From the NCBI GenBank assembly GCA_949130485.1, contig OX422192.1:7851085-7915084 (forward strand): DNA of 64,000 bases, written 5' to 3'. This document shows, one piece after another, positions 1 through 64,000 of the stretch. Each line of letters starts with the position of its first letter. The first letter of the stretch is position 1. The translations under genes and the position numbers were made by a program. The stretch comes from Agelas oroides. Its lineage: Eukaryota; Porifera; Demospongiae; Agelasida; Agelasidae. A model generated the notes under the pieces. That model was not told the DNA's origin. It was given only the letters and a program-made list of their open reading frames with translations, and searched no databases.

Positions 1-171
1 GACTCAGCTAGCTAGTCAGAAGAGAAGCCAGTAGAGTCCGAACAAGACACAACGCAGTGTTCATGAAAAGGAGACATCAAATGACACATTGAGCATGCTA
101 CCACATATGGAATGTAGGTTATTTGACGTGAAGTTTCTTGGTACTGTCCGCTTCCTCTTGCCTCTACTGAA

Positions 172-868
172 AGCAATCCACGCTGGTAGTGTCGGCCTTG
201 CACGACTAAGAAAGCGATCCACGCTGGTAGTGTCGGCCTTGCAAGACTAAGAAAGCGATCCACGCTGGTAGTGTCGGGCTTGCACGACTAAGAAAGCGAT
301 CCACGCTGGTAGTGTCGGGCTTGCACGACTAAGAAAGCGATCCACGCTGGTAGTGTCGGGCTTGCACGACTAAGAAAGCGATCCACGCTGGTAGTGTCGG
401 GCTTGCACGACTAAGAAAGCGATCCACGCTGGTAGTGTCGGGCTTGCACAATTAAGAAAGCGATCCACGCTGGTAGTGTCGGCCTTGCACGACTAAGAAA
501 GCGATCCACGCTGGTAGTGTCGGCCTTGCAAGACTAAGAAAGCGATCCACGCTGGTAGTGTCGGGCTTGCACGACTAAGAAAGCGATCCACGCTGGTAGT
601 GTCGGGCTTGCACGACTAAGAAAGCGATCCACGCTGGTAGTGTCGGGCTTGCACGACTAAGAAAGCGATCCACGCTGGTAGTGTCGGGCTTGCACGACTA
701 AGAAAGCGATCCACGCTGGTAGTGTCGGGCTTGCACAATTAAGAAAGCGATCCACGCTGGTAGTGTCGGGCTTGCACGATTAAGAAAGCGATCCACGCTG
801 GTAGTGTCGGGCTTGCACGATTAAGAAAGCGATCCACACTGGTAGTGTCGGCCTTGCACGACTAAGAA
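172..868. repeat. 41-bp minisatellite, about 17 copies
   Basis: The unit includes GATCCACGCTGGTAGTGTCG and TTGCACGACTAAGAAAGC. Starts are spaced exactly 41 bp from 181 to 837. Variant order repeats after seven units (copies 1-7 match 8-14), so a 287-bp block was duplicated. It lies in the MAP4K intron following exon 15. Short open frames here are repeat artefacts. Confidence 0.97.
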
Positions 869-1085
869 CGGTTGGTCATGCTTACCGAACACTTAATATA
901 TTTATGGTCGGTCACTGTAATAAAACGCACAGAATTTGACCAATGACCGCGCGTAATTTCAACCTCTGGTATGTTTCCTGTACCCTCATTCTTCATGCTG
1001 CTTAAGCCCCACTCTCTGATAAAAACTAACACGCAACAAATAGTCGCCTAGCTCCTGAAGTTAGTCTACACTGTACTTGGTTCCA
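869..1085. other. Intron sequence, nothing recognised
   Basis: AT-rich sequence between the 41-bp array and the MAP4K exon 15 donor. I see no exon, RNA gene or element here. Confidence 0.5.
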
Positions 1086-1091
1086 ACTCAC

Positions 1092-1356
1092 AGTTGGTGA
1101 TGGGGTGTACCCAAGCAGCAGCACAGTTCAAGTGCAGGGGGCAGCCGTTGAAGATCTTGGAGAAGTAAGCTCTCCTGTCTCCGTTGGATGCTTTCTTTCT
1201 CCTGCTTGGCTGACTGTTATCTTGTCTTGTCCGTGGGGGGAGTGGAGGACCATCGGATTGCTTGGAGGGCAGCGGGACAGAGCGACCCTGACGTGGGGGG
1301 ACTGGGGGCTGTGAATCCACATTGCCATAGACGGGACTGGATGCTTCATCTGGGGG
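1092..1356 (-). CDS. MAP4K3: MAP4K exon 15: SH3-ligand motifs and start of CNH domain
   Basis: This 265-nt exon (phase 0 to phase 1) begins [12 protein letters not shown] and contains two class II SH3 ligands, [10 protein letters not shown] and [10 protein letters not shown]. It then enters the citron-homology (CNH) domain at [20 protein letters not shown]. The donor is GTGAGT at 1091-1086. No CNH continuation is visible in bases 1-1085, so the next exon is off-window and the 41-bp array lies in that intron. Confidence 0.9.
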
Positions 1357-4300
1357 CTGCGTAGCAGAAGATACAAATGGATGATGACACACACACATAT
1401 ACACAAGCACGTACAAGTCCAATAATTTTGGCTGACCAAAACTTTTGTAGACTAGCCACATACAAACATTTTGCAAAAACATTTGAAAGCCACGCCACTT
1501 CTGTCACATGGATCAGTAAACTGATGGCAAGCAAGTTCGGATCATGGTTTACAAAGGATCAGAGGAGGGAGGACATGACGTCACGTCGTAGTGACAATTA
1601 GTGCACGCTGATGACATTCCAAGGGCAAGAATTGTGGATGCAAGCTACAAGGATAGTTCTATGGACTAAGTCATGACGTAGTCAAAATTGGTTATTATGA
1701 TTCACCTCGCAAGCTAGGCTTGAAGGTTGCCAGTTCCACACAAGGTGAGTTAAAGGAGACCATTTAGCTGCCAAACATTTCAAACACTGTCGAAAATTAT
1801 GCACGCCCATTGTGCCCATCACAACTTTGTCCATAGAGTCGTTCGTTTAGCTTGCATCCACACTTCTTGGCCTTGGAATGTCAGTTAATTGTTGGTATCA
1901 CGTGATCGTGTCCCACCTCCTCTGACAAAGGTGTATGGGGTGTTACTATTGGTGAGGAGCATCCTTGCAACAGCCTGAGAATGGCCTTCAGTTCAAGAAG
2001 CAGCTTAGCGTCACTGAACGTACATTGTAACCAGTTCTTACAGCACACGTCTCACTTCTTCATTGGCTGTAACAGCTATGGAGGACAACGGTGATGGCTG
2101 CCTCCACTTGTTAGTCTCACCTCTTTCACAGCAATGCTTTTCCATTTTTAATCATATGTGTGGCAGTCCAGGATAGAACTCGAATTATTCCGTCGCACAT
2201 TTCAAGCGCATCACCGTGTTTGACATGCTATAGTGCTGAACTTCCCTGTGGAGGCTTATACGTGCTATGTAAATGCATTAATATCTGATACGTCTATGAA
2301 GCACGTACGAGCCCCGGCCCTAGCGGAAGCTTAGCACTACAGTGCGTCAAACTCGGTGATGCGATCGAAATACACAATGAAACAACAATTGAGTTCTATC
2401 CGGGACAGCCACTTGCATGCAAATTCATTCAAAAAAGAGGATTGGGTATATTTCTAGAGATGGGCCTATTTTCAGGAGCTTATGGTACAATCTGGTTCCC
2501 AGACCCTAAGTATGGCACACACACACTGTCTTGCTGAGGGCCTGGGAACGAGACTAGCTAGTATACAAACATGAACTATGTAACCGCATCCTCAGGTCCT
2601 GTCCAGTATCACAGGAACAGGGCCTGGTCAAACTTGCAACTACCAGCAAGCATTCTTCGACCAGCTCCAAGTTTCAACCTCTTTATGCACACGTATGTGA
2701 GCATACAATCTTTGATTTCCTCCTGTGTGACCAGGCCCAGGTTTTAGGGCAGGGCCTGGGAGTGAGGCTATGAACAGTGTACCCTGGAGCTCCTTTGTGA
2801 CACTCTGGGTGGGAGGGGTGGGGCATTTCCGTGGGAGGGAGGGATGGGAGGGGGGCGTCCTGCTGGAGCAGTTAGAGTTTGTCCATCTTGGTCAGGGTCG
2901 TGGTACTCAGACTCTTCCGTCATTGGCACTGAGGATGAGGATATCCTGTGAGGGGGAAAGAGTGGGGGGGGGGGGGGGGGCAGAGGGGTGGAGGAAGGAG
3001 AAAAGAGGGAGAAAAGAGAGAGAGGGAGAGAGAAAAGAGAGAGAAGGGAGAAGAGCACGAAATGAGGGACACAGGAGGGAGAAAGGAGGGAGAGAATAAA
3101 GAGGAAGGAAGAAAGGAGGAAGAAAGGAGGGACAAGGAGAAAAAGAGAAGGGAGAGAGGAGAGGCAAGAGGGAAAGAAGAAAGGTGAATAAGAGAAGCAG
3201 GAGAGCACATGTACATTGTAGTGAAAAGACGAAGAGAGGTGAAGAGATGGATAAAGGTGCTCAGTCCACAAAAAGGGATAACCAAAGTACGTGCATGTAG
3301 CTTACCTATGGATCTTTGGCTTGTGACTAGGATCTGCAGCATTCTGCAGCCAGGCAGGCTACACAGAGGAGACAACACTGTTTGTCATACAGGGTGAGCA
3401 CACTCCTTAGTAGCAGTTATGGGGTTAATTTTATACAGGACAACTGTGCTCATCGTTAGTAGTTAAAAGGTTAATTTCATACAGGATAAGTGCACTCCAC
3501 ATTAGGTTAATGTCATACAAAACAAGTGCACTCTACATTAGGTTATAATGTCATACAAAACAAGTGCACTCTACATTAGTGGTTAAAGGGTTAATGTCAT
3601 ACAAAACAAGTGCACTCTACATTAGTGGTTAAAGGGTTAATGTCATACAAAACAAGTGCACTCTACATTAGTGGTTAAAAGGTTAATGTCATACAAAACA
3701 AGTGCACTCCACATTAGTGGTTAAAAGGTTAATGTCATACAAAACAAGTGCACTCTACATTAGGTTATAATGTCATACAAAACAAGTGCACTCTACATTA
3801 GGTTAATGTCATACAAAACAAGTGCACTCTACATTAGTGGTTAAAAGGTTAATGTCATACACGACAAGTGCACTCTACATTAGTACAATGTAGTTATAAA
3901 AGGTTAATGTCATACACGACAAGTGCACTCTACATTAGTACAATGTAGTTATAAAAGGTTAATGTCATACACGACAAGTGCACTCTACATTAGTGGTTAA
4001 GTTACATTTAATAGCATACTACATGTAATGGCTTATTACTGTGCAGTGACAACATTCAAGGAGATCTTACCATCGGCTCTTTTGTAGGTTCTGCCTTCAT
4101 AGGTGCTGGGATGTTGAAGCCATGCACTGGAAGAAAGCGAACAACGTAGATCAGACCGTGTACCCTTTTAATCATTCCTTCCCCCCCCCACCTCCCCCCA
4201 CAAACCCCTTTCCCTTCCATCCTTCCCAACTTCCTTGTTCGTCCAAATCCGTTCTTTATCATGCCACCTCCCTCACTCACTCACTCACTCCTAGCACCTA

Positions 4301-7300
4301 CATGTACTTGCACACTCACTTGCAGGCTCTGACATCTGTCTGTCAATCCTGGACTGGTTCTTGACAGACGAGATCCTCTTGAAGTTCTTCCTCTGTGGAA
4401 AAGGTGTAGTCAGACGAGGCAGGACATGATGCCACCTTTTAGTGACAACTAGTGTGCTCTAACTGACATGCCAAAGGCAAGAATCATGGATATATATAGG
4501 AATGCCTCTATGGATAAAGTTAGCCTCGTTCCCAAGCCTCCCCCGTTTTTGTTCTTCGATTTGCATTCAGTATAATACACAGAAGCTGAATGCAAACCAA
4601 AGAACAAAAACGGGGGAGGCCTGGGAGCGAGGCTAGGATAAAGTTACAGTTGTAAGTATCGATTTTGTCACTCACCAAACTCTTATGTGCCCATTGTAAC
4701 TTTATCCTAGCCTCGCTCCCAGGCCTCCCCCGCACGCATCCGATTGAAGAAATACGGTACGTTTATACAAGAGCGCATGATAACGTCATTTTTTATTGCG
4801 GAGGGAGGAGGAAGACCGTGTAACTTCCTATTCTGGCCGTGGTGAAAGCAGAATCTTTCGCGTGTACTATAAATAGCACATCCGGTCGAGTTGTAGCTAG
4901 TGTGCGGGTGAAGGGTGAGTAAAAGTAGCTGCAAAACAAACCAGTTAGAGGCTTATCGGTTGGATAAGGACCGTGCGTTACCCAAGGAGAAGCTCAAGAG
5001 TTTGACCGTCAGGCGTGGATAGCATCATAACACAAAGTTCGTAGCGTCAGGAAGGGCCGACAACCGTTCCTGTGTAACTAGAACTTGCCAGGTAAGCTTG
5101 GAGCGTTCATATCTTGTTGACTACGAGGGTAACACTGCGTTGTGAAGTCGTAGATCGTGGAACTGCGAACTTGTGCGAAGGTGTGTTCTATTTTTAGTAC
5201 ACGCGGGAGATTCTGCCTGTTTCGAATTTTTGGCAGTTACACGCTCTTCCTCCTCCCTCCGCAATAAAAAATGACGTCATCATACACTCTTGGTTTATAT
5301 CATGGCCACTTACGTTTCCTACATGTTCTGGCTCTCCCTCTTCCTTCTCTTCTTCTGTGTCGTAATCATTAACAGGAATCTTTGCTTTAGGGGGCGGGGC
5401 CTCCAGCACTTTGATCAGAGGTAGCATCAGTTGTGCACACAGTGCAGAACGATTCACAAACTCATGCTGTGCAGGTGGAATGGAGAAGAGGGAAGGGAAG
5501 GGAGGGAAGGGGAGGGAGGAAGGGGATGGAGAGGAAGAAAGGAGAAGGGTAGGAGAAGGGGAGGGAGGAGAAGGGAAGAGAGGAGAAGGGAAGGGAGGAG
5601 AAGGGAAGGGAGGAGAAGGGAAGGGAGGAGAAGGGAAGGGGGGAGAAGGGAAGAGAGGGAGAGGAAGGGAGGAGAAGGGAAGGGAGGGAGAGGAAGGGAG
5701 GAGAAGGGAAGGGAGGGAGAGGAAGGGAGGGAGAGGAAGGGAGGAGAAGGAAGGAAGAGAAGGAGAGAGAATTGAAAAAAGGGAGGCAAGGAAGAAAGAG
5801 GAGGGGAGGGAGAGAGGGAGGAACAGAGAGAAGGTGGGAGCATGAAATGGTCAATCCAGGGCACTAGCAAGGTCTACCACACAGCTAGGACTGACTAGAC
5901 CCTCCCTACCTTCAGGAGTTCCATGGCTGTGGGTCTTCTCCGAGGATCCTTCTGCAGTGTGTACCTGAGAAAGTCGTGGAAGTTGTCCGACCACTTGTTC
6001 CTGTGCTGCAAGGCGGGAGGTTTGAAGTTGCGCTTTGTCATCAGGTAGAGTGCCCTGTGATATGTGGGTGAAGGATGTATATATAAACCATCAATGAACC
6101 ACATCTTCCTAAAATATAGACCGAGATGTTATGCAAAGTCACCCACTGTGCAGGATGCATTTCGGCCAATACCAGGCCTCATCAGCTCATGCACAGAATG
6201 CAGTCATGTATCAGGACGGGACCCAAATGAGTATTCATTCTGAAAGTCCAAACCTCAAATATCCAACTGCTTGGATTATCTGGCCTTGATCACTGTGCAT
6301 TCTATATATTTAATGCCCACGCTGCACATGGAGCAAAGTAGCTATACTACATGTAGATCGTTTGAACACACGAAGATGCTGGAACTTCGATCGTCCGAAG
6401 CCTGAAGAGGCCGAAATACGATGATTGCTTGCACCGACGATGGATAACATGACAAGAAAAGAAACAGCAGTGCTAATAGTGACATTATGGACCCTTGATT
6501 TGCACGATGGTTCACATATCCGGCTATTTCACTTATCTGGCCATGGTCTGGTCCCGTTGTAGCAGGATAAGCGAGGGTCCACTGCACATACATGTAGTTA
6601 AATACAATGTATGTATGTATATACATTTGTATGTGTACCAGGGTTTACATGTATACAGAATATTTATAAGTCATGACCCACCTCATGGGGTGAAGATCGA
6701 ACATGGGGGGCTGTGTCTCGGCTAATTCGACGGCGGTGATCCCCACTGCCCAGATATCACACTGATGGTTATAGCCTCCCTTCCTCTCCACCGCAGCCAC
6801 CTCCGGTGCCATCCAGTAGGGTGTCCCAATGAACGACTTACGCTTCAGCTGCAGAGTCTGAGATAACTGGGCTGCAATGCCAAAGTCAGCTAGAGGGAGA
6901 AAGCATTCTTGCTTTAATACATAATACATACATTAGTCTCTCTATCCCAGACGAAATTTTTCATCCCCACTGATGAACCTATATGTATGTATCTCCAAAG
7001 CGTATTGCAACAAGTGACATCATGTGGCCAAAATAGTATGAACTAATTAGTATCAATAGCCAATCAAGTGTCAACCACTTAGCTTTCAAAGATGCCTAGG
7101 GTTTCCCACTTTTTTGCACATAGAAAGTACACAAAAATGATGTACAGTGTACATTGCAGCATTACAATATGCACACTCACCTAGTTTAACATCTCCGGAA
7201 TCCGTGAGCAGGATGTTGGCTCCCTGCAACAAGAGGAAAGAGCTATCCTTCATAGTAGGTACATGCGACACTTTTGTCGTTGTAACATAACTATGTAAAG

Positions 7301-10300
7301 CTCAAACACATACATTTAATAATACACACCACCTACATGTGGCAGTCCCAGGTAGAAATCGAACATTATACCGTTGTGTATTTCGACCGCATTACCGCGT
7401 TTAAAGTGCTAAAGTGCTATAGCGCAGAACTTCCGTTAAGGGCGGGGCTCATACGCACTACGTAGACTTATCAGGTATTCATGCATCTTCGCTGCACTTA
7501 GCCCCGCCCTTAACAGAAGTTTTGCGCTACAGCGCTTCGAATGCGGTAACGCGGTCGAATTGCTCAACAGAATAATGTTCAGTTTCTACCCGGGACTGCC
7601 ACACATGATGTATCTTGGTGCAGAGAGTCAGTGATGTATTGCGTTTAGTTACAGAAGTCAACATACATTGCACTGAACGTTTAACAGTTTCACACTAGTT
7701 GCTATAAAGGTGGAGAGCTTCACTCTATCAATGAAGTGGGATCCATCCCTGGGACAGATTCTGTACTGTGGAAAAAGCCTACGATACATGTACACCTGGA
7801 CTACACTGTTAGGTCGGTTAGATTTCTTCTTGCACATAGTGGGATCCATCTCTGGGACACTATAAACCGTTCATTTGTTGACATATATTATGTGGCAGTC
7901 CCGGGTAGAAATTGAACATTGTTCTGCTGCATATTTCGATTGTGTTACAGCGCTCGAAGTGCTGTAACACAGAACTTCCATTAACGGCAGGACTCATACA
8001 TGCTGCATTAGCTCATAAATACTTAAGACGTTTACACGGTGCAGATTCTGTACTGTGGAAATAGTCTACGATACATGTACACCTGAATTACACTGTTAGG
8101 TCGGTTAGATTTCTTCCTACACATATATATACGTAATACGATTTGCCGCTTTGTAGAGAAAGGATCTAACAAATATGTCGTCCTGCAGTTTGATGGTTTA
8201 AAGCAAATTAGAGGAAACCAAAAGCCAGCAGAATCTAACCCAGGGCTCCTGGCTTGAGCTGTCACTGACTACAACCACAACCAACCACCAGCCCTCACAT
8301 TCCTCTATATATTCATCAACCAAGCAAAGCCTTGTAGCACTGCTTCGACACGTGACAGTTACGTACTACACCTATGAATCAATAGCCACACAGTGCCAGT
8401 GTTTCCACCAAAGAAAAAGAACTACGTCTAGTGTCCCTTCCTGCAATGACCATATTAGTGGCAGACAATTACCTACACAAGCTACAATATTAACAAGTAT
8501 GGAGTAAACAAAGGAACAAGTAACATGCACTGGGGTTTTTGATGATGTCATGTGCTTAGCTAGCTAGCCAGCTGTTTCGCACAAGAGTGTACATGTAAAC
8601 TAGTACTTGTAAAATGCATGTAGGTGTAAACTATATAGTTCTTGTAAAAAGTATATGTACTTGTGAACCAATAACACCCTATATACATGTATTTGTAAAT
8701 TGCATGCACAGTGACTATACTTGTAAACTACACACATTTATCATACGTCTAACTCACGCTAATGTATGGGAGTCAATGGGGAAGCCTTGTAGCTGCACGT
8801 AGTTTATAAAAAGCCGTATTTTTTACTACAAGTCACGCGAGAATCCGTATCAGTACTGCAAGTCACGCGAGAATCCATATCAGGTACTACAAGTCACGTG
8901 CGCTGCGTCTGAACGTGCAATGAAATCGAAGGTTTGTATGATAAAATCATTATCACCATAGTACCAAGCTATACCAGAAAAAATATCACTCGTTTGTTGC
9001 CGTTGGCATTGTTACTCGTGCTGCGCACTCGTAACAATACAGACGGCAACAAACTCGTGATATTTTCCGGTATAGCTTTGTACTATGGTGATACTTATAT
9101 AATACCCTACATGTGTGAACTTCACCTACTGTGACCTACAGTAGTACACCATAGCCTCGTTCCCAGGCCCTGCGCGTTCGTCGCTTGCAGTACGAAATTC
9201 GCGCAGAGGGCCTGGGCTCGTTCATCACGTGATGTGTGCCGCAGCTTACGTCACGTCCATTCTACTGGAATCAATGATGTCCAGTTTAGTGTTGAAAGAG
9301 GCCCACAGAGATCACAGTAATGGTTCGTGTGCGAACTTACCTAAGTGCTAAAAGTCTCGGCAGCGAAAGAGCACAAGCTGCCATGTTTAGCTGGATAGTA
9401 GACGTCTATATTCAGATACCTTGCCATATCGTGTTACTAGGTCGACCCTGGATTTCGGCTCCTCGTCTTCTTCAGCTCGGATTTACTATTGTAGTCTACC
9501 GTACGCGCGTGACCTGTTTCAGGTTCTTCCAACTCCATTTGTGGTTATCTCTACAACCAGTGCTGCAACACGGCGCGGCCATATCTGGTGTGACGTAAAA
9601 TTACGGCTGCGGCACACATCACGTGATGAACGAGCCCAGGCCCTGTGCGCGAATTTCGTACTGCAAGCGACGAACGCGCAGGGCCTGGGAACGAGGCTAA
9701 GTACACCACCCTTGTAAACTAGAAAATGTAGAACATTGTGGGGGCGAGCCTGAGCAAGCAGCAAACGGGTTTGGCACAGGATTTGTCATGAACAAGTAGA
9801 AATCGAAGATTATTGCATTGTGTATTTCGATCGCATTGCTGTGTTCAAAGCGCCGTATCGCTGAACTTCCATTAAGGGCGGGGCTCATACGTACTTTGTA
9901 GACTTGTTAGCTATTCATGCATCTACGAAGCGTGTATGAGCCCCACCCTTAATGGAAGTTCAGCGATACGGCACTTCAAACACAGCGATACGATCGAAAT
10001 ACGCGACGGAATAATCTTCGATTTCTACACGGGACTGTCACAGGTGTAAACTAGTAATCTATACTTACAGTCTAAATTACATGTACATGTAAACTACATA
10101 TAGATAATAGTCACATTCCCCACACGGAGCAGCATGAGCGTGAAGGGTGAATGCTGTTCTGTCTGGGGAATGTAACTAATTTGTTGGATGTTGCCCCTAC
10201 CAACCCATTGCCACACCCATTATCACCTCTACCCATTCCACTTCGTGTTATTCAAGTTCAAAGATTTGGTTGCTAAGCAACATCCAGCACTACACCATAC

Positions 10301-13300
10301 TTGCAAATTACATGTATTATGTAACCATATGTAAACCAGCATGCATATTAGCACTTCTCTTGTTGCCTAGCAACCATAGAAAATTCTATATACAACTCAG
10401 CAGAGTCCATGAATGGGTGAGAAACGAGAAGTTGTGGTGAAGCGTTATCTCCCGAGAAACCTTGCAGCGTCCCATATTGATGCCAAGCGGGAAACAATGG
10501 CCCATCAAGGACTTTGACAACAGGATATGGAAGCACTTGAGAGTGGGATCCCCGACACTCAGACCAGGCATCAATTTCATTATAGTAATATAACACCTTC
10601 ACTTCTCACGCAAATATAATGAATAGTGGGTGGACATTTGGCCACCATTGTGAGTGGCAAGAACCAGTGCTCTCAATGGAGTGTAAGTACAATAGGGCAC
10701 TTTGCAAGCTCCTTTTGCACCGAGTACAAGAACTAGTTTATTTCCCCGCCCAGAATACACAATATCTCAACAGCTCACTAAGGAAAAATACGCTCATCAT
10801 ACCTGCATGTCTCATTGATGGTGTGAGCTCACAACATGTCCAGCTATACATACTTACGCTCCATTGAGAGTCTTTCTTGCCAAATTGCCATATCACTGAA
10901 CTTCCGCAAAGGGCAGGGCTCACATATGCTTTGTAGACGTAATTACAAGACAATGCGATCAAAATATGTGACGGAATAATCTTCGTTTTCTACACGGGAG
11001 TGTTGCATGTGGTGTACATGAAGAAGGTTATCTGATACCAACTTGAGTTCAGAGAATAACTCTTAGGGTACACGTCAAATATTTGACCGTTGACCTCCAA
11101 TGACATGTATCCTCAGTAGTGCGTGGCTATAAATAGCAGCGTTTGTACACACTAATTCACTTTCGCCCTGAGCATTCAGTCAAAACGTCGGCAAGTTATT
11201 TTCCAAGCTCAAGTTGGTAACATACAACCTTCTTCATTTATGCAGGAGCCAACTGAGAAGCCACTGAAAATGGTGTACATGTTGTAACTATCTCCACCAT
11301 ACACATACACAAATAGCCTGGTTTCCCAAGACCAGGCTGAGTTGCAGTTCTGCTACATAGGTCTCACGATAGTTACCTTAATGTCCCTATGCATCTTGTT
11401 TCTCTCGTGCAAGTAGCCTAGCCCCTAGAGAGAGAGAGAGCAGATGATATGTTATGGCACATGGGCAGTTGAAAACACTTACACAAGTAATCTTTTAGTA
11501 TATAAGAGTTGTAGCAATCCTGATATGGAAGGGAAGGAGAGGGGAGGAGGGGAGGGGGTAGGGAGGAAGAAGAGAAGGGGGAGGGGAGGGAGAGTGGAGA
11601 GAGGGGAGGAGGGAGGGAGAGTGGAGAGAGGGGAGGGAGGGAAGAAAGGAGGGAAGAGAAGGGGGGGAGGGAGGGAGGAATGGAGGGAGAGAGAAGGGAG
11701 GAAGGGAGGGAGGGAGGGAGGGAGGGAGGGAGGGAGGGAGGGAGGGAGGGAGGGAGGGAGGAGGGAGGGAGGAGGGAGGGAGTGGAGGGAGGGAGGGAGG
11801 GAGGGAGGGAGGGAGGGAAGAGAAGGGGGGGAGGGAGGGAAGGAGGGAAGAGAAGGGGGAGAGGGAGGGAGGAATGGAGGGAGAGAGAAGGGAGGAAGGG
11901 AGGGAGGGAGGGAGGGAGGGAGGGAGGGAGGGAGGGAGGGAGGAGGGAGGGAGGAGGGAGGGAGTGGAGAGAGGGGAGGGAGGGAGGGAGTGGAGAGCGG
12001 GGAGGGAGGGAGGGAGGGAGGGAGGGGGGAGGAGGGAGGGAGGAGGGAGGGAGTGGAGAGAGGGGAGGGAGGGAGGGAGTGGAGAGCGGGGAGGGAGAGA
12101 GGGAGGGGGGAAGGAGCTGATTGGTGAACTTGGAGGTCCACGAACATGCCATGTATGTAGCTCTAACCAGCAATGGTGAGAGGAGGAGAAAACTAATTAA
12201 AAGTTTGGGAGGAAAGAGTCCTAGATCTCCCTCCAATACGTATGTACATGCATGAACCCTGCAGGTAGCCTTTCAGACTGGTTCTGGGTTACACTGCATA
12301 CGTACCTTCAAAATTTCTCTACAGACGAATGCTATCTGAAGCTCATTCAGCCCTGTGTTTGTCACTGTGGAGAGACAGAGAACGCAATAGTAAGTAACAA
12401 TTAACACTCCATTGCGTCTGCGTTCCAAGACTTCTAAGCATTTCTTGGCTTTTGTACTTCGTGGCATCAGAACATTTCATGGTGGCTCAATTCAAGATAT
12501 CAAAGGATTCCATATGGTGTCTTCATTTTAAGGCATTGAGTTATTATTGTGCTACATTAGCGGCTGCATTTCAATACATCAAAGCATTCCATGACATTTG
12601 CATTTTAAGGCATCAAAGCATTCCGTGGTGTCTACCGTTAAACAACATGGACGTATATGTACATTCCATGGTTTCAAGACATCTAAGCATTTCATGTCCT
12701 CTGCATTCCAGGGCATCTAAGGACTTTATGCTGTCTGCTTTCTAAGGTATCGACAGTGTGTAGGTATTGGATATACTACCTATACGAGGAGTATGTCGTG
12801 TTTACACTCCAAGTATAGGTAGTACATCCAATTTATACCACATTGAGACAGTAAACTATCACTCGGTTTTGTGTAAACTATTCTGGTACAACACGTAAAC
12901 TATTCTGGTACAACATGCAAGTTTAGTACAAACTATTATTGTACAATGTTTTTACATAACAGGAGTACACAACCCAATATATCCCACCTACTATACTTCA
13001 TGCATAGGCCAGAGTGGACTTTAACTGTCATAATTTGTCCCCTCAAGGCTACAAGGGAAATTATGGCTCATAATTCCCTCTCCATGTATTTTTAGTTTAC
13101 AGTCTACTACATTGTCAGACTATAGTACAGATTTTACATCATTTTTCTGTGACAGTAAATAATATCGAAGTTACTGTAAACACTTGCACATGTACAGATG
13201 TGTTTACAATAATAACAACAAAGGACCAATCAGGTGGGATATATAATAATTATAGCACAGGTGGCCAGGGATTTATGGCTGTAGTAAACAAACCTGGTCC

Positions 13301-16300
13301 TCGGGCTACGCCCTCGGACTCGGTCTGTTTACTGCCATAAATCCCTGGCACCTGTGCTATAACTATTACTTATACTCTGCTGTTCATCCAATGAAATACT
13401 TAGAGAAAGTGATGTAATGTGGTATAAGTTATAATTATCCATTGAATATCATCCACTCTCTGACCAAAAACCACACCCAGTGTGGATCGTTTTTTCGTAC
13501 ACAACACGTGCCGGAGAAGGTCTGGGGACGAGACTAACGATCATATGGAGTCTAGTTAAGCACTACCTTGTTTAATGTAACACCCCCTATCACACAGACA
13601 TACTTAAAAACCTGTTGCCTAGGAAACACCACTTGTTTGGGCATGTTTTTATCACATCCATTCACCCTCACATACACTTATATACCGTAAATTGGGAAAA
13701 AATCGGTGTTAAAATATTTTCGTTGGTGCCTGGAAGGCAACAAAAAATAAAAATTAGACAACAAACGATTGTTCTAGAGTGTGAAAACAAAGCCCATGTA
13801 TCTGACTTACATATTACGAGCGACAAATGCACGGATCAAGCCTGGATAAGAGCAAACAGCTGCATACAGTGCTATGGAATGCGTTCCTTTCACCACTACA
13901 ATCGTGTAACTGGTCCACCCGTTTCTACCCATCTGCCCTCACAAGCGATCGATTGTCACACAAGGTATATATGTAGCCTCTAATGTAGCAAACTCTTACA
14001 AACTACTTCATGCAATTGGCAGCGCTCATCCACTGGTGAATCTCTCACCCGCAACATTACGCACTTGCTGTCTTTAAACGTAAAAAATGTCGGCATCAAA
14101 ATGATTTCATAGCCAATCAGTTCTATAAAAAATTTTCTTGCACAATTTTTAAACTCGTTGTTGTCTTTTACTACGCGGAAAACGTGTAAATTACACCCCT
14201 GCTATGCATTATGGTTTGAGGCCTTAGTGTCTCATGTCTATACAGTGAAACCTGTCTATAGTGGTCACTGTCAAAGGTGGCCGCTTCTTTATTGTGGCCA
14301 CTACTCCTGCTTCCAGTTGTACCTATTAACTAATATTGAGCAGAGTGACCTCATCTGTCCCTAATGGCCAGCCAAAATATTGCTGGCCGGTCTCACAGTG
14401 ATCTTTATAGACAAATGTTTACTGAAGCTATATTGCAAGAAGAAAACAGAAGATATATCAACCTGTATAAGGTATATATATACACCAAGAGCGCATAAGA
14501 ACGGGCGCCTAGAGTAAGAGCGTGTAACTCCAATAGAAGCTCGTAGTCCGGGCAAAATTATTGAACCGTACTAAAAATAGAACACCTGGTCACGTGCGTG
14601 CTTAGCAACAATGCATAATGGCTTATGTCAACACAGCGTGCGCAGGGCGTGTTACTATTTTTAGTGCTGGCGGTAAATTCCGCCCGGCTTCGAATTTTAC
14701 ATAGTTACACGCTCTTACTCTAGCCACCCGTTCTTATGCGCTCTTGATATACTGACGACATTCTCATCACAGAATTGCAAGAGGGTTTCAACTACACACG
14801 TACACACAAGTATACATTCCACGTTGCAACCAAACAGAGCCTCACACTACAAAAACCAAATGAAGCATTGAATACGGTGTTGATACAATATATCAGCACT
14901 ACTACGTACCATGATAGATGTCCTGCAAGGAGCCTCCTCCACAAAATTCCATTGCTATCCAGAGCCGATCACGTCTGTAGAAAGAACGGAAGAACGAAAA
15001 GCATTAGAAATGAAAACAGATACATATTGCCGCAGAAAGTTGAACTAAAAAACAAATATTATTACTCCATCGCATGACTGCTTTTCAAGCAACAAAATTT
15101 CATACTACCGTAGTCTCACAAAAGAGCGCCCACTCCCTACTTTTGGCCCAATTTCCTGTATAGGGTCAAAGATTACTCAAATGAGCGCCCACCCTGGAGC
15201 GAGCGTTTCACTGCGCACTTGTGGAGTTTGAGAAGCACAGCTTCAAATGCTATGCATATCCGAAGTAACAAACTTTGTGTTATACTTCATCAAAGGTTAT
15301 TAAAACATTGCTTTGCGTAGCTAATGCGGTGCGCACTACGAGCTACACCATGCTTATGGTAACCATGACGGTGCCCTTCATAGTGTTGTGTGCTGTCACG
15401 ACTTGATTTTGAAGCCACTGGCGGCTCCATTGTACGCTCCTGTTTGTCCAATTCTTTGCTTCAAGGGCATCGAATCATGACATGGGCACTCTTTCATGGT
15501 TAAATGTGGAAACACTTGAAAGAGCGTCCACCCCCCTATTTGGCAGACTTGTAGGGTGCTCTACCCATGGGCGCTCTTTTGCAAGACTACGGTATATTCT
15601 CCACTTCACCTGTAGTGACACATCAAATGTGTTTACAAAGTACGTAAAAGGAGTGATGTTTCCCCTAAATTAATTAAATGTCATGTGATGTCTCCTCATC
15701 AATATGACTGCCAACAGTCACCCCTAGTCTCGTGCCCCGCCCGCGCGCGCCTCCCAGTGAGAAACGGTCTGGTGAATGAAGTCAAATTTTTGGGGCTTAT
15801 TACCCAAAAGTGGTAAGGACCAATGAGATTGCGAGATCAGCAATTATTACATAGTACTTTCCTTAGAACAGTAAAATTTGTTCATCTCCATTCGAGTATC
15901 CGTACTTTTTTTGAGCGGATTTTCCCAAAAATGTTTTAAAGTTGCTAGGTTACACTATCGCAAAAGCGTGCGCTAGCCCAAGAAATTCGACTTGGTTCAC
16001 CAGACCGTTTCTCCTTGTGAGAGGGTGGGCTACCGTTTCTCCTCGTGAGAGGGTGGGGTCTGGGGACGAGACTGCTGAACTTCCATAAAGGGTGAGGCTC
16101 ATACATGCTTCATAGATGCATCAATATTTAATAGGTCTGCAAAGCACATACATGTATGAGCCCCACCCTTAACTCTTTACCAACCGTAGCAAATTATAAT
16201 ATTACGTGAATGACCACACAGAAATTCCGGAAGCGGCTGAGACGACATGTTGTATACTCCGTGTTATATCTCCAGTTGCAAACCAGCTACAGACTTCTGG

Positions 16301-19300
16301 TCAAAAACATTGGAGAGCCTTAGGCTTTGCCTAGCTTCACTGTAGTATTGAAGCTTACCACTAAAGAACAAGCTTGGAGATAAACCCGAACTTTTTATAC
16401 TGGAAGTTGCTACCTTCGGTCTTTCTGGTGCCTGTGACTTGGATGTTACAGTTCTGCTTCCTTTGAAATCTGTAGTGAATTAGAGCTTTCATTTAGCTAC
16501 ATATTGCTTTTTATCGCATCTTCGTAGCTTGTATACTTCTCGAGATCAGTCGCGACAAACACAGCCTGGTTGATTGCGGTAGAACGACACGCTACGCTAC
16601 GTTCAACTTCCACCTCATCGAAGTGCTAGTTTCAATTAAAATGTGCACGATTAGCTTCCAGTGGGTGTAATGAATACTGTTACACGCGTGTGCAGTGCGT
16701 ACTAAACCGCAATCTTCCGGGGGAAACACGCAAAGGCAGGTAAGTACTCATGACACCGTTCGGCATCATTGGTCATACAGGAACAATAATCTCATGACGC
16801 CATACGTCATTGGTCGGTAAAGAGTTAACAGAAGTTCAACGACATGGCACTTCGAACATGGCAATCAATATACGCTATGCTATCATCTCTGATTTCTACC
16901 CGGTACTGCCACATATGCTATGAAGTGGCAAAGCTGTGAATATTAGGTGTAAAAAAAAAAATCTAACATACCTAGAAGGAAAAACTGTTACCATGGTGAT
17001 GGCTACTAACCGAGCATTACTTACTGAAAGCAGTTAAAGTATTTTTGAGAGAACCACGGAGTAGAACAATGACTCCAAGCTTTAATTACTAAAAGAAGTT
17101 AAAGAATTTTGAGGGAACTGACTCCAAGCAAAAAATATTCACATGTATGTATGTTAACCCAAAGCAATGAAGCCACAAACACAGGTACAGTATAACACCA
17201 CACACCAGTTAGTCACAAACTTCATAACAAGCCACAAAACTATCATCATACAGTACCTGCCAACTTCCTTCATTCCTGGAGCTTCAAGCTACCACCGGTT
17301 GTTACTATAAGCTACAAGCCCAGGAGTGAAGCTCACATACAACTCTCTCTTGAAAGCAAACCACGCTGTATAAATCACTTTCATACCATCGCCAGCATGC
17401 ATACATAGAGGGCTAGCTCCTTAACCATATTCATAGCTCAAATGAAGGACAAGAAATGAGGTTCTGCCACATACCTTACTTCTTCCACAACCGGGTCAAA
17501 GCCCCAACTTTTGATTTTAGTGGCGCACACACACAACATGTAGGGAGAAAGGCAACAGGTGGTGGAGGAGGAGGAGAAAAGGGGAGAGTGAGGTGGGTAT
17601 GATGTAGGCTGGTGTAGAAGGGAGTTCTCTGTTACCAGCTGAAACTTTCACCTAGCCTTGTTCCCAGGCCTTCAATCACAGCTAAAGCAGTGGAAGGCCT
17701 GGTAAAACTCCTACGTAGAATGACGTCAGGTGGACATTTGGAGGCGTGGTTAAACCGAGAACCCGCGAAGTAACACCAGACTGCTCTGTCATTGTTGAAC
17801 GCCTGTCCGTGATAGCGCCTGCTTTAGCTTAGACTAGACCTATGACTGCGGTTTAACGGAAGTACCACGCCTCCAAACATCCACCAAACGTCCACCTGAC
17901 GTCATTCTACATAAGAGTTTTACCAGGCCTTCCACCACATTAGCTGTGATTGAAGGCCTGGGAACGAGGCTAACTTTCACCAACGTTACAACTGAACAGT
18001 CATCATCGTGAAACGTTGGAAAAGTTTCCAATCTCTAAATGGTAACAGGGACCTTATTTCTTTCCCTTATCTAAACCACACTCCAATTTAGTCTCGTTCC
18101 CAGACTCTTAGTAGGACCCAAAGTCTGGGAATGAGACACAATCCTAAGAAGGATACAGAACATCGACTCTATATAGACACAATAAATTTGAGTCACTCTA
18201 ACCTTGCTTCAAAATTGGTAATACGTAATTACATTTTCTATTTTTGTGTCATCAACGGTAAATAAACTTTTCCCTCAAGTGTTTTCTAATGTTATTTCTA
18301 GAGCCTCCCATGAGTCTCACTAATGAGGAACTGCTACCATGGTGATGCATGTAGGCCCATGAGTCTCACTAATGAGGAACTGCTACCATGGTGATACATG
18401 TAGGCCCATGAGTCTCACTAATGAGGAACTGTTACCATGGTGATGCATGTAGGCCCATGAGTCTCACTAATGAGGAACTGCTACCATGGTGATGCATGTA
18501 GGCCCATGAGTCTCACTAATGAGGAACTGTTACCATGGTGATGCATGTAGGCCCATGAGTCTCACTAATGAGGAACTGCTACCATGGTGATGCATGTAGG
18601 CCCATGAGTCTCACTAATGAGGAACTGTTACCATGGTGATGCATGTAGGCCCATGAGTCTCACTAATGAGGAACTGTTACCATGGTGATGCATGTAGGCC
18701 CATGAGTCTCACTAATGAGGAACTGTTACCATGGTGATGCATGTAGGTCCATGAGTCTCACTAATGAGGAACTGTTACCATGGTGATGCATGTAGGTCCA
18801 TGAGTCTCACTAATGAGGAACTGCTACCATGGTGATACATGTAGGCCCATGAGTCTCACTAATGAGGAACTGCTACCATGGTGATACATGTAGGCCCATG
18901 AGTCTCACTAATGAGGAACTGCTACCATGGTGATACATGTAGGCCCATGAGTCTCACTAATGAGGAACTGCTACCATGGTGATGCATGTAGGCCCATGAG
19001 TCTCACTAATGAGGAACTGCTACCATGGTGATGCATGTAGGCCCATGAGTCTCACTAATGAGGAACTGCTACCATGGTGATACATGTAGGCCCATGAGTC
19101 TCACTAATGAGGAACTGCTACCATGGTGATACATGTAGGCCCATGAGTCTCACTAATGAGGAACTGCTACCATGGTGATACATGTAGGCCCATGAGTCTC
19201 ACTAATGAGGAACTGCTACCATGGTGATACATGTAGGCCCATGAGTCTCACTAATGAGGAACTGCTACCATGGTGATACATGTAGGCCCATGAGTCTCAC

Positions 19301-22300
19301 TAATGAGGAACTGCTACCATGGTGATACATGTAGGCCCATGAGTCTCACTAATGAGGAACTGCTACCATGGTGATGCATGTAGGCCCATGAGTCTCACTA
19401 ATGAGGAACTGCTACCATGGTGATACATGTAGGCCCATGAGTCTCACTAATGAGGAACTGCTACCATGGTGATACATGTAGGCACCAAACTCTTGTTTCT
19501 GAAGTAGAACTATATAACAATGAGCCTATATGACATAAGCCATTAGTGGTTAACTAAACAGGAGTCTTGGCTGGTTTCTGCTGAAATGAAACCATAGGGA
19601 TAACCCAGGTCGTGGGGTGAAATCTGTGACCTCAATGTGGTAGAGATATCATTCTTAACCAGCACTCATTTCTGGTCAGGTATGTCATTCCTGAACTAGT
19701 GGTAGCAATCATTCCTGGTCAGGTGAACCATCCCTGACCTACATGTACAAACCATCCGTGACCTGCACATATTAGTAATCATTTCCTAAGCTAGCTACAT
19801 GGTCAAGTAATCCATCCCTGACCATGTAGCTGGTCAGCTAAACCATCCCTGACCGACATGAATTAGTAATTATTCCTAACTCAGTAGCAACCATTCCTGG
19901 TCAGGTACGTCATTCCTCGAGCTAGCAAAACTTCCTGAGACAGAAGCACTCATTCTTAGTCAGGTCCATTATTCCTGATGCAGTAGCAACCATTCCTGGT
20001 CAGGTACATCATTCCTCGAGCTAGCAAAACTTCCTGAGACAGAAGCACTCATTCTTAGTCAGGTCCATTATTCCTGACGCAGTAGCAACCATTCCTGGTC
20101 AGGTACGTCATTCCTCGAGCTAGCAAAACTTCCTGAGACAGAAGCACTCATTCTTGAGCTAGAAGCACTCCTTCCTAGTCAGGTCCATTATTCCTGACGC
20201 AGTAGCAACCTTTCCTGGTCAGGCACAACATGCACGTACCAGTAACCTGATACCCCATCTGTTCTCTAATGGGGCTTCACCATTTAAGGTGATTCATATT
20301 AGACCACTTGCACTAGTATGGCTACCAGCAAGAGCGCTGTTTTTATTATGCGCTCTTGCTACCAGCCGTTTGAGCACAGAGGAGGTCGGACATGGCTGAC
20401 CTTTGCTAATTGAAACAACTGAGGTCACACTAATTGATCTTGGATATTGCAAGGTAGAAAGTTTTTTTAGCTTTTTCTATGACTGGATCCAGCCTTGAAT
20501 CCTGATTTGAAAACTGGGGCCCACCTCAGTGAAAGTCGAGAGAGCTAGTCTGTTGAGATACGAAAAATCAATTAGTGTGACCTCAGCCATTTTAATTAGT
20601 AAAGTTCAACCATGTCCGACCTCCTCTGGTTTGAGCACACCTACATGTACGCTCAGCAATACTTAAATTACAACTATTCCTAAGTGTAGTTGATAACATG
20701 CAGTATAGAGATGGTGTAATTAGTCGCAACCATACAAATTAATGCCTGGTTCCTTAGAAAGTAGAAATAGTCCTGCATGTATGAACAATCAATGGAGCAC
20801 ATCTCTCTGATCTGATAAAGGCAGGCCTCCACATGTAAAATGTCATGTGATTAGTCATCCACTGCAAAGGACGTGTTTCAGCCAATACCTAATATGTCCT
20901 TCACACATACACACACACACCCCTCACATACACACACCACCCCTCACATACACACACCACCCCTCACATACACATACGCACCCCTCACACATACACATAC
21001 ACACCCCTCACATATATACACACACACTCCACACGTACACAGGTAGGTAGGTTACTGGTATATATGATGCTTGTGTATAAGGAAAACTGCATAAAGAAAT
21101 ATGACCAACGTAGTTGGGTCCATAGAAATATTCACCGGTTAAATTTTCATTGCTTCACTGAATCAGTGCTCAGATGAAAATTCAACACAGCACAAATTCA
21201 TAGTCTTCTACCTCTAGATCCAGGTATGGGCACGTGAGCCGAACTGTCAAAACAATGGAGACCTTCAGAGTCGTGCGCTAGAGGGCACCATAATTACAAA
21301 GGGCAGTGGGATGCAGATTGGAGAGGAGCTAGAGTGTCAGTGCGAGCGTGGAAATGCAGCAAAGCTGAAAATATTTCATTTTCATCGTAGTAGAGTATAC
21401 CAACGAAAAATTTTTTTAACACCCAAATATTTCTGATCTACATTACACCACTTGACAAATAAGGCCAGTCACCTGACTGCATTTGTTGCATGAGACAGCA
21501 GTCTTCATCTACCAGTCACCTCACCGCAGCTATGAGGCCTGGTCCTGTGCAGTGGGCGACTCTACATACACAAGCAACTTCTAGGCCAGCTTTTTTCATT
21601 GGCTCAATGCTTGCTCATATAATTATTCTTTGGCGTTTGTACGTGCTGTACATCTCGTTCAATGATACCGCTTCCCAGTGCAACTTCGTCGATTTTTGTT
21701 TGCCAGCGTTCAATAACACGTGTTAGACCGTAAAACGCTTCGTAGTGAGTTCCGTACTACGCTTCGTTCTACGAATACGGCACTTATACGGAGTTACGGT
21801 ACAAAAAGTACGGGCTGATTACGCACTTATCTAAACCGTACAACTATCGTATTATGTTTACGATACGGGAACGTTTTTTTGCTACCTACTGTAGACACAA
21901 TATTTCAGATGTGTATGAGCTAGTCTCATTTCCAGACCCTCGGTATAGTATTAGGGGTCTTGCTAAGGGTCTGGGAACGAGAATATGTACATGTATGAGC
22001 ATACAGGTGTATGTAATGCAGTATGCTCATTTCTTTTGACTTCTCCTACCATGTTAAGTACCATCACTTGTTGCCTTCCTCCATAAACATGCCATTAATA
22101 TAGAACACACAAGTTGGGGCTAAGAACAGAGCTATACATGTCCCAGATAGAATATCATTCTGTTGCATATTTCAAATGCATCACTGAGTTTGACACCACT
22201 GTAGTACTCAGCTTTCATTAAGGGGCGGGGCTTCACAGATGCAGAAGATGTTTAAACGTTTACGAAGGACGCACGAGCTCTGCCCTTAGCAGATGCCAAG

Positions 22301-25300
22301 CACATCAAACTCGGTGATGCACCCGAAATACGCAAGAGAATAATATTCGATTTCTACCCAGGACTGCCACATATACAAATATGCTACAATAAGAATGTAA
22401 CAGTGCGTATGCCCCCTCTTGGAATTTATAAGTTGGTGTGCACCAACTTGGGTTGTCGCCCCCCAAAGATTTTCAATACTCAATTTTTGTCCTTAACAAA
22501 ATTTCTAAATAAAGCCCTGAGTGTGTACATGAACATTGCACAAAACACTTCATCACTGAACCTCCATTAAGAGCAGGGCTAACATGTACCTTGTAGATGA
22601 ACACATACATCTGATGCGTTCGAAACAAGCCTTTGATTTCTATTTGGAACTGCCACACAGAATTGTGCTAGTGTATGTTCAATCACCATTACCTGAGATA
22701 GCTGCCATGATAGCCGACAATGTTTGCGTTCTTGCACTCAGAGAGAATGGCGATCTCCTGCTGAATGATATTGAAGTCTTCGCCTGCATGAGAAAATAAA
22801 CATAAAGAATAAAACCGAGACTTAAAGACCGTCAGAGGCAATTTGTTTTGAGCAGTGTGGTGGTCCCAGATGTAAACCAAATATTGTTCCTTTGCGTATT
22901 GTGAGCATATTTAAAGCACTAAAAATTCTGTTTAAGGGCGGGGCTCATGTGCATGCAATAATACATGTATCAAAGAGCGCATAAGAATGGTGGCTCGAGT
23001 AAGAGCGTGTACTCCAATAGAAGCCAAATTATTGAACAGTACTAAAAATAGAACACCCAGTCAATTGCTTAGCAACCATGGCTTATGTCTACATGCAGCT
23101 GTGCAGTACATGCTACCATTATTAGTACTGGCGACAAATTCCAACCATTTTCAAATTTTACGGAGTTACACGCTCTTACTCAAGTCGCCTGTTCTTATGC
23201 GCTCTTGATGCATCTATGAAATGTGTACAAGTCCCATCAGAAAAGGCATCGAGACCATTCAGAGCCCTCCCTTCCTCTGTCTACCCAGGAAGATAACACC
23301 CATGTGGTAAAATGCTTCCATTCTGTTTCTACATACAGTAAGTGAGCAAAAACTGGACAGTGAGACGGACTGGGTATACAAACTAGACCGGCTAGACAAG
23401 CGATCTGAGTCGTCCAAGTTGCCAGCAATGAGTGTGGCTGCGTAACTGTGCGGGAACTATTCGAGGGCAAGGTTAATTTTATTCACCTCAAGTGAGCGCT
23501 CGCATGCGGGGTTAATTCAAGGGTGGGAAGAAATACGGTATATACTGAGCAGGCTTTAGAAAACCCTGCTGCTGATGCCGGAACTGAAAGCTTACACAGA
23601 TACATGAACTACATCCAGAATACAAACGTCAATTAGTCATTAAGCCACAGTAAAGCACACGAGGTGGCTGTGCGTGACATATGTACACATCCCACACCAA
23701 AGACAACATAAGTGGCTACGAATTCCAGGGCTTGTGTACATGTAAGGTTTGTGTACATGTTCACCACATGCATGAACAATCAACGAACCACATCTCCATG
23801 AAAAAATAGGCCTAGATGTTATGTAAAGTCACCCACTGGGCGGGATGCATTTTGGCCAATACCAGGCCTCATCAGCTGCGCTTGGGTGACTGGGAGATGG
23901 GGACTGCTATCTCATGCACAGAATACAGTCAGGTGGCTGGCCTTATCCAAAAGGTCGGTAGAAGCTCTTCGAAGGCATAGTCTCTTCGTGCAGCTCATCT
24001 CTTCGTATATTATGTGCACTAGGACTTGCGTACATGCACACCACACGCATTCGTACATATACACATCAGGGCTTATGCACACGAACATTCAATGAACCAC
24101 ATCTCCCTGAATAAAAAAGGCAGGCCTAGATGTTATGTAAAGTCACCCACTGGGCGGGATGCGTTTTGGCCAATACCAGGCCTCACCAACTGGGGTGGCT
24201 GGGAATAGAGACTGTTAACTCATGCAGAAAATACAGTCAGGTGGCTGGCCTTATCCGTACAGCAGGTAGAAGCTTCTCAAAAGTAGCGTTTCTTTATACC
24301 GCTGTCCTTCGAAAATCGCTGCTACAATACGAGCGATCACAATTGTCACATGTTGTCACATGTACACCACATGATTGATATACAATACACTAGGGCCTTG
24401 TGTTGTATACATGTAAAGTACGGGTCAATCTTCATAAAGTGATCTACCAAAACCTCTTACCAGGCTCAATCTTAATGATCTTCAGCGCTACCATTTCCCC
24501 CGTCTTCATCACACGGGCCTGCAAAGGAGGGAGGAGGAACAAAAAGTTGATCTCCCCTCTAATAATATCGTTTCTCACCCCCTCTCATCTTACATGTATA
24601 GCATCCCCCCACCCCACTCTTCTCACCCCCCCACCTCCCTCCTCCACCATCCCATTGTCTCCCTTCTTCTGTAAATCACTCTAATGCATGTTTTATCTGC
24701 TCACCTCCCTCCTTATTTCTCCTCTCACAGTAATATCGTTTCTCACCCCCTCTCATCCTACGTGTATAGTATCCCTTCACCCCACTCTTCTCACCCCCCC
24801 ACCCCCTAACCCCCACCATCCTATTATCTCCCTTCTTCTCCTACAATGTTTGATCTTTCAGCTCCCTCCCAATTCCCACCCTGGCTTTCATTTCTTCATC
24901 CCTTTGCTTTCCTCTCCCACTTACCTGTTTGCCCCTATACGTACATCTTTCACCTCCCTCCCAATTCCCACCCTGGCTCTTTCTTTCATTTCTTCATCCC
25001 TCTCCCTGTTCACCCTTAAATACATACAAGTTACAACACAATACTCCTCCACATCATTCACCATTCCAATTATACATATACGTAAAATTGGAATGGTATT
25101 ACAAAACCATACATGTCACATGGCTGAACATAAATGGCAAAGTGTTTAACCGACTGAATATTTCTTATCTCACTACTTCTCAGAAAAGGCAACTATTCTC
25201 TAATTAGGACATGTGTTCAATAAATTGCTTTCAATCTACATTCCAACAAACAAGTCACTAAAGGAAAGTCAAACAAATTTGGGTTCACAAACTATGACCT

Positions 25301-26114
25301 TCTATAAACCATCCACTTGTACCTGCACGCAAAGAAGACCTCCATGTGCTGCTGAAAACAATCACTGTCATTTCCTGCACCGGATTTAGCTGACAAACTT
25401 TGAACTAGCTAGGCCAAAGCTAGTTACCACACAACCTCAGGAGTAGCCTCATTCCCAGGCCCCGCCCAGCTTTCCGTCGCCTGCAGTACGAGGCTACCTC
25501 CCGAGTATATTCTTTGAATATTTTTGACAGATAAGCTCACATCAACTCAATAACTTCACAAAAGAATTTGCAGTTCAACAATGGACGGCCATGCCCATTT
25601 CCTGTTGCATGGTGGAATGGTGTTGTGGCGAACGTGTTTAGTGGTTGAAATGCTATTGTTGGTAAAAAGAGGCCACCCTAAGAACAGTCTTGAGTTCGAC
25701 TGGCATAGTGACCTGGTTCAGCCATTTCTACTTTCCACACGGCTCAAACTACATAATTTATTGCCGTGAATTATGCGCCTATTATGCCAAAAATTATGCA
25801 CACACAATCAGCGCAGGGACAAGAACTAGTAGGGGACGTGGTTGCTTCTATGCTTGATTATAGATACAGGGTGTGTGTAGAAAGCCTTTGGTTGGCATCG
25901 AGTGGGCCATTTCTCTTCTTCTACAATTCTCCATCTCCTCCCTCCATCCCTGATTTGTCGTACATGAACGTACCTTGTACACTTCGCCATATGTCCCGCT
26001 GCCAATCTGTTTCAAGATATCAAATTCCTTCTCGGGATTTCTCCTCTTGATGATGTCCAAGACCCCTCCATCGACTGACATTTTGAAACGAAAAACTCCA
26101 AATGTTTGTTCCTA
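1092..26114 (-). CDS. MAP4K3: MAP4K3/MAP4K5-like (GCK-I) serine/threonine kinase, 15 coding exons, 3' end beyond window
   Basis: Coding exons in transcript order (plus coordinates): 26081-25974, 24518-24461, 22783-22693, 14974-14910, 12364-12306, 11424-11377, 7223-7181, 6889-6682, 6054-5910, 5466-5314, 4392-4320, 4126-4071, 3343-3306, 2945-2783, 1356-1092. Every junction has GT/AG and the phases match, giving 524 codons. Seen: glycine loop GSGTYG (about 27-32), VALK Lys49, alpha-C Glu65, HRD 139-141, DFG 159-161, Ser176 before [11 protein letters not shown], then [15 protein letters not shown], typical of MAP4K3/5. Residues about 276-500 are an acidic then proline-rich linker. CNH starts near residue 500 ([12 protein letters not shown]) and breaks off at the last donor, so roughly 350 residues lie off-window. 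Family role: cytosolic kinase upstream of JNK and nutrient/mTORC1 signalling. MAP4K3 versus MAP4K5 cannot be decided; the gene may be the single ancestor of both. Confidence 0.93.
1553..1932. mobile_element. Foldback element in MAP4K intron
   Basis: The left arm at 1613-1666 (CATTCCAAGGGCAAGAAT, GGATGCAAGCTA, TCTATGGAC) pairs with 1832-1885. The outer ends GATCAGAGGAGGGAGG and CCCACCTCCTCTGAC also pair. A related sequence at about 4405-4700 shares GACATGCCAAAGGCAAGAAT. No clean target duplication was found. Confidence 0.6.
2161..2412. mobile_element. GTGGCAGTCC foldback element (family 3)
   Basis: Ends GTGGCAGTCCAGGATAGAA and TTCTATCCGGGACAGCCAC are inverted, and inner arms also pair. Other members: 7337-7602, 7892-8030 (partial), 9790-10042, 10886-11010 (partial), 16074-16915 (interrupted), 22146-22376, 22535-22660 and 22856-23240. 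The best consensus ends are GTGGCAGTCCCGGGTAGAAA. Confidence 0.7.
2783..5466 (-). CDS. MAP4K3: MAP4K exons 10-14: acidic and proline-rich linker
   Basis: Exon 10 (5466-5314) closes the kinase fold ([10 protein letters not shown]) and enters an acidic run, [13 protein letters not shown]. Exons 11-13 (73, 56 and 38 nt) encode a basic then neutral linker. Exon 14 (2945-2783) carries PPPIPP and APPLPPR. Exon 13 is only 38 nt; it was accepted because it has GCAG and GTAAGC sites and alone restores the phase between exons 12 and 14. In MAP4Ks such linkers bind SH3 adaptors. Confidence 0.8.
2940..3190. repeat. GA-rich purine tract and poly-G run
   Basis: On the minus strand this is a C/T-rich tract just upstream of MAP4K exon 14, and it supplies an extended polypyrimidine tract for that acceptor. 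The apparent long frames in it are low-complexity artefacts. Confidence 0.85.
3390..4010. repeat. Variable-length minisatellite, about 46-bp unit
   Basis: The core AATGTCATACAAAACAAGTG, CACTCTACATTAG recurs about 12 times plus two degenerate copies. Spacing alternates among about 35, 46 and 55 bp depending on the linker (GTGGTTAAAAGG, shorter GG, or TACAATGTAGTTATAAAAGG). It lies in the intron between MAP4K exons 12 and 13. Confidence 0.92.
4521..4635. mobile_element. TAGCCTCGTTCCC foldback element with 9-bp target duplication
   Basis: A 115-bp element begins TAGCCTCGTTCCCAAGCC and ends GGCCTGGGAGCGAGGCTA, with internally palindromic arms. It is flanked by GGATAAAGT at 4512-4520 and 4636-4644. 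A mirror fragment of it lies at 4706-4732. Confidence 0.88.
4768..5292. mobile_element. CAAGAGCGCAT foldback element, 525 bp, 7-bp target duplication
   Basis: Ends CAAGAGCGCATGATAACGTC and GACGTCATCATACACTCTTG are inverted, with arms of about 58 nt. It is flanked by GTTTATA at 4761-4767 and 5293-5299. It lies in the MAP4K intron and stops 15 bp before the GTAAGT donor of exon 10. No transposase is present. Confidence 0.88.
5480..5835. repeat. GA-rich microsatellite (GGGAAGGGAGGAGAA)n
   Basis: Almost pure purine on the plus strand, with sub-repeats of 10-15 bp. It lies in the intron immediately upstream of MAP4K exon 10 (minus strand), so it also forms a long pyrimidine tract before that acceptor. 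Overlapping frames on both strands are not genes. Confidence 0.92.
6682..6889 (-). CDS. MAP4K3: MAP4K exon 8: activation segment, DFG to APE
   Basis: The largest kinase exon (208 nt, phase 1 to phase 2). It encodes [10 protein letters not shown], the activation-loop serine in [25 protein letters not shown], the [12 protein letters not shown] helix and [28 protein letters not shown] is nearly invariant in MAP4K3/5, so this is the best single piece of evidence for the assignment. Catalytic residues are intact, so the kinase should be active. Confidence 0.95.
7337..7602. mobile_element. GTGGCAGTCC foldback element, near-complete copy
   Basis: It begins TGTGGCAGTCCCAGGTAGAA and ends TTTCTACCCGGGACTGCCAC, with a well-preserved inner arm (AGCGCAGAACTTCC, GGGCGGGGCTCATACGCA). 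It carries the empty form AGCCCCGCCCTTAACAGAAG, which dates the insertion at 16173. Confidence 0.85.
8744..9098. mobile_element. ATCACCATAGTACCAAGC palindromic element with 5' extension
   Basis: The arm ATCACCATAGTACCAAGCTA at 8954 pairs with TAGCTTTGTACTATGGTGAT ending at 9092, around an inner palindrome (TTTGTTGCCGTTGGC / GACGGCAACAAA). The preceding part has three copies of ACTACAAGTCACGCGAGAAT-like sequence. An inverted copy is at 42756-43138 and a partial copy at 26181-26302. Confidence 0.8.
9152..9699. mobile_element. TAGCCTCGTTCCC foldback element, 548 bp, 9-bp target duplication
   Basis: It is flanked by AGTACACCA at 9143-9151 and 9700-9708. Arms of about 95 nt pair closely (TTCGTCGCTTGCAGTACGAA with its mirror near 9645). 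The non-palindromic centre has no transposase; frames inside it are short and uninformative. Confidence 0.9.
9790..10042. mobile_element. GTGGCAGTCC foldback family, complete inner arms
   Basis: The inner arms GAACTTCCATTAAGGGCGGG and CCCACCCTTAATGGAAGTTC pair, followed by the mirrored GATCGAAATACGCGACGGAA. The right end is TTTCTACACGGGACTGTCAC; the left end is degraded. Confidence 0.75.
10043..11376. other. MAP4K intron, mostly unassigned
   Basis: Contains a short hairpin at 10113-10178 (ACATTCCCCACACGGAGCAG with its mirror) and a partial family-3 element at about 10886-11010. The remainder, including an 84-codon minus-strand frame at 10348-10602, has no recognisable coding or RNA signature. 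Confidence 0.5.
11520..12115. repeat. GGGA/GGAG purine array, about 600 bp
   Basis: Nearly uninterrupted (GGGA)n and (GGAGG)n with two long GGGAGGGAGGGA blocks and a larger internal repeat (the segment around 11630-11760 recurs at 11820-11960). Long frames on both strands are artefacts. It lies in the intron between MAP4K exons 5 and 6, and its pyrimidine strand is the transcribed sense strand. Confidence 0.95.
12425..12750. repeat. Degenerate minisatellite, about 33-bp unit
   Basis: Repeated phrases such as AAGGCATCAAAGCATTCC, ATGGTGTCTGCATTT recur with many substitutions. A 97-codon frame over it is repetitive and not supported as a gene. It lies just upstream of MAP4K exon 5. Confidence 0.65.
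12765..13440. mobile_element. Two adjacent foldback structures
   Basis: 12765-12835 pairs GGATATACTACCTATAC with GTATAGGTAGTACATCC. 13245-13375 pairs TTATAGCACAGGTGGCCAGG, GATTTATGGC with its mirror around a GGTCCTCGGGCTACGCCCTC loop. A fragment of the second recurs near 42335-42375. No coding potential. Confidence 0.6.
14486..14746. mobile_element. CAAGAGCGCAT foldback element, 261 bp
   Basis: Ends CAAGAGCGCATAAGAACGGG and its mirror TTCTTATGCGCTCTTG, with inner arms GAGTAAGAGCGTGTAACTCC and GTTACACGCTCTTACTC. Relatives: 22971-23207, 48028-48263, 48613-48865, 52081-52316, 52666-52918, 56617-56860. It lies between MAP4K exons 4 and 5, 164 bp from exon 4. Confidence 0.85.
15106..15594. mobile_element. 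TACCGTAGTCT foldback element, about 489 bp
   Basis: Terminal arms TACCGTAGTCTCACAAAAGA, GCGCCCAC and GGGCGCTCTTTTGCAAGACT, ACGGTA are imperfectly inverted, with further GAGCGCCCACC-type repeats inside. No coding sequence. Confidence 0.7.
15725..16072. mobile_element. TAGTCTCGTGCCCC foldback element
   Basis: It begins TAGTCTCGTGCCCC and ends GGGGTCTGGGGACGAGACT. Inner arms AAACGGTCTGGTGAA and TTCACCAGACCGTTT pair. A fragment recurs at about 26395-26490 (GCTAGCCCAAGAAATT, GGAGGGTGGGGTC). It abuts the family-3 copy starting at 16074. Confidence 0.65.
16173..16824. mobile_element. TTAA-flanked element with CTCTTTACC ends, 652 bp
   Basis: Ends CTCTTTACCAACC and GGTCGGTAAAGAG are inverted and flanked by TTAA at 16169-16172 and 16825-16828. 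It interrupts a family-3 foldback: other copies (7490-7525) read straight through CCCTTAACAGAAG. TTAA duplication is known for piggyBac and Kolobok elements; no transposase is present, so it is non-autonomous. Confidence 0.88.
16916..17640. other. MAP4K intron, nothing recognised
   Basis: AT-rich DNA with a short repeat of TTACTGAAAGCAGTTAAAG / TTACTAAAAGAAGTTAAAG near 17020-17105. No exon, RNA gene or transposon ends were seen. Confidence 0.45.
17653..17972. mobile_element. TAGCCTTGTTCCC foldback element, 320 bp, 9-bp target duplication
   Basis: It is flanked by ACTTTCACC at 17644-17652 and 17973-17981. Arms of about 110 nt (CCTTCAATCACAGCTAA, AATGACGTCAGGTGGAC) pair with the right side. 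The ends match the TAGCCTCGTTCCCAGGCC family. Confidence 0.9.
18305..19483. repeat. 49-bp minisatellite, about 24 copies
   Basis: The unit reads CCCATGAGTCTCACTAATGA, GGAACTGCTACCATGGTGAT, GCATGTAGG. Spacing is exactly 49 bp. Only a few sites vary (CTGCTA/CTGTTA, GATGCATG/GATACATG, AGGCCC/AGGTCC). TTA variants cluster in the first half and GATACATG variants in the second half. It is in the intron between MAP4K exons 3 and 4. Confidence 0.97.
19892..20230. repeat. 99-bp tandem repeat, about three and a half copies
   Basis: CATTCCTGGTCAGGTACGTC starts at 19892, 19991 and 20090. The last unit has a 21-bp insertion and restarts at 20210. Weaker CATTCCTGGTCAGG-like phrases extend back to about 19680. 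Confidence 0.9.
20329..20358. mobile_element. Minimal 30-bp CAAGAGCGC hairpin element, 7-bp target duplication
   Basis: CAAGAGCGC and GCGCTCTTG flank a 12-bp centre (TGTTTTTATTAT). CTACCAG is duplicated at 20322-20328 and 20359-20365. The ends match the 250-525-bp family, so it appears to be its shortest member. Confidence 0.82.
20366..20640. mobile_element. Foldback element TTTGAGCACAGAGGAGG
   Basis: The left arm TTTGAGCACAGAGGAGGTCG, GACATGGCTGA, TGAGGTCACACTAATTGAT pairs with the right arm ATCAATTAGTGTGACCTCAG, CATGTCCGACCTCCTCTGG, TTTGAGCACA over about 80 nt with small gaps. There is no coding content. Confidence 0.75.
20905..21045. repeat. CACACC/CATACACA microsatellite
   Basis: CCCCTCACATACACACACCA repeats with 18-20-bp spacing, grading into (CA)n. 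The overlapping histidine/threonine-rich frame is an artefact. Confidence 0.85.
22971..23207. mobile_element. CAAGAGCGCAT element nested in a GTGGCAGTCC element
   Basis: The 237-bp copy (CAAAGAGCGCATAAGAATGG to TTCTTATGCGCTCTTG) splits a family-3 element: GGGCGGGGCTCATGTG lies left of it and ATGCATCTATGAAATGTGTA right of it. The flanks ATGTAT/ATGCAT may be a decayed target duplication. Confidence 0.75.
23768..24320. repeat. Dispersed, SINE-sized repeat, two tandem copies
   Basis: Each copy of about 230 bp contains CAATGAACCACATCTCCCTG, GATGTTATGTAAAGTCACCC, GCCAATACCAGGCCTCA and CAGTCAGGTGGCTGGCC. Others: 6078-6215, 20783-20890, 21466-21550 (inverted), 26925-27125, 28265-28475 (inverted), 45442-45512, 47465-47640 and 51518-51693 (inverted). 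I see no clear tRNA-like A/B boxes or tail. Confidence 0.75.
25974..26114 (-). CDS. MAP4K3: MAP4K first coding exon with 5' UTR acceptor
   Basis: The start codon is at 26081-26079; 36 codons run from MSVDGG to the glycine loop [10 protein letters not shown] and stop at a GTACGT donor. Upstream on the minus strand a pyrimidine tract and ATTCAG end at 26115, so bases 26114-26082 are 5' UTR in the same exon and an upstream non-coding exon must exist. The start fits the short N-terminus usual before the kinase domain in this family. Confidence 0.9.
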
Positions 26115-26180
26115 CTGAATAAAAAAAAAGAAATAGTTAATGTGTCTGAACTAAAATCAAAGGTTTGTACATATGATAAA

Positions 26181-26302
26181 AATCACCATAGTACCAAGCT
26201 ATACTGGATAAAATATCACTTGTTTGTTGTTGTTGGCTGTGCACTCGTAATAATACAGACGGCAACAAACTCTTCGGTATAGCTTTGCACTATGGTGATA
26301 CT
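26181..26302. mobile_element. ATCACCATAGTACCAAGC palindromic element, short copy
   Basis: AATCACCATAGTACCAAGCT pairs with TAGCTTTGCACTATGGTGAT, with TTTGTTGTTGTTGGC and ACGGCAACAAA inside. It sits just upstream of the MAP4K 5' UTR acceptor and shares its preceding sequence with the copy at 8744-9098. Confidence 0.75.
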
Positions 26303-26852
26303 CATATGATACTACACAACACATCCCTTACAGCAGTAAGCTACTCAGGTATCCGGACATGTTCTGAGCAAGTGCGTCATGTCGTAAAATGTTTTGAATG
26401 TTGCTACATTGCACTACCCTCAAAAAGACATGCTAGCCCAAGAAATTAGTGACTAGACTGTTTTTCCTCCTGGAGGGTGGGGTCAGGGCACAAGATTCGA
26501 CAGACATCAACCTGGGGAAGCCTCCATGTAACATTACATGCCCAAAAGGAATGCGATCAACATTTTAGCAATTAACGTGCAAAATGAGACCACAGAAACA
26601 AAGAAACGTGAGAGAGAGAGGAGGGAACGGAACCACGGAGACACAGAGGGAGAGGAAGAAGGAATAACTACACGACCAGTCCAATACCATGTAACGAAAC
26701 ACTAATCATGCATGTAATATGAGAGGTGTAAAGTATCCAATGCTATGCCTCAGAAAAATGCCAGCTTTAATAACCTACACACTGTTGACCACACGTGAGC
26801 GCACACCTGCACGCACTCACATGCACACACATGCATGCACACATACATGCAT

Positions 26853-26885
<33 letters not shown>

Positions 26886-29800
26886 CATGCACACACACAC
26901 GAACACACAACTACATGTACAATCAACCACATATACATGAGCATATATATCACTTAGATGTTATCGATCAGCGCAGATGCAATTCGGCCACCAGACCACA
27001 TCAGCTGCACTGGGATGACCAGGAGGCGAGGACTGCTATATATTTCATGCAGAAAAAGGCGGTCAAGAGGCTGGCTTTATTCATAGAAGCATCTCAAAGA
27101 TAGCATTCCTTCATGTAGCTGTCCTTCACGTAAACATACACACTTATTTACACACAGAGTAGACTAGTAGATATAGCGCTTATGTGGAACTGAAAATTGG
27201 CGCTAATTCACACCTGAAATTTTATTTCGAAAACGTCTCAATGTGTATGAAGGTTCCCCAATCCAGTATGCGACTCACATGTACGTAGCTAGTCTTTAAT
27301 GTGTGTTTACATTTCACTGTTTGTCATCAACAAAACTATTTTAACGATAAAAATTCCCTATCAACACGTGTGTACAATACTTTAAATAACGTAAACAAAG
27401 CCGATAACAGCAAACAACTTTTCAAAAATAACTATGCGTCCTCGTGAGATTATCAAGGAAGCTCAAGTATGCAAAAACAACCAATCAGATCCTCCTAAAT
27501 GGAACCAAATGGTCAGATGAAATCTAAACAGACCCCTTGCCTCCTTGTGTAGACACAATATTGTATCACATGTGAAGTCATGCGCACATACAGGAAACCA
27601 CGTTTCAGATCACAAGCCAATATCGTGTGATATCACGGTTGAAGAACTTAAAACGTCTGGTCTCAGGTAAGAAATACATATAAATTATTAAATGGATGAG
27701 AGGGCAATATGGCTGGATATTGCACGAGTGTGCGGCTGTATTTCCACTTGTAGCATCAAACGAGGCACAGATGAAGTTCACAATGCATGGTAGGTCACTT
27801 TTATACCACCAGCCGGGAAGGGGAGAGGGAAGAAATGGAGAGAAGAAGGAGAGTGAGGAGGCAGAAAAAAAGGAGGGAGAGAGAAGAAGAAAGAAAGAGA
27901 GGAAGAGAAGTGCGGGGCAGGGAAGAAAGGAGAGAGAGAGAGAGAAAGGGGGAAGGGAGAAGGGGATGATTTTTCCGCCAGTGACTGAGGTGGAACAGCT
28001 GTGGTCAAGTGGGCAGTAATTGTTTATGAAAGTTCTCCCACAGCTGTCAGGCAGTTGGCAGTCACAGTACATCAACAAAGTGGCCGGACTAAGAAAATAC
28101 CAAGAAATGTAAAACACAGTGGGGCAAGCCTGAGTGAGCAATGCAGAGGAACATTGACTCACCATACCACATACGTCTGTCGCTAGCAGTGATTGTCACT
28201 CTCTACTGTTTCTGAGCAACCGATGCACAAGTCTTTACATGAGACAGCTCAGAGAAATAGCTTGCCATGAAAAGACGCTACATGTACGTTCATGAAGCTT
28301 CTACCCTGTTGCCACCTGACTGCATTTTGTACATCAGATAGCAGTCCCCATCTCCCGGTCACACCAGTGCAGCTGATGAGGCCTGGTATTGGCTGAAACG
28401 TGTCTTGCATAGCAGGTGATTTTGAATAAGCCCTGTCATTTTTTTATTCAGGAAGATGTGGTTCATTGGTTGTTCATGCACTAAATTAAGAGCACTTCAC
28501 TAATCACGCCATAATTGTTGATGTCTATATTAAGAGATAGTCTACTGCATACACGTACATTACAGTAGCACGGCTATGTACCCATGTCCGCTAGACTCAT
28601 TCCCAGGCCTTCCTCGTTTCAACTTTCAGTGAGACAGGGAAGGCCTGGGAGGGGAGGCCATTGTACAAGCATCTAACTGGGCACTAGGTCTTTTCACCAT
28701 CTGTTCCATGTTGGTTTTAAGATCAGCACAAACATACTCCAACATAAATGGAGGCAAGATTTCACATACAAACTACATGTCATTTTCATACTACTAGAGG
28801 GAAGGGGGAAATGAGAAAAGAGAGAGAGGGTGGGAGGAATTCCATCAGTTTCACCATCTGTTCCGTGTTAGTTTTACCATATGCACAAACGTACCCACAT
28901 CAGAAATCACTACTCATGGTTAGTTACATAAGAAATGCACATAAAGTCACCCCATTATAACTGATTAGGGGTAGTACTGGCTGTGAAGTGTCGTGTGTAC
29001 TCGGTGCCTCTGTAGAACATGTTTAGACCTGCCTGTTAGCAGGACAGGCGCAAGCAGTATTAAAGCCACATAAGCAAAAAATAAACACAAGCAAGAATGG
29101 TCCAACGTAGAAGTGCACACTTTACTGTGCCACAGTACATGTGATTGTAAGCATGCAACAACCGGGGGAAGGGGAGGGAAAGGGCCTAGGAGTACATGTA
29201 CGTATGAACCACTTTCCTATTGCGGAAAAAGACAAATTACGTGCTTTGAGATTGCAACTGGGGCCATTCTGGGGGCAAACTGCCACAGAAATCCAACAAA
29301 GAAGAGGAAAACGACACGTCCTAGTTCATCAAAATGCAAATTGCCAGCCCTGCACTTGCACAAAAAGAAATGGCGATTGAAAGGTCATTAGAATGGCTGG
29401 TTTGTGCAACTGTGCTTGACTCACACTGATTGCCAGTACGTATACACTGACTACTTTACTTCCGGCACATTCAATTCTCAACCCCACAACATGTTAAAAA
29501 GACATGAACTGAGTAAGCAATTACACAGCTTGTGAGAAGGTACAAATTGACACAAACTTTTTGAGTGTACACAGTCCGAAACCACAAGCTAAAAACTTTT
29601 GTAGCACGCAACAGTCAATGTCAAAAGTCGAAAGTCTGCGTCCAAGGATCAGTGACTTTTAATGAATTGTTGCTGCTGAAAACAGTTGCTGCAGCCTTAT
29701 AGGTATTCCGTCGCATTTCCAGGCTTTCCATCCATCCACTCTTTGACCACTTACAGTATGTGAAAATAAAGATAAAACCGAGGTAGAAATTATGATGTCA

Positions 29801-30263
29801 TTGTCAACTCAGGTGGACAGAGGACGGGGAGAAGACCCAAGTACCTTGAGACAGTTTCAACGAAAGAGTGAGACTAGAACACTCATTGTGCAGAAAAAGT
29901 ACCACTTATTGCTCGGGATGGACAAAATGTAATCAAAACACGCACTCTAAACTTTTCTCCTCCCCCTCCATTGATGTTAAGCACATAAAACAATATGTAC
30001 TAGGCCTGTTTATACATACTACATATTGTAAGTGAACAAAAACTGTTATTAGGTCTGGAAATGAGGCTAATATAAATTCCTATACAAATTCCAGGTGTCA
30101 GATGATGCCAATCGACTTCACACAATTTAAGGTTGTACACAAAAAGGCACAAGAAAAACGGTGGCCGATTGTTTTAAAATCGACCACAAGCACGCTAGCG
30201 CACAGGTGCACATAAACACAAACACAAACACTAAGACAGACAGTACAGACAGATAGATAGACA

Positions 30264-30331
<68 letters not shown>

Positions 30332-30530
30332 GAGCTCCTAGACAAAAACAGCAAAAATAGAATACAGATATTACCAGCCCCATACATATACCGAAAAATG
30401 TACGACACGTAGTCCAGGTAAAAATACAGTTTGCCATATCATATTTCATGAGACGATGAACGCAGGAGCGAGCTAGCTAGCTTACGGTGGTTCGCCTCGC
30501 GGCTATAGGTACTTTCATGTTGTACACAAA
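26303..30530. other. Probable 5' UTR intron / intergenic DNA of MAP4K
   Basis: Holds a CA microsatellite (26815-26900), dispersed repeats (26925-27125, 28265-28475), a GA-rich tract (27815-27965), a foldback with TTCCCAGGCCTTCC ends (28591-28655) and an (AC)n microsatellite (30262-30328). Frames of 60-186 codons overlap these and look non-coding. Confidence 0.55.
30262..30328. repeat. (AC)n microsatellite
   Basis: About 33 uninterrupted AC dinucleotides following AGATAGATAGACAGACA. Cysteine/valine-rich minus-strand frames across it are artefacts. Confidence 0.97.
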
Positions 30531-30536
30531 ACTCAC

Positions 30537-30650
30537 CTGAAAAACTCCTTTCTTTTCTTGAGTATCAGGAAAACGCACGCTGCCTCAAAATAGAAGGCAC
30601 TTTCGGTCTTTCTCACCTAAATCGAGCAGCCATACTAACGGGTCACGCGA
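30537..30650 (-). other. Candidate non-coding first exon of the MAP4K gene
   Basis: On the minus strand TTTTTCAG is followed by a strong GTGAGT donor (30536-30531). No reading frame continues, as expected for a 5' UTR exon. It lies 380-500 bp from the start of the plus-strand Death-domain gene, so the two could share a promoter. The 30650 limit is a guess; only the donor is seen. A different first exon between 26.1 and 30.5 kb is possible. Confidence 0.3.
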
Positions 30651-30781
30651 GCCCCAACAAATTTTTAGTTTTACAGAGTAGTATCCTATTTCCGGATACT
30701 AGGTTTGCATTGTTATGAAAGGTGGAGCCTCGTTCCCAGGCCCCGCCCAGTTTTCCGCTTAATAGCGACGAATTGTAGGAG

Positions 30782-30843
30782 TAGTCTGGCGAAGCCAGAC
30801 CCAAGCATTGCGCTTCACGCTCGGGTCTGGCTTCGCCAGACTA
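30782..30843. mobile_element. 62-bp TAGTCTGGCGAAGCC hairpin element, 9-bp target duplication
   Basis: TAGTCTGGCGAAGCCAGACC and GGTCTGGCTTCGCCAGACTA are inverted around GCATTGCGC. TTGTAGGAG flanks it at 30773-30781 and 30844-30852. It lies in the promoter-side DNA of the Death-domain gene and is nested in half of a TTCCCAGGCCCCGCCCAG element. Confidence 0.88.
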
Positions 30844-31032
30844 TTGTAGGAGGGGAATTTTTTTTTTTTTGCGTAGTCGGCATTCTTGCAGAAATGGCGT
30901 CCGATCATTATCGTGCTCTATTGGGATTCGAAATCTACGTTCGAGTAAAGTAGTAGTAGAGTAGTAGATTGCTGATTAGTGTCACTGGTTCGCTGTGTGT
31001 GTTAGTATGATGTAAGGAATAAACAGAAAGGT

Positions 31033-32061
31033 ATGGCTGATAGGCATGACAGCCAAGAGGGTGATCCTCTAATTCCTTCCCTCAAGGAACTCACAAACCT
31101 GCCAGTATCAGCTGCAGAATGGTGTCCACTCGGAGTACAACTGGGGGTGGAAGGTCATGAGCTGGCAACAATTCGCAATAACAATGCTGGGCTCACCAAT
31201 TCCTGTCAACAGAGCAAAATTGATATGTTTCAAAAATGGTTGGATAGTACTGTCACCCCATCTTACAAACAACTGCATGAGGCGCTATTGAAGTGCGGAA
31301 TGAGAAAAGCTGCAAACTGTCTTGAGGAAAAACAACTTGTAGTCATAACACCACCTGTAGTTGTTCATCGGAATCCTCCGCCATTCCAGAGTGGCTACTG
31401 GAGGTGTGCTATTACGATAGCAGCTCTGGTTATAATAGTTGGAACAGTAATGCCATGGGCATGGATGCAGAGTGGTGAACGCCGGACTGAGCCTAAGCGT
31501 GAACTACATATATCTGATTTTGATAGTGGTAGCTACCGAACAAATTACTCAACACCTCCTAAACCTTATAAACCCACCTCATCTTCAGAGTTAGACAAGC
31601 TAATGTTCACGCCAGGAGCGGTTGGACCAGAAGTTGTCAGAGCATGTGTCAAGAAAATTGCTGAGTCTAAAATCTTACCAGATGACAATGGCTTCATGAG
31701 GAGGATAGCTTATGTAATGTCAAAGGATGGTAAAGAAATGAAGTCAGATGGAGGGATATGGCAAGTCAGTGACTTTGCCTTTGGTGATACCATGGATACT
31801 GGGGCACACTATCGCCTACCAAGCAAGTATTATAAAATCCTCCAGGCTTTTCCGGGGATAGACTGGCCGTCCACTACACGACAAGATCTTGACAAGCCCT
31901 TCTTTTCAGCACTTGCTGCAAGGCTTTACCTCTCAAACTTCAAAGAGCGAATCCCCAATGCTAATAGGATTGAAGAGCAGGCATACTACTGGAAGGCTTT
32001 CTACATGAGAGGAGTTGCTAACGAGAAGAAATTTCTGGAAGCTGTTGCTGAGCTTGAATAA
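31033..32061 (+). CDS. Death domain - transmembrane - lysozyme/transglycosylase-like protein (342 aa, single exon)
   Basis: Uninterrupted frame in a good start context (AGGTATGGC). Residues about 13-98 read as a Death domain (AAEWCPLGVQLGV, MFQKWLD, SYKQLHEALLKCG, AANCLEE). Residues about 123-144 are a hydrophobic helix (CAITIAALVIIVGTVM); a proline/serine stretch follows to about 190. The C-terminal 194-330 region (FMRRIAYVMSKDG, GGIWQV, GIDWPS, ALAARLYLSN) resembles, from memory, a lysozyme/lytic-transglycosylase-like domain of marine invertebrates; relatives as I recall have Glu where Met229 stands, so catalysis may be lost. Likely topology is Death domain inside, lysozyme-like part outside; the reverse is not excluded. 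The polyadenylation signal AATAAA overlaps the stop codon. Tail-to-tail with the next gene. Death domain and helix are firm; the C-terminal assignment is tentative. Confidence 0.8.
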   Translation: MADRHDSQEGDPLIPSLKELTNLPVSAAEWCPLGVQLGVEGHELATIRNNNAGLTNSCQQSKIDMFQKWLDSTVTPSYKQLHEALLKCGMRKAANCLEEKQLVVITPPVVVHRNPPPFQSGYWRCAITIAALVIIVGTVMPWAWMQSGERRTEPKRELHISDFDSGSYRTNYSTPPKPYKPTSSSELDKLMFTPGAVGPEVVRACVKKIAESKILPDDNGFMRRIAYVMSKDGKEMKSDGGIWQVSDFAFGDTMDTGAHYRLPSKYYKILQAFPGIDWPSTTRQDLDKPFFSALAARLYLSNFKERIPNANRIEEQAYYWKAFYMRGVANEKKFLEAVAELE

Positions 32062-32065
32062 TAAA
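32060..32065 (+). terminator. Polyadenylation signal overlapping the Death-domain gene stop codon
   Basis: The stop TAA (32059-32061) is followed by TAAATG, creating AATAAA across the end of the frame. If used, the 3' UTR would be only some 15-30 bases. Confidence 0.5.
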
Positions 32066-33343
32066 TGAGATTGTGTAGCTGTGCATAGTATGTGATCTGC
32101 AATGCTTGTGGGCATTCAGTGTATGCAACAACTTCAGGACTTAATTGATCATTATTGAGCATTTCTCCAAAATTTTGGCTGATGTTAACTTACAAAGTTA
32201 TTCTCACATCACTACTGCCATTTAAGATTCCACTAATGCATACATCACGAAACCACAATTTAATTCTCGCAAAACAAACGAACAACAGCAAAAAATACAT
32301 TTCGGGAAAGCCAAGGGAGACTTTTTCTCCTAGCTTGACTGAAACTTCACCTGAGAGCTAATTAGTGGGTACATGCATGTTACAGATCGACGATCAGAAG
32401 AAGCTGGAAGATACCTTGACTTCCAAGGTGTCACACTAAACTAAGCTGCATCATTGTCCTAGAGAGTGCATCGGCCTCCACAGATGGTTGGGAAACGAAA
32501 ATGTCATGATTACATGTTACTATAATATTATGTATACACTATTTACAATTGCAAAGCAATTCAGTTTGGTAATCCTTATTTGGTGCTCCACAATACCATA
32601 CCCAGGGCGCTGTTTTGCAGTCCCTTCTTGTAGTGTTCTAAAATGAAGGGGCCGGGAGAGCTGGAGTGGAATCTTCAAGACTTCATCCCAAGCATTCATA
32701 GTCTTCATTGGTTCATGTTTTTTTTGTGTGTGTGTTTTGTTTGTTTGTTTTTTCTTGTTTTTTTTTTGTCTTTTGTTTTAACTGCTCCTTTAACACCTAA
32801 ATGCTGAGTGCAAGTATATCAACCTAGTCCACACCAGAGCACCAAACTACGTAACCACCTGATCTCAAGCTCCTGCAACAGAATTACACAGGCCTTATGC
32901 TCAAAACGATTTCATCTTTCAGGGTAAACCAGAATTTTTTTTTCTCCACCCAAGAACCTATAGGAACAAAGCCATTGACTATACTACTACTAATTATTAT
33001 TGAGCCAACTACATACTGTTTTCATCAGGTATGTAAATGCATGATTGAAGTCAATGTTTTACTCACAATATTGGTGGTCTAGCCATGCAAGGAAATTGCT
33101 GTCAGAGGTATAACAGTAACAATGAAACATAGAGGTAGCCTGACAATCACCTCTGTGACCTCCATCAGGCCTGCTAGCGCTGGTCATGTAAGCTACATAA
33201 TATTAGGCTGACTATATAATGCAGAGTGGAAACAAGATGCAATTGTCCGTAACAGCTAGGGGCAGATATGTAACTACATGGCAGAAGTATTGCATGTGAA
33301 AATGTACATAACAGCAGCATATTTATACAGCTAAGTAAATGGC
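32062..33343. other. Intergenic region between convergent genes
   Basis: Separates the 3' ends of the Death-domain gene (plus) and the short FN3-PARP gene (minus). It has a T-rich stretch (32720-32780) and otherwise nothing recognised. Confidence 0.5.
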
Positions 33344-33984
33344 TCAGCAAAAAATTATGTAACGTGGGCGGATGGCTTCATAATCAAAGATAACAAGCTC
33401 ATCGTAGTTCAGTTCTCCCTTTCCAAAGATGCCTTTACGTTTCCCATGAAATGAGTGGTAGCCAGCTGGGGGTGTGGCAAGTTGAGGGGTGTGGTATCGA
33501 ATGCTGTACTTTTTTCCAGGTGCAATGTCGCACACAAGGACTGCATTGTAACAGGTGTTCTTATCTCTAACTGTGGCACCAAATCTGTTACCGGCTGCAT
33601 AGTCGTAAGACTTTGAAGAGTTGTAAGCAAAATAGAATCCATTGCCAAATCTTTGCCATGCTCTATGGTTGATTCTCTGAGGATCAAATCCTCTCCTGGC
33701 AATTCCACAAGCTCCACAGTTTGGATCATCACACAGTTCTGCACAGTCGGCGAGGTCACAGCACAGTGTGGTACCATGGTAGCGCTTTTCAGTGCCTTGG
33801 TACAAAACAGGAAGCTTGCTACGATAATTATTAAATCTCTCTGCTACCATGGGGTTGACAATCCTAACAATTGCAATGATGGAAGGGCATGGGCCTTTTT
33901 CCTTGGCCCAATCTTTCTGGAACCTTTTGCAAAGGTCTTTGTATTTTTTGGACTGGGAATCAATTTCCACACCAGCCGTAAATC
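33344..33984 (-). CDS. PARP-like catalytic exon (last exon of the short gene)
   Basis: One exon carries the whole catalytic domain, about 213 residues. His is in RYHGT, Tyr in GFYFAYNSSKSYDYA and Glu in YDELVIFD, matching H-Y-E of the ADP-ribosyltransferase fold. CDDPNCGACGI adds a Cys cluster not found in vertebrate PARP catalytic domains. The frame is open and closely matches 59478-60115, including the ending YIIFC, which argues against decay. Mono- or poly-transfer and the targets cannot be told from sequence. Confidence 0.82.
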
Positions 33985-36900
33985 CTGCGGAAAGAAAGAT
34001 ATAAAAGTTGCTATGCCATGACAAATTTTTTTGCACAAGTCTGAGGTTTGAGTTAAGAAGTTCATTTACTCAATATGTATGCTGTAAACACAAGTATATA
34101 TACAAGGGCTACAAAACTAAACATAAAATGTGGGGACACAACTTCAATTTAATTAACCCTTTACATACTAAATTAATTTCCCTAAAGGTCTTGTGTAGAC
34201 AATTTAAATTCAGACTCAAGGTTCATCCATCTCCCATTCACATAGCCAATAATAATCTCCTCACCTAACTACCATCTTAATAAGTGCAACATAAATATAC
34301 AGCGAGGATGGAAACCTGACAGTAGGTGTTTTTTCCATCATATGGACCATCCCTAACCTTCTTCTTTTGCTTGCTGCAGATGAAGTTCACAGAAGTCTAC
34401 TTTCCCTGACGTAGGAATCCTCTGGTCACAACCAGGGTAGTCACCATACAGGCAGTAGAGATCAGCTATATGTTTGAATATAGTTAAAATAATATACTTT
34501 TTTTTTTTAGTAGTTTATAAAGTTTGACATTTGTTACCATAAATGTAACATACATACTACACTATAGATTACTTGAACTTGCAAGGCTCAAACAGATCAT
34601 TAAGCAATGTTTACTTCATGTATGGTGGCCAGTGTTCAGCATCCTTACTGCAGAAAATTAGTGATAAATCTCTTCCATTGATCATTGTAACGAAAACTGA
34701 ATTGATGGCTATACAAGTCACCAAGAGGTCTACCTCTGTTACCAATGGATCTGTCAGTGTTTTCAGCGATGAGGGCCACTGCAGAAGAGAAAGACTTTGA
34801 GAGCTACTGCAGAGCAGCAATGATAATGGGCAGCAATGAAGACAGAGCTGGAGCAATGAAGGCCACGAGAAGATGCCCTGACATGACTGTGAAGCTAACT
34901 TAAAAGGTTAGACTGGAAAGGGCTTCCAGGATAGACCACCAGAGGGTTCATGAACAGCAGAGGTGCCTATAGCTACATGCTTAAAAGTTGTGTTTTGTAC
35001 GTCCAGTAGGGTGTAGATACTTGCATGCCCTGCAAGTATAAACCCTGTATCTTATTTACCCCCCCCCCCCCCCCAAGTTCTTACATAGTAGCTACATGTC
35101 TCCACTAAATGCCCCATGGTGAGCATCTTCTAGAATATTTCAACCATGCACAAAGCACACGTTTGGTAGTATTTGTGGCTTGTAGAAAAGCTAGTTGGAA
35201 GCTTTTAGCTATTTTTTTAGCTTAGCAAAACAGTTGTTTCATTTTCTGCTGAACGTATAGACATATTGACCTTCAACCTTGGATCCTCTTCTGACAAGTT
35301 ACTCACTGCCTCACTTCCATAGCATATACCAACAGGGTATGGTACAGTACTCATGGCTATGGCGAAGTTATGGTGAATATATTGTTGACTTTGTATTAAC
35401 TTCATATGAATCTACATAGCTTCATGCACACTACCATTATACTAATTGTTCAGCATAGACTCTCTCAATTTCATGAAGATGCTACCCATATACAAGTGCC
35501 TACAAAGTTAATGGCCAGTGGTGACAGTCTATAAAGGTACTATACATTGCTCAAGCTCACCCTATGATGCTATAATTATACATACTACATGGTCAATATG
35601 CCATACATTAACTGGTCAATTACTTCTCTGTCTGAACAAAATTACTTATAATTGGTGTGTGTGCGTGTGTGGGGGGGGGGGGGGGGGAGATGGGGGGATG
35701 GGAGGATGGGGGGGATGGGGGAAGGGGGATTCAAATAACAAGTCACTGCATGCCTGCTTACCAAATTCTATGGCATGTTCTTTGGAACAAAAATCATAGA
35801 TACTTTCGTCATCTCTCTCTTGTCTTTGTCTGGTACATTCTGGAAGCCGGCACTGAGAGTTCCAATCTGAATATCATAAGAAAGGTCATAGCAGCACACA
35901 GCATAAGGAGTAAGCATTACCCAAATAATGTTAGACACTTAGAAATACGTTTCAAGCATACTATGCTTTTAGGCTTATTACCAGTATGTCATACATACCA
36001 ATTAACTTTGTCGCTGATGTCCAATTTCCTGTCTGATCATCACAATTCTTTGCCCTCACTGAAAACTGGCAGATACAATCCAATATCAACCCTGACTCAC
36101 TGGTGAGTGTGAGCGTAGTGGAAGAGCTGGGTACAATCTTCTGAATGCTATATCCCTCCTGTTCTTCTCCCTTGAAGGAGATCTCATACTGTGTAAGTTC
36201 TGCAGGGTTACTAAGATCAACATTTGTTGGTGGTTCCCAATCCAGTGTCAAAGAGGGCTTGTTTTTGTCCAGAGTTAATTTCAGATTTTGAACCGGACCT
36301 GGGATCATTGCTGTATAGGTGACAAAAATTGATGCATGCGATGTTAGTGCATTTGACTAGCAACCGAAGACCATGACCTAGATATAGCTCTTGATACAAA
36401 ATGGATCTTAACTGGCTGTGTGGTGTATTAGCCTCGTTCCCAGGCTCTCCCCTCACCTTGACGAAAAATAATTTACGTATAGGGGTGAGGGGAGAGCCTG
36501 GGAACGAGGCTAGTGGTGTATCCTCACAGAAGTATTGTGTCACTGGAGTCCATGGTCCTGCACCGTCACTGCTGACTGCCCTCACTTCAAAGTCATATGT
36601 TTTCAGTGGCTTGAGCCGATCTCTCCCAAGAGCAATTTCATGGTGGTGGCGATCAACTGAAAGTTGCTGAAATGTAGTACAGCTTAGTTGTGGTTTAAAG
36701 CGAATATGGTGTTCTGTGACATCTTCAGCCCTAATGTTTTGTGGTGGATCCCACATCAGTATCACAGATGGAACATCTGGTTTCACTTTAATCTTCAGGT
36801 TCTTAACTTGATCTGGAACTGGAGAACATGAGACGGAGAGAAACTCAAGACAACTAGTTACTGAAGAGCGTGACAGCCATGAGTTAGACATTCAGTAGAG

Positions 36901-38464
36901 AGCATGACTGTACTTTTATGTTAGGTACTGATGGTCAGTCACAAAGTAAACAGGCACCTGAAGTAGTTGGTCCCCCAGTACTGGAGCAATTGGTCCCCTG
37001 GGCAATATACTCCAGAGTAACCGGTCCCCTAACTTACTCCATAGTAACCGGTCCCCCTTGAAGTAAATGTCCCCCACTTTACTCCCTCAACTACCTTGAA
37101 CCATGAGGAGATGCTCAAGTACACAAGATGATTATTGTATTGATAGGCAAGTGAATAAATTTGTTGCATGTTTGTGCCTGACAAAGTAATGAATATAGGC
37201 AATATTCATATGTTATTGGATTGTACTCAAACCTACTTTAACCTTTAATACATAACATTGCATGCTTGCAACATTACATCACCACAGAGTCTGCGGCACT
37301 GTTGAAATAGGCTCTGCTCGCAGAAAGGATGGGACAGGGGAAGGTGCGTCAGTGTCACCATAGTGTCACCCATTACAACCACCATGTGCCACGACCACAG
37401 CACATCGTGGCTAGCTGTTGTGGCTGGCTGTAGAAAGCCCTCAATTGGCAGTGGATAGCCCATTTCTCCCCTTGTTGTTTTGCACAAACGACTGTAGAGA
37501 ACACTCTCCTAACCTTGCAGGCACCCCACTTCTGGCACTGTAGGTATTGGTTCAGTCTGGATGAGTGTTCACTGGTCAAGACCTCTGACTATATTGAAAG
37601 CTCACTAATGAATCGATGTGGTTAAGGTCACAAGTCCGAACTGAATGGCTAAATTAAGTTATCAAGTTTCAAGCTTTGGATTTGGAAGAAGGTGTTGATA
37701 TACCCAGGTTTTCCTCCTCTCATGTGGCCTGGGTACATGGCTAACGGCACGTAAAAGGTACCCATAGGCTAAAACTCACTTGTAGAGATTACACTTCAGA
37801 ATTTACTTGTTTTTAGAATGAACTTATACACTTTGTCTATATAACTATTTTCTTTCCTCTTTTTTGTACATTAAACTTTGGCTATATATGATCTCTCCCT
37901 TCACATTTCAATTCATATCTCCCTCCTGTATATTAGCTATGTATATGTATCAACTAGGCTATTGAAGCATTTGACGTAGCTGTTATGAACAGGTTTCAGC
38001 TGTACACCTAGACATTTAGCATTAGCAATTGGATCCTCTATGATAATGCATGCATAGCTATGCAGGAAATTTCAATATGCCCTGTCATCTACGATTTTTA
38101 GTTTGTGCATACTCAGGCAATTGAGTCAAATCCCCACCTTGTCCGGCATCCCACTATAGCCCGAATTGGGGGATTTCGTAGTACGTTACCATCCGTATGC
38201 TATACAGTGGATTTATATGGTTAGGGTGTGGTTAGGGTTGGGTTAGGGCTGGTATAAATACAGTATAACATACGGATGGTAACGTACTGTCGGCTTGTCC
38301 ACCCGAACTGGGGGTGGTGGAGCATAACATTGACATACGCATAAAGTACTCGAACCGGTAGTGGTAACGGATTCCGAACAATACAGTGAAGATGAACGAT
38401 CTTAATGTCGACCGTAATTTTGTATCTCACCTCCAGGTCTCCCTGTCCACCACCGGCGCCCCAT
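33344..38464 (-). CDS. Short FN3x2 - Cys/His x2 - PARP-like ADP-ribosyltransferase gene
   Basis: Exons in order (plus coordinates): 38464-38431 (candidate start, 11 codons), 36818-36528 (FN3), 36310-35999 (FN3), 35866-35762 (Cys/His module 1), 34465-34358 (module 2), 33984-33344 (PARP-like). All introns are phase 1, giving 496 residues. FN3 marks include SVILMWDPP, YDFEVRAVSSDGAGPW and LTLDWEPP. Module 1 is C-x4-C-x15-C-x3-H; module 2 is C-x7-C-x12-C-x2-H. The last exon has RYHGTTLCCD, CGACGIARRGFD, GNGFYFAYNSSKSYDYA and YDELVIFDYEAI, giving the PARP His-Tyr-Glu triad. It parallels the last six exons of the giant paralogue at 41-60 kb. Exons from 36818 downward are firm; the start exon is inferred from phase and a GTGAGA donor. 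Confidence 0.8.
34466..35761. other. Intron of the short FN3-PARP gene
   Basis: Lies between the two Cys/His module exons. It holds a poly-C run (35050-35066) and a TG/poly-G run (35655-35730). No further exon was found. Confidence 0.55.
36429..36512. mobile_element. TAGCCTCGTTCCC foldback element, 84 bp, 9-bp target duplication
   Basis: A near-perfect hairpin: TAGCCTCGTTCCCAGGCTCT, CCCCTCACC and the mirror ending GAACGAGGCTA. GTGGTGTAT is at 36420-36428 and 36513-36521. It begins 15 bp after the donor junction (36528/36527) of an FN3 exon of the minus-strand gene. Confidence 0.92.
36819..38430. other. Probable first intron of the short FN3-PARP gene
   Basis: Contains an irregular repeat of GTAACCGGTCCCC-like phrases (36965-37090) and a palindrome at about 38170-38300. 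A TGTAGAAAGCC, CAGTGGATAGCCCATTTCTC segment (37425-37475) resembles 25880-25920. No further FN3 exon was found. Confidence 0.5.
38170..38300. repeat. Palindrome with TTAGGG-like repeats in its loop
   Basis: GTACGTTACCATCCGTATG and CATACGGATGGTAACGTAC are inverted. The loop reads GGTTAGGGTGTGGTTAGGGT, TGGGTTAGGGC, i.e. degenerate metazoan telomere units. Confidence 0.75.
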
Positions 38465-41291
38465 CTCGAGTAGGTTGGCGAAGCCAGATTCAAGCGCAGC
38501 GTACATCTTGACTTGAGCGCAAGATGGTAGTCAAATGGCCGCCCTAAATTGCGGGACTAGGGAGGCTGTAAAATGGGGCAACTCAGTTGTTTCGTTAAAA
38601 AATGCCTGCTGGTATCAGCTACTACCAAGCTACTGACGTGATTGGAAACTCCCGGAAAATCGATGACGCAATCCTCGTTGCGATAATCAAAACGGCTAAA
38701 TTTTTAAATATTAATTGACCATAAGTAGGTTAGAGCGGCAACGTTTTTGAAGGTCTGGCTTCAATGTCACTTCCACGACTTCCCTGTCAATCGCACACTT
38801 GTTCGCACCTACTTAATTACCTACTGACTTGCTGACAGTGCAACACCAACTCAATATGCGAGTGTCACCAGACTCTCTCCCGCTTTTCGTGTGAGAGTCT
38901 GGCTCCGCGAGACTAGATGAGTGCTCGGTTTCTCGTATCCTTTGTTCGTACATCCTCTTCTTTTCATTCTCATGCTTACGATAGCACAAAACGGAATTCT
39001 CACCTACGGAATTCTCACTTACATATTCTTGCGTATTATAGTGGGGGGTGGTGCGGCGCGCGTATAGCGCACAGCGTTGTAGCTAGGGGGTCTGGGGGTA
39101 GGCCTATGTTCCCCCCAGGAAATTTAGACCATATGAGAATGCTTCTGCGGCTGTTGGAGACCACCATAACCACGCAGAATTTATGGCAACTGGAGCGTAA
39201 CTCAGGCGATTCACCGTATGGTCGTTTTTCGGAGCCCCTTCCCTTCGGAATTAGCCTTTGTATTTGAGGCACGGCCACAGAACTGTCTCTTGGGAGCTAC
39301 AGATTTGAGTGCTTTATGTTTTCAGGACATGAAGCAGTGATTCATATAGAGATGTGCGCTGCGCCGGTCAGAGTAGCTAACTGCGCGCCGCTTTTCGCGC
39401 TTGCTCAGTCCCGAGAAGGGGGGGGGGGGGGGGGGGGGGCATGGGCCACAATGCTGCCCCTGCATGGAGGCTGCATGAATAGAAGTTTAATACGAATGCA
39501 TGAATCATCGGCGTCTTTCATGTCAACTGACATCTGTACACCAGTCTCTCGGACATGACACTACTTTTACTAGTACATGTGGAGACGATCAGTCTTTCTG
39601 CGCAGCAATCTGATGGAGCTTCTCAACACGGGCTGGGAACGCCCCGGAACGCGCCATTATCTTACGCTGGCCGGCTTGAGCCATTCAGTCGAATCGCCAG
39701 CGTGCGTAAAACGGGGACTTTAATTGCAATGACGTAATCCAAGAGGCACTATTTGGCCCAATTGGAGCGGGAAATGCAGGAGCGGTTCAGCTGTGTTGGG
39801 AAGGCTGGCGTTGGAGACGTAGGTAGAAATCCTGACTAGAGGTAAGCTCAGTTGCTAGTACTAAGATAATAGAATGTAGGAATGAGTACTGAAAGCAAGT
39901 TGAAGGTTAAACAGGGTCCAGGAAACCGTCGTAAGTGTGGGGCATGTGGTCATGGGTAGGAACGTTTTATGCTCGCTTTCCATACTAGGGTAGTGGACAC
40001 AAACGATATATGCGCTGCTAAGAACTACAGCAACTGTAGGTAACACACATGAATTTTGGAGGTTGTAGGTGCTGGCTACAGCAAATGTGCCACCGAAATA
40101 TGATCTAACCATTTGATTATGTGGGGGTCTTCACTCCATCATTCATTACTGGAGCCTATCTACTTGATATTTCAGGGATATTTTACTTCTATTTGCCCCA
40201 GACTACTCAACGAGTACAAGACTTGTGTCCCAGTGTTTCCATAGAAAGACAAGAATACAATTTAGAACTATTACCAAGAGCACATTAGATTTTGATGCAA
40301 TCTAGCTATTGCTTAAGAGCATTCAATCACTGTGTAGCATTCCGCATGCTAGGTGTTTCAGGACACTGTGGGGGTTATAAATGCCTTAGTAGCATGCCGA
40401 ATGTGTGCTGTGCAGGCCATCATTGATTCAGCCATAAATTTGGTAATGATAATTACTACCTGTTCTCCAGCAGAGTGTGCCTGAAAGACCAGTTGAGTAT
40501 ATTCACCACACAGGCCTTGTTGGAGTTACCAAAAGTTGCCAGAAGTTCCCATGGTAACTCTTTTATCCCTGGACTGAGCCCTCTAGCCGGAATTCTGCTC
40601 GATCATTATTGTCATCTCACTGCAACCTGTGTTCACCTGTTTACTGTTGATTTGTATCCAATTACATGTAAAGATGATATATCAACCGAAATGAGTTGTG
40701 TGTAAACTTGACAGATCGAACAATGTATGCATGTACACCATAAAAGCAGTATTTGATACCTATGTTTTTGGAACATACGCTGAACTGTTATGCCACAGTG
40801 GACACTGATTTTTATGGTCTAGTTTTATGAAATATACCCAGTCAGATTACAGCATGCCTTTGGAATAGTTCCAGCAGGTGGCTACGGCAAATGTTCCAGC
40901 TTTGTTGGCACAGACCCGGAATATCACTCTGCAGCTGCAGTATCTTTGCTCCTAAAGCTGAAATAAGTCCTAAACTTGCTACACTTGAAGGCCTACTTAT
41001 GCATTGCATGTCCTTCTATTCTTATGCTATTTCTGTATTGGCTTCCTGAGTTACAGCGGTTAAAATATTCATGCAGCTTCCGTGCATTTTCGCGCACCTC
41101 CGTATATTATTGCGCACGTACGCACGCCGCGTTGTAAATAAATTTGTACGGGCAGGTATTGACGTTACGTACGCTGGCGATTCGATCGACTGCATTGTCC
41201 ATGACGTCATCATGAGCTGCCATCACGTCACAGTGCAAGCTGAGCCCATGCAGCATTGCGCTCAGGCTCAATACTGCTTTGGGAAATCGAA
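38465..41291. promoter_or_regulatory. Intergenic region between the two divergent FN3-PARP genes
   Basis: About 2.8 kb between the candidate starts. It contains AGTCTGGC-type foldback arms (38470-38490, 38868-38915), a dispersed repeat with GGGGGTCTGGGGGTAGG, CCCCCCAGGAAATTT (39085-39130), a poly-G run (39418-39440) and a CRE-like TGACGTCA near 41203. Promoters are expected here; none is proved. Confidence 0.35.
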
Positions 41292-41319
41292 ATGGGGCAG
41301 TCTGTAGGGCGAGCTGAAG
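41292..41319 (+). CDS. Candidate start exon of the giant gene
   Basis: ATG at 41292 gives nine codons, MGQSVGRAE, plus one base, then GTGAGT. Phase 1 is what the first FN3 exon at 41754 requires. The minus-strand paralogue has an analogous short Met-Gly exon. Gly2 could suggest N-myristoylation, but position 6 is Gly, not Ser/Thr, so this is weak. Such a short exon can occur by chance. Confidence 0.4.
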
Positions 41320-44300
41320 GTGAGTTCTTGGTAAAAAAATGCCAGCTGGTTTCTGCATTCAGGGAACTGGCCCGGCGAAAAATTATATAGTGTTGTTTTG
41401 GGATGTAGTCTCATGCAGATCTGTGTCTGGCCACGCAAGATTATACTATATTCGGGGGATCAATTTGCCAATATTTCTGCCCTTAGGTCATGTAGCCAGC
41501 ATGATAACGTTATTGACCACTGCACTATTCCACACCCATGCAATGTGATACAAAAACAGAAGTGTATATATCATTTCCTTTTTCAACTATACAGATCTAG
41601 CAAATGGAGACTAAGAGGAACTGCATGTACGCACATAAGAATACGAAATGACATCTTTAAGTTCAACACTTTTGTGTTTAGTTATTTCCATGGCTCCCAA
41701 TAAAACCTATGCTTGCAGCTACACATTAAATGTTTGTTTCACCCACTGTGTAGTTGGTGAGGTTCAAAACCTAACGGCAATTCTGCAACCCAACTACGAA
41801 TTCGGTTCAGGGACATTTCTTACGCTACAATGGGATGCACCAATCAAGAACAGTGATGATGAAGTCACATCATATGACATTCGGTTCAAGCCAAAAGATG
41901 GAGATGATTATCATGAGGAAAGTGTAGATGGTCCCAGTAAAACCATCACCCTCACCAAGGCATCAGGAATTGAGCCACTGACCACATACAAGTTTAAAGT
42001 GAGAGCAAGAATTGGAGATACTGAAGGAAAATGGAAAGCTGTGTCACAGTACATTGGTAGGTGTAGAATCGCAAGGCTTATCAGCAAAATGCTTTTATAC
42101 CTAAAGAAACAAGGCCAGGGCTACCAGTATAATATTATTATGCTCATATTGTCTGCATGCCTCACTCTTGTTTCTATAGTCACAACAGGTGGGGATTTTT
42201 TTCTGATATGCTGATAGGAAATTGTAGATTCTGTTTCAGGAAGTAGTGAATGATAAGCTACCTTGTCTAAAGTGTAAACTACCTTGTATGTTTAATCAGG
42301 TTGGGAAATATAACACATAATGCATGTTAGTCTGGGATTTATAGTTCACCCTTGTCCTCGGGCTCCACCCTCAAAGTCAGGTGATCATTGATTGACTATC
42401 ATGCATTATTCATTACATATGTACTTTTCTGTCTTTCAAGCCCTTGCTCCAGCTCCGGTTCAAAACTTTACAGCAACTGTGGACACACACACACCTTCCA
42501 TCATTCTGAACTGGGACCCACATGACAACCAGTCTACAACCGGTGATCCTGTCATTCAATATGATATTCGTTTCAAGCCCAAGAAGGAAGATTGTTACAG
42601 TGAAACAACCGTCACTCCACCAACCACAAGCCTTGTTGTTGGAAGGGACTTGGGTCTTAAGCCGTTGCTGAAATATAGCTTTGAAGTGAGGCCTCGAAAT
42701 GAATACTTTGGAGGAATGTGGGAAACAGTGATGGAATATGTCGGTAAGGATATATAAGTATCACCATAATACTAAGCTATACTGGAAAATATCACAAGTT
42801 TGTTGCTGTCTGTATTGTTACGCGTGCACAGCACAAGTAACAATGCCAACAGCAACAAACCAGTGATATTTATTCTGATATAGCTTGGTACTATGATGAT
42901 AATGATTTTATCATACGAACCTTTGGTTTTATTGCACGTTCAGACGCAAAGCACCTGACTTGTACTTGATATGGATTCTTGTGTGACTTGTAGTACTGAG
43001 ACAGGTTTTCATGTGACTTGCAGTACTGATAAAAATTCTCACATGACTTGTAGTAAAAAAATATGGCTTTTTATAAACCGCATGCAGCTGCAAGGCTTCC
43101 CCATTGACTCCCATACATTCACGTGAGTTAGACGTGTAGGTTATGCATGTCAACTTTAATCGCACAGTAATCCAAAGCTATTGCTGTTCAGATCTATAGC
43201 CTACTAGTGCAGTAACATGACAGAACATATGGCTCTCGATCTCTCTTTCCTTGCAGCTCTGAATCCAGGTCCAGTTCAGAATGTAAGAGCAACTGTAAAT
43301 CCGGAGGTTCCTTCAGTGGATCTGACCTGGGATCCCCCAGCTAACGCCAGTGATACTGGGGATGTTACTATGTATCACATTCGCTTCAAGCAAGAAGGGA
43401 GAGAGTGGTGTAATGAGATGACCGTGGATGGCTCTACCACCAGCGTGGCTCTCACCAGAGAATCAGGGCTTGTTCCACAGACTACTTATGACTTTGCTGT
43501 GAGAGCTCAGAGTGGTGATGACATTGGAGAGTGCGAAACAGTGTCAGCATATTTAGGTGCATATATGTACTGTAACAACAGACATGCTACTATTCAACTT
43601 CCTGTGGCACGTAATATCTATGTAGTACGTAGCTGTGGGGTATAAAGCGCTAACCGCTCGATGGTGGCCATGACGACTATAGTTGTCATTTGTAATTAAT
43701 GTATATATTTATGACGACATTCGGATATAAAGGGTTAATTATACTTGGCCATCCCAGTAATTATACCAGTTGCATCAGTGTGACACGTCATTCATGGCAA
43801 GGAATGTTCCACTGTACTAAATAGGTTTTCTTGAAAGTGCGTTGAAAATCTTCTTTAATTGATTCATGCAGTCTCTTGCTTCATAAGGCTACATTCCTGC
43901 CATAACCATGTAACCAAGGTAGTCCTTCAGGGCCAGATATGCAAGATGAAGCAACGTGCCAACCACTACCAGAATGTTGATTTATAGGTCTTCTGAAAAG
44001 AGTGACTAATTAACTAAAGAGAGAAGCTGCACTCTGAATCCAACAAGTTGGAAGCATCTCTTATGATGCATCACATGTACACACTACTACTGAGACGACA
44101 CATGCACCTGTAGCACGTGGTAAGTTTGAACTTCACAGTAACTTTTGAGGGTCACAATGTTTGATGGCTGCAACCATATTTGGAGACTCCACTTGTACAG
44201 GCTACACTATAAAAACAAAATTACAACTTTAGCAAATTAATTGGTTACTACAATTGCGTGACTGTCTTTCCTATGCTAATTCAAAGAATTTGGTACTTGT

Positions 44301-47300
44301 AAAGCAATTTGTGGGAGACTAGTAAAAATTACTGAAGTTTCAGCTCCTTTTCCAGCCCTGCATTCATAAAATTTCGTAGTATAAGGATGGTCACGTAATT
44401 GTAGTAACCAAATACTTTGCTAACATAACAACTTTGGTTTTGCAGTGTACTGGTGATCTTCAAACTAAAGTGAAGTGACTGAGCATTTTACCAAGCAAAG
44501 GAGTTCTCACTGAACACCAAGACAGTTCTCCAGTGGTCTCTTTGTGGTGTCAACACTGTCTTGTAAACATGATAGCTATGTACAACACACAAGTAGAAAG
44601 TGGTTGACTTGGTCTTGGCTTACACTACATGCAAAGATTCCCTGTTCATTGTGGCCCCACCCTCACCTTCTATGTGTATTCGCACACATCCTACGTTTAA
44701 GCGCATTGATCATTACCACTTAGACTATATGATAGTTTCTCCTTTCAGATGACCTAGCTATATCTGTAAGAGATTTGGTATTTGTGCATTTGGATCTTGC
44801 ACATCTGGCCCAGGAGAATTGGTTGCATGGTTATGGTAGAAATGCCAGGAATGTAGCCAAATAGATCTTCTGAAAGAAGAGCCTGATTTAACTAAAGAAG
44901 AAGCTCCTTATGTGACTTTCAAGAAAACTTATTGGGTATACTATAGCATTCCTTGGTCAAACTGATGATGGTTATTGTGTCTTATACTTCTGCGTCCCAT
45001 TCCGTACACTAGGTCTGATTCCAGGTCTGGTTAAATTGTCAATGGATATGGATTCACATGAGCCCTCTCTGACACTAAGCTGGAAGAGACCAGACAACAT
45101 TTGGGATGCTAAGGAGATGGTGGCATATGATATTCACTTCAAATTGTCAGAAACTGACGAGTATGAGGAGATGAGTGAAGGTTGCTATGCAACTGGTTTT
45201 ACCTTCACTAGGCAATCTGGGCTAGTGCCACTTACTACATATGACTTTAAGGTCAGAGCAAGAAGTGAAGATGGAGAAGGAGAATGGAGCACAGTATCTA
45301 CAAATTTTGGTAAGATAGGAACATTGCTACTAGCTATATCACCAGAGCATGCATCTGTAGAGTGCATGCAATGACCCCCCACAACTTTTGTTCATCCGTG
45401 CCATGCACTTTACATATTTTTCCATATGTGCATGCATATGTGCATGAACAATCAACGAACCACATCCCCCTTAAAAATAGGCCTAGATGTTATACAAAGT
45501 CTGCAATGAACCCCCACAACTTTTGTCAGTCTGTTGACATGTACTTTAAATCTTTTTCCCATATCTGTGCATGTGCATGCAGCTTTTGTCCCTGACCCAG
45601 TCCAGAATCTCACCATCACCGATATTGATGAGAATGAGCCTTCTGTGACACTAACATGGGATCCTCCCGACAATGTCAAAAGTGATGGAGATATTGCTGC
45701 ATATGAGATTCGCTTCAAGACAGAAGGTGGAGATTATGATAAGAGGATTGTGGATGCCTCTACCACTAGTATTGTACTCACAAGTGGACCACATGCAATA
45801 CTGAAATGGAGCCCTGAAAGTGACAAGCCCACTCCACAAGAAACCCAAGACGACCTGTTCAATTTAACTGACACCATAGTCTTCACAAAGGGACCAGGTC
45901 TTGTTCCGTTGGCTGTATCTTTCTTTGAGGTTCGAGCTTCAAACTGCTACAGTGCAGGAGAGTGGAGTGGAGTGTCTACTTATGTTGGTACGTATCTGCA
46001 TTTTATTAGTAAAATTTGCTCAGCATCGTTCAGTGTTGTTGTCTATCCAGTGGTACGAAACAGTTTAGACCAGCAGGATGTGTCATGCACGTACTATAGC
46101 GGCAATTTTATTTCAGTCAGGCAAACAAAATTTTTAGACAATAAACAATATTTGTAATGTGTATACCTACACAAGAACGACATGTGCGAATTGCTCCTTG
46201 TCTCAACAAATAGAATACTTTGGTACAGAGAATACACTTACACACTATGAAAACAAATTGCATGTATCATGGAGTACAGTAGTAACTCCATATGTAGGGT
46301 GGCCCGGTTTTTAAATGGCTGCCACGTTAAAAGTGCATTAATGTCACGTTGGAAAAGTGTATACCTACACAAGAAAGACAACGTGTGAATTGCTTCTTAT
46401 TCCATCATGCAGCTCTGGACCCAGATCCGGTTAGAGACCTCTCTGTTTGTGTGGACCCCACTGTCCCCTCCATAACACTGAGTTGGGATCCACCCACTAA
46501 TGCCATCAATTGTGAAATGGTCACTGCATACAAGTATCAGATTCGCATCAGTCCTGTCAGAGTTGAGCAACACATAGAGTTAACTGTAGATGGCTCTAAC
46601 ACCAGAGTTATCTTGACAAGGGAGCTGGGACTCACACCCCTTACACAGTACCACTTTCAAGTGAGGCCAATGGCTGGTGATGACGCTGGAGACTGGAGGA
46701 GTGTGTCAGCATATTTTGGTATGTTTGTTATGATGGTGTAGTGCTGTTAGGGTTGGAACTGAACTTGGCTTCTTGCAGTGCACGTAGAGATATTACTTTT
46801 ATAGTTATATTATTAGTTTAAGGTTTGCTAAATATTTAGCTAACTACTGGTATAATATGTATGTCTTTACAGTAATGGCCCCTAACTAGTCAAACAAATT
46901 CTGCATCAAGTTATAACAGCTGTGAGATTGAATTTGGCTCACAGAATGATAAGTACTCTGTATGAACCTGCCACACCGTTGCTCCCTGTAGCCCACATCC
47001 CCGGTCCTGTAGAGAACTTTGTACCAACCGTGAACCCAAGTGAACCCTCTGTGACACTGAGCTGGGACCCTCCAGTGAATTCTCAATACAAAGGAGATAT
47101 ATTGTTGTATGATATTCGTTTTAAAGTGTCAGGGAGATGTGATGGACTTGATGATAGTGATGATGGTTCATCTGTCATTCCCTACCAAACTGAAGATGGG
47201 TCAACCACTAGTTTTGTAGTGACCAGAGAATTGGGACTTATACCACTGACTACAGCTACTTTCAAAGTACGAGCAGTGAATGCTGATGAAACTGGAAATT

Positions 47301-50300
47301 GGACAACTGTATCAACTCATGTTGGTAAGAACAGACTTGCTTAGTGCACTAAATAATACTGAAATGTGTCAACCAAACGCATGGGCATGTGTAATAGAAT
47401 CAAAACACTTGACATTCATATATGGAGTTGGTCCTTCTTCCACATTTTCTGCATGCATCCTGAATGCATTTGGTGCATGATGTAGCAGTCCCCATCTCCC
47501 GGTCACCACAGTGCAGCTGATGAGGCCTGGTATTGGCTGAAGCGTGTCCTGCACAGGGGGTGACCTTGCATAACATATTATAGGCCTACCTTTTTTTAAG
47601 GGAGATGTGCTTCATTGATGGTTAATTGATGCATGCACTCTCTGACCTTTGTCACCATGTGCTTACAGGTCTAGTTCCTGGTCCTGTTCGAAACCTGAAA
47701 AGATACATTGACCCAAAGCAGGCCTATGTGACACTGAACTGGGATCCACCACTCAACTTCAGAAGGGCTGGTGAAGTTACTGCTTACGATGTTCGCTTTA
47801 ATCCCAAAGAAACAAGCAACTGTACTCAGTTCACTGTGGATGTATCCACCACTAGTACATTTCTCACAAGAGATACCGGTATCAAAGCATCAACCGTACA
47901 CAGCTTTGAAGTAAGAGCAAGAAACGCTGAGTCCACAGGAGAATGGAATAAAGTTACAGCATTTGTTGGTGAGTTTACTGTAGTTGTCCATGATGAAACC
48001 TAATAAAGGCATGTCAGTCAGCCTATGTACATAAGAACAGGCGGCTAGAGTAAGAGCGTGTAACTCTCCAATAGAAGCCCAGAGTCCAGGCAAACTACTA
48101 ATTTAAACCGTACTGAAAATAGAACACCTGGTCACGTGCTGTATGCTATGCAGCATACGCAGTACGTGTTACTATTTTTACTACTGGTGGTAAGTTTTGC
48201 CCGGTCTCAAATTTTACAGAGTTACACACTGTTACTGTAGACACCATTCTTTATGCACTCTTGATAGGCCCATCTTCAAAAGTAAGCCCACTTATTTTTA
48301 AATGAAGTTATTCAAGATCTTTCAAACTTAAGTACAACCAACTATTTATGCTGCAAGAAGCATTCAAGAAGCTAGCATTGTTGCAAAAGAGGTGGGAGGA
48401 CTAACAAATAAAGACAGGCACCATTTACTGCTAGTGTGTAAGCAGGCGCATGACAAGGGGGTATTGCAAAATCACTGTATGCATACATCTGTAGGGGCTA
48501 GACTAATTGCATGTGAGATGGGTGTGTTTTTGCATGAGTGAAATATCATAACTCTTTAAAAAAAATATGCTCACCCCCCTATTTGAGTGGCCATTAAGTT
48601 CATTGCCCGTAGCAAGAGCGCATAAGAACGGGCAGCTTGAGTAAGAGCGTATAACTCCAATAGAAGCCCACAGTCCGGTCAAAATTATTGAACCGTACTA
48701 AAAATAGAACACCTGGTCATGTGCTTAGCAACAATGGCTTATGTCAATGCAGCATGCGCAGTACGTGTTACTATTTTTAGTACTGGTGGGAAATTCCGAT
48801 CGGTTTCAAATTTTACGGAGTTACATGCTCTTACTCATTAAGCCGCCCGTTCTTATGCGCTCTTGCCCATAGACAATTATTTTCAGGAAATTACAGTATA
48901 ATTATTGCTTTTGCACAGCTCTGCATCTTGATCCAGTCCGTAACCTGTTAGCAGCTGTTGATGAAACTGTTCCTTCAGTGACACTGAGTTGGGACCCCCC
49001 TGCCAATATTCGCAGCACTGAAGAGGTTACTGAGTATCAAATTGATTTCATTAAAGTTAACCATCAGAATGAGACCATGCCTGGTGAGAACACCGAGATG
49101 ACTGTGAATGGCTCCACCAATAGTGTGGTGCTCACAAGAGAATCAGGACTTGAGCCACTAATGCACTATAGGTTTTGGGTCAGGGGCAAAAGTGGACCTA
49201 CGGGTGGTGACTGGGACAACGTGTCAAGACAATACGGTAGGTACTGCATAGTGCACAGTGTATGAATTCACAGTCATCAGATTCTATGTGGCCATGGACT
49301 CAATATCACTTCAGCAGCTCCCTGACTTTAATAAATTGCTGAAACCTGCACTTCAGTCAGCACTGATCATTGTATTAACTGCACTGTACTAAGGCCAGGC
49401 AACCTAGCTGATTTATTGTTTCGCATCAGCGCCCACTTACTCTGAGACCTGCCGCCTCAACTGTCATTATCGCCTTCCAAGCAATGACACACCCACTTTT
49501 ATGGCCGTAGCGCTGTAGATTAGCCGAGTGTATATAGTCTTTGGTAGTAATGATTAATGAATAATGACCGCCAGCCCACATGCAAATCAAGTAAGTGGCT
49601 GATGCGAAACAATAAATCTAGTTTGCCTGGCCTACAAAAGCTCCAGACAAACTTGGTTTTAATAATGATATTCATTTTCCCTGCAGCCCTCGTTCCAGGA
49701 CAGGTCCAGAACCTGAGGTCAACCCTGGATACCGACCAACTTTCTCTGACCCTGAACTGGGACAAACCAAAGAATGCTATGACTGCTGGAGATGTCTCAA
49801 CATACGAAATCCGTTTTTGGCCATCTAACATTGTGAATGCAAAGAACAATTATTCGAGCATTATGGAAACAACTACAAGTATTTGCCTTACAAGAAAATC
49901 AGGCCTCCAGCCACTAACTAAGTATGATTTTGAAGTTAGGGTACGGAATGCTGATCGTAAAGGAGAATGGAGTACTGTGTCAGAATATATTGGTATGGGT
50001 ATATTGTAATCATGCCAGTGTAGTGTCACTTTATGCACGATTTCATATTGTGTTAAGCTGTAGTAGCTCAAGAGCAAGGGATCATAAATGGGGTTTTTAA
50101 ACCCACCATTGAGCCTTGCATGGGAGCTATAACACCCACACAAATTTACTGTACATAGTTTCTAGCCAACACTGCAAGACCAGCCTTGTATCTATTATGG
50201 TAGAGAGTAGGATGAATGTATGAAAAATCAAGACATAACCCTTATTATGAAGTTACAGATATTTCCGGTCTGAATGTATTTTTGCCTCAATGCTGACAAT

Positions 50301-53300
50301 GAGTAGTTGTGCACCAGTCAGCATGTACAAATTAACAACAATAACCAGTGAGCAGATATCCTTGTACCTATGCCATGATTACCTGTAGGTGGAAGCATGT
50401 AAACTCTCCATGTAAACCTGTACTGTTGTTGAATATCCTTTTGTATAGCTTATTCCATCATGCAGCTCTGGACCCAGATCCGGTTAGAGACCTCTCTGTT
50501 TGTGTGGACCCCACTGTCCCCTCCATAACACTGAGTTGGGATCCACCCACTAATGCCATCAATTGTGAAATGGTCACTGCATACAAGTATCAGATTCGCA
50601 TCAGTCCTGTCAGAGTTGAGCAACACATAGAGTTAACTGTAGATGGCTCTAACACCAGAGTTATCTTGACAAGGGAGCTGGGACTCACACCCCTTACACA
50701 GTACCACTTTCAAGTGAGGCCAATGGCTGGTGATGACGCTGGAGACTGGAGGAGTGTGTCAGCATATTTTGGTATGTTTGTTATGATGGTGTAGTGCTGT
50801 TAGGGTTGGAACTGAACTTGGCTTCTTGCAGTGCACGTAGAGATATTACTTTTATAGTTATATTATTAGTTTAAGGTTTGCTAAATATTTAGCTAACTAC
50901 TGGTATAATATGTATGTCTTTACAGTAATGGCCCCTAACTAGTCAAACAAATTCTGCATCAAGTTATAACAGCTGTGAGATTGAATTTGGCTCACAGAAT
51001 GATAAGTACTCTGTATGAACCTGCCACACCGTTGCTCCCTGTAGCCCACATCCCCGGTCCTGTAGAGAACTTTGTACCAACCGTGAACCCAAGTGAACCC
51101 TCTGTGACACTGAGCTGGGACCCTCCAGTGAATTCTCAATACAAAGGAGATATATTGTTGTATGATATTCGTTTTAAAGTGTCAGGGAGATGTGATGGAC
51201 TTGATGATAGTGATGATGGTTCATCTGTCATTCCCTACCAAACTGAAGATGGGTCAACCACTAGTTTTGTAGTGACCAGAGAATTGGGACTTATACCACT
51301 GACTACAGCTACTTTCAAAGTACGAGCAGTGAATGCTGATGAAACTGGAAATTGGACAACTGTATCAACTCATGTTGGTAAGAACAGACTTGCTTAGTGC
51401 ACTAAATAATACTGAAATGTGTCAACCAAACGCATGGGCATGTGTAATAGAATCAAAACACTTGACATTCATATATGGAGTTGGTCCTTCTTCCACATTT
51501 TCTGCATGCATCCTGAATGCATTTGGTGCATGATGTAGCAGTCCCCATCTCCCGGTCACCACAGTGCAGCTGATGAGGCCTGGTATTGGCTGAAGCGTGT
51601 CCTGCACAGGGGGTGACCTTGCATAACATATTATAGGCCTACCTTTTTTTAAGGGAGATGTGCTTCATTGATGGTTAATTGATGCATGCACTCTCTGACC
51701 TTTGTCACCATGTGCTTACAGGTCTAGTTCCTGGTCCTGTTCGAAACCTGAAAAGATACATTGACCCAAAGCAGGCCTATGTGACACTGAACTGGGATCC
51801 ACCACTCAACTTCAGAAGGGCTGGTGAAGTTACTGCTTACGATGTTCGCTTTAATCCCAAAGAAACAAGCAACTGTACTCAGTTCACTGTGGATGTATCC
51901 ACCACTAGTACATTTCTCACAAGAGATACCGGTATCAAAGCATCAACCGTACACAGCTTTGAAGTAAGAGCAAGAAACGCTGAGTCCACAGGAGAATGGA
52001 ATAAAGTTACAGCATTTGTTGGTGAGTTTACTGTAGTTGTCCATGATGAAACCTAATAAAGGCATGTCAGTCAGCCTATGTACATAAGAACAGGCGGCTA
52101 GAGTAAGAGCGTGTAACTCTCCAATAGAAGCCCAGAGTCCAGGCAAACTACTAATTTAAACCGTACTGAAAATAGAACACCTGGTCACGTGCTGTATGCT
52201 ATGCAGCATACGCAGTACGTGTTACTATTTTTACTACTGGTGGTAAGTTTTGCCCGGTCTCAAATTTTACAGAGTTACACACTGTTACTGTAGACACCAT
52301 TCTTTATGCACTCTTGATAGGCCCATCTTCAAAAGTAAGCCCACTTATTTTTAAATGAAGTTATTCAAGATCTTTCAAACTTAAGTACAACCAACTATTT
52401 ATGCTGCAAGAAGCATTCAAGAAGCTAGCATTGTTGCAAAAGAGGTGGGAGGACTAACAAATAAAGACAGGCACCATTTACTGCTAGTGTGTAAGCAGGC
52501 GCATGACAAGGGGGTATTGCAAAATCACTGTATGCATACATCTGTAGGGGCTAGACTAATTGCATGTGAGATGGGTGTGTTTTTGCATGAGTGAAATATC
52601 ATAACTCTTTAAAAAAAATATGCTCACCCCCCTATTTGAGTGGCCATTAAGTTCATTGCCCGTAGCAAGAGCGCATAAGAACGGGCAGCTTGAGTAAGAG
52701 CGTATAACTCCAATAGAAGCCCACAGTCCGGTCAAAATTATTGAACCGTACTAAAAATAGAACACCTGGTCATGTGCTTAGCAACAATGGCTTATGTCAA
52801 TGCAGCATGCGCAGTACGTGTTACTATTTTTAGTACTGGTGGGAAATTCCGATCGGTTTCAAATTTTACGGAGTTACATGCTCTTACTCATTAAGCCGCC
52901 CGTTCTTATGCGCTCTTGCCCATAGACAATTATTTTCAGGAAATTACAGTATAATTATTGCTTTTGCACAGCTCTGCATCTTGATCCAGTCCGTAACCTG
53001 TTAGCAGCTGTTGATGAAACTGTTCCTTCAGTGACACTGAGTTGGGACCCCCCTGCCAATATTCGCAGCACTGAAGAGGTTACTGAGTATCAAATTGATT
53101 TCATTAAAGTTAACCATCAGAATGAGACCATGCCTGGTGAGAACACCGAGATGACTGTGAATGGCTCCACCAATAGTGTGGTGCTCACAAGAGAATCAGG
53201 ACTTGAGCCACTAATGCACTATAGGTTTTGGGTCAGGGGCAAAAGTGGACCTACGGGTGGTGACTGGGACAACGTGTCAAGACAATACGGTAGGTACTGC

Positions 53301-56300
53301 ATAGTGCACAGTGTATGAATTCACAGTCATCAGATTCTATGTGGCCATGGACTCAATATCACTTCAGCAGCTCCCTGACTTTAATAAATTGCTGAAACCT
53401 GCACTTCAGTCAGCACTGATCATTGTATTAACTGCACTGTACTAAGGCCAGGCAACCTAGCTGATTTATTGTTTCGCATCAGCGCCCACTTACTCTGAGA
53501 CCTGCCGCCTCAACTGTCATTATCGCCTTCCAAGCAATGACACACCCACTTTTATGGCCGTAGCGCTGTAGATTAGCCGAGTGTATATAGTCTTTGGTAG
53601 TAATGATTAATGAATAATGACCGCCAGCCCACATGCAAATCAAGTAAGTGGCTGATGCGAAACAATAAATCTAGTTTGCCTGGCCTACAAAAGCTCCAGA
53701 CAAACTTGGTTTTAATAATGATATTCATTTTCCCTGCAGCCCTCGTTCCAGGACAGGTCCAGAACCTGAGGTCAACCCTGGATACCGACCAACTTTCTCT
53801 GACCCTGAACTGGGACAAACCAAAGAATGCTATGACTGCTGGAGATGTCTCAACATACGAAATCCGTTTTTGGCCATCTAACATTGTGAATGCAAAGAAC
53901 AATTATTCGAGCATTATGGAAACAACTACAAGTATTTGCCTTACAAGAAAATCAGGCCTCCAGCCACTAACTAAGTATGATTTTGAAGTTAGGGTACGGA
54001 ATGCTGATCGTAAAGGAGAATGGAGTACTGTGTCAGAATATATTGGTATGGGTATATTGTAATCATGCCAGTGTAGTGTCACTTTATGCACGATTTCATA
54101 TTGTGTTAAGCTGTAGTAGCTCAAGAGCAAGGGATCATAAATGGGGTTTTTAAACCCACCATTGAGCCTTGCATGGGAGCTATAACACCCACACAAATTT
54201 ACTGTACATAGTTTCTAGCCAACACTGCAAGACCAGCCTTGTATCTATTATGGTAGAGAGTAGGATGAATGTATGAAAAATCAAGACATAACCCTTATTA
54301 TGAAGTTACAGATATTTCCGGTCTGAATGTATTTTTGCCTCAATGCTGACAATGAGTAGTTGTGCACCAGTCAGCATGTACAAATTAACAACAATAACCA
54401 GTGAGCAGATATCCTTGTACCTATGCCATGATTACCTGTAGGTGGAAGCATGTAAACTCTCCATGTAAACCTGTACTGTTGTTGAATATCCTTTTGTATA
54501 GCTCACACTCCAGGCCCAGTTCGAAACCTGACAGCTGCTGTAGATCCATACAAGCCTTATGTAATGCTGAAATGGGACCCACCAGCAAATTCTGAAGCGA
54601 GGGCTTACAGTGATCAAGAAATAAGCCGAGAATGCAATACTGTACCAGTAGTAACATCTGTAGGTGGACACATGCCTTCTGTGACGCTGAACTGGGACCA
54701 AACAGCCCATGCTGGATATGTAACAGATGTCACAGAGTACAGAATTCAATTTTGGGATGAGAAAGAAGGCTGCTATAATGAAAAGTCTGTGGATGGTAGT
54801 ACCACTAATATTGTTATCACAAGGGAGTTAGGGCTCAGAACACTGACTACAACCACCTTCGTAGTGAGGGCTTACTGTGGTGATGACGTAAGTGAAGAAA
54901 GAAGGACTACACCAATATTTGTAGGTATGTGTATGGTTAAAGGGGGGAGATTACAGATTGTCTTTATGTAATCAGTGGCGTAGCCAAGGTGTGGCACACT
55001 GGGGCACATGCCCAAGCAACTAGAGCTGTGCCCCACCAGTGTAAGTGTGCCTGTCAAATTAGATTGTACGTACCATTGTCGATTGCAAATTGGGTGCTCA
55101 AAATCCGTAAAAAGCCAGTGTAGCTATCTGTGTCTAGAATACTACACAGTCTCCCACACTCTCTTCACCTCGCTGTTCACAAATTTGAGTAATGCCAGGC
55201 TTCACCACTCATAAGCTCCTGGTAATGCCAATCGCTTACTTGGAAATAGCCTCCAGACCGACCAGAGATTATCTAAAAATTCAAACATTTTCTGGGGGGG
55301 GGCGTGCCCCCAGACTCCCCTAGTTGCTTTTACAGGAGCTCTCAGAAACACACTATGTGCCTATACTGTGCCCTAGCATCATCTGTGACCTGGCTACGCT
55401 GCTGCATGATAATGATTATGCCATGTTGGTAATGAGTACTTTCACATGAAAGGAGAGATCGTGGATCATAGTACCTTACACACTGAAACATTTTTTTCCT
55501 TCATCTTCTCTGCAGCACTGATTCCAGATCCAGTTGAGAACCTGAAGATTGATGTGGATCAAGATGCCCCATCTATCACACTTGCCTGGGAGCCGCCACG
55601 AAATGTTGGAGCTAGTCCCTGGACAGATGTCAGCAGCTACTGGATTCGGTTCAAACCACAAGGAAAAAAGTACTATGAAGAGATGAATGTGGACAGCTCC
55701 ACAACCAGTATAGTCCTCAAGAGAGACGCTGGGCTCATACCACATACGAGGTCCATCTTTGAAGTGAGAGCACAGTGTGGGGATGACTTAGGAAAATGGA
55801 AACAAGTTTCAGCTTTTATATGTGAGTGTACACTAATGAAGATGGTAGACCTACTAACTTCTGCATGCGGCCCTCACCCTCCAGACTGCTTGCATTACTT
55901 ATTATTACCTTTAGCACTCTGAACAGCCCACTAAGTGTTTTCCCTTCAACAAAAGTTATCTACTGGTCTCTGGAGCCTATCAGTCTCAAATGACCCAGGT
56001 GGAAATTGCTAGTGTCTTTACAAGTTTTCAGAACAATTTCAAGATGATTTGTAAATTGTAGCAAAGCTTCTAATCCAAGCTACTAATATTATTCCACCCA
56101 ATTGCCATGTCCTATGCAGTGGGTGTGGTTTATGCACGGTACGGACATGCTTTAAATACCTGAGCAAAACTACATTGGAAATCATAATTTCTGCCTTGGA
56201 AATTAACTTTGTTTTCCAGGTAAAGCCAACAATGTTATGTCTGTAGTCCACCCAAAAGTCACTCTCTCTCACCTACAGCCCTGGTTCCAAGGCAAGTCCA

Positions 56301-59300
56301 GAACCTGAGGTCAGTCCTGAACACTAACCAACCTTCTCTGACACTGAGCTGGGACAGACCAAAGAATGCAATAGCTGACAAAGATGTGACTGGATATGAG
56401 ATCTCCTACAGAGCGTCTCAAAGTAGGGAAAGGTACTGTATGAAGACTGTGAAAGCATCACAAACCTCCATTCTTCTCACAAGGAAATCTGGGCTCAAGC
56501 CACTGACTACATATGACTTTATAGTCAAAGCACGGAATGCTGCCCGGGAAGGATTACCAAGCGCAATATCCAAATATATTGGTACGTACTTACATACTAT
56601 TGGTATGTATACCTATCAAGAGTGCATAAGAACGGGTGGCTAGAGTAAGAACATGTAACTCTGTAAAATTTGAAACCGGTCGGAATTTACCGGCAGTACT
56701 AAAAACACGTACTGGGCATGCTGCGTAAACATAAGGCATTGTTGCTAAGCAAGTGACCGGGTGTTCTATTTTTAGTACGGTTCAATAATTTGGACAGGAC
56801 TATGGGTTTCTATTGGAGTTACATTCTCTTACTCTAGCTGCCCGTTCTTATGCGCTCTTGACCTATATAATACACATTCGTTTTCTTATCTTCTATCACA
56901 TTCTATACTTACATGTCTAAGGGTATATATCCAGCAAAACATTAGTTCATTACATACCAATGCACTGTTTTGTTTCCAGCTCTCACTCCAGGCCCAGTTC
57001 GAAACCTCACAGCTGCTATAGACGCATATCAGCCTTCTGTGACGCTAAAATGGCACCCACCAGCCAATGCCGGATATCCAGGAGATGTCACAAAATACCG
57101 GGTTTGTTTCTGGGCAAAAGAAAGGCACTGCTACAATGAGACGTTTGTGAGTGGTTCTACCACCAGCACTGATATCACAAGATTGTTAGGCCTTAGACCA
57201 CTGACTACATCCACTTTCGAGGTGAGGGCCTGCAGCGGTCACGACATAAGCCGAGAATGCAAGACTGTATCAACATTTGTAGGTATGTGAAAGATTAAAG
57301 GGAAATTCATAACCCCTTGCTACATGTATAGATACATTATAGGAGCTATGTAAACCTTGTTATACTTTCCTCTGCAGCACTGGTTCCAGATCCAGTTGAG
57401 AACCTGAACGTTGATGTGGATCCAAGTGTCCCATCTGTCACTCTCACCTGGGACCCACCACGAAATGTTGGTGCAAAGCCTCAAATGTCCTGGTCAGATG
57501 TGAGCAGCTACCACATTCGCTTCAAACCACAAGAAAGAGAACACTATCATGATTTGAGTGTAGACAGGTCTACAACCAGTGTAGTCCTCAAGAGAAACTC
57601 TGGGCTCATACCACATACGACCTCCATCTTTGAAGTGAGGGCACAATGTGGGGATGACTTAGGAGAGTGGAAACAAGCTTCAAGATACATCGGTAAGTAG
57701 CTACACATACACATACTCATTCCAGTTTCCATCCAGAACCTACTATGTAATCGTCAACCTATCAGATATCAGTTCGGAGTTACTGCACAGTACAAGCCGG
57801 AACATACACATGTGTATATATTTCATTGCAGGTTTGATTCCAGGATTAGTCCAAGAGCTGAAAGCAGTGGTAGAGGAGCGTAAGCCCACCATGATGCTTC
57901 AATGGAAGGTGCCAAGTAACATTTGGAATGTTAAGGAGATCACCTCACACGAGATACGGTTCAAGTCGTGTCAGCAGTCTGAGCAGTATCATTTCTTACC
58001 TTCACTCGGTAGTGACTGCCGTGACATCACTCTTGGGAGGGATCGGCTCAAACCATTGACAGAATATGACTTTGAAGTGAGGGCAGTCAGCAGTGACGGT
58101 GCAGGACCATGGACTGCAGTGAAAAAGCACTTCTGTAAGCATATATTTCCTTGTCACATGTGCTTATGATATTTAGCTTAGGTCATTTTCAAGCCTTTAT
58201 GGTCATTCACAGCTAGAATATCTAATCCCAAGATCTTTAAAAGTCAAAATGCCATAATGTCTCATATTAAGCAGCAGCAACTCATAAGTGGCTTGCAACG
58301 ATAGTGAGGCAACTTGCCTAAAGTGAATTATGGGATGTTTTTAGCCTCTCCATCAAGTTTTCACATCTTGCAGGACCCCAATGCAATGAATGCATGTGTA
58401 AGGCTTGTAAGTTTACATCAGAAGCATGCAAGTAGTGTCAGTTACAAGTGAATGATAGTGCACATTATAATACAAACACTGTTGCTTTTATTTGCAGCAA
58501 TGACGCCAGATCCGGTTCAAAACCTGACACTAACTCTGGATCGAAACAAGCCCACTTTGACAATAAGTTGGGTACCACCAAGTAATATTGATTTCCGTAA
58601 CCCTGCAGAACTTACACATTACGATATTTGGTTTAAGCCACAAAGCCTTGAGGGATACAATTGGAATTGCCAGACTGTCCACAGCTCTTCGACTACTCTC
58701 ACACTCACCAGGAAGTCAGGGCTAGTACTGGATCATGTAAGCCAGTTCTCAGTGAGGGCACAAAACTATGACCGTCGAGCAGTAGAGTGGGCATCTGTGA
58801 CACAAATAGTTGGTACGCTTGCCTACTGTTACCATATACTTAGCTAAGCTCATAAGTGTAAACTGAATACTTGCCATCAAAGATTAAAGCGAATACGGTA
58901 CTTCAATTATTAGCATGGGAAAATCATATACACCACGTATCATATAACTGATTGTTAAACAATTAAGCTATGCATGTTTTTTATGATCCTCATGCAGATT
59001 GGAACTATCAATGCCGACTACCAAGCTGTAACACACGAAGGAGAGAAAGACCTGATAAAACTATTAATGATTTTTGTTGCAAGGAACATGGCAGGCAGTT
59101 TGGTAAGCCATAAGCAATGAATTGTATACTGCATGTGCAGTGAATATTGTACTGAATGTAAGTTGATTCAGGATTGTGGTGAAATATATATCTTTGTCAT
59201 GTAGCTGATCTCTACTGCCTGTATGGGGACTACCCTGGTTGCTGTCAGAGAAAGCCCTCTCCTGTGGGAGCTGAGGCACCTGCAGACTTCTGTGAGATGC

Positions 59301-60115
59301 ATCTACAGCGAGCCAAGGAAGAAGGTTAGATTTTTGTTAAATGTGCAGCTGTTATGCTATCTGGACATGATAAAGTACTTCACAGTTACCATTTAGGATT
59401 GGAAGTTATATTTCTTGCATGAACAGCAAGTACTCTGGTGTGTGGATGAACGTAACTTTGGCATCCTTCTTACCCAGAGTTTGCAGCTGGTGTGGAACTT
59501 GATTCCCAGTCCAAAAAATACAGAGATCTGTCCAAAAAATTTAAGAAAGATTGGGCTAAGGAAAAAGGCCAATGCCCTTCCATCATTACAATTGTGAAGA
59601 TAATCAACCCCATGGTGTTGGAGAGATTTGAAAGCTATCGTAGCAAATTTTCTTCTTACCGAGGCATTGAACGGCATTACCATGGTACAACATTATGCTG
59701 TGACATTGCCAACTATGCAGAGTTGTGCGATGATCCAAACTGTGGAGCTTGTGGAATTGCCAAGAGAGGATTTGATCCTCAGAGAATCAACCTTAGTGCA
59801 TGGCAAAGATTTGGCAATGGATTCTACTTTGCTCCCAACTCTTCAAAGTCGTACGACTACGCAGCTGGTAACAGATTCGGTGCCACAGTTAGAGATAAGA
59901 ACACCCGTTACAATGCAGTTCTTGTGTGCGACATTGCACCTGGTAGAAAGTATGACATTCGATACCACACCCCTCAACTTGCCACACCCCCACCTGGCTA
60001 CCACTCATTTTATGGGAAAAGTAAAGGCATCATGGGAAAGGGAGAACTGAACTATGATGAGCTTGTTATTTTCAATCACGAAGCCATCTGGCCACGTTAC
60101 ATAATCTTTTGCTGA
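41292..60115 (+). CDS. Giant FN3x22 - Cys/His x2 - PARP-like ADP-ribosyltransferase gene (2,630 aa predicted)
   Basis: Exons: 41292-41319 (candidate start), FN3 exons 41754-42056, 42441-42743, 43257-43556, 45013-45309, 45583-45987, 46413-46718, 46992-47324, 47669-47968, 48919-49236, 49687-49992, 50466-50771, 51045-51377, 51722-52021, 52972-53289, 53740-54045, 54502-54924, 55516-55821, 56279-56581, 56980-57282, 57378-57692, 57832-58134, 58498-58812; Cys/His modules 58998-59102 and 59205-59324; PARP-like 59478-60115. Every intron is phase 1 and every FN3 exon is a multiple of three. FN3 marks repeat: PGPVQNL, SVTLSWDPP, YDIRFK, STTS, GLxPLTTYxFxVRA, then YxG at the donor. An AATAAA signal is at 60396. 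No signal peptide is visible with the candidate start, which would mean a cytosolic protein; if the true start is elsewhere this fails. FN3 part and C-terminus firm, start weak. Confidence 0.85.
42756..43138. mobile_element. ATCACCATA palindromic element, inverted full copy
   Basis: A reverse-complement relative of 8744-9098, including the inner palindrome, TTTTATCATACGAACCTTTG and the three CATGACTTGTAGTA-like repeats. It lies between FN3 exons 2 and 3 and starts about 13 bp after the FN3-2 donor. Confidence 0.82.
43557..45012. other. Large intron between FN3 exons 3 and 4
   Basis: Contains a foldback at 44213-44449 (TACACTATAAAAACAAAATT and its mirror ending TTTTGCAGTGTA, inner arms GGTTACTACAATTGCGTGAC / GTCACGTAATTGTAGTAACC). 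The rest is unassigned. At 1.46 kb it is the longest intron of the FN3 array. Confidence 0.6.
45583..45987 (+). CDS. FN3 exon 5 with about 34-residue internal insertion
   Basis: At 405 nt this exon is longer than the usual 297-333 nt. The FN3 framework is normal up to TTSIVLTSGP and resumes at IVFTKGPGLVPLAVSFFEVRA; the added segment includes SPESDKPTPQETQDDLFNL. The repeated SIVLTSGP / TIVFTKGP flanks suggest an in-frame partial duplication or slipped insertion in the E-F loop. Splice sites and phase are intact, so the domain probably carries a polar loop. Confidence 0.8.
48028..48263. mobile_element. CAAGAGCGCAT foldback element, end-truncated
   Basis: Lacks the outermost CAAGAGCG on the left but keeps TACATAAGAACAGGCGGC, the CCGTACTGAAAATAGAACAC core and the right end TTATGCACTCTTG. 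It is duplicated at 52081-52316. Confidence 0.8.
48613..48865. mobile_element. CAAGAGCGCAT foldback element, complete
   Basis: 253 bp with both ends, flanked by CCCGTAG and CCCATAG (a 7-bp target duplication with one change). It lies 53 bp before an FN3 exon. It is duplicated at 52666-52918. Confidence 0.87.
50450..54502 (+). repeat. Tandem segmental duplication, copy 2
   Basis: Second copy of the 4,053-bp unit, with FN3 exons 50466, 51045, 51722, 52972 and 53740. Identity ends at 54502-54503, inside the first bases of the composite exon. The CT shared at the breakpoints points to end-joining or template switching. The exons remain in phase, so the gene gains five FN3 domains without a frame break. 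Confidence 0.95.
54502..54924 (+). CDS. Composite FN3 exon (fusion of about one and a half FN3 domains)
   Basis: This 423-nt exon begins as an ordinary FN3 (PGPVRNLTAAVDPYKPYVML, then KWDPPANSEA). It jumps to DQEISRECNTVPVVTSVG, resembling the end of another FN3 exon (HDISRECKTVSTFVG at 57250-57282), then restarts as HMPSVTLNWDQTAHAGY and runs to a normal end. The middle of the first domain and the intron plus first strand of the second are missing. The frame is open. Confidence 0.85.
54970..55400. repeat. Dispersed repeat (GTGGCGTAGCC / CCCCCAGACTCCCCTAG)
   Basis: Sequence of the type AGTGGCGTAGCCAAGGTGTG followed by GGGGGGGCGTGCCCCCAGAC. Related pieces lie at 39085-39180 and 63460-63620. 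It occupies the intron after the composite FN3 exon. Confidence 0.55.
56617..56860. mobile_element. CAAGAGCGCAT foldback element, core inverted
   Basis: 244 bp with both ends; ACCTAT flanks it on both sides (6 bp). The core (GGTGTTCTATTTTTAGTACGG) is in the opposite orientation to the copies at 14486 and 48613, consistent with a palindromic element. Confidence 0.85.
58998..59324 (+). CDS. Two Cys/His modules before the PARP-like domain
   Basis: Exon 58998-59102 encodes DWNYQCRLPSC and NDFCCKEH, a C-x4-C-x15-C-x3-H pattern. Exon 59205-59324 encodes DLYCLYGDYPGC and ADFCEMHLQRAKEE, a C-x7-C-x16-C-x2-H pattern. Both modules, with the same spacing logic, are in the minus-strand paralogue (35866-35762, 34465-34358). 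Each has the three-Cys, one-His set of a small zinc site; zinc binding is inferred. I recall similar modules before PARP-like domains in some fungal proteins. Confidence 0.75.
59478..60115 (+). CDS. PARP-like catalytic exon of the giant gene
   Basis: It opens FAAGVELDSQSKKYRDL after a CCCAG acceptor and ends YIIFC-stop. The triad residues are in HYHGTTLCC, GNGFYFAPNSSKSYDYA and YDELVIFNHEAIW. The Cys cluster CDDPNCGACGIAKRGFD is kept. It differs from the paralogue at 33344-33984 by scattered substitutions with no frameshift, so both appear to be under constraint. Confidence 0.85.
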
Positions 60116-60395
60116 ATCTATATGTTTATACTGTTCGATAATGTGAATATATATGTCCAACTTACATATAATAGTTATAGCGTAGTGTTTCTTTAAACTT
60201 GAATTTATTCATGCTTATAGCAGGGATTATCATATACTTCAGAACATTAGAATGTGTGTCATTGCTCTGTTATTTAGTGAAACTTTCGGAACGTTAATTG
60301 AGATGCACTGTGAAGAAACGTTCGTTGTTGCTATATGGATTGTATTCGTATACATCTGTCTTTAAGGGCTCATATTCTCTTGTTGGTGTTTCCGA

Positions 60396-60401
60396 AATAA
60401 A
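60396..60401 (+). terminator. Polyadenylation signal AATAAA of the giant FN3-PARP gene
   Basis: A canonical AATAAA lies 281 bases after the stop codon, in AT-rich DNA with no other gene nearby. No nearer AATAAA was seen between 60115 and 60396. Confidence 0.6.
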
Positions 60402-60886
60402 CAACTCGCAGTACCTATTCCACTAGTCTGGAGTTGGTCAACTGAAGATGACACACTGCAGTACAAATCAGGATCAAACCTATATACATGGTCCAGGCAG
60501 AGCTAACTGTACGGTCTGCATGTGCACATATGTTTGCACTTTTGCTTAAACTACCTGTTGCACAAATGACTGACCAATTAATTGGAGTAGGCAGGATCAC
60601 CACCTGCACATCCACACTGGATGTCAGCTAGCTGCTCCTTTGTCCATTCACCAGGCACCTCTGACGTCAATTGCTGCAAAGGTCGTGTTACATAAGCAAC
60701 AGGCAAGATCTCTCCCTCCTGGTAGGACCTACAGCAGCCTGCATATTCAAAATCCTCACTGCACGCAGCTGGAGCATTAAATCACTCGGAGATTTGCAGC
60801 GAGATGACTCCACTTGTGCATGCACACTAATAATTAGTAGGTATGTACGTGCACTCATGGATTTTTTGTCCTGGATCATTTTTTTC

Positions 60887-61774
60887 TTCTTCTTTCCACT
60901 TAGGGTGCTAGGCCCACTGTTGTTTCTTCTCTACATAAAGTTATTGGAGGAAGTCCCCTTGTCTGCAGGTACTAAATTTGTACTGTATGCTGATGACGTA
61001 CTGGTGTATAAACCTATAGCTATCTGTTCACTCAATGATCACCACCTATTTCAATCTGACTTGAATGCAATTTCTACCTGGCTTGCTCAGAATTGTATGA
61101 CTCTTAATGCAGCAAAGTGTAAACATATGTTAATCAGCAGGCAAAGGTCCAGCCTTGTTTCCATCATGCCCTCAATTTTCATTGGTTCACCTGATGCTAC
61201 TATGGAGAAAGTTACTAGCATGAAATATTTATATGGGAGTCCACATATCCTCTGACTTGTCATGGTCTGTTCATATTGACATAATTACATCTAAGGCAAG
61301 GAGAACACTTGGCTTTGTTTACAGGAAATTCTACAGATATGTGAACTCTTCAGTACTAACCAACTGTATACCATCTTGGTTCGCCCCATGCTTGAATGTT
61401 GTTGTGCTGTGTGGGACCCGCATCTCCAAAAAGACTTTGATAAACTTGAGCCCGTACAAAGACTTGCGTGCAAAATCTGCACCAAGAATTGGTCTGCGTC
61501 TCACAGTGACCAACTTCACGCTCTTAACCTTCCTACTACTCGTGATCGCAGACTATTCCTCAAGCTCTGCACAATGTACAAGATTCTTAACAAGACCTTC
61601 TCCTTCCCTGAAAACATAATCAACCTCAGGTCAAGGTTTCAAACCCACCCCATGTCTACTCACCATGTGTCCACAAACACATTGTATACACTAACACAAA
61701 CTCTTTTGACAAACGTGATGATAGGGGGGAGGCCATTCCATAGAGTTGAGGTACTTGGGACAAAGGAATTTTAA
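60887..61774 (+). pseudogene. Non-LTR retrotransposon reverse transcriptase fragment, frameshifted
   Basis: Reading across frames gives GPLLFLLYI, the catalytic YADDVLVYK, LNAAKCKHMLISR, GVHISSDLSWSVHI, RPMLECCCAVWDP and KLEPVQRLACKI, the order of the palm-to-thumb part of a CR1/L2/jockey-type reverse transcriptase. The frame shifts near 61232 and again near 61375, and everything 5' of the GxVLGPLL motif is missing. It is a 5'-truncated dead copy downstream of the FN3-PARP gene. Confidence 0.8.
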
Positions 61775-62048
61775 GAACTACTTAAACATTGATGTTTTGC
61801 TAAGTAGACGCACTTGTAGTTATCAGCAATTTTTTATGCTAAATGTGCATCTTATGCCATTAACATGAAAAAGAAATTAGGGTGTAATTAGGCTAACCAC
61901 ACCCCAAGTGGAAAGAAAACTGTGACTTGAATCATAGCTTGAATGCAGGTGGATAAGCAAAATCATTAAGCTAACCCACTGCACATATTGTGGAAGCCTA
62001 TACATAGCTACAATTGTGGAACAGGGAATCAAATCCAGTTAATCAGCC

Positions 62049-62114
62049 GGTATGTGTGTGTGTATGTGTGTGTGTTTGTGTATGTGTTTGTGTGTGTGTG
62101 TGCATGTGTGTGTG

Positions 62115-62150
<36 letters not shown>
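62049..62150. repeat. (TG)n microsatellite
   Basis: TGTG repeats with TATG/TTTG interruptions, lying between the two retrotransposon fragments. Frames across it are artefacts. Confidence 0.95.
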
Positions 62151-62151
<1 letters not shown>

Positions 62152-62229
62152 AGGGTTGTAGTAATTGAAATCTGGCATGGTTTTATTAATTACTTGAGCC
62201 TGAATCGTCACTTAATACAGTTCAGCAGT

Positions 62230-62579
62230 TTGGATTACGGATCTGTACAAGGCACTGGAATTCGAGCTACCAAGACTTACTAGATATCTTCCAGTTACCC
62301 TCACTGGAGAATCGGAGGCTTTTCTTGTCACTGTCAACTTTTTTAAAGATTATTCATAATCTCATTTACTTCCCAGTCAATTCTCACCCAACACCCCTCT
62401 CATCCTCTTTAAGGTGTAATCATGATCAACAATATAGTATTCCTTTTGCACGCACAAATCACTTTAAATACTCATTTTTACCTAATTCTATCTCTCTATG
62501 GAATAATTTACCTTTAGAAGCTGTTAATTGTACCACTCTCCCTATGTTTAAGTATTATACTCTGCCACTCTTTCTGTAA
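62230..62579 (+). pseudogene. Second non-LTR retrotransposon 3' fragment
   Basis: The frame 62325-62579 encodes HFKYSFLPNSISLWNNLP and ends PMFKYYTLPLFL, the usual C-terminus of CR1/L2-like elements. Just upstream ELPRLTRYLP reads in another frame. It could be the displaced tail of the copy at 60887-61774 or another insertion; a TG microsatellite separates them. Confidence 0.6.
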
Positions 62580-64000
62580 TGTAATAATATTACTTTGGGT
62601 ACACTGTTATATTTGCAGTTGGCTATTTGTGTATCCATTGCACTTATGCATAAATTTTCATAGAAAAAAAAAATACCAAGGTTGCTTACAAGTAATGATT
62701 ACAATTACAGAAAAATGACAAAATTACAAATTACATTGTTAAATTACAGGTCGAAGTAGTCATGAATTGGTTTTAATGTAAATGTGTTTGAAAACCTGTA
62801 ATCATTACGTAGTCATTACATTTGGTTTTTCAACCCTGGTGTGTGTGTGTTGTAATTGCACAATCTAACTCTACCAAAAAGCATAGCCATTTGCACTGCA
62901 TGTAAAGTGATGCTAAAATGCCTACTCAGGATGCCTGTGGGGATGCTAATTGGTGATGGTTGAAGCCACATACAGACAAGATAATAAACAAAGCCAGCCA
63001 ACTTACATATGGCTATAGCGCAGCCTTGTTCCCAGGCCCCGCCCAGCTTTCCGTCGCTTGCCCGCATGCAGTACAGAGAAAGCTGGGTGGGGCCTGGGAA
63101 GCGTGATTTGACAAGGCTGGGCAGAAGATCGATGTGCTCAGACGATCGGACACTCAAACGCGGAGAGAAACTGCGTAAACACTCGGTGATACCGCGAGAC
63201 TGTTGACGCTAGAAGCGATAAAATGACCGTCCGAGAAAAATCAATCTCGGATAAATTTTCAGACATCATTGTCTGTGCCTTCCCTGAAGCTGCTTTTGGA
63301 GAGATTTTAACATCGATACGATGCCCCAAGACCCCTCCAATTTGCAATCAATTTTCGTCGCGGTAGCTGCTTTGAATACTCGGGGGCGCGGGTGAACATG
63401 GACCAGTTTCATCCGATCAATAATCGGACGGTGAAATTTGTCGTTTCTTGTTGTGTCAGGCCCATAGCCAGGATTTGTAGGAGGGGGGTTATATGGGTGT
63501 CTGATTTGTATGTATGCGTGCATAAGCATGCAAGACTAGGGGGATCTGGGGGCATGCTCCCCCAGGAAATTTTTAGAAATTAGATGCTCTGAGATTGCTT
63601 CTGAGGCTATTTTGGGACAGAAGCAGAGCCGTAGTAGGTACGTGGCTCGCGGAGTATTCTTGGCTGTCCATGTATGCATTTGCTAAGCCAGCTGACTTCG
63701 AATTTCCACAAGAGAAGGTACTAAGTTTGGCAGAACAGCAGGTGGAGTGACACCACTAGAAGGACAACTCTCGAGCGCCTGAACTAGCGATTTATTTACG
63801 CACGTATTTACGCGCGTCCTTTCACCGCAGCGGTGTAAACAGCTTACGCGCGTTCCGCGCTGGTCCTCCATGAACAAACTCGCATAGCTGCAACCATAGA
63901 TAATAGATTTCCCGCTCTATTATCTATGCTGCAACCAGACACGTTTGGACAGCGGTGATTCTCAAAAGCAGCGAGACTAGTGGACCACTTTCAAACGGTA
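62580..64000. other. Gene-free repeat-rich end of window
   Basis: Holds a TTCCCAGGCCCCGCCCAGC foldback (63019-63102), a GGGGGGATCTGGGGGCATGC, CCCCCAGGAAATTT dispersed repeat (63475-63620) and unassigned DNA. Frames of 60-113 codons show no recognisable domain. Confidence 0.5.

Follow-up and report, generated by a model that had tools for sequence, protein, structure and literature searches.

A sponge gene joining a long FN3 array to a PARP-type catalytic domain, and its relatives in the genome of Agelas oroides

The analyzed window, a 64,000-nucleotide stretch of the Agelas oroides genome, contains a gene in which an array of FN3 domains is followed by two Cys/His modules and a PARP-type catalytic domain. 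This FN3-PARP architecture, observed in a previous sequence-only reading of the same DNA, was confirmed, and its recurrence at other loci of the genome suggests that it represents a real gene family.

Structure of the FN3-PARP gene

Spliced in silico, the plus-strand model (41292-60115) comprises 26 exons and encodes 2630 amino acids. Every exon corresponds to an FN3, a Cys/His or a PARP module or to the 9-residue exon 1, in the order exon 1 (MGQSVGRAE), 22 FN3 exons, two Cys/His exons and PARP exon (Table 1). All 25 introns are GT-AG and phase 1 (95-1456 bp in length, median 398 bp), the lengths of the 24 internal exons are all divisible by three, and the spliced reading frame runs without interruption up to the stop at 60115. 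The previous description of 25 exons from 41754 onward, joined by phase-1 introns without a stop, was thus borne out, with AG/GT ends present and the frame open to that point. The last three introns (102-185 bp) are short for a gene boundary, supporting one gene as the best reading of the FN3 array and the PARP exon. Scores above the curated Pfam cut-off for fn3 were obtained in 16 of the 17 distinct FN3 exons, with the exon at 54502 scoring 24.0 vs. a cut-off of 25. No family match was found in Pfam or NCBIfam for either Cys/His exon, nor any Pfam match to ankyrin or SAM domains in any exon of the model. Just after the gene, a fragment of a retrotransposon reverse transcriptase was observed on the plus strand (60665-61771; PF00078, E-value 2.4e-8, for 60665-61252), with no Pfam match for the part at 61295-61771.

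Table 1. Features of the window gene and of the other FN3-bearing PARP genes found in the genome. Positions are those of the window.
Feature	Position	Strand	Contig	Evidence or content
Exon 1	41292..41319	+		Starts with ATG, encodes MGQSVGRAE, phase-1 end; N-terminus resembling an N-myristoylation site
FN3 1-5	41754-42056, 42441-42743, 43257-43556, 45013-45309, 45583-45987	+		Local profile, splice model, Pfam fn3 above cut-off
FN3 6-10	46413-46718, 46992-47324, 47669-47968, 48919-49236, 49687-49992	+		Local profile, splice model, Pfam fn3 above cut-off
FN3 11-15	50466..54045	+		Exact copies of FN3 6-10
FN3 16-22	54502-54924, 55516-55821, 56279-56581, 56980-57282, 57378-57692, 57832-58134, 58498-58812	+		Profile, splice model; Pfam fn3 above cut-off in 6 of 7
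Cys/His module 1 (C-x4-C ... FCxxxH)	58998..59102	+		Also in minus-strand and downstream paralogues
Cys/His module 2	59205..59324	+		Also in minus-strand and downstream paralogues
PARP catalytic exon with H-Y-E, plus stop	59478..60115	+		Pfam PF00644, PDB sequence and fold matches, 12-exon alignment
Possible polyadenylation signal AATAAA	60396..60401	+		Sole AATAAA/ATTAAA within 60116-60600
Window gene (whole)			C10	22 FN3 exons, two Cys/His modules, PARP
Minus-strand paralogue	33347..36819	-		PARP exon 33347-33982, two Cys modules, FN3 exons 36003-36308 and 36529-36819
Downstream neighbour			C10	One FN3 exon, with an in-frame TGA in that exon; Cys/His modules conserved
C2 gene			C2	11 intact FN3 exons and a fragment, PARP; no Cys module detected
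Two similar C21 genes			C21	One FN3 exon each; one copy with TAA

Within the FN3 array, a tandem repeat with a period of 4,053 bp was found. Across 4,055 bp, in introns as well as exons, zero mismatches were counted between 46396-50450 and 50449-54503, and exons 12-16 (50466-54045) are identical to exons 7-11. As a reference, approximately 6 substitutions in 104 codons separate a closely related pair of the C2 gene, its modules 4 and 8. A 121-bp query spanning the repeat junction gave a full-length match once in the genome. Since there are no differences between the copies, this exact 4,053-bp copy would either have arisen very recently by duplication or be an error of the assembly, and in both cases the frame would be preserved, because whole phase-1 exons are copied. 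The 22 FN3 domains counted in the sequence-only reading therefore stand as a count in the assembly, but the number of distinct modules is 17, five being exact copies.

The identity of the last exon was evaluated against PARP/ART profiles, as had been proposed along with the previous reading. PF00644 was matched above its curated cut-off (E-value 1.7e-13; 50.9 bits vs. 26.7), and an ART fold was modelled. The PARP His-Tyr-Glu residues reported for this domain were found at H68, Y116 and E194, which we take to correspond to the PARP1 triad, and were invariant in all 12 PARP exons of the same type. Among five AlphaFold models of the catalytic exon, the best had a pLDDT of 77.3 and a pTM of 0.80 (pLDDT 68.3 to 35.9 for the other four), and a fold search with this model retrieved a tankyrase-1 chain (E-value 2.2e-13, TM-score 0.70, 25% identity). 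Based on a single-sequence search of the PDB, tankyrase-1 and -2 were the nearest, followed by PARP4 and PARP3, and a 12-row profile gave tankyrase-1 (1.4e-15) and PARP4 (2.4e-15), with tankyrase-2 behind PARP4. These results support the assignment of the catalytic exon, as modelled, to an ART fold of the PARP type. By sequence and predicted fold, the domain is nearest to tankyrase among solved structures, with PARP4 nearly tying in the profile search. In addition, relatives of the PARP domain were searched for in viral sequences, where none of 49 pattern matches was a relative by tblastn, and in phage records, where no match was found.

Related genes in the genome and their divergence

Twelve near-full PARP exons of the same type were found in the genome (259 Mb, 141 contigs); four further partial PARP matches were excluded from the alignment and from all counts. 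A canonical PARP1 gene and a PARP3-like gene exist separately. FN3 exons were located upstream of the PARP exon in half of the 12 genes, window gene included, on three contigs (C10, C2 and C21; Table 1), and none was detected in the remaining six within the stretches of at least 16 kb fetched upstream of each. The PARP of the minus-strand paralogue is 82% identical to that of the window gene; first exons were sought for this copy, where none was found, and for the downstream neighbour. Candidate peptides such as MGQCLLQCCGE (C10:7932968) and MGRRWWTGRPG (C10:7889548) were rejected, as no relative supports them. No Cys module was detected in the C2 gene, so these modules are not essential for the architecture.

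Genome searches with two of the FN3 modules resulted in at least 60 matches each (150 of 166 candidates were scored in the second search), and all the matches listed were on C10, C2 and C21, in regions that each also contain a PARP of the same type. A second FN3 array was detected on the plus strand of C2 (15117-15191 kb), with the C2 PARP lying 11 to 85 kb away. No PARP was detected on the strand of this array, and two parts of the region, 8 kb and 6 kb long, showed no C-terminal enzyme belonging to it. Several Cys/His modules (C-x4-C ... FCxxxH or FCxxxC) adjoin the FN3-less paralogues (L020, L021, L027), and three such peptides gave no Pfam match above cut-off. Immediately upstream, two C10 PARP paralogues are each preceded by a long frame (L014:6346-8211 and L015:1656-2819, both on the minus strand) that likewise gave no Pfam match above cut-off.

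In the PARP phylogeny, one branch (95/93) set the six FN3-bearing genes, along with a single FN3-less long-branch row, apart from the others. The distribution of FN3 on this tree needs two changes, and a single origin was recovered in 18% of 200 bootstrap trees; both results count against one origin of the fusion of FN3 to the Cys-PARP core, which is at most a possibility. The FN3 tree showed two module types common to the C10 and C2 genes (99/95 and 100/98), and a third C10/C2 grouping that was an open fork and not well supported (89/80). The well-supported types were represented by several copies each in both C10 and C2 genes, and FN3 21 and 22 paired with the FN3 exons of the minus-strand neighbour (97/94 and 100/100).

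With regard to selection, dN/dS ratios of the PARP exons ranged from 0.13 to 0.30 in the 13 computable pairs out of 28 (eight exons), several of the 13 being near synonymous saturation and the remainder having saturated synonymous sites. Values of 0.19-0.30 were obtained when the three C10 genes were compared with one another and for two close pairs. For FN3 modules, the ratios were 0.25-0.63 in 11 chosen pairs. Every computed dN/dS was below 1, with no evidence of positive selection. The enzyme looks constrained based on these values, with the FN3 arm apparently evolving faster.

Start of the gene, location of the protein and possible function

The start at 41292 was supported by the C2 paralogue, because the first exon is common to both genes. 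A 37-bp stretch at exon 1 showed an 89% match to C2:15221099-15221135 (minus strand), where the first exon (MGQSVGRPE) equals that at 41292 in length, phase and donor, whereas the few adjoining bases compared are different. A pattern of 33 places built from these two exons, with up to two mismatches allowed, was found at only two sites of the 259 Mb genome, both belonging to these genes (reversed control, 0). Both N-termini start with Met-Gly (MGQSVGRAE and MGQSVGRPE) and, judged by eye against the PROSITE pattern, would fit N-myristoylation.

The nine residues of the conserved first exon do not form a signal peptide, and no strongly hydrophobic stretch was found in the 2630-aa model, whose most hydrophobic 19-residue stretch averages 1.38, a mean that we take to be below the usual level of a membrane span. 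Cysteines were counted in the 17 distinct modules (a single one in 10, none in two, and two to four in five), and sequons were at chance level (16 vs. 13.6 expected); both counts would weakly favour the cytosol. Considering the first exon, the low hydrophobicity and the few cysteines, the protein is probably cytosolic. The previous reading had left its location, inside or outside the cell, to a start then regarded as unresolved. The inside is now favoured, given the lack of a signal peptide, the low hydrophobicity and the presence of at most one cysteine in 12 of the 17 modules.

Starting from the exon structure, fold, conserved catalytic residues, recurrent fusion and catalytic constraint obtained in this analysis, we hold with roughly even confidence that the window gene is a member of a lineage-specific, tankyrase-like PARP subfamily, with FN3 modules placed before a core of Cys modules and PARP, and that it encodes a cytosolic, putatively membrane-tethered recognition enzyme. 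The protein would remain in the cytosol, possibly held at the membrane by N-myristoylation of MGQSVGR, and its long FN3 arm would bind partner proteins. The Cys modules would probably serve as a zinc-binding linker, and the C-terminal enzyme would use NAD+ to attach ADP-ribose to itself or to proteins that are bound or close by. The ADP-ribose could perhaps be added as chains, since the H-Y-E triad is complete. The previous proposal that the FN3 array delivers ADP-ribosylation as a long arm for recognition or scaffolding would fit both the domain order and the seemingly faster evolution of the arm. Two neighbouring copies that carry just one or two FN3 exons count against this explanation, as do the in-frame TGA in the FN3 exon of the one-module copy and the TAA in one C21 copy.

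As a special case of this explanation, the gene could encode an intracellular immune or cell-death sensor, whose variable FN3 arms would sense microbial or stress ligands and whose PARP would signal. The clustering of the paralogues, FN3 arms that appear to evolve faster than the enzyme, the multiple copies of supported module types in both C10 and C2 genes and the Death-domain frames adjacent to two copies are all consistent with a sensor, but no positive selection was seen (all computed dN/dS < 1), and Death domains are abundant in the genome (at least 88 matches, most over the Death part), making this neighbourhood weak evidence; overall, we consider such a role somewhat unlikely. The Death-domain frame in the window (31006-32058, plus strand) is open over 351 residues and includes a Death domain (PF00531, E-value 1.8e-7), a hydrophobic stretch and a further C-terminal domain, with no match in the PDB. 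The second copy, split over two frames, is located at C10:7927907-7928786, approximately 6 kb before the downstream FN3-PARP copy, and the pairing of Death frames with FN3-PARP copies suggests a block duplication.

Titin and twitchin are giant intracellular proteins with long FN3 arrays, and a scaffolding role is established for tankyrases. The window gene shares the long array and has no apparent signal peptide or membrane span, as would be expected if a titin-like FN3 rod positioned the enzyme within a cytoskeletal or junctional scaffold. Such a role is nevertheless quite doubtful, as the model has no Ig or kinase module and ends in a PARP instead, and the number of FN3 modules detected per gene differs widely across the six genes, between 1 and 22.

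With an alternative start at about 41648, a stretch resembling a signal peptide would run straight into FN3 1, giving a secreted or surface enzyme. Upstream of 41754 the frame is indeed open and contains a hydrophobic stretch (LSSTLLCLVISM), and the FN3 frame of the C2 gene likewise continues upstream for 19 codons before a stop, with one Met and a short hydrophobic run. However, the upstream stretches of the two genes are not alike, all three frames ahead of the C2 array run into stops within 202 bp, and both FN3 exons follow strong acceptors. Together with the conservation of the 41292 exon and the single unpaired cysteine in 10 of the 17 modules, this makes the alternative start, and with it secretion, very unlikely. 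It is extremely improbable that two genes, one with the FN3 array and the other with the Cys-PARP part, were misread as one, since, although no FN3 was detected for 6 of the 12 PARP genes, the same order is found at unlinked loci, with exon 1 shared at two of them, the introns are short and of phase 1, and no AATAAA was found in the last six introns of the gene. These alternatives overlap partly with the preferred explanation, and their probabilities need not sum to one.

Relation to described PARPs

PARP enzymes are classed by the modules that accompany the catalytic domain, since these largely set their site and targets. Among the papers listed from the open literature on FN3 with PARP, as represented by titles and the beginnings of abstracts, no description of an FN3-PARP protein was found, in line with the previous statement that no described FN3-array PARP was known. 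In three papers on the evolution of PARPs and tankyrases (PMC2964712, PMC4245714 and PMC9688111), the word "fibronectin" was absent from all three, and "FN3" from the two checked. The architecture is provisionally regarded as new, its novelty being judged against the open literature.

Tankyrases (PARP clade 4) resemble the window gene in having a C-terminal PARP with H-Y-E after a long N-terminal repeat array, with approximately 25% identity between the catalytic domains in the fold alignment. According to the available portions of two papers, they carry ankyrin repeats and SAM where the window gene has FN3 (PMC2964712, PMC4245714). In the same portions, PARP14-like genes are described as a clustered expansion in lancelet and sponge (PMC4245714), as in the FN3-PARP clusters; yet PARP14-like and clade 3 PARPs have macro, WWE or RRM modules (PMC4245714) rather than FN3, and almost all clade 3 PARPs lack the last Glu of H-Y-E (PMC2964712), whereas the triad is intact here. 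PARP4 (vault PARP) scored close to tankyrase-1 in the profile search, and lower by single sequence and by fold. Its central catalytic domain, as described in the available part of PMC2964712, is surrounded by BRCT, VIT and vWA domains, unlike that of FN3-PARP.

The FN3 arm recurs at unlinked loci, two of which share the first exon, and this makes a one-off misannotation unlikely; the window gene would represent a family member and not a single oddity. With one module per phase-1 exon, the arm would be easily lengthened or shortened, as the differing arrays show. That these genes constitute a new class of ADP-ribosyltransferases, tethered to the membrane and equipped with long, reshuffled FN3 arms for recognition, and that they serve this lineage for recognition and signalling inside the cell, is a broader proposal that we regard as unlikely at present. 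The architecture may nonetheless offer a possible route for adhesion-type modules to aim ADP-ribosylation inside the cell.
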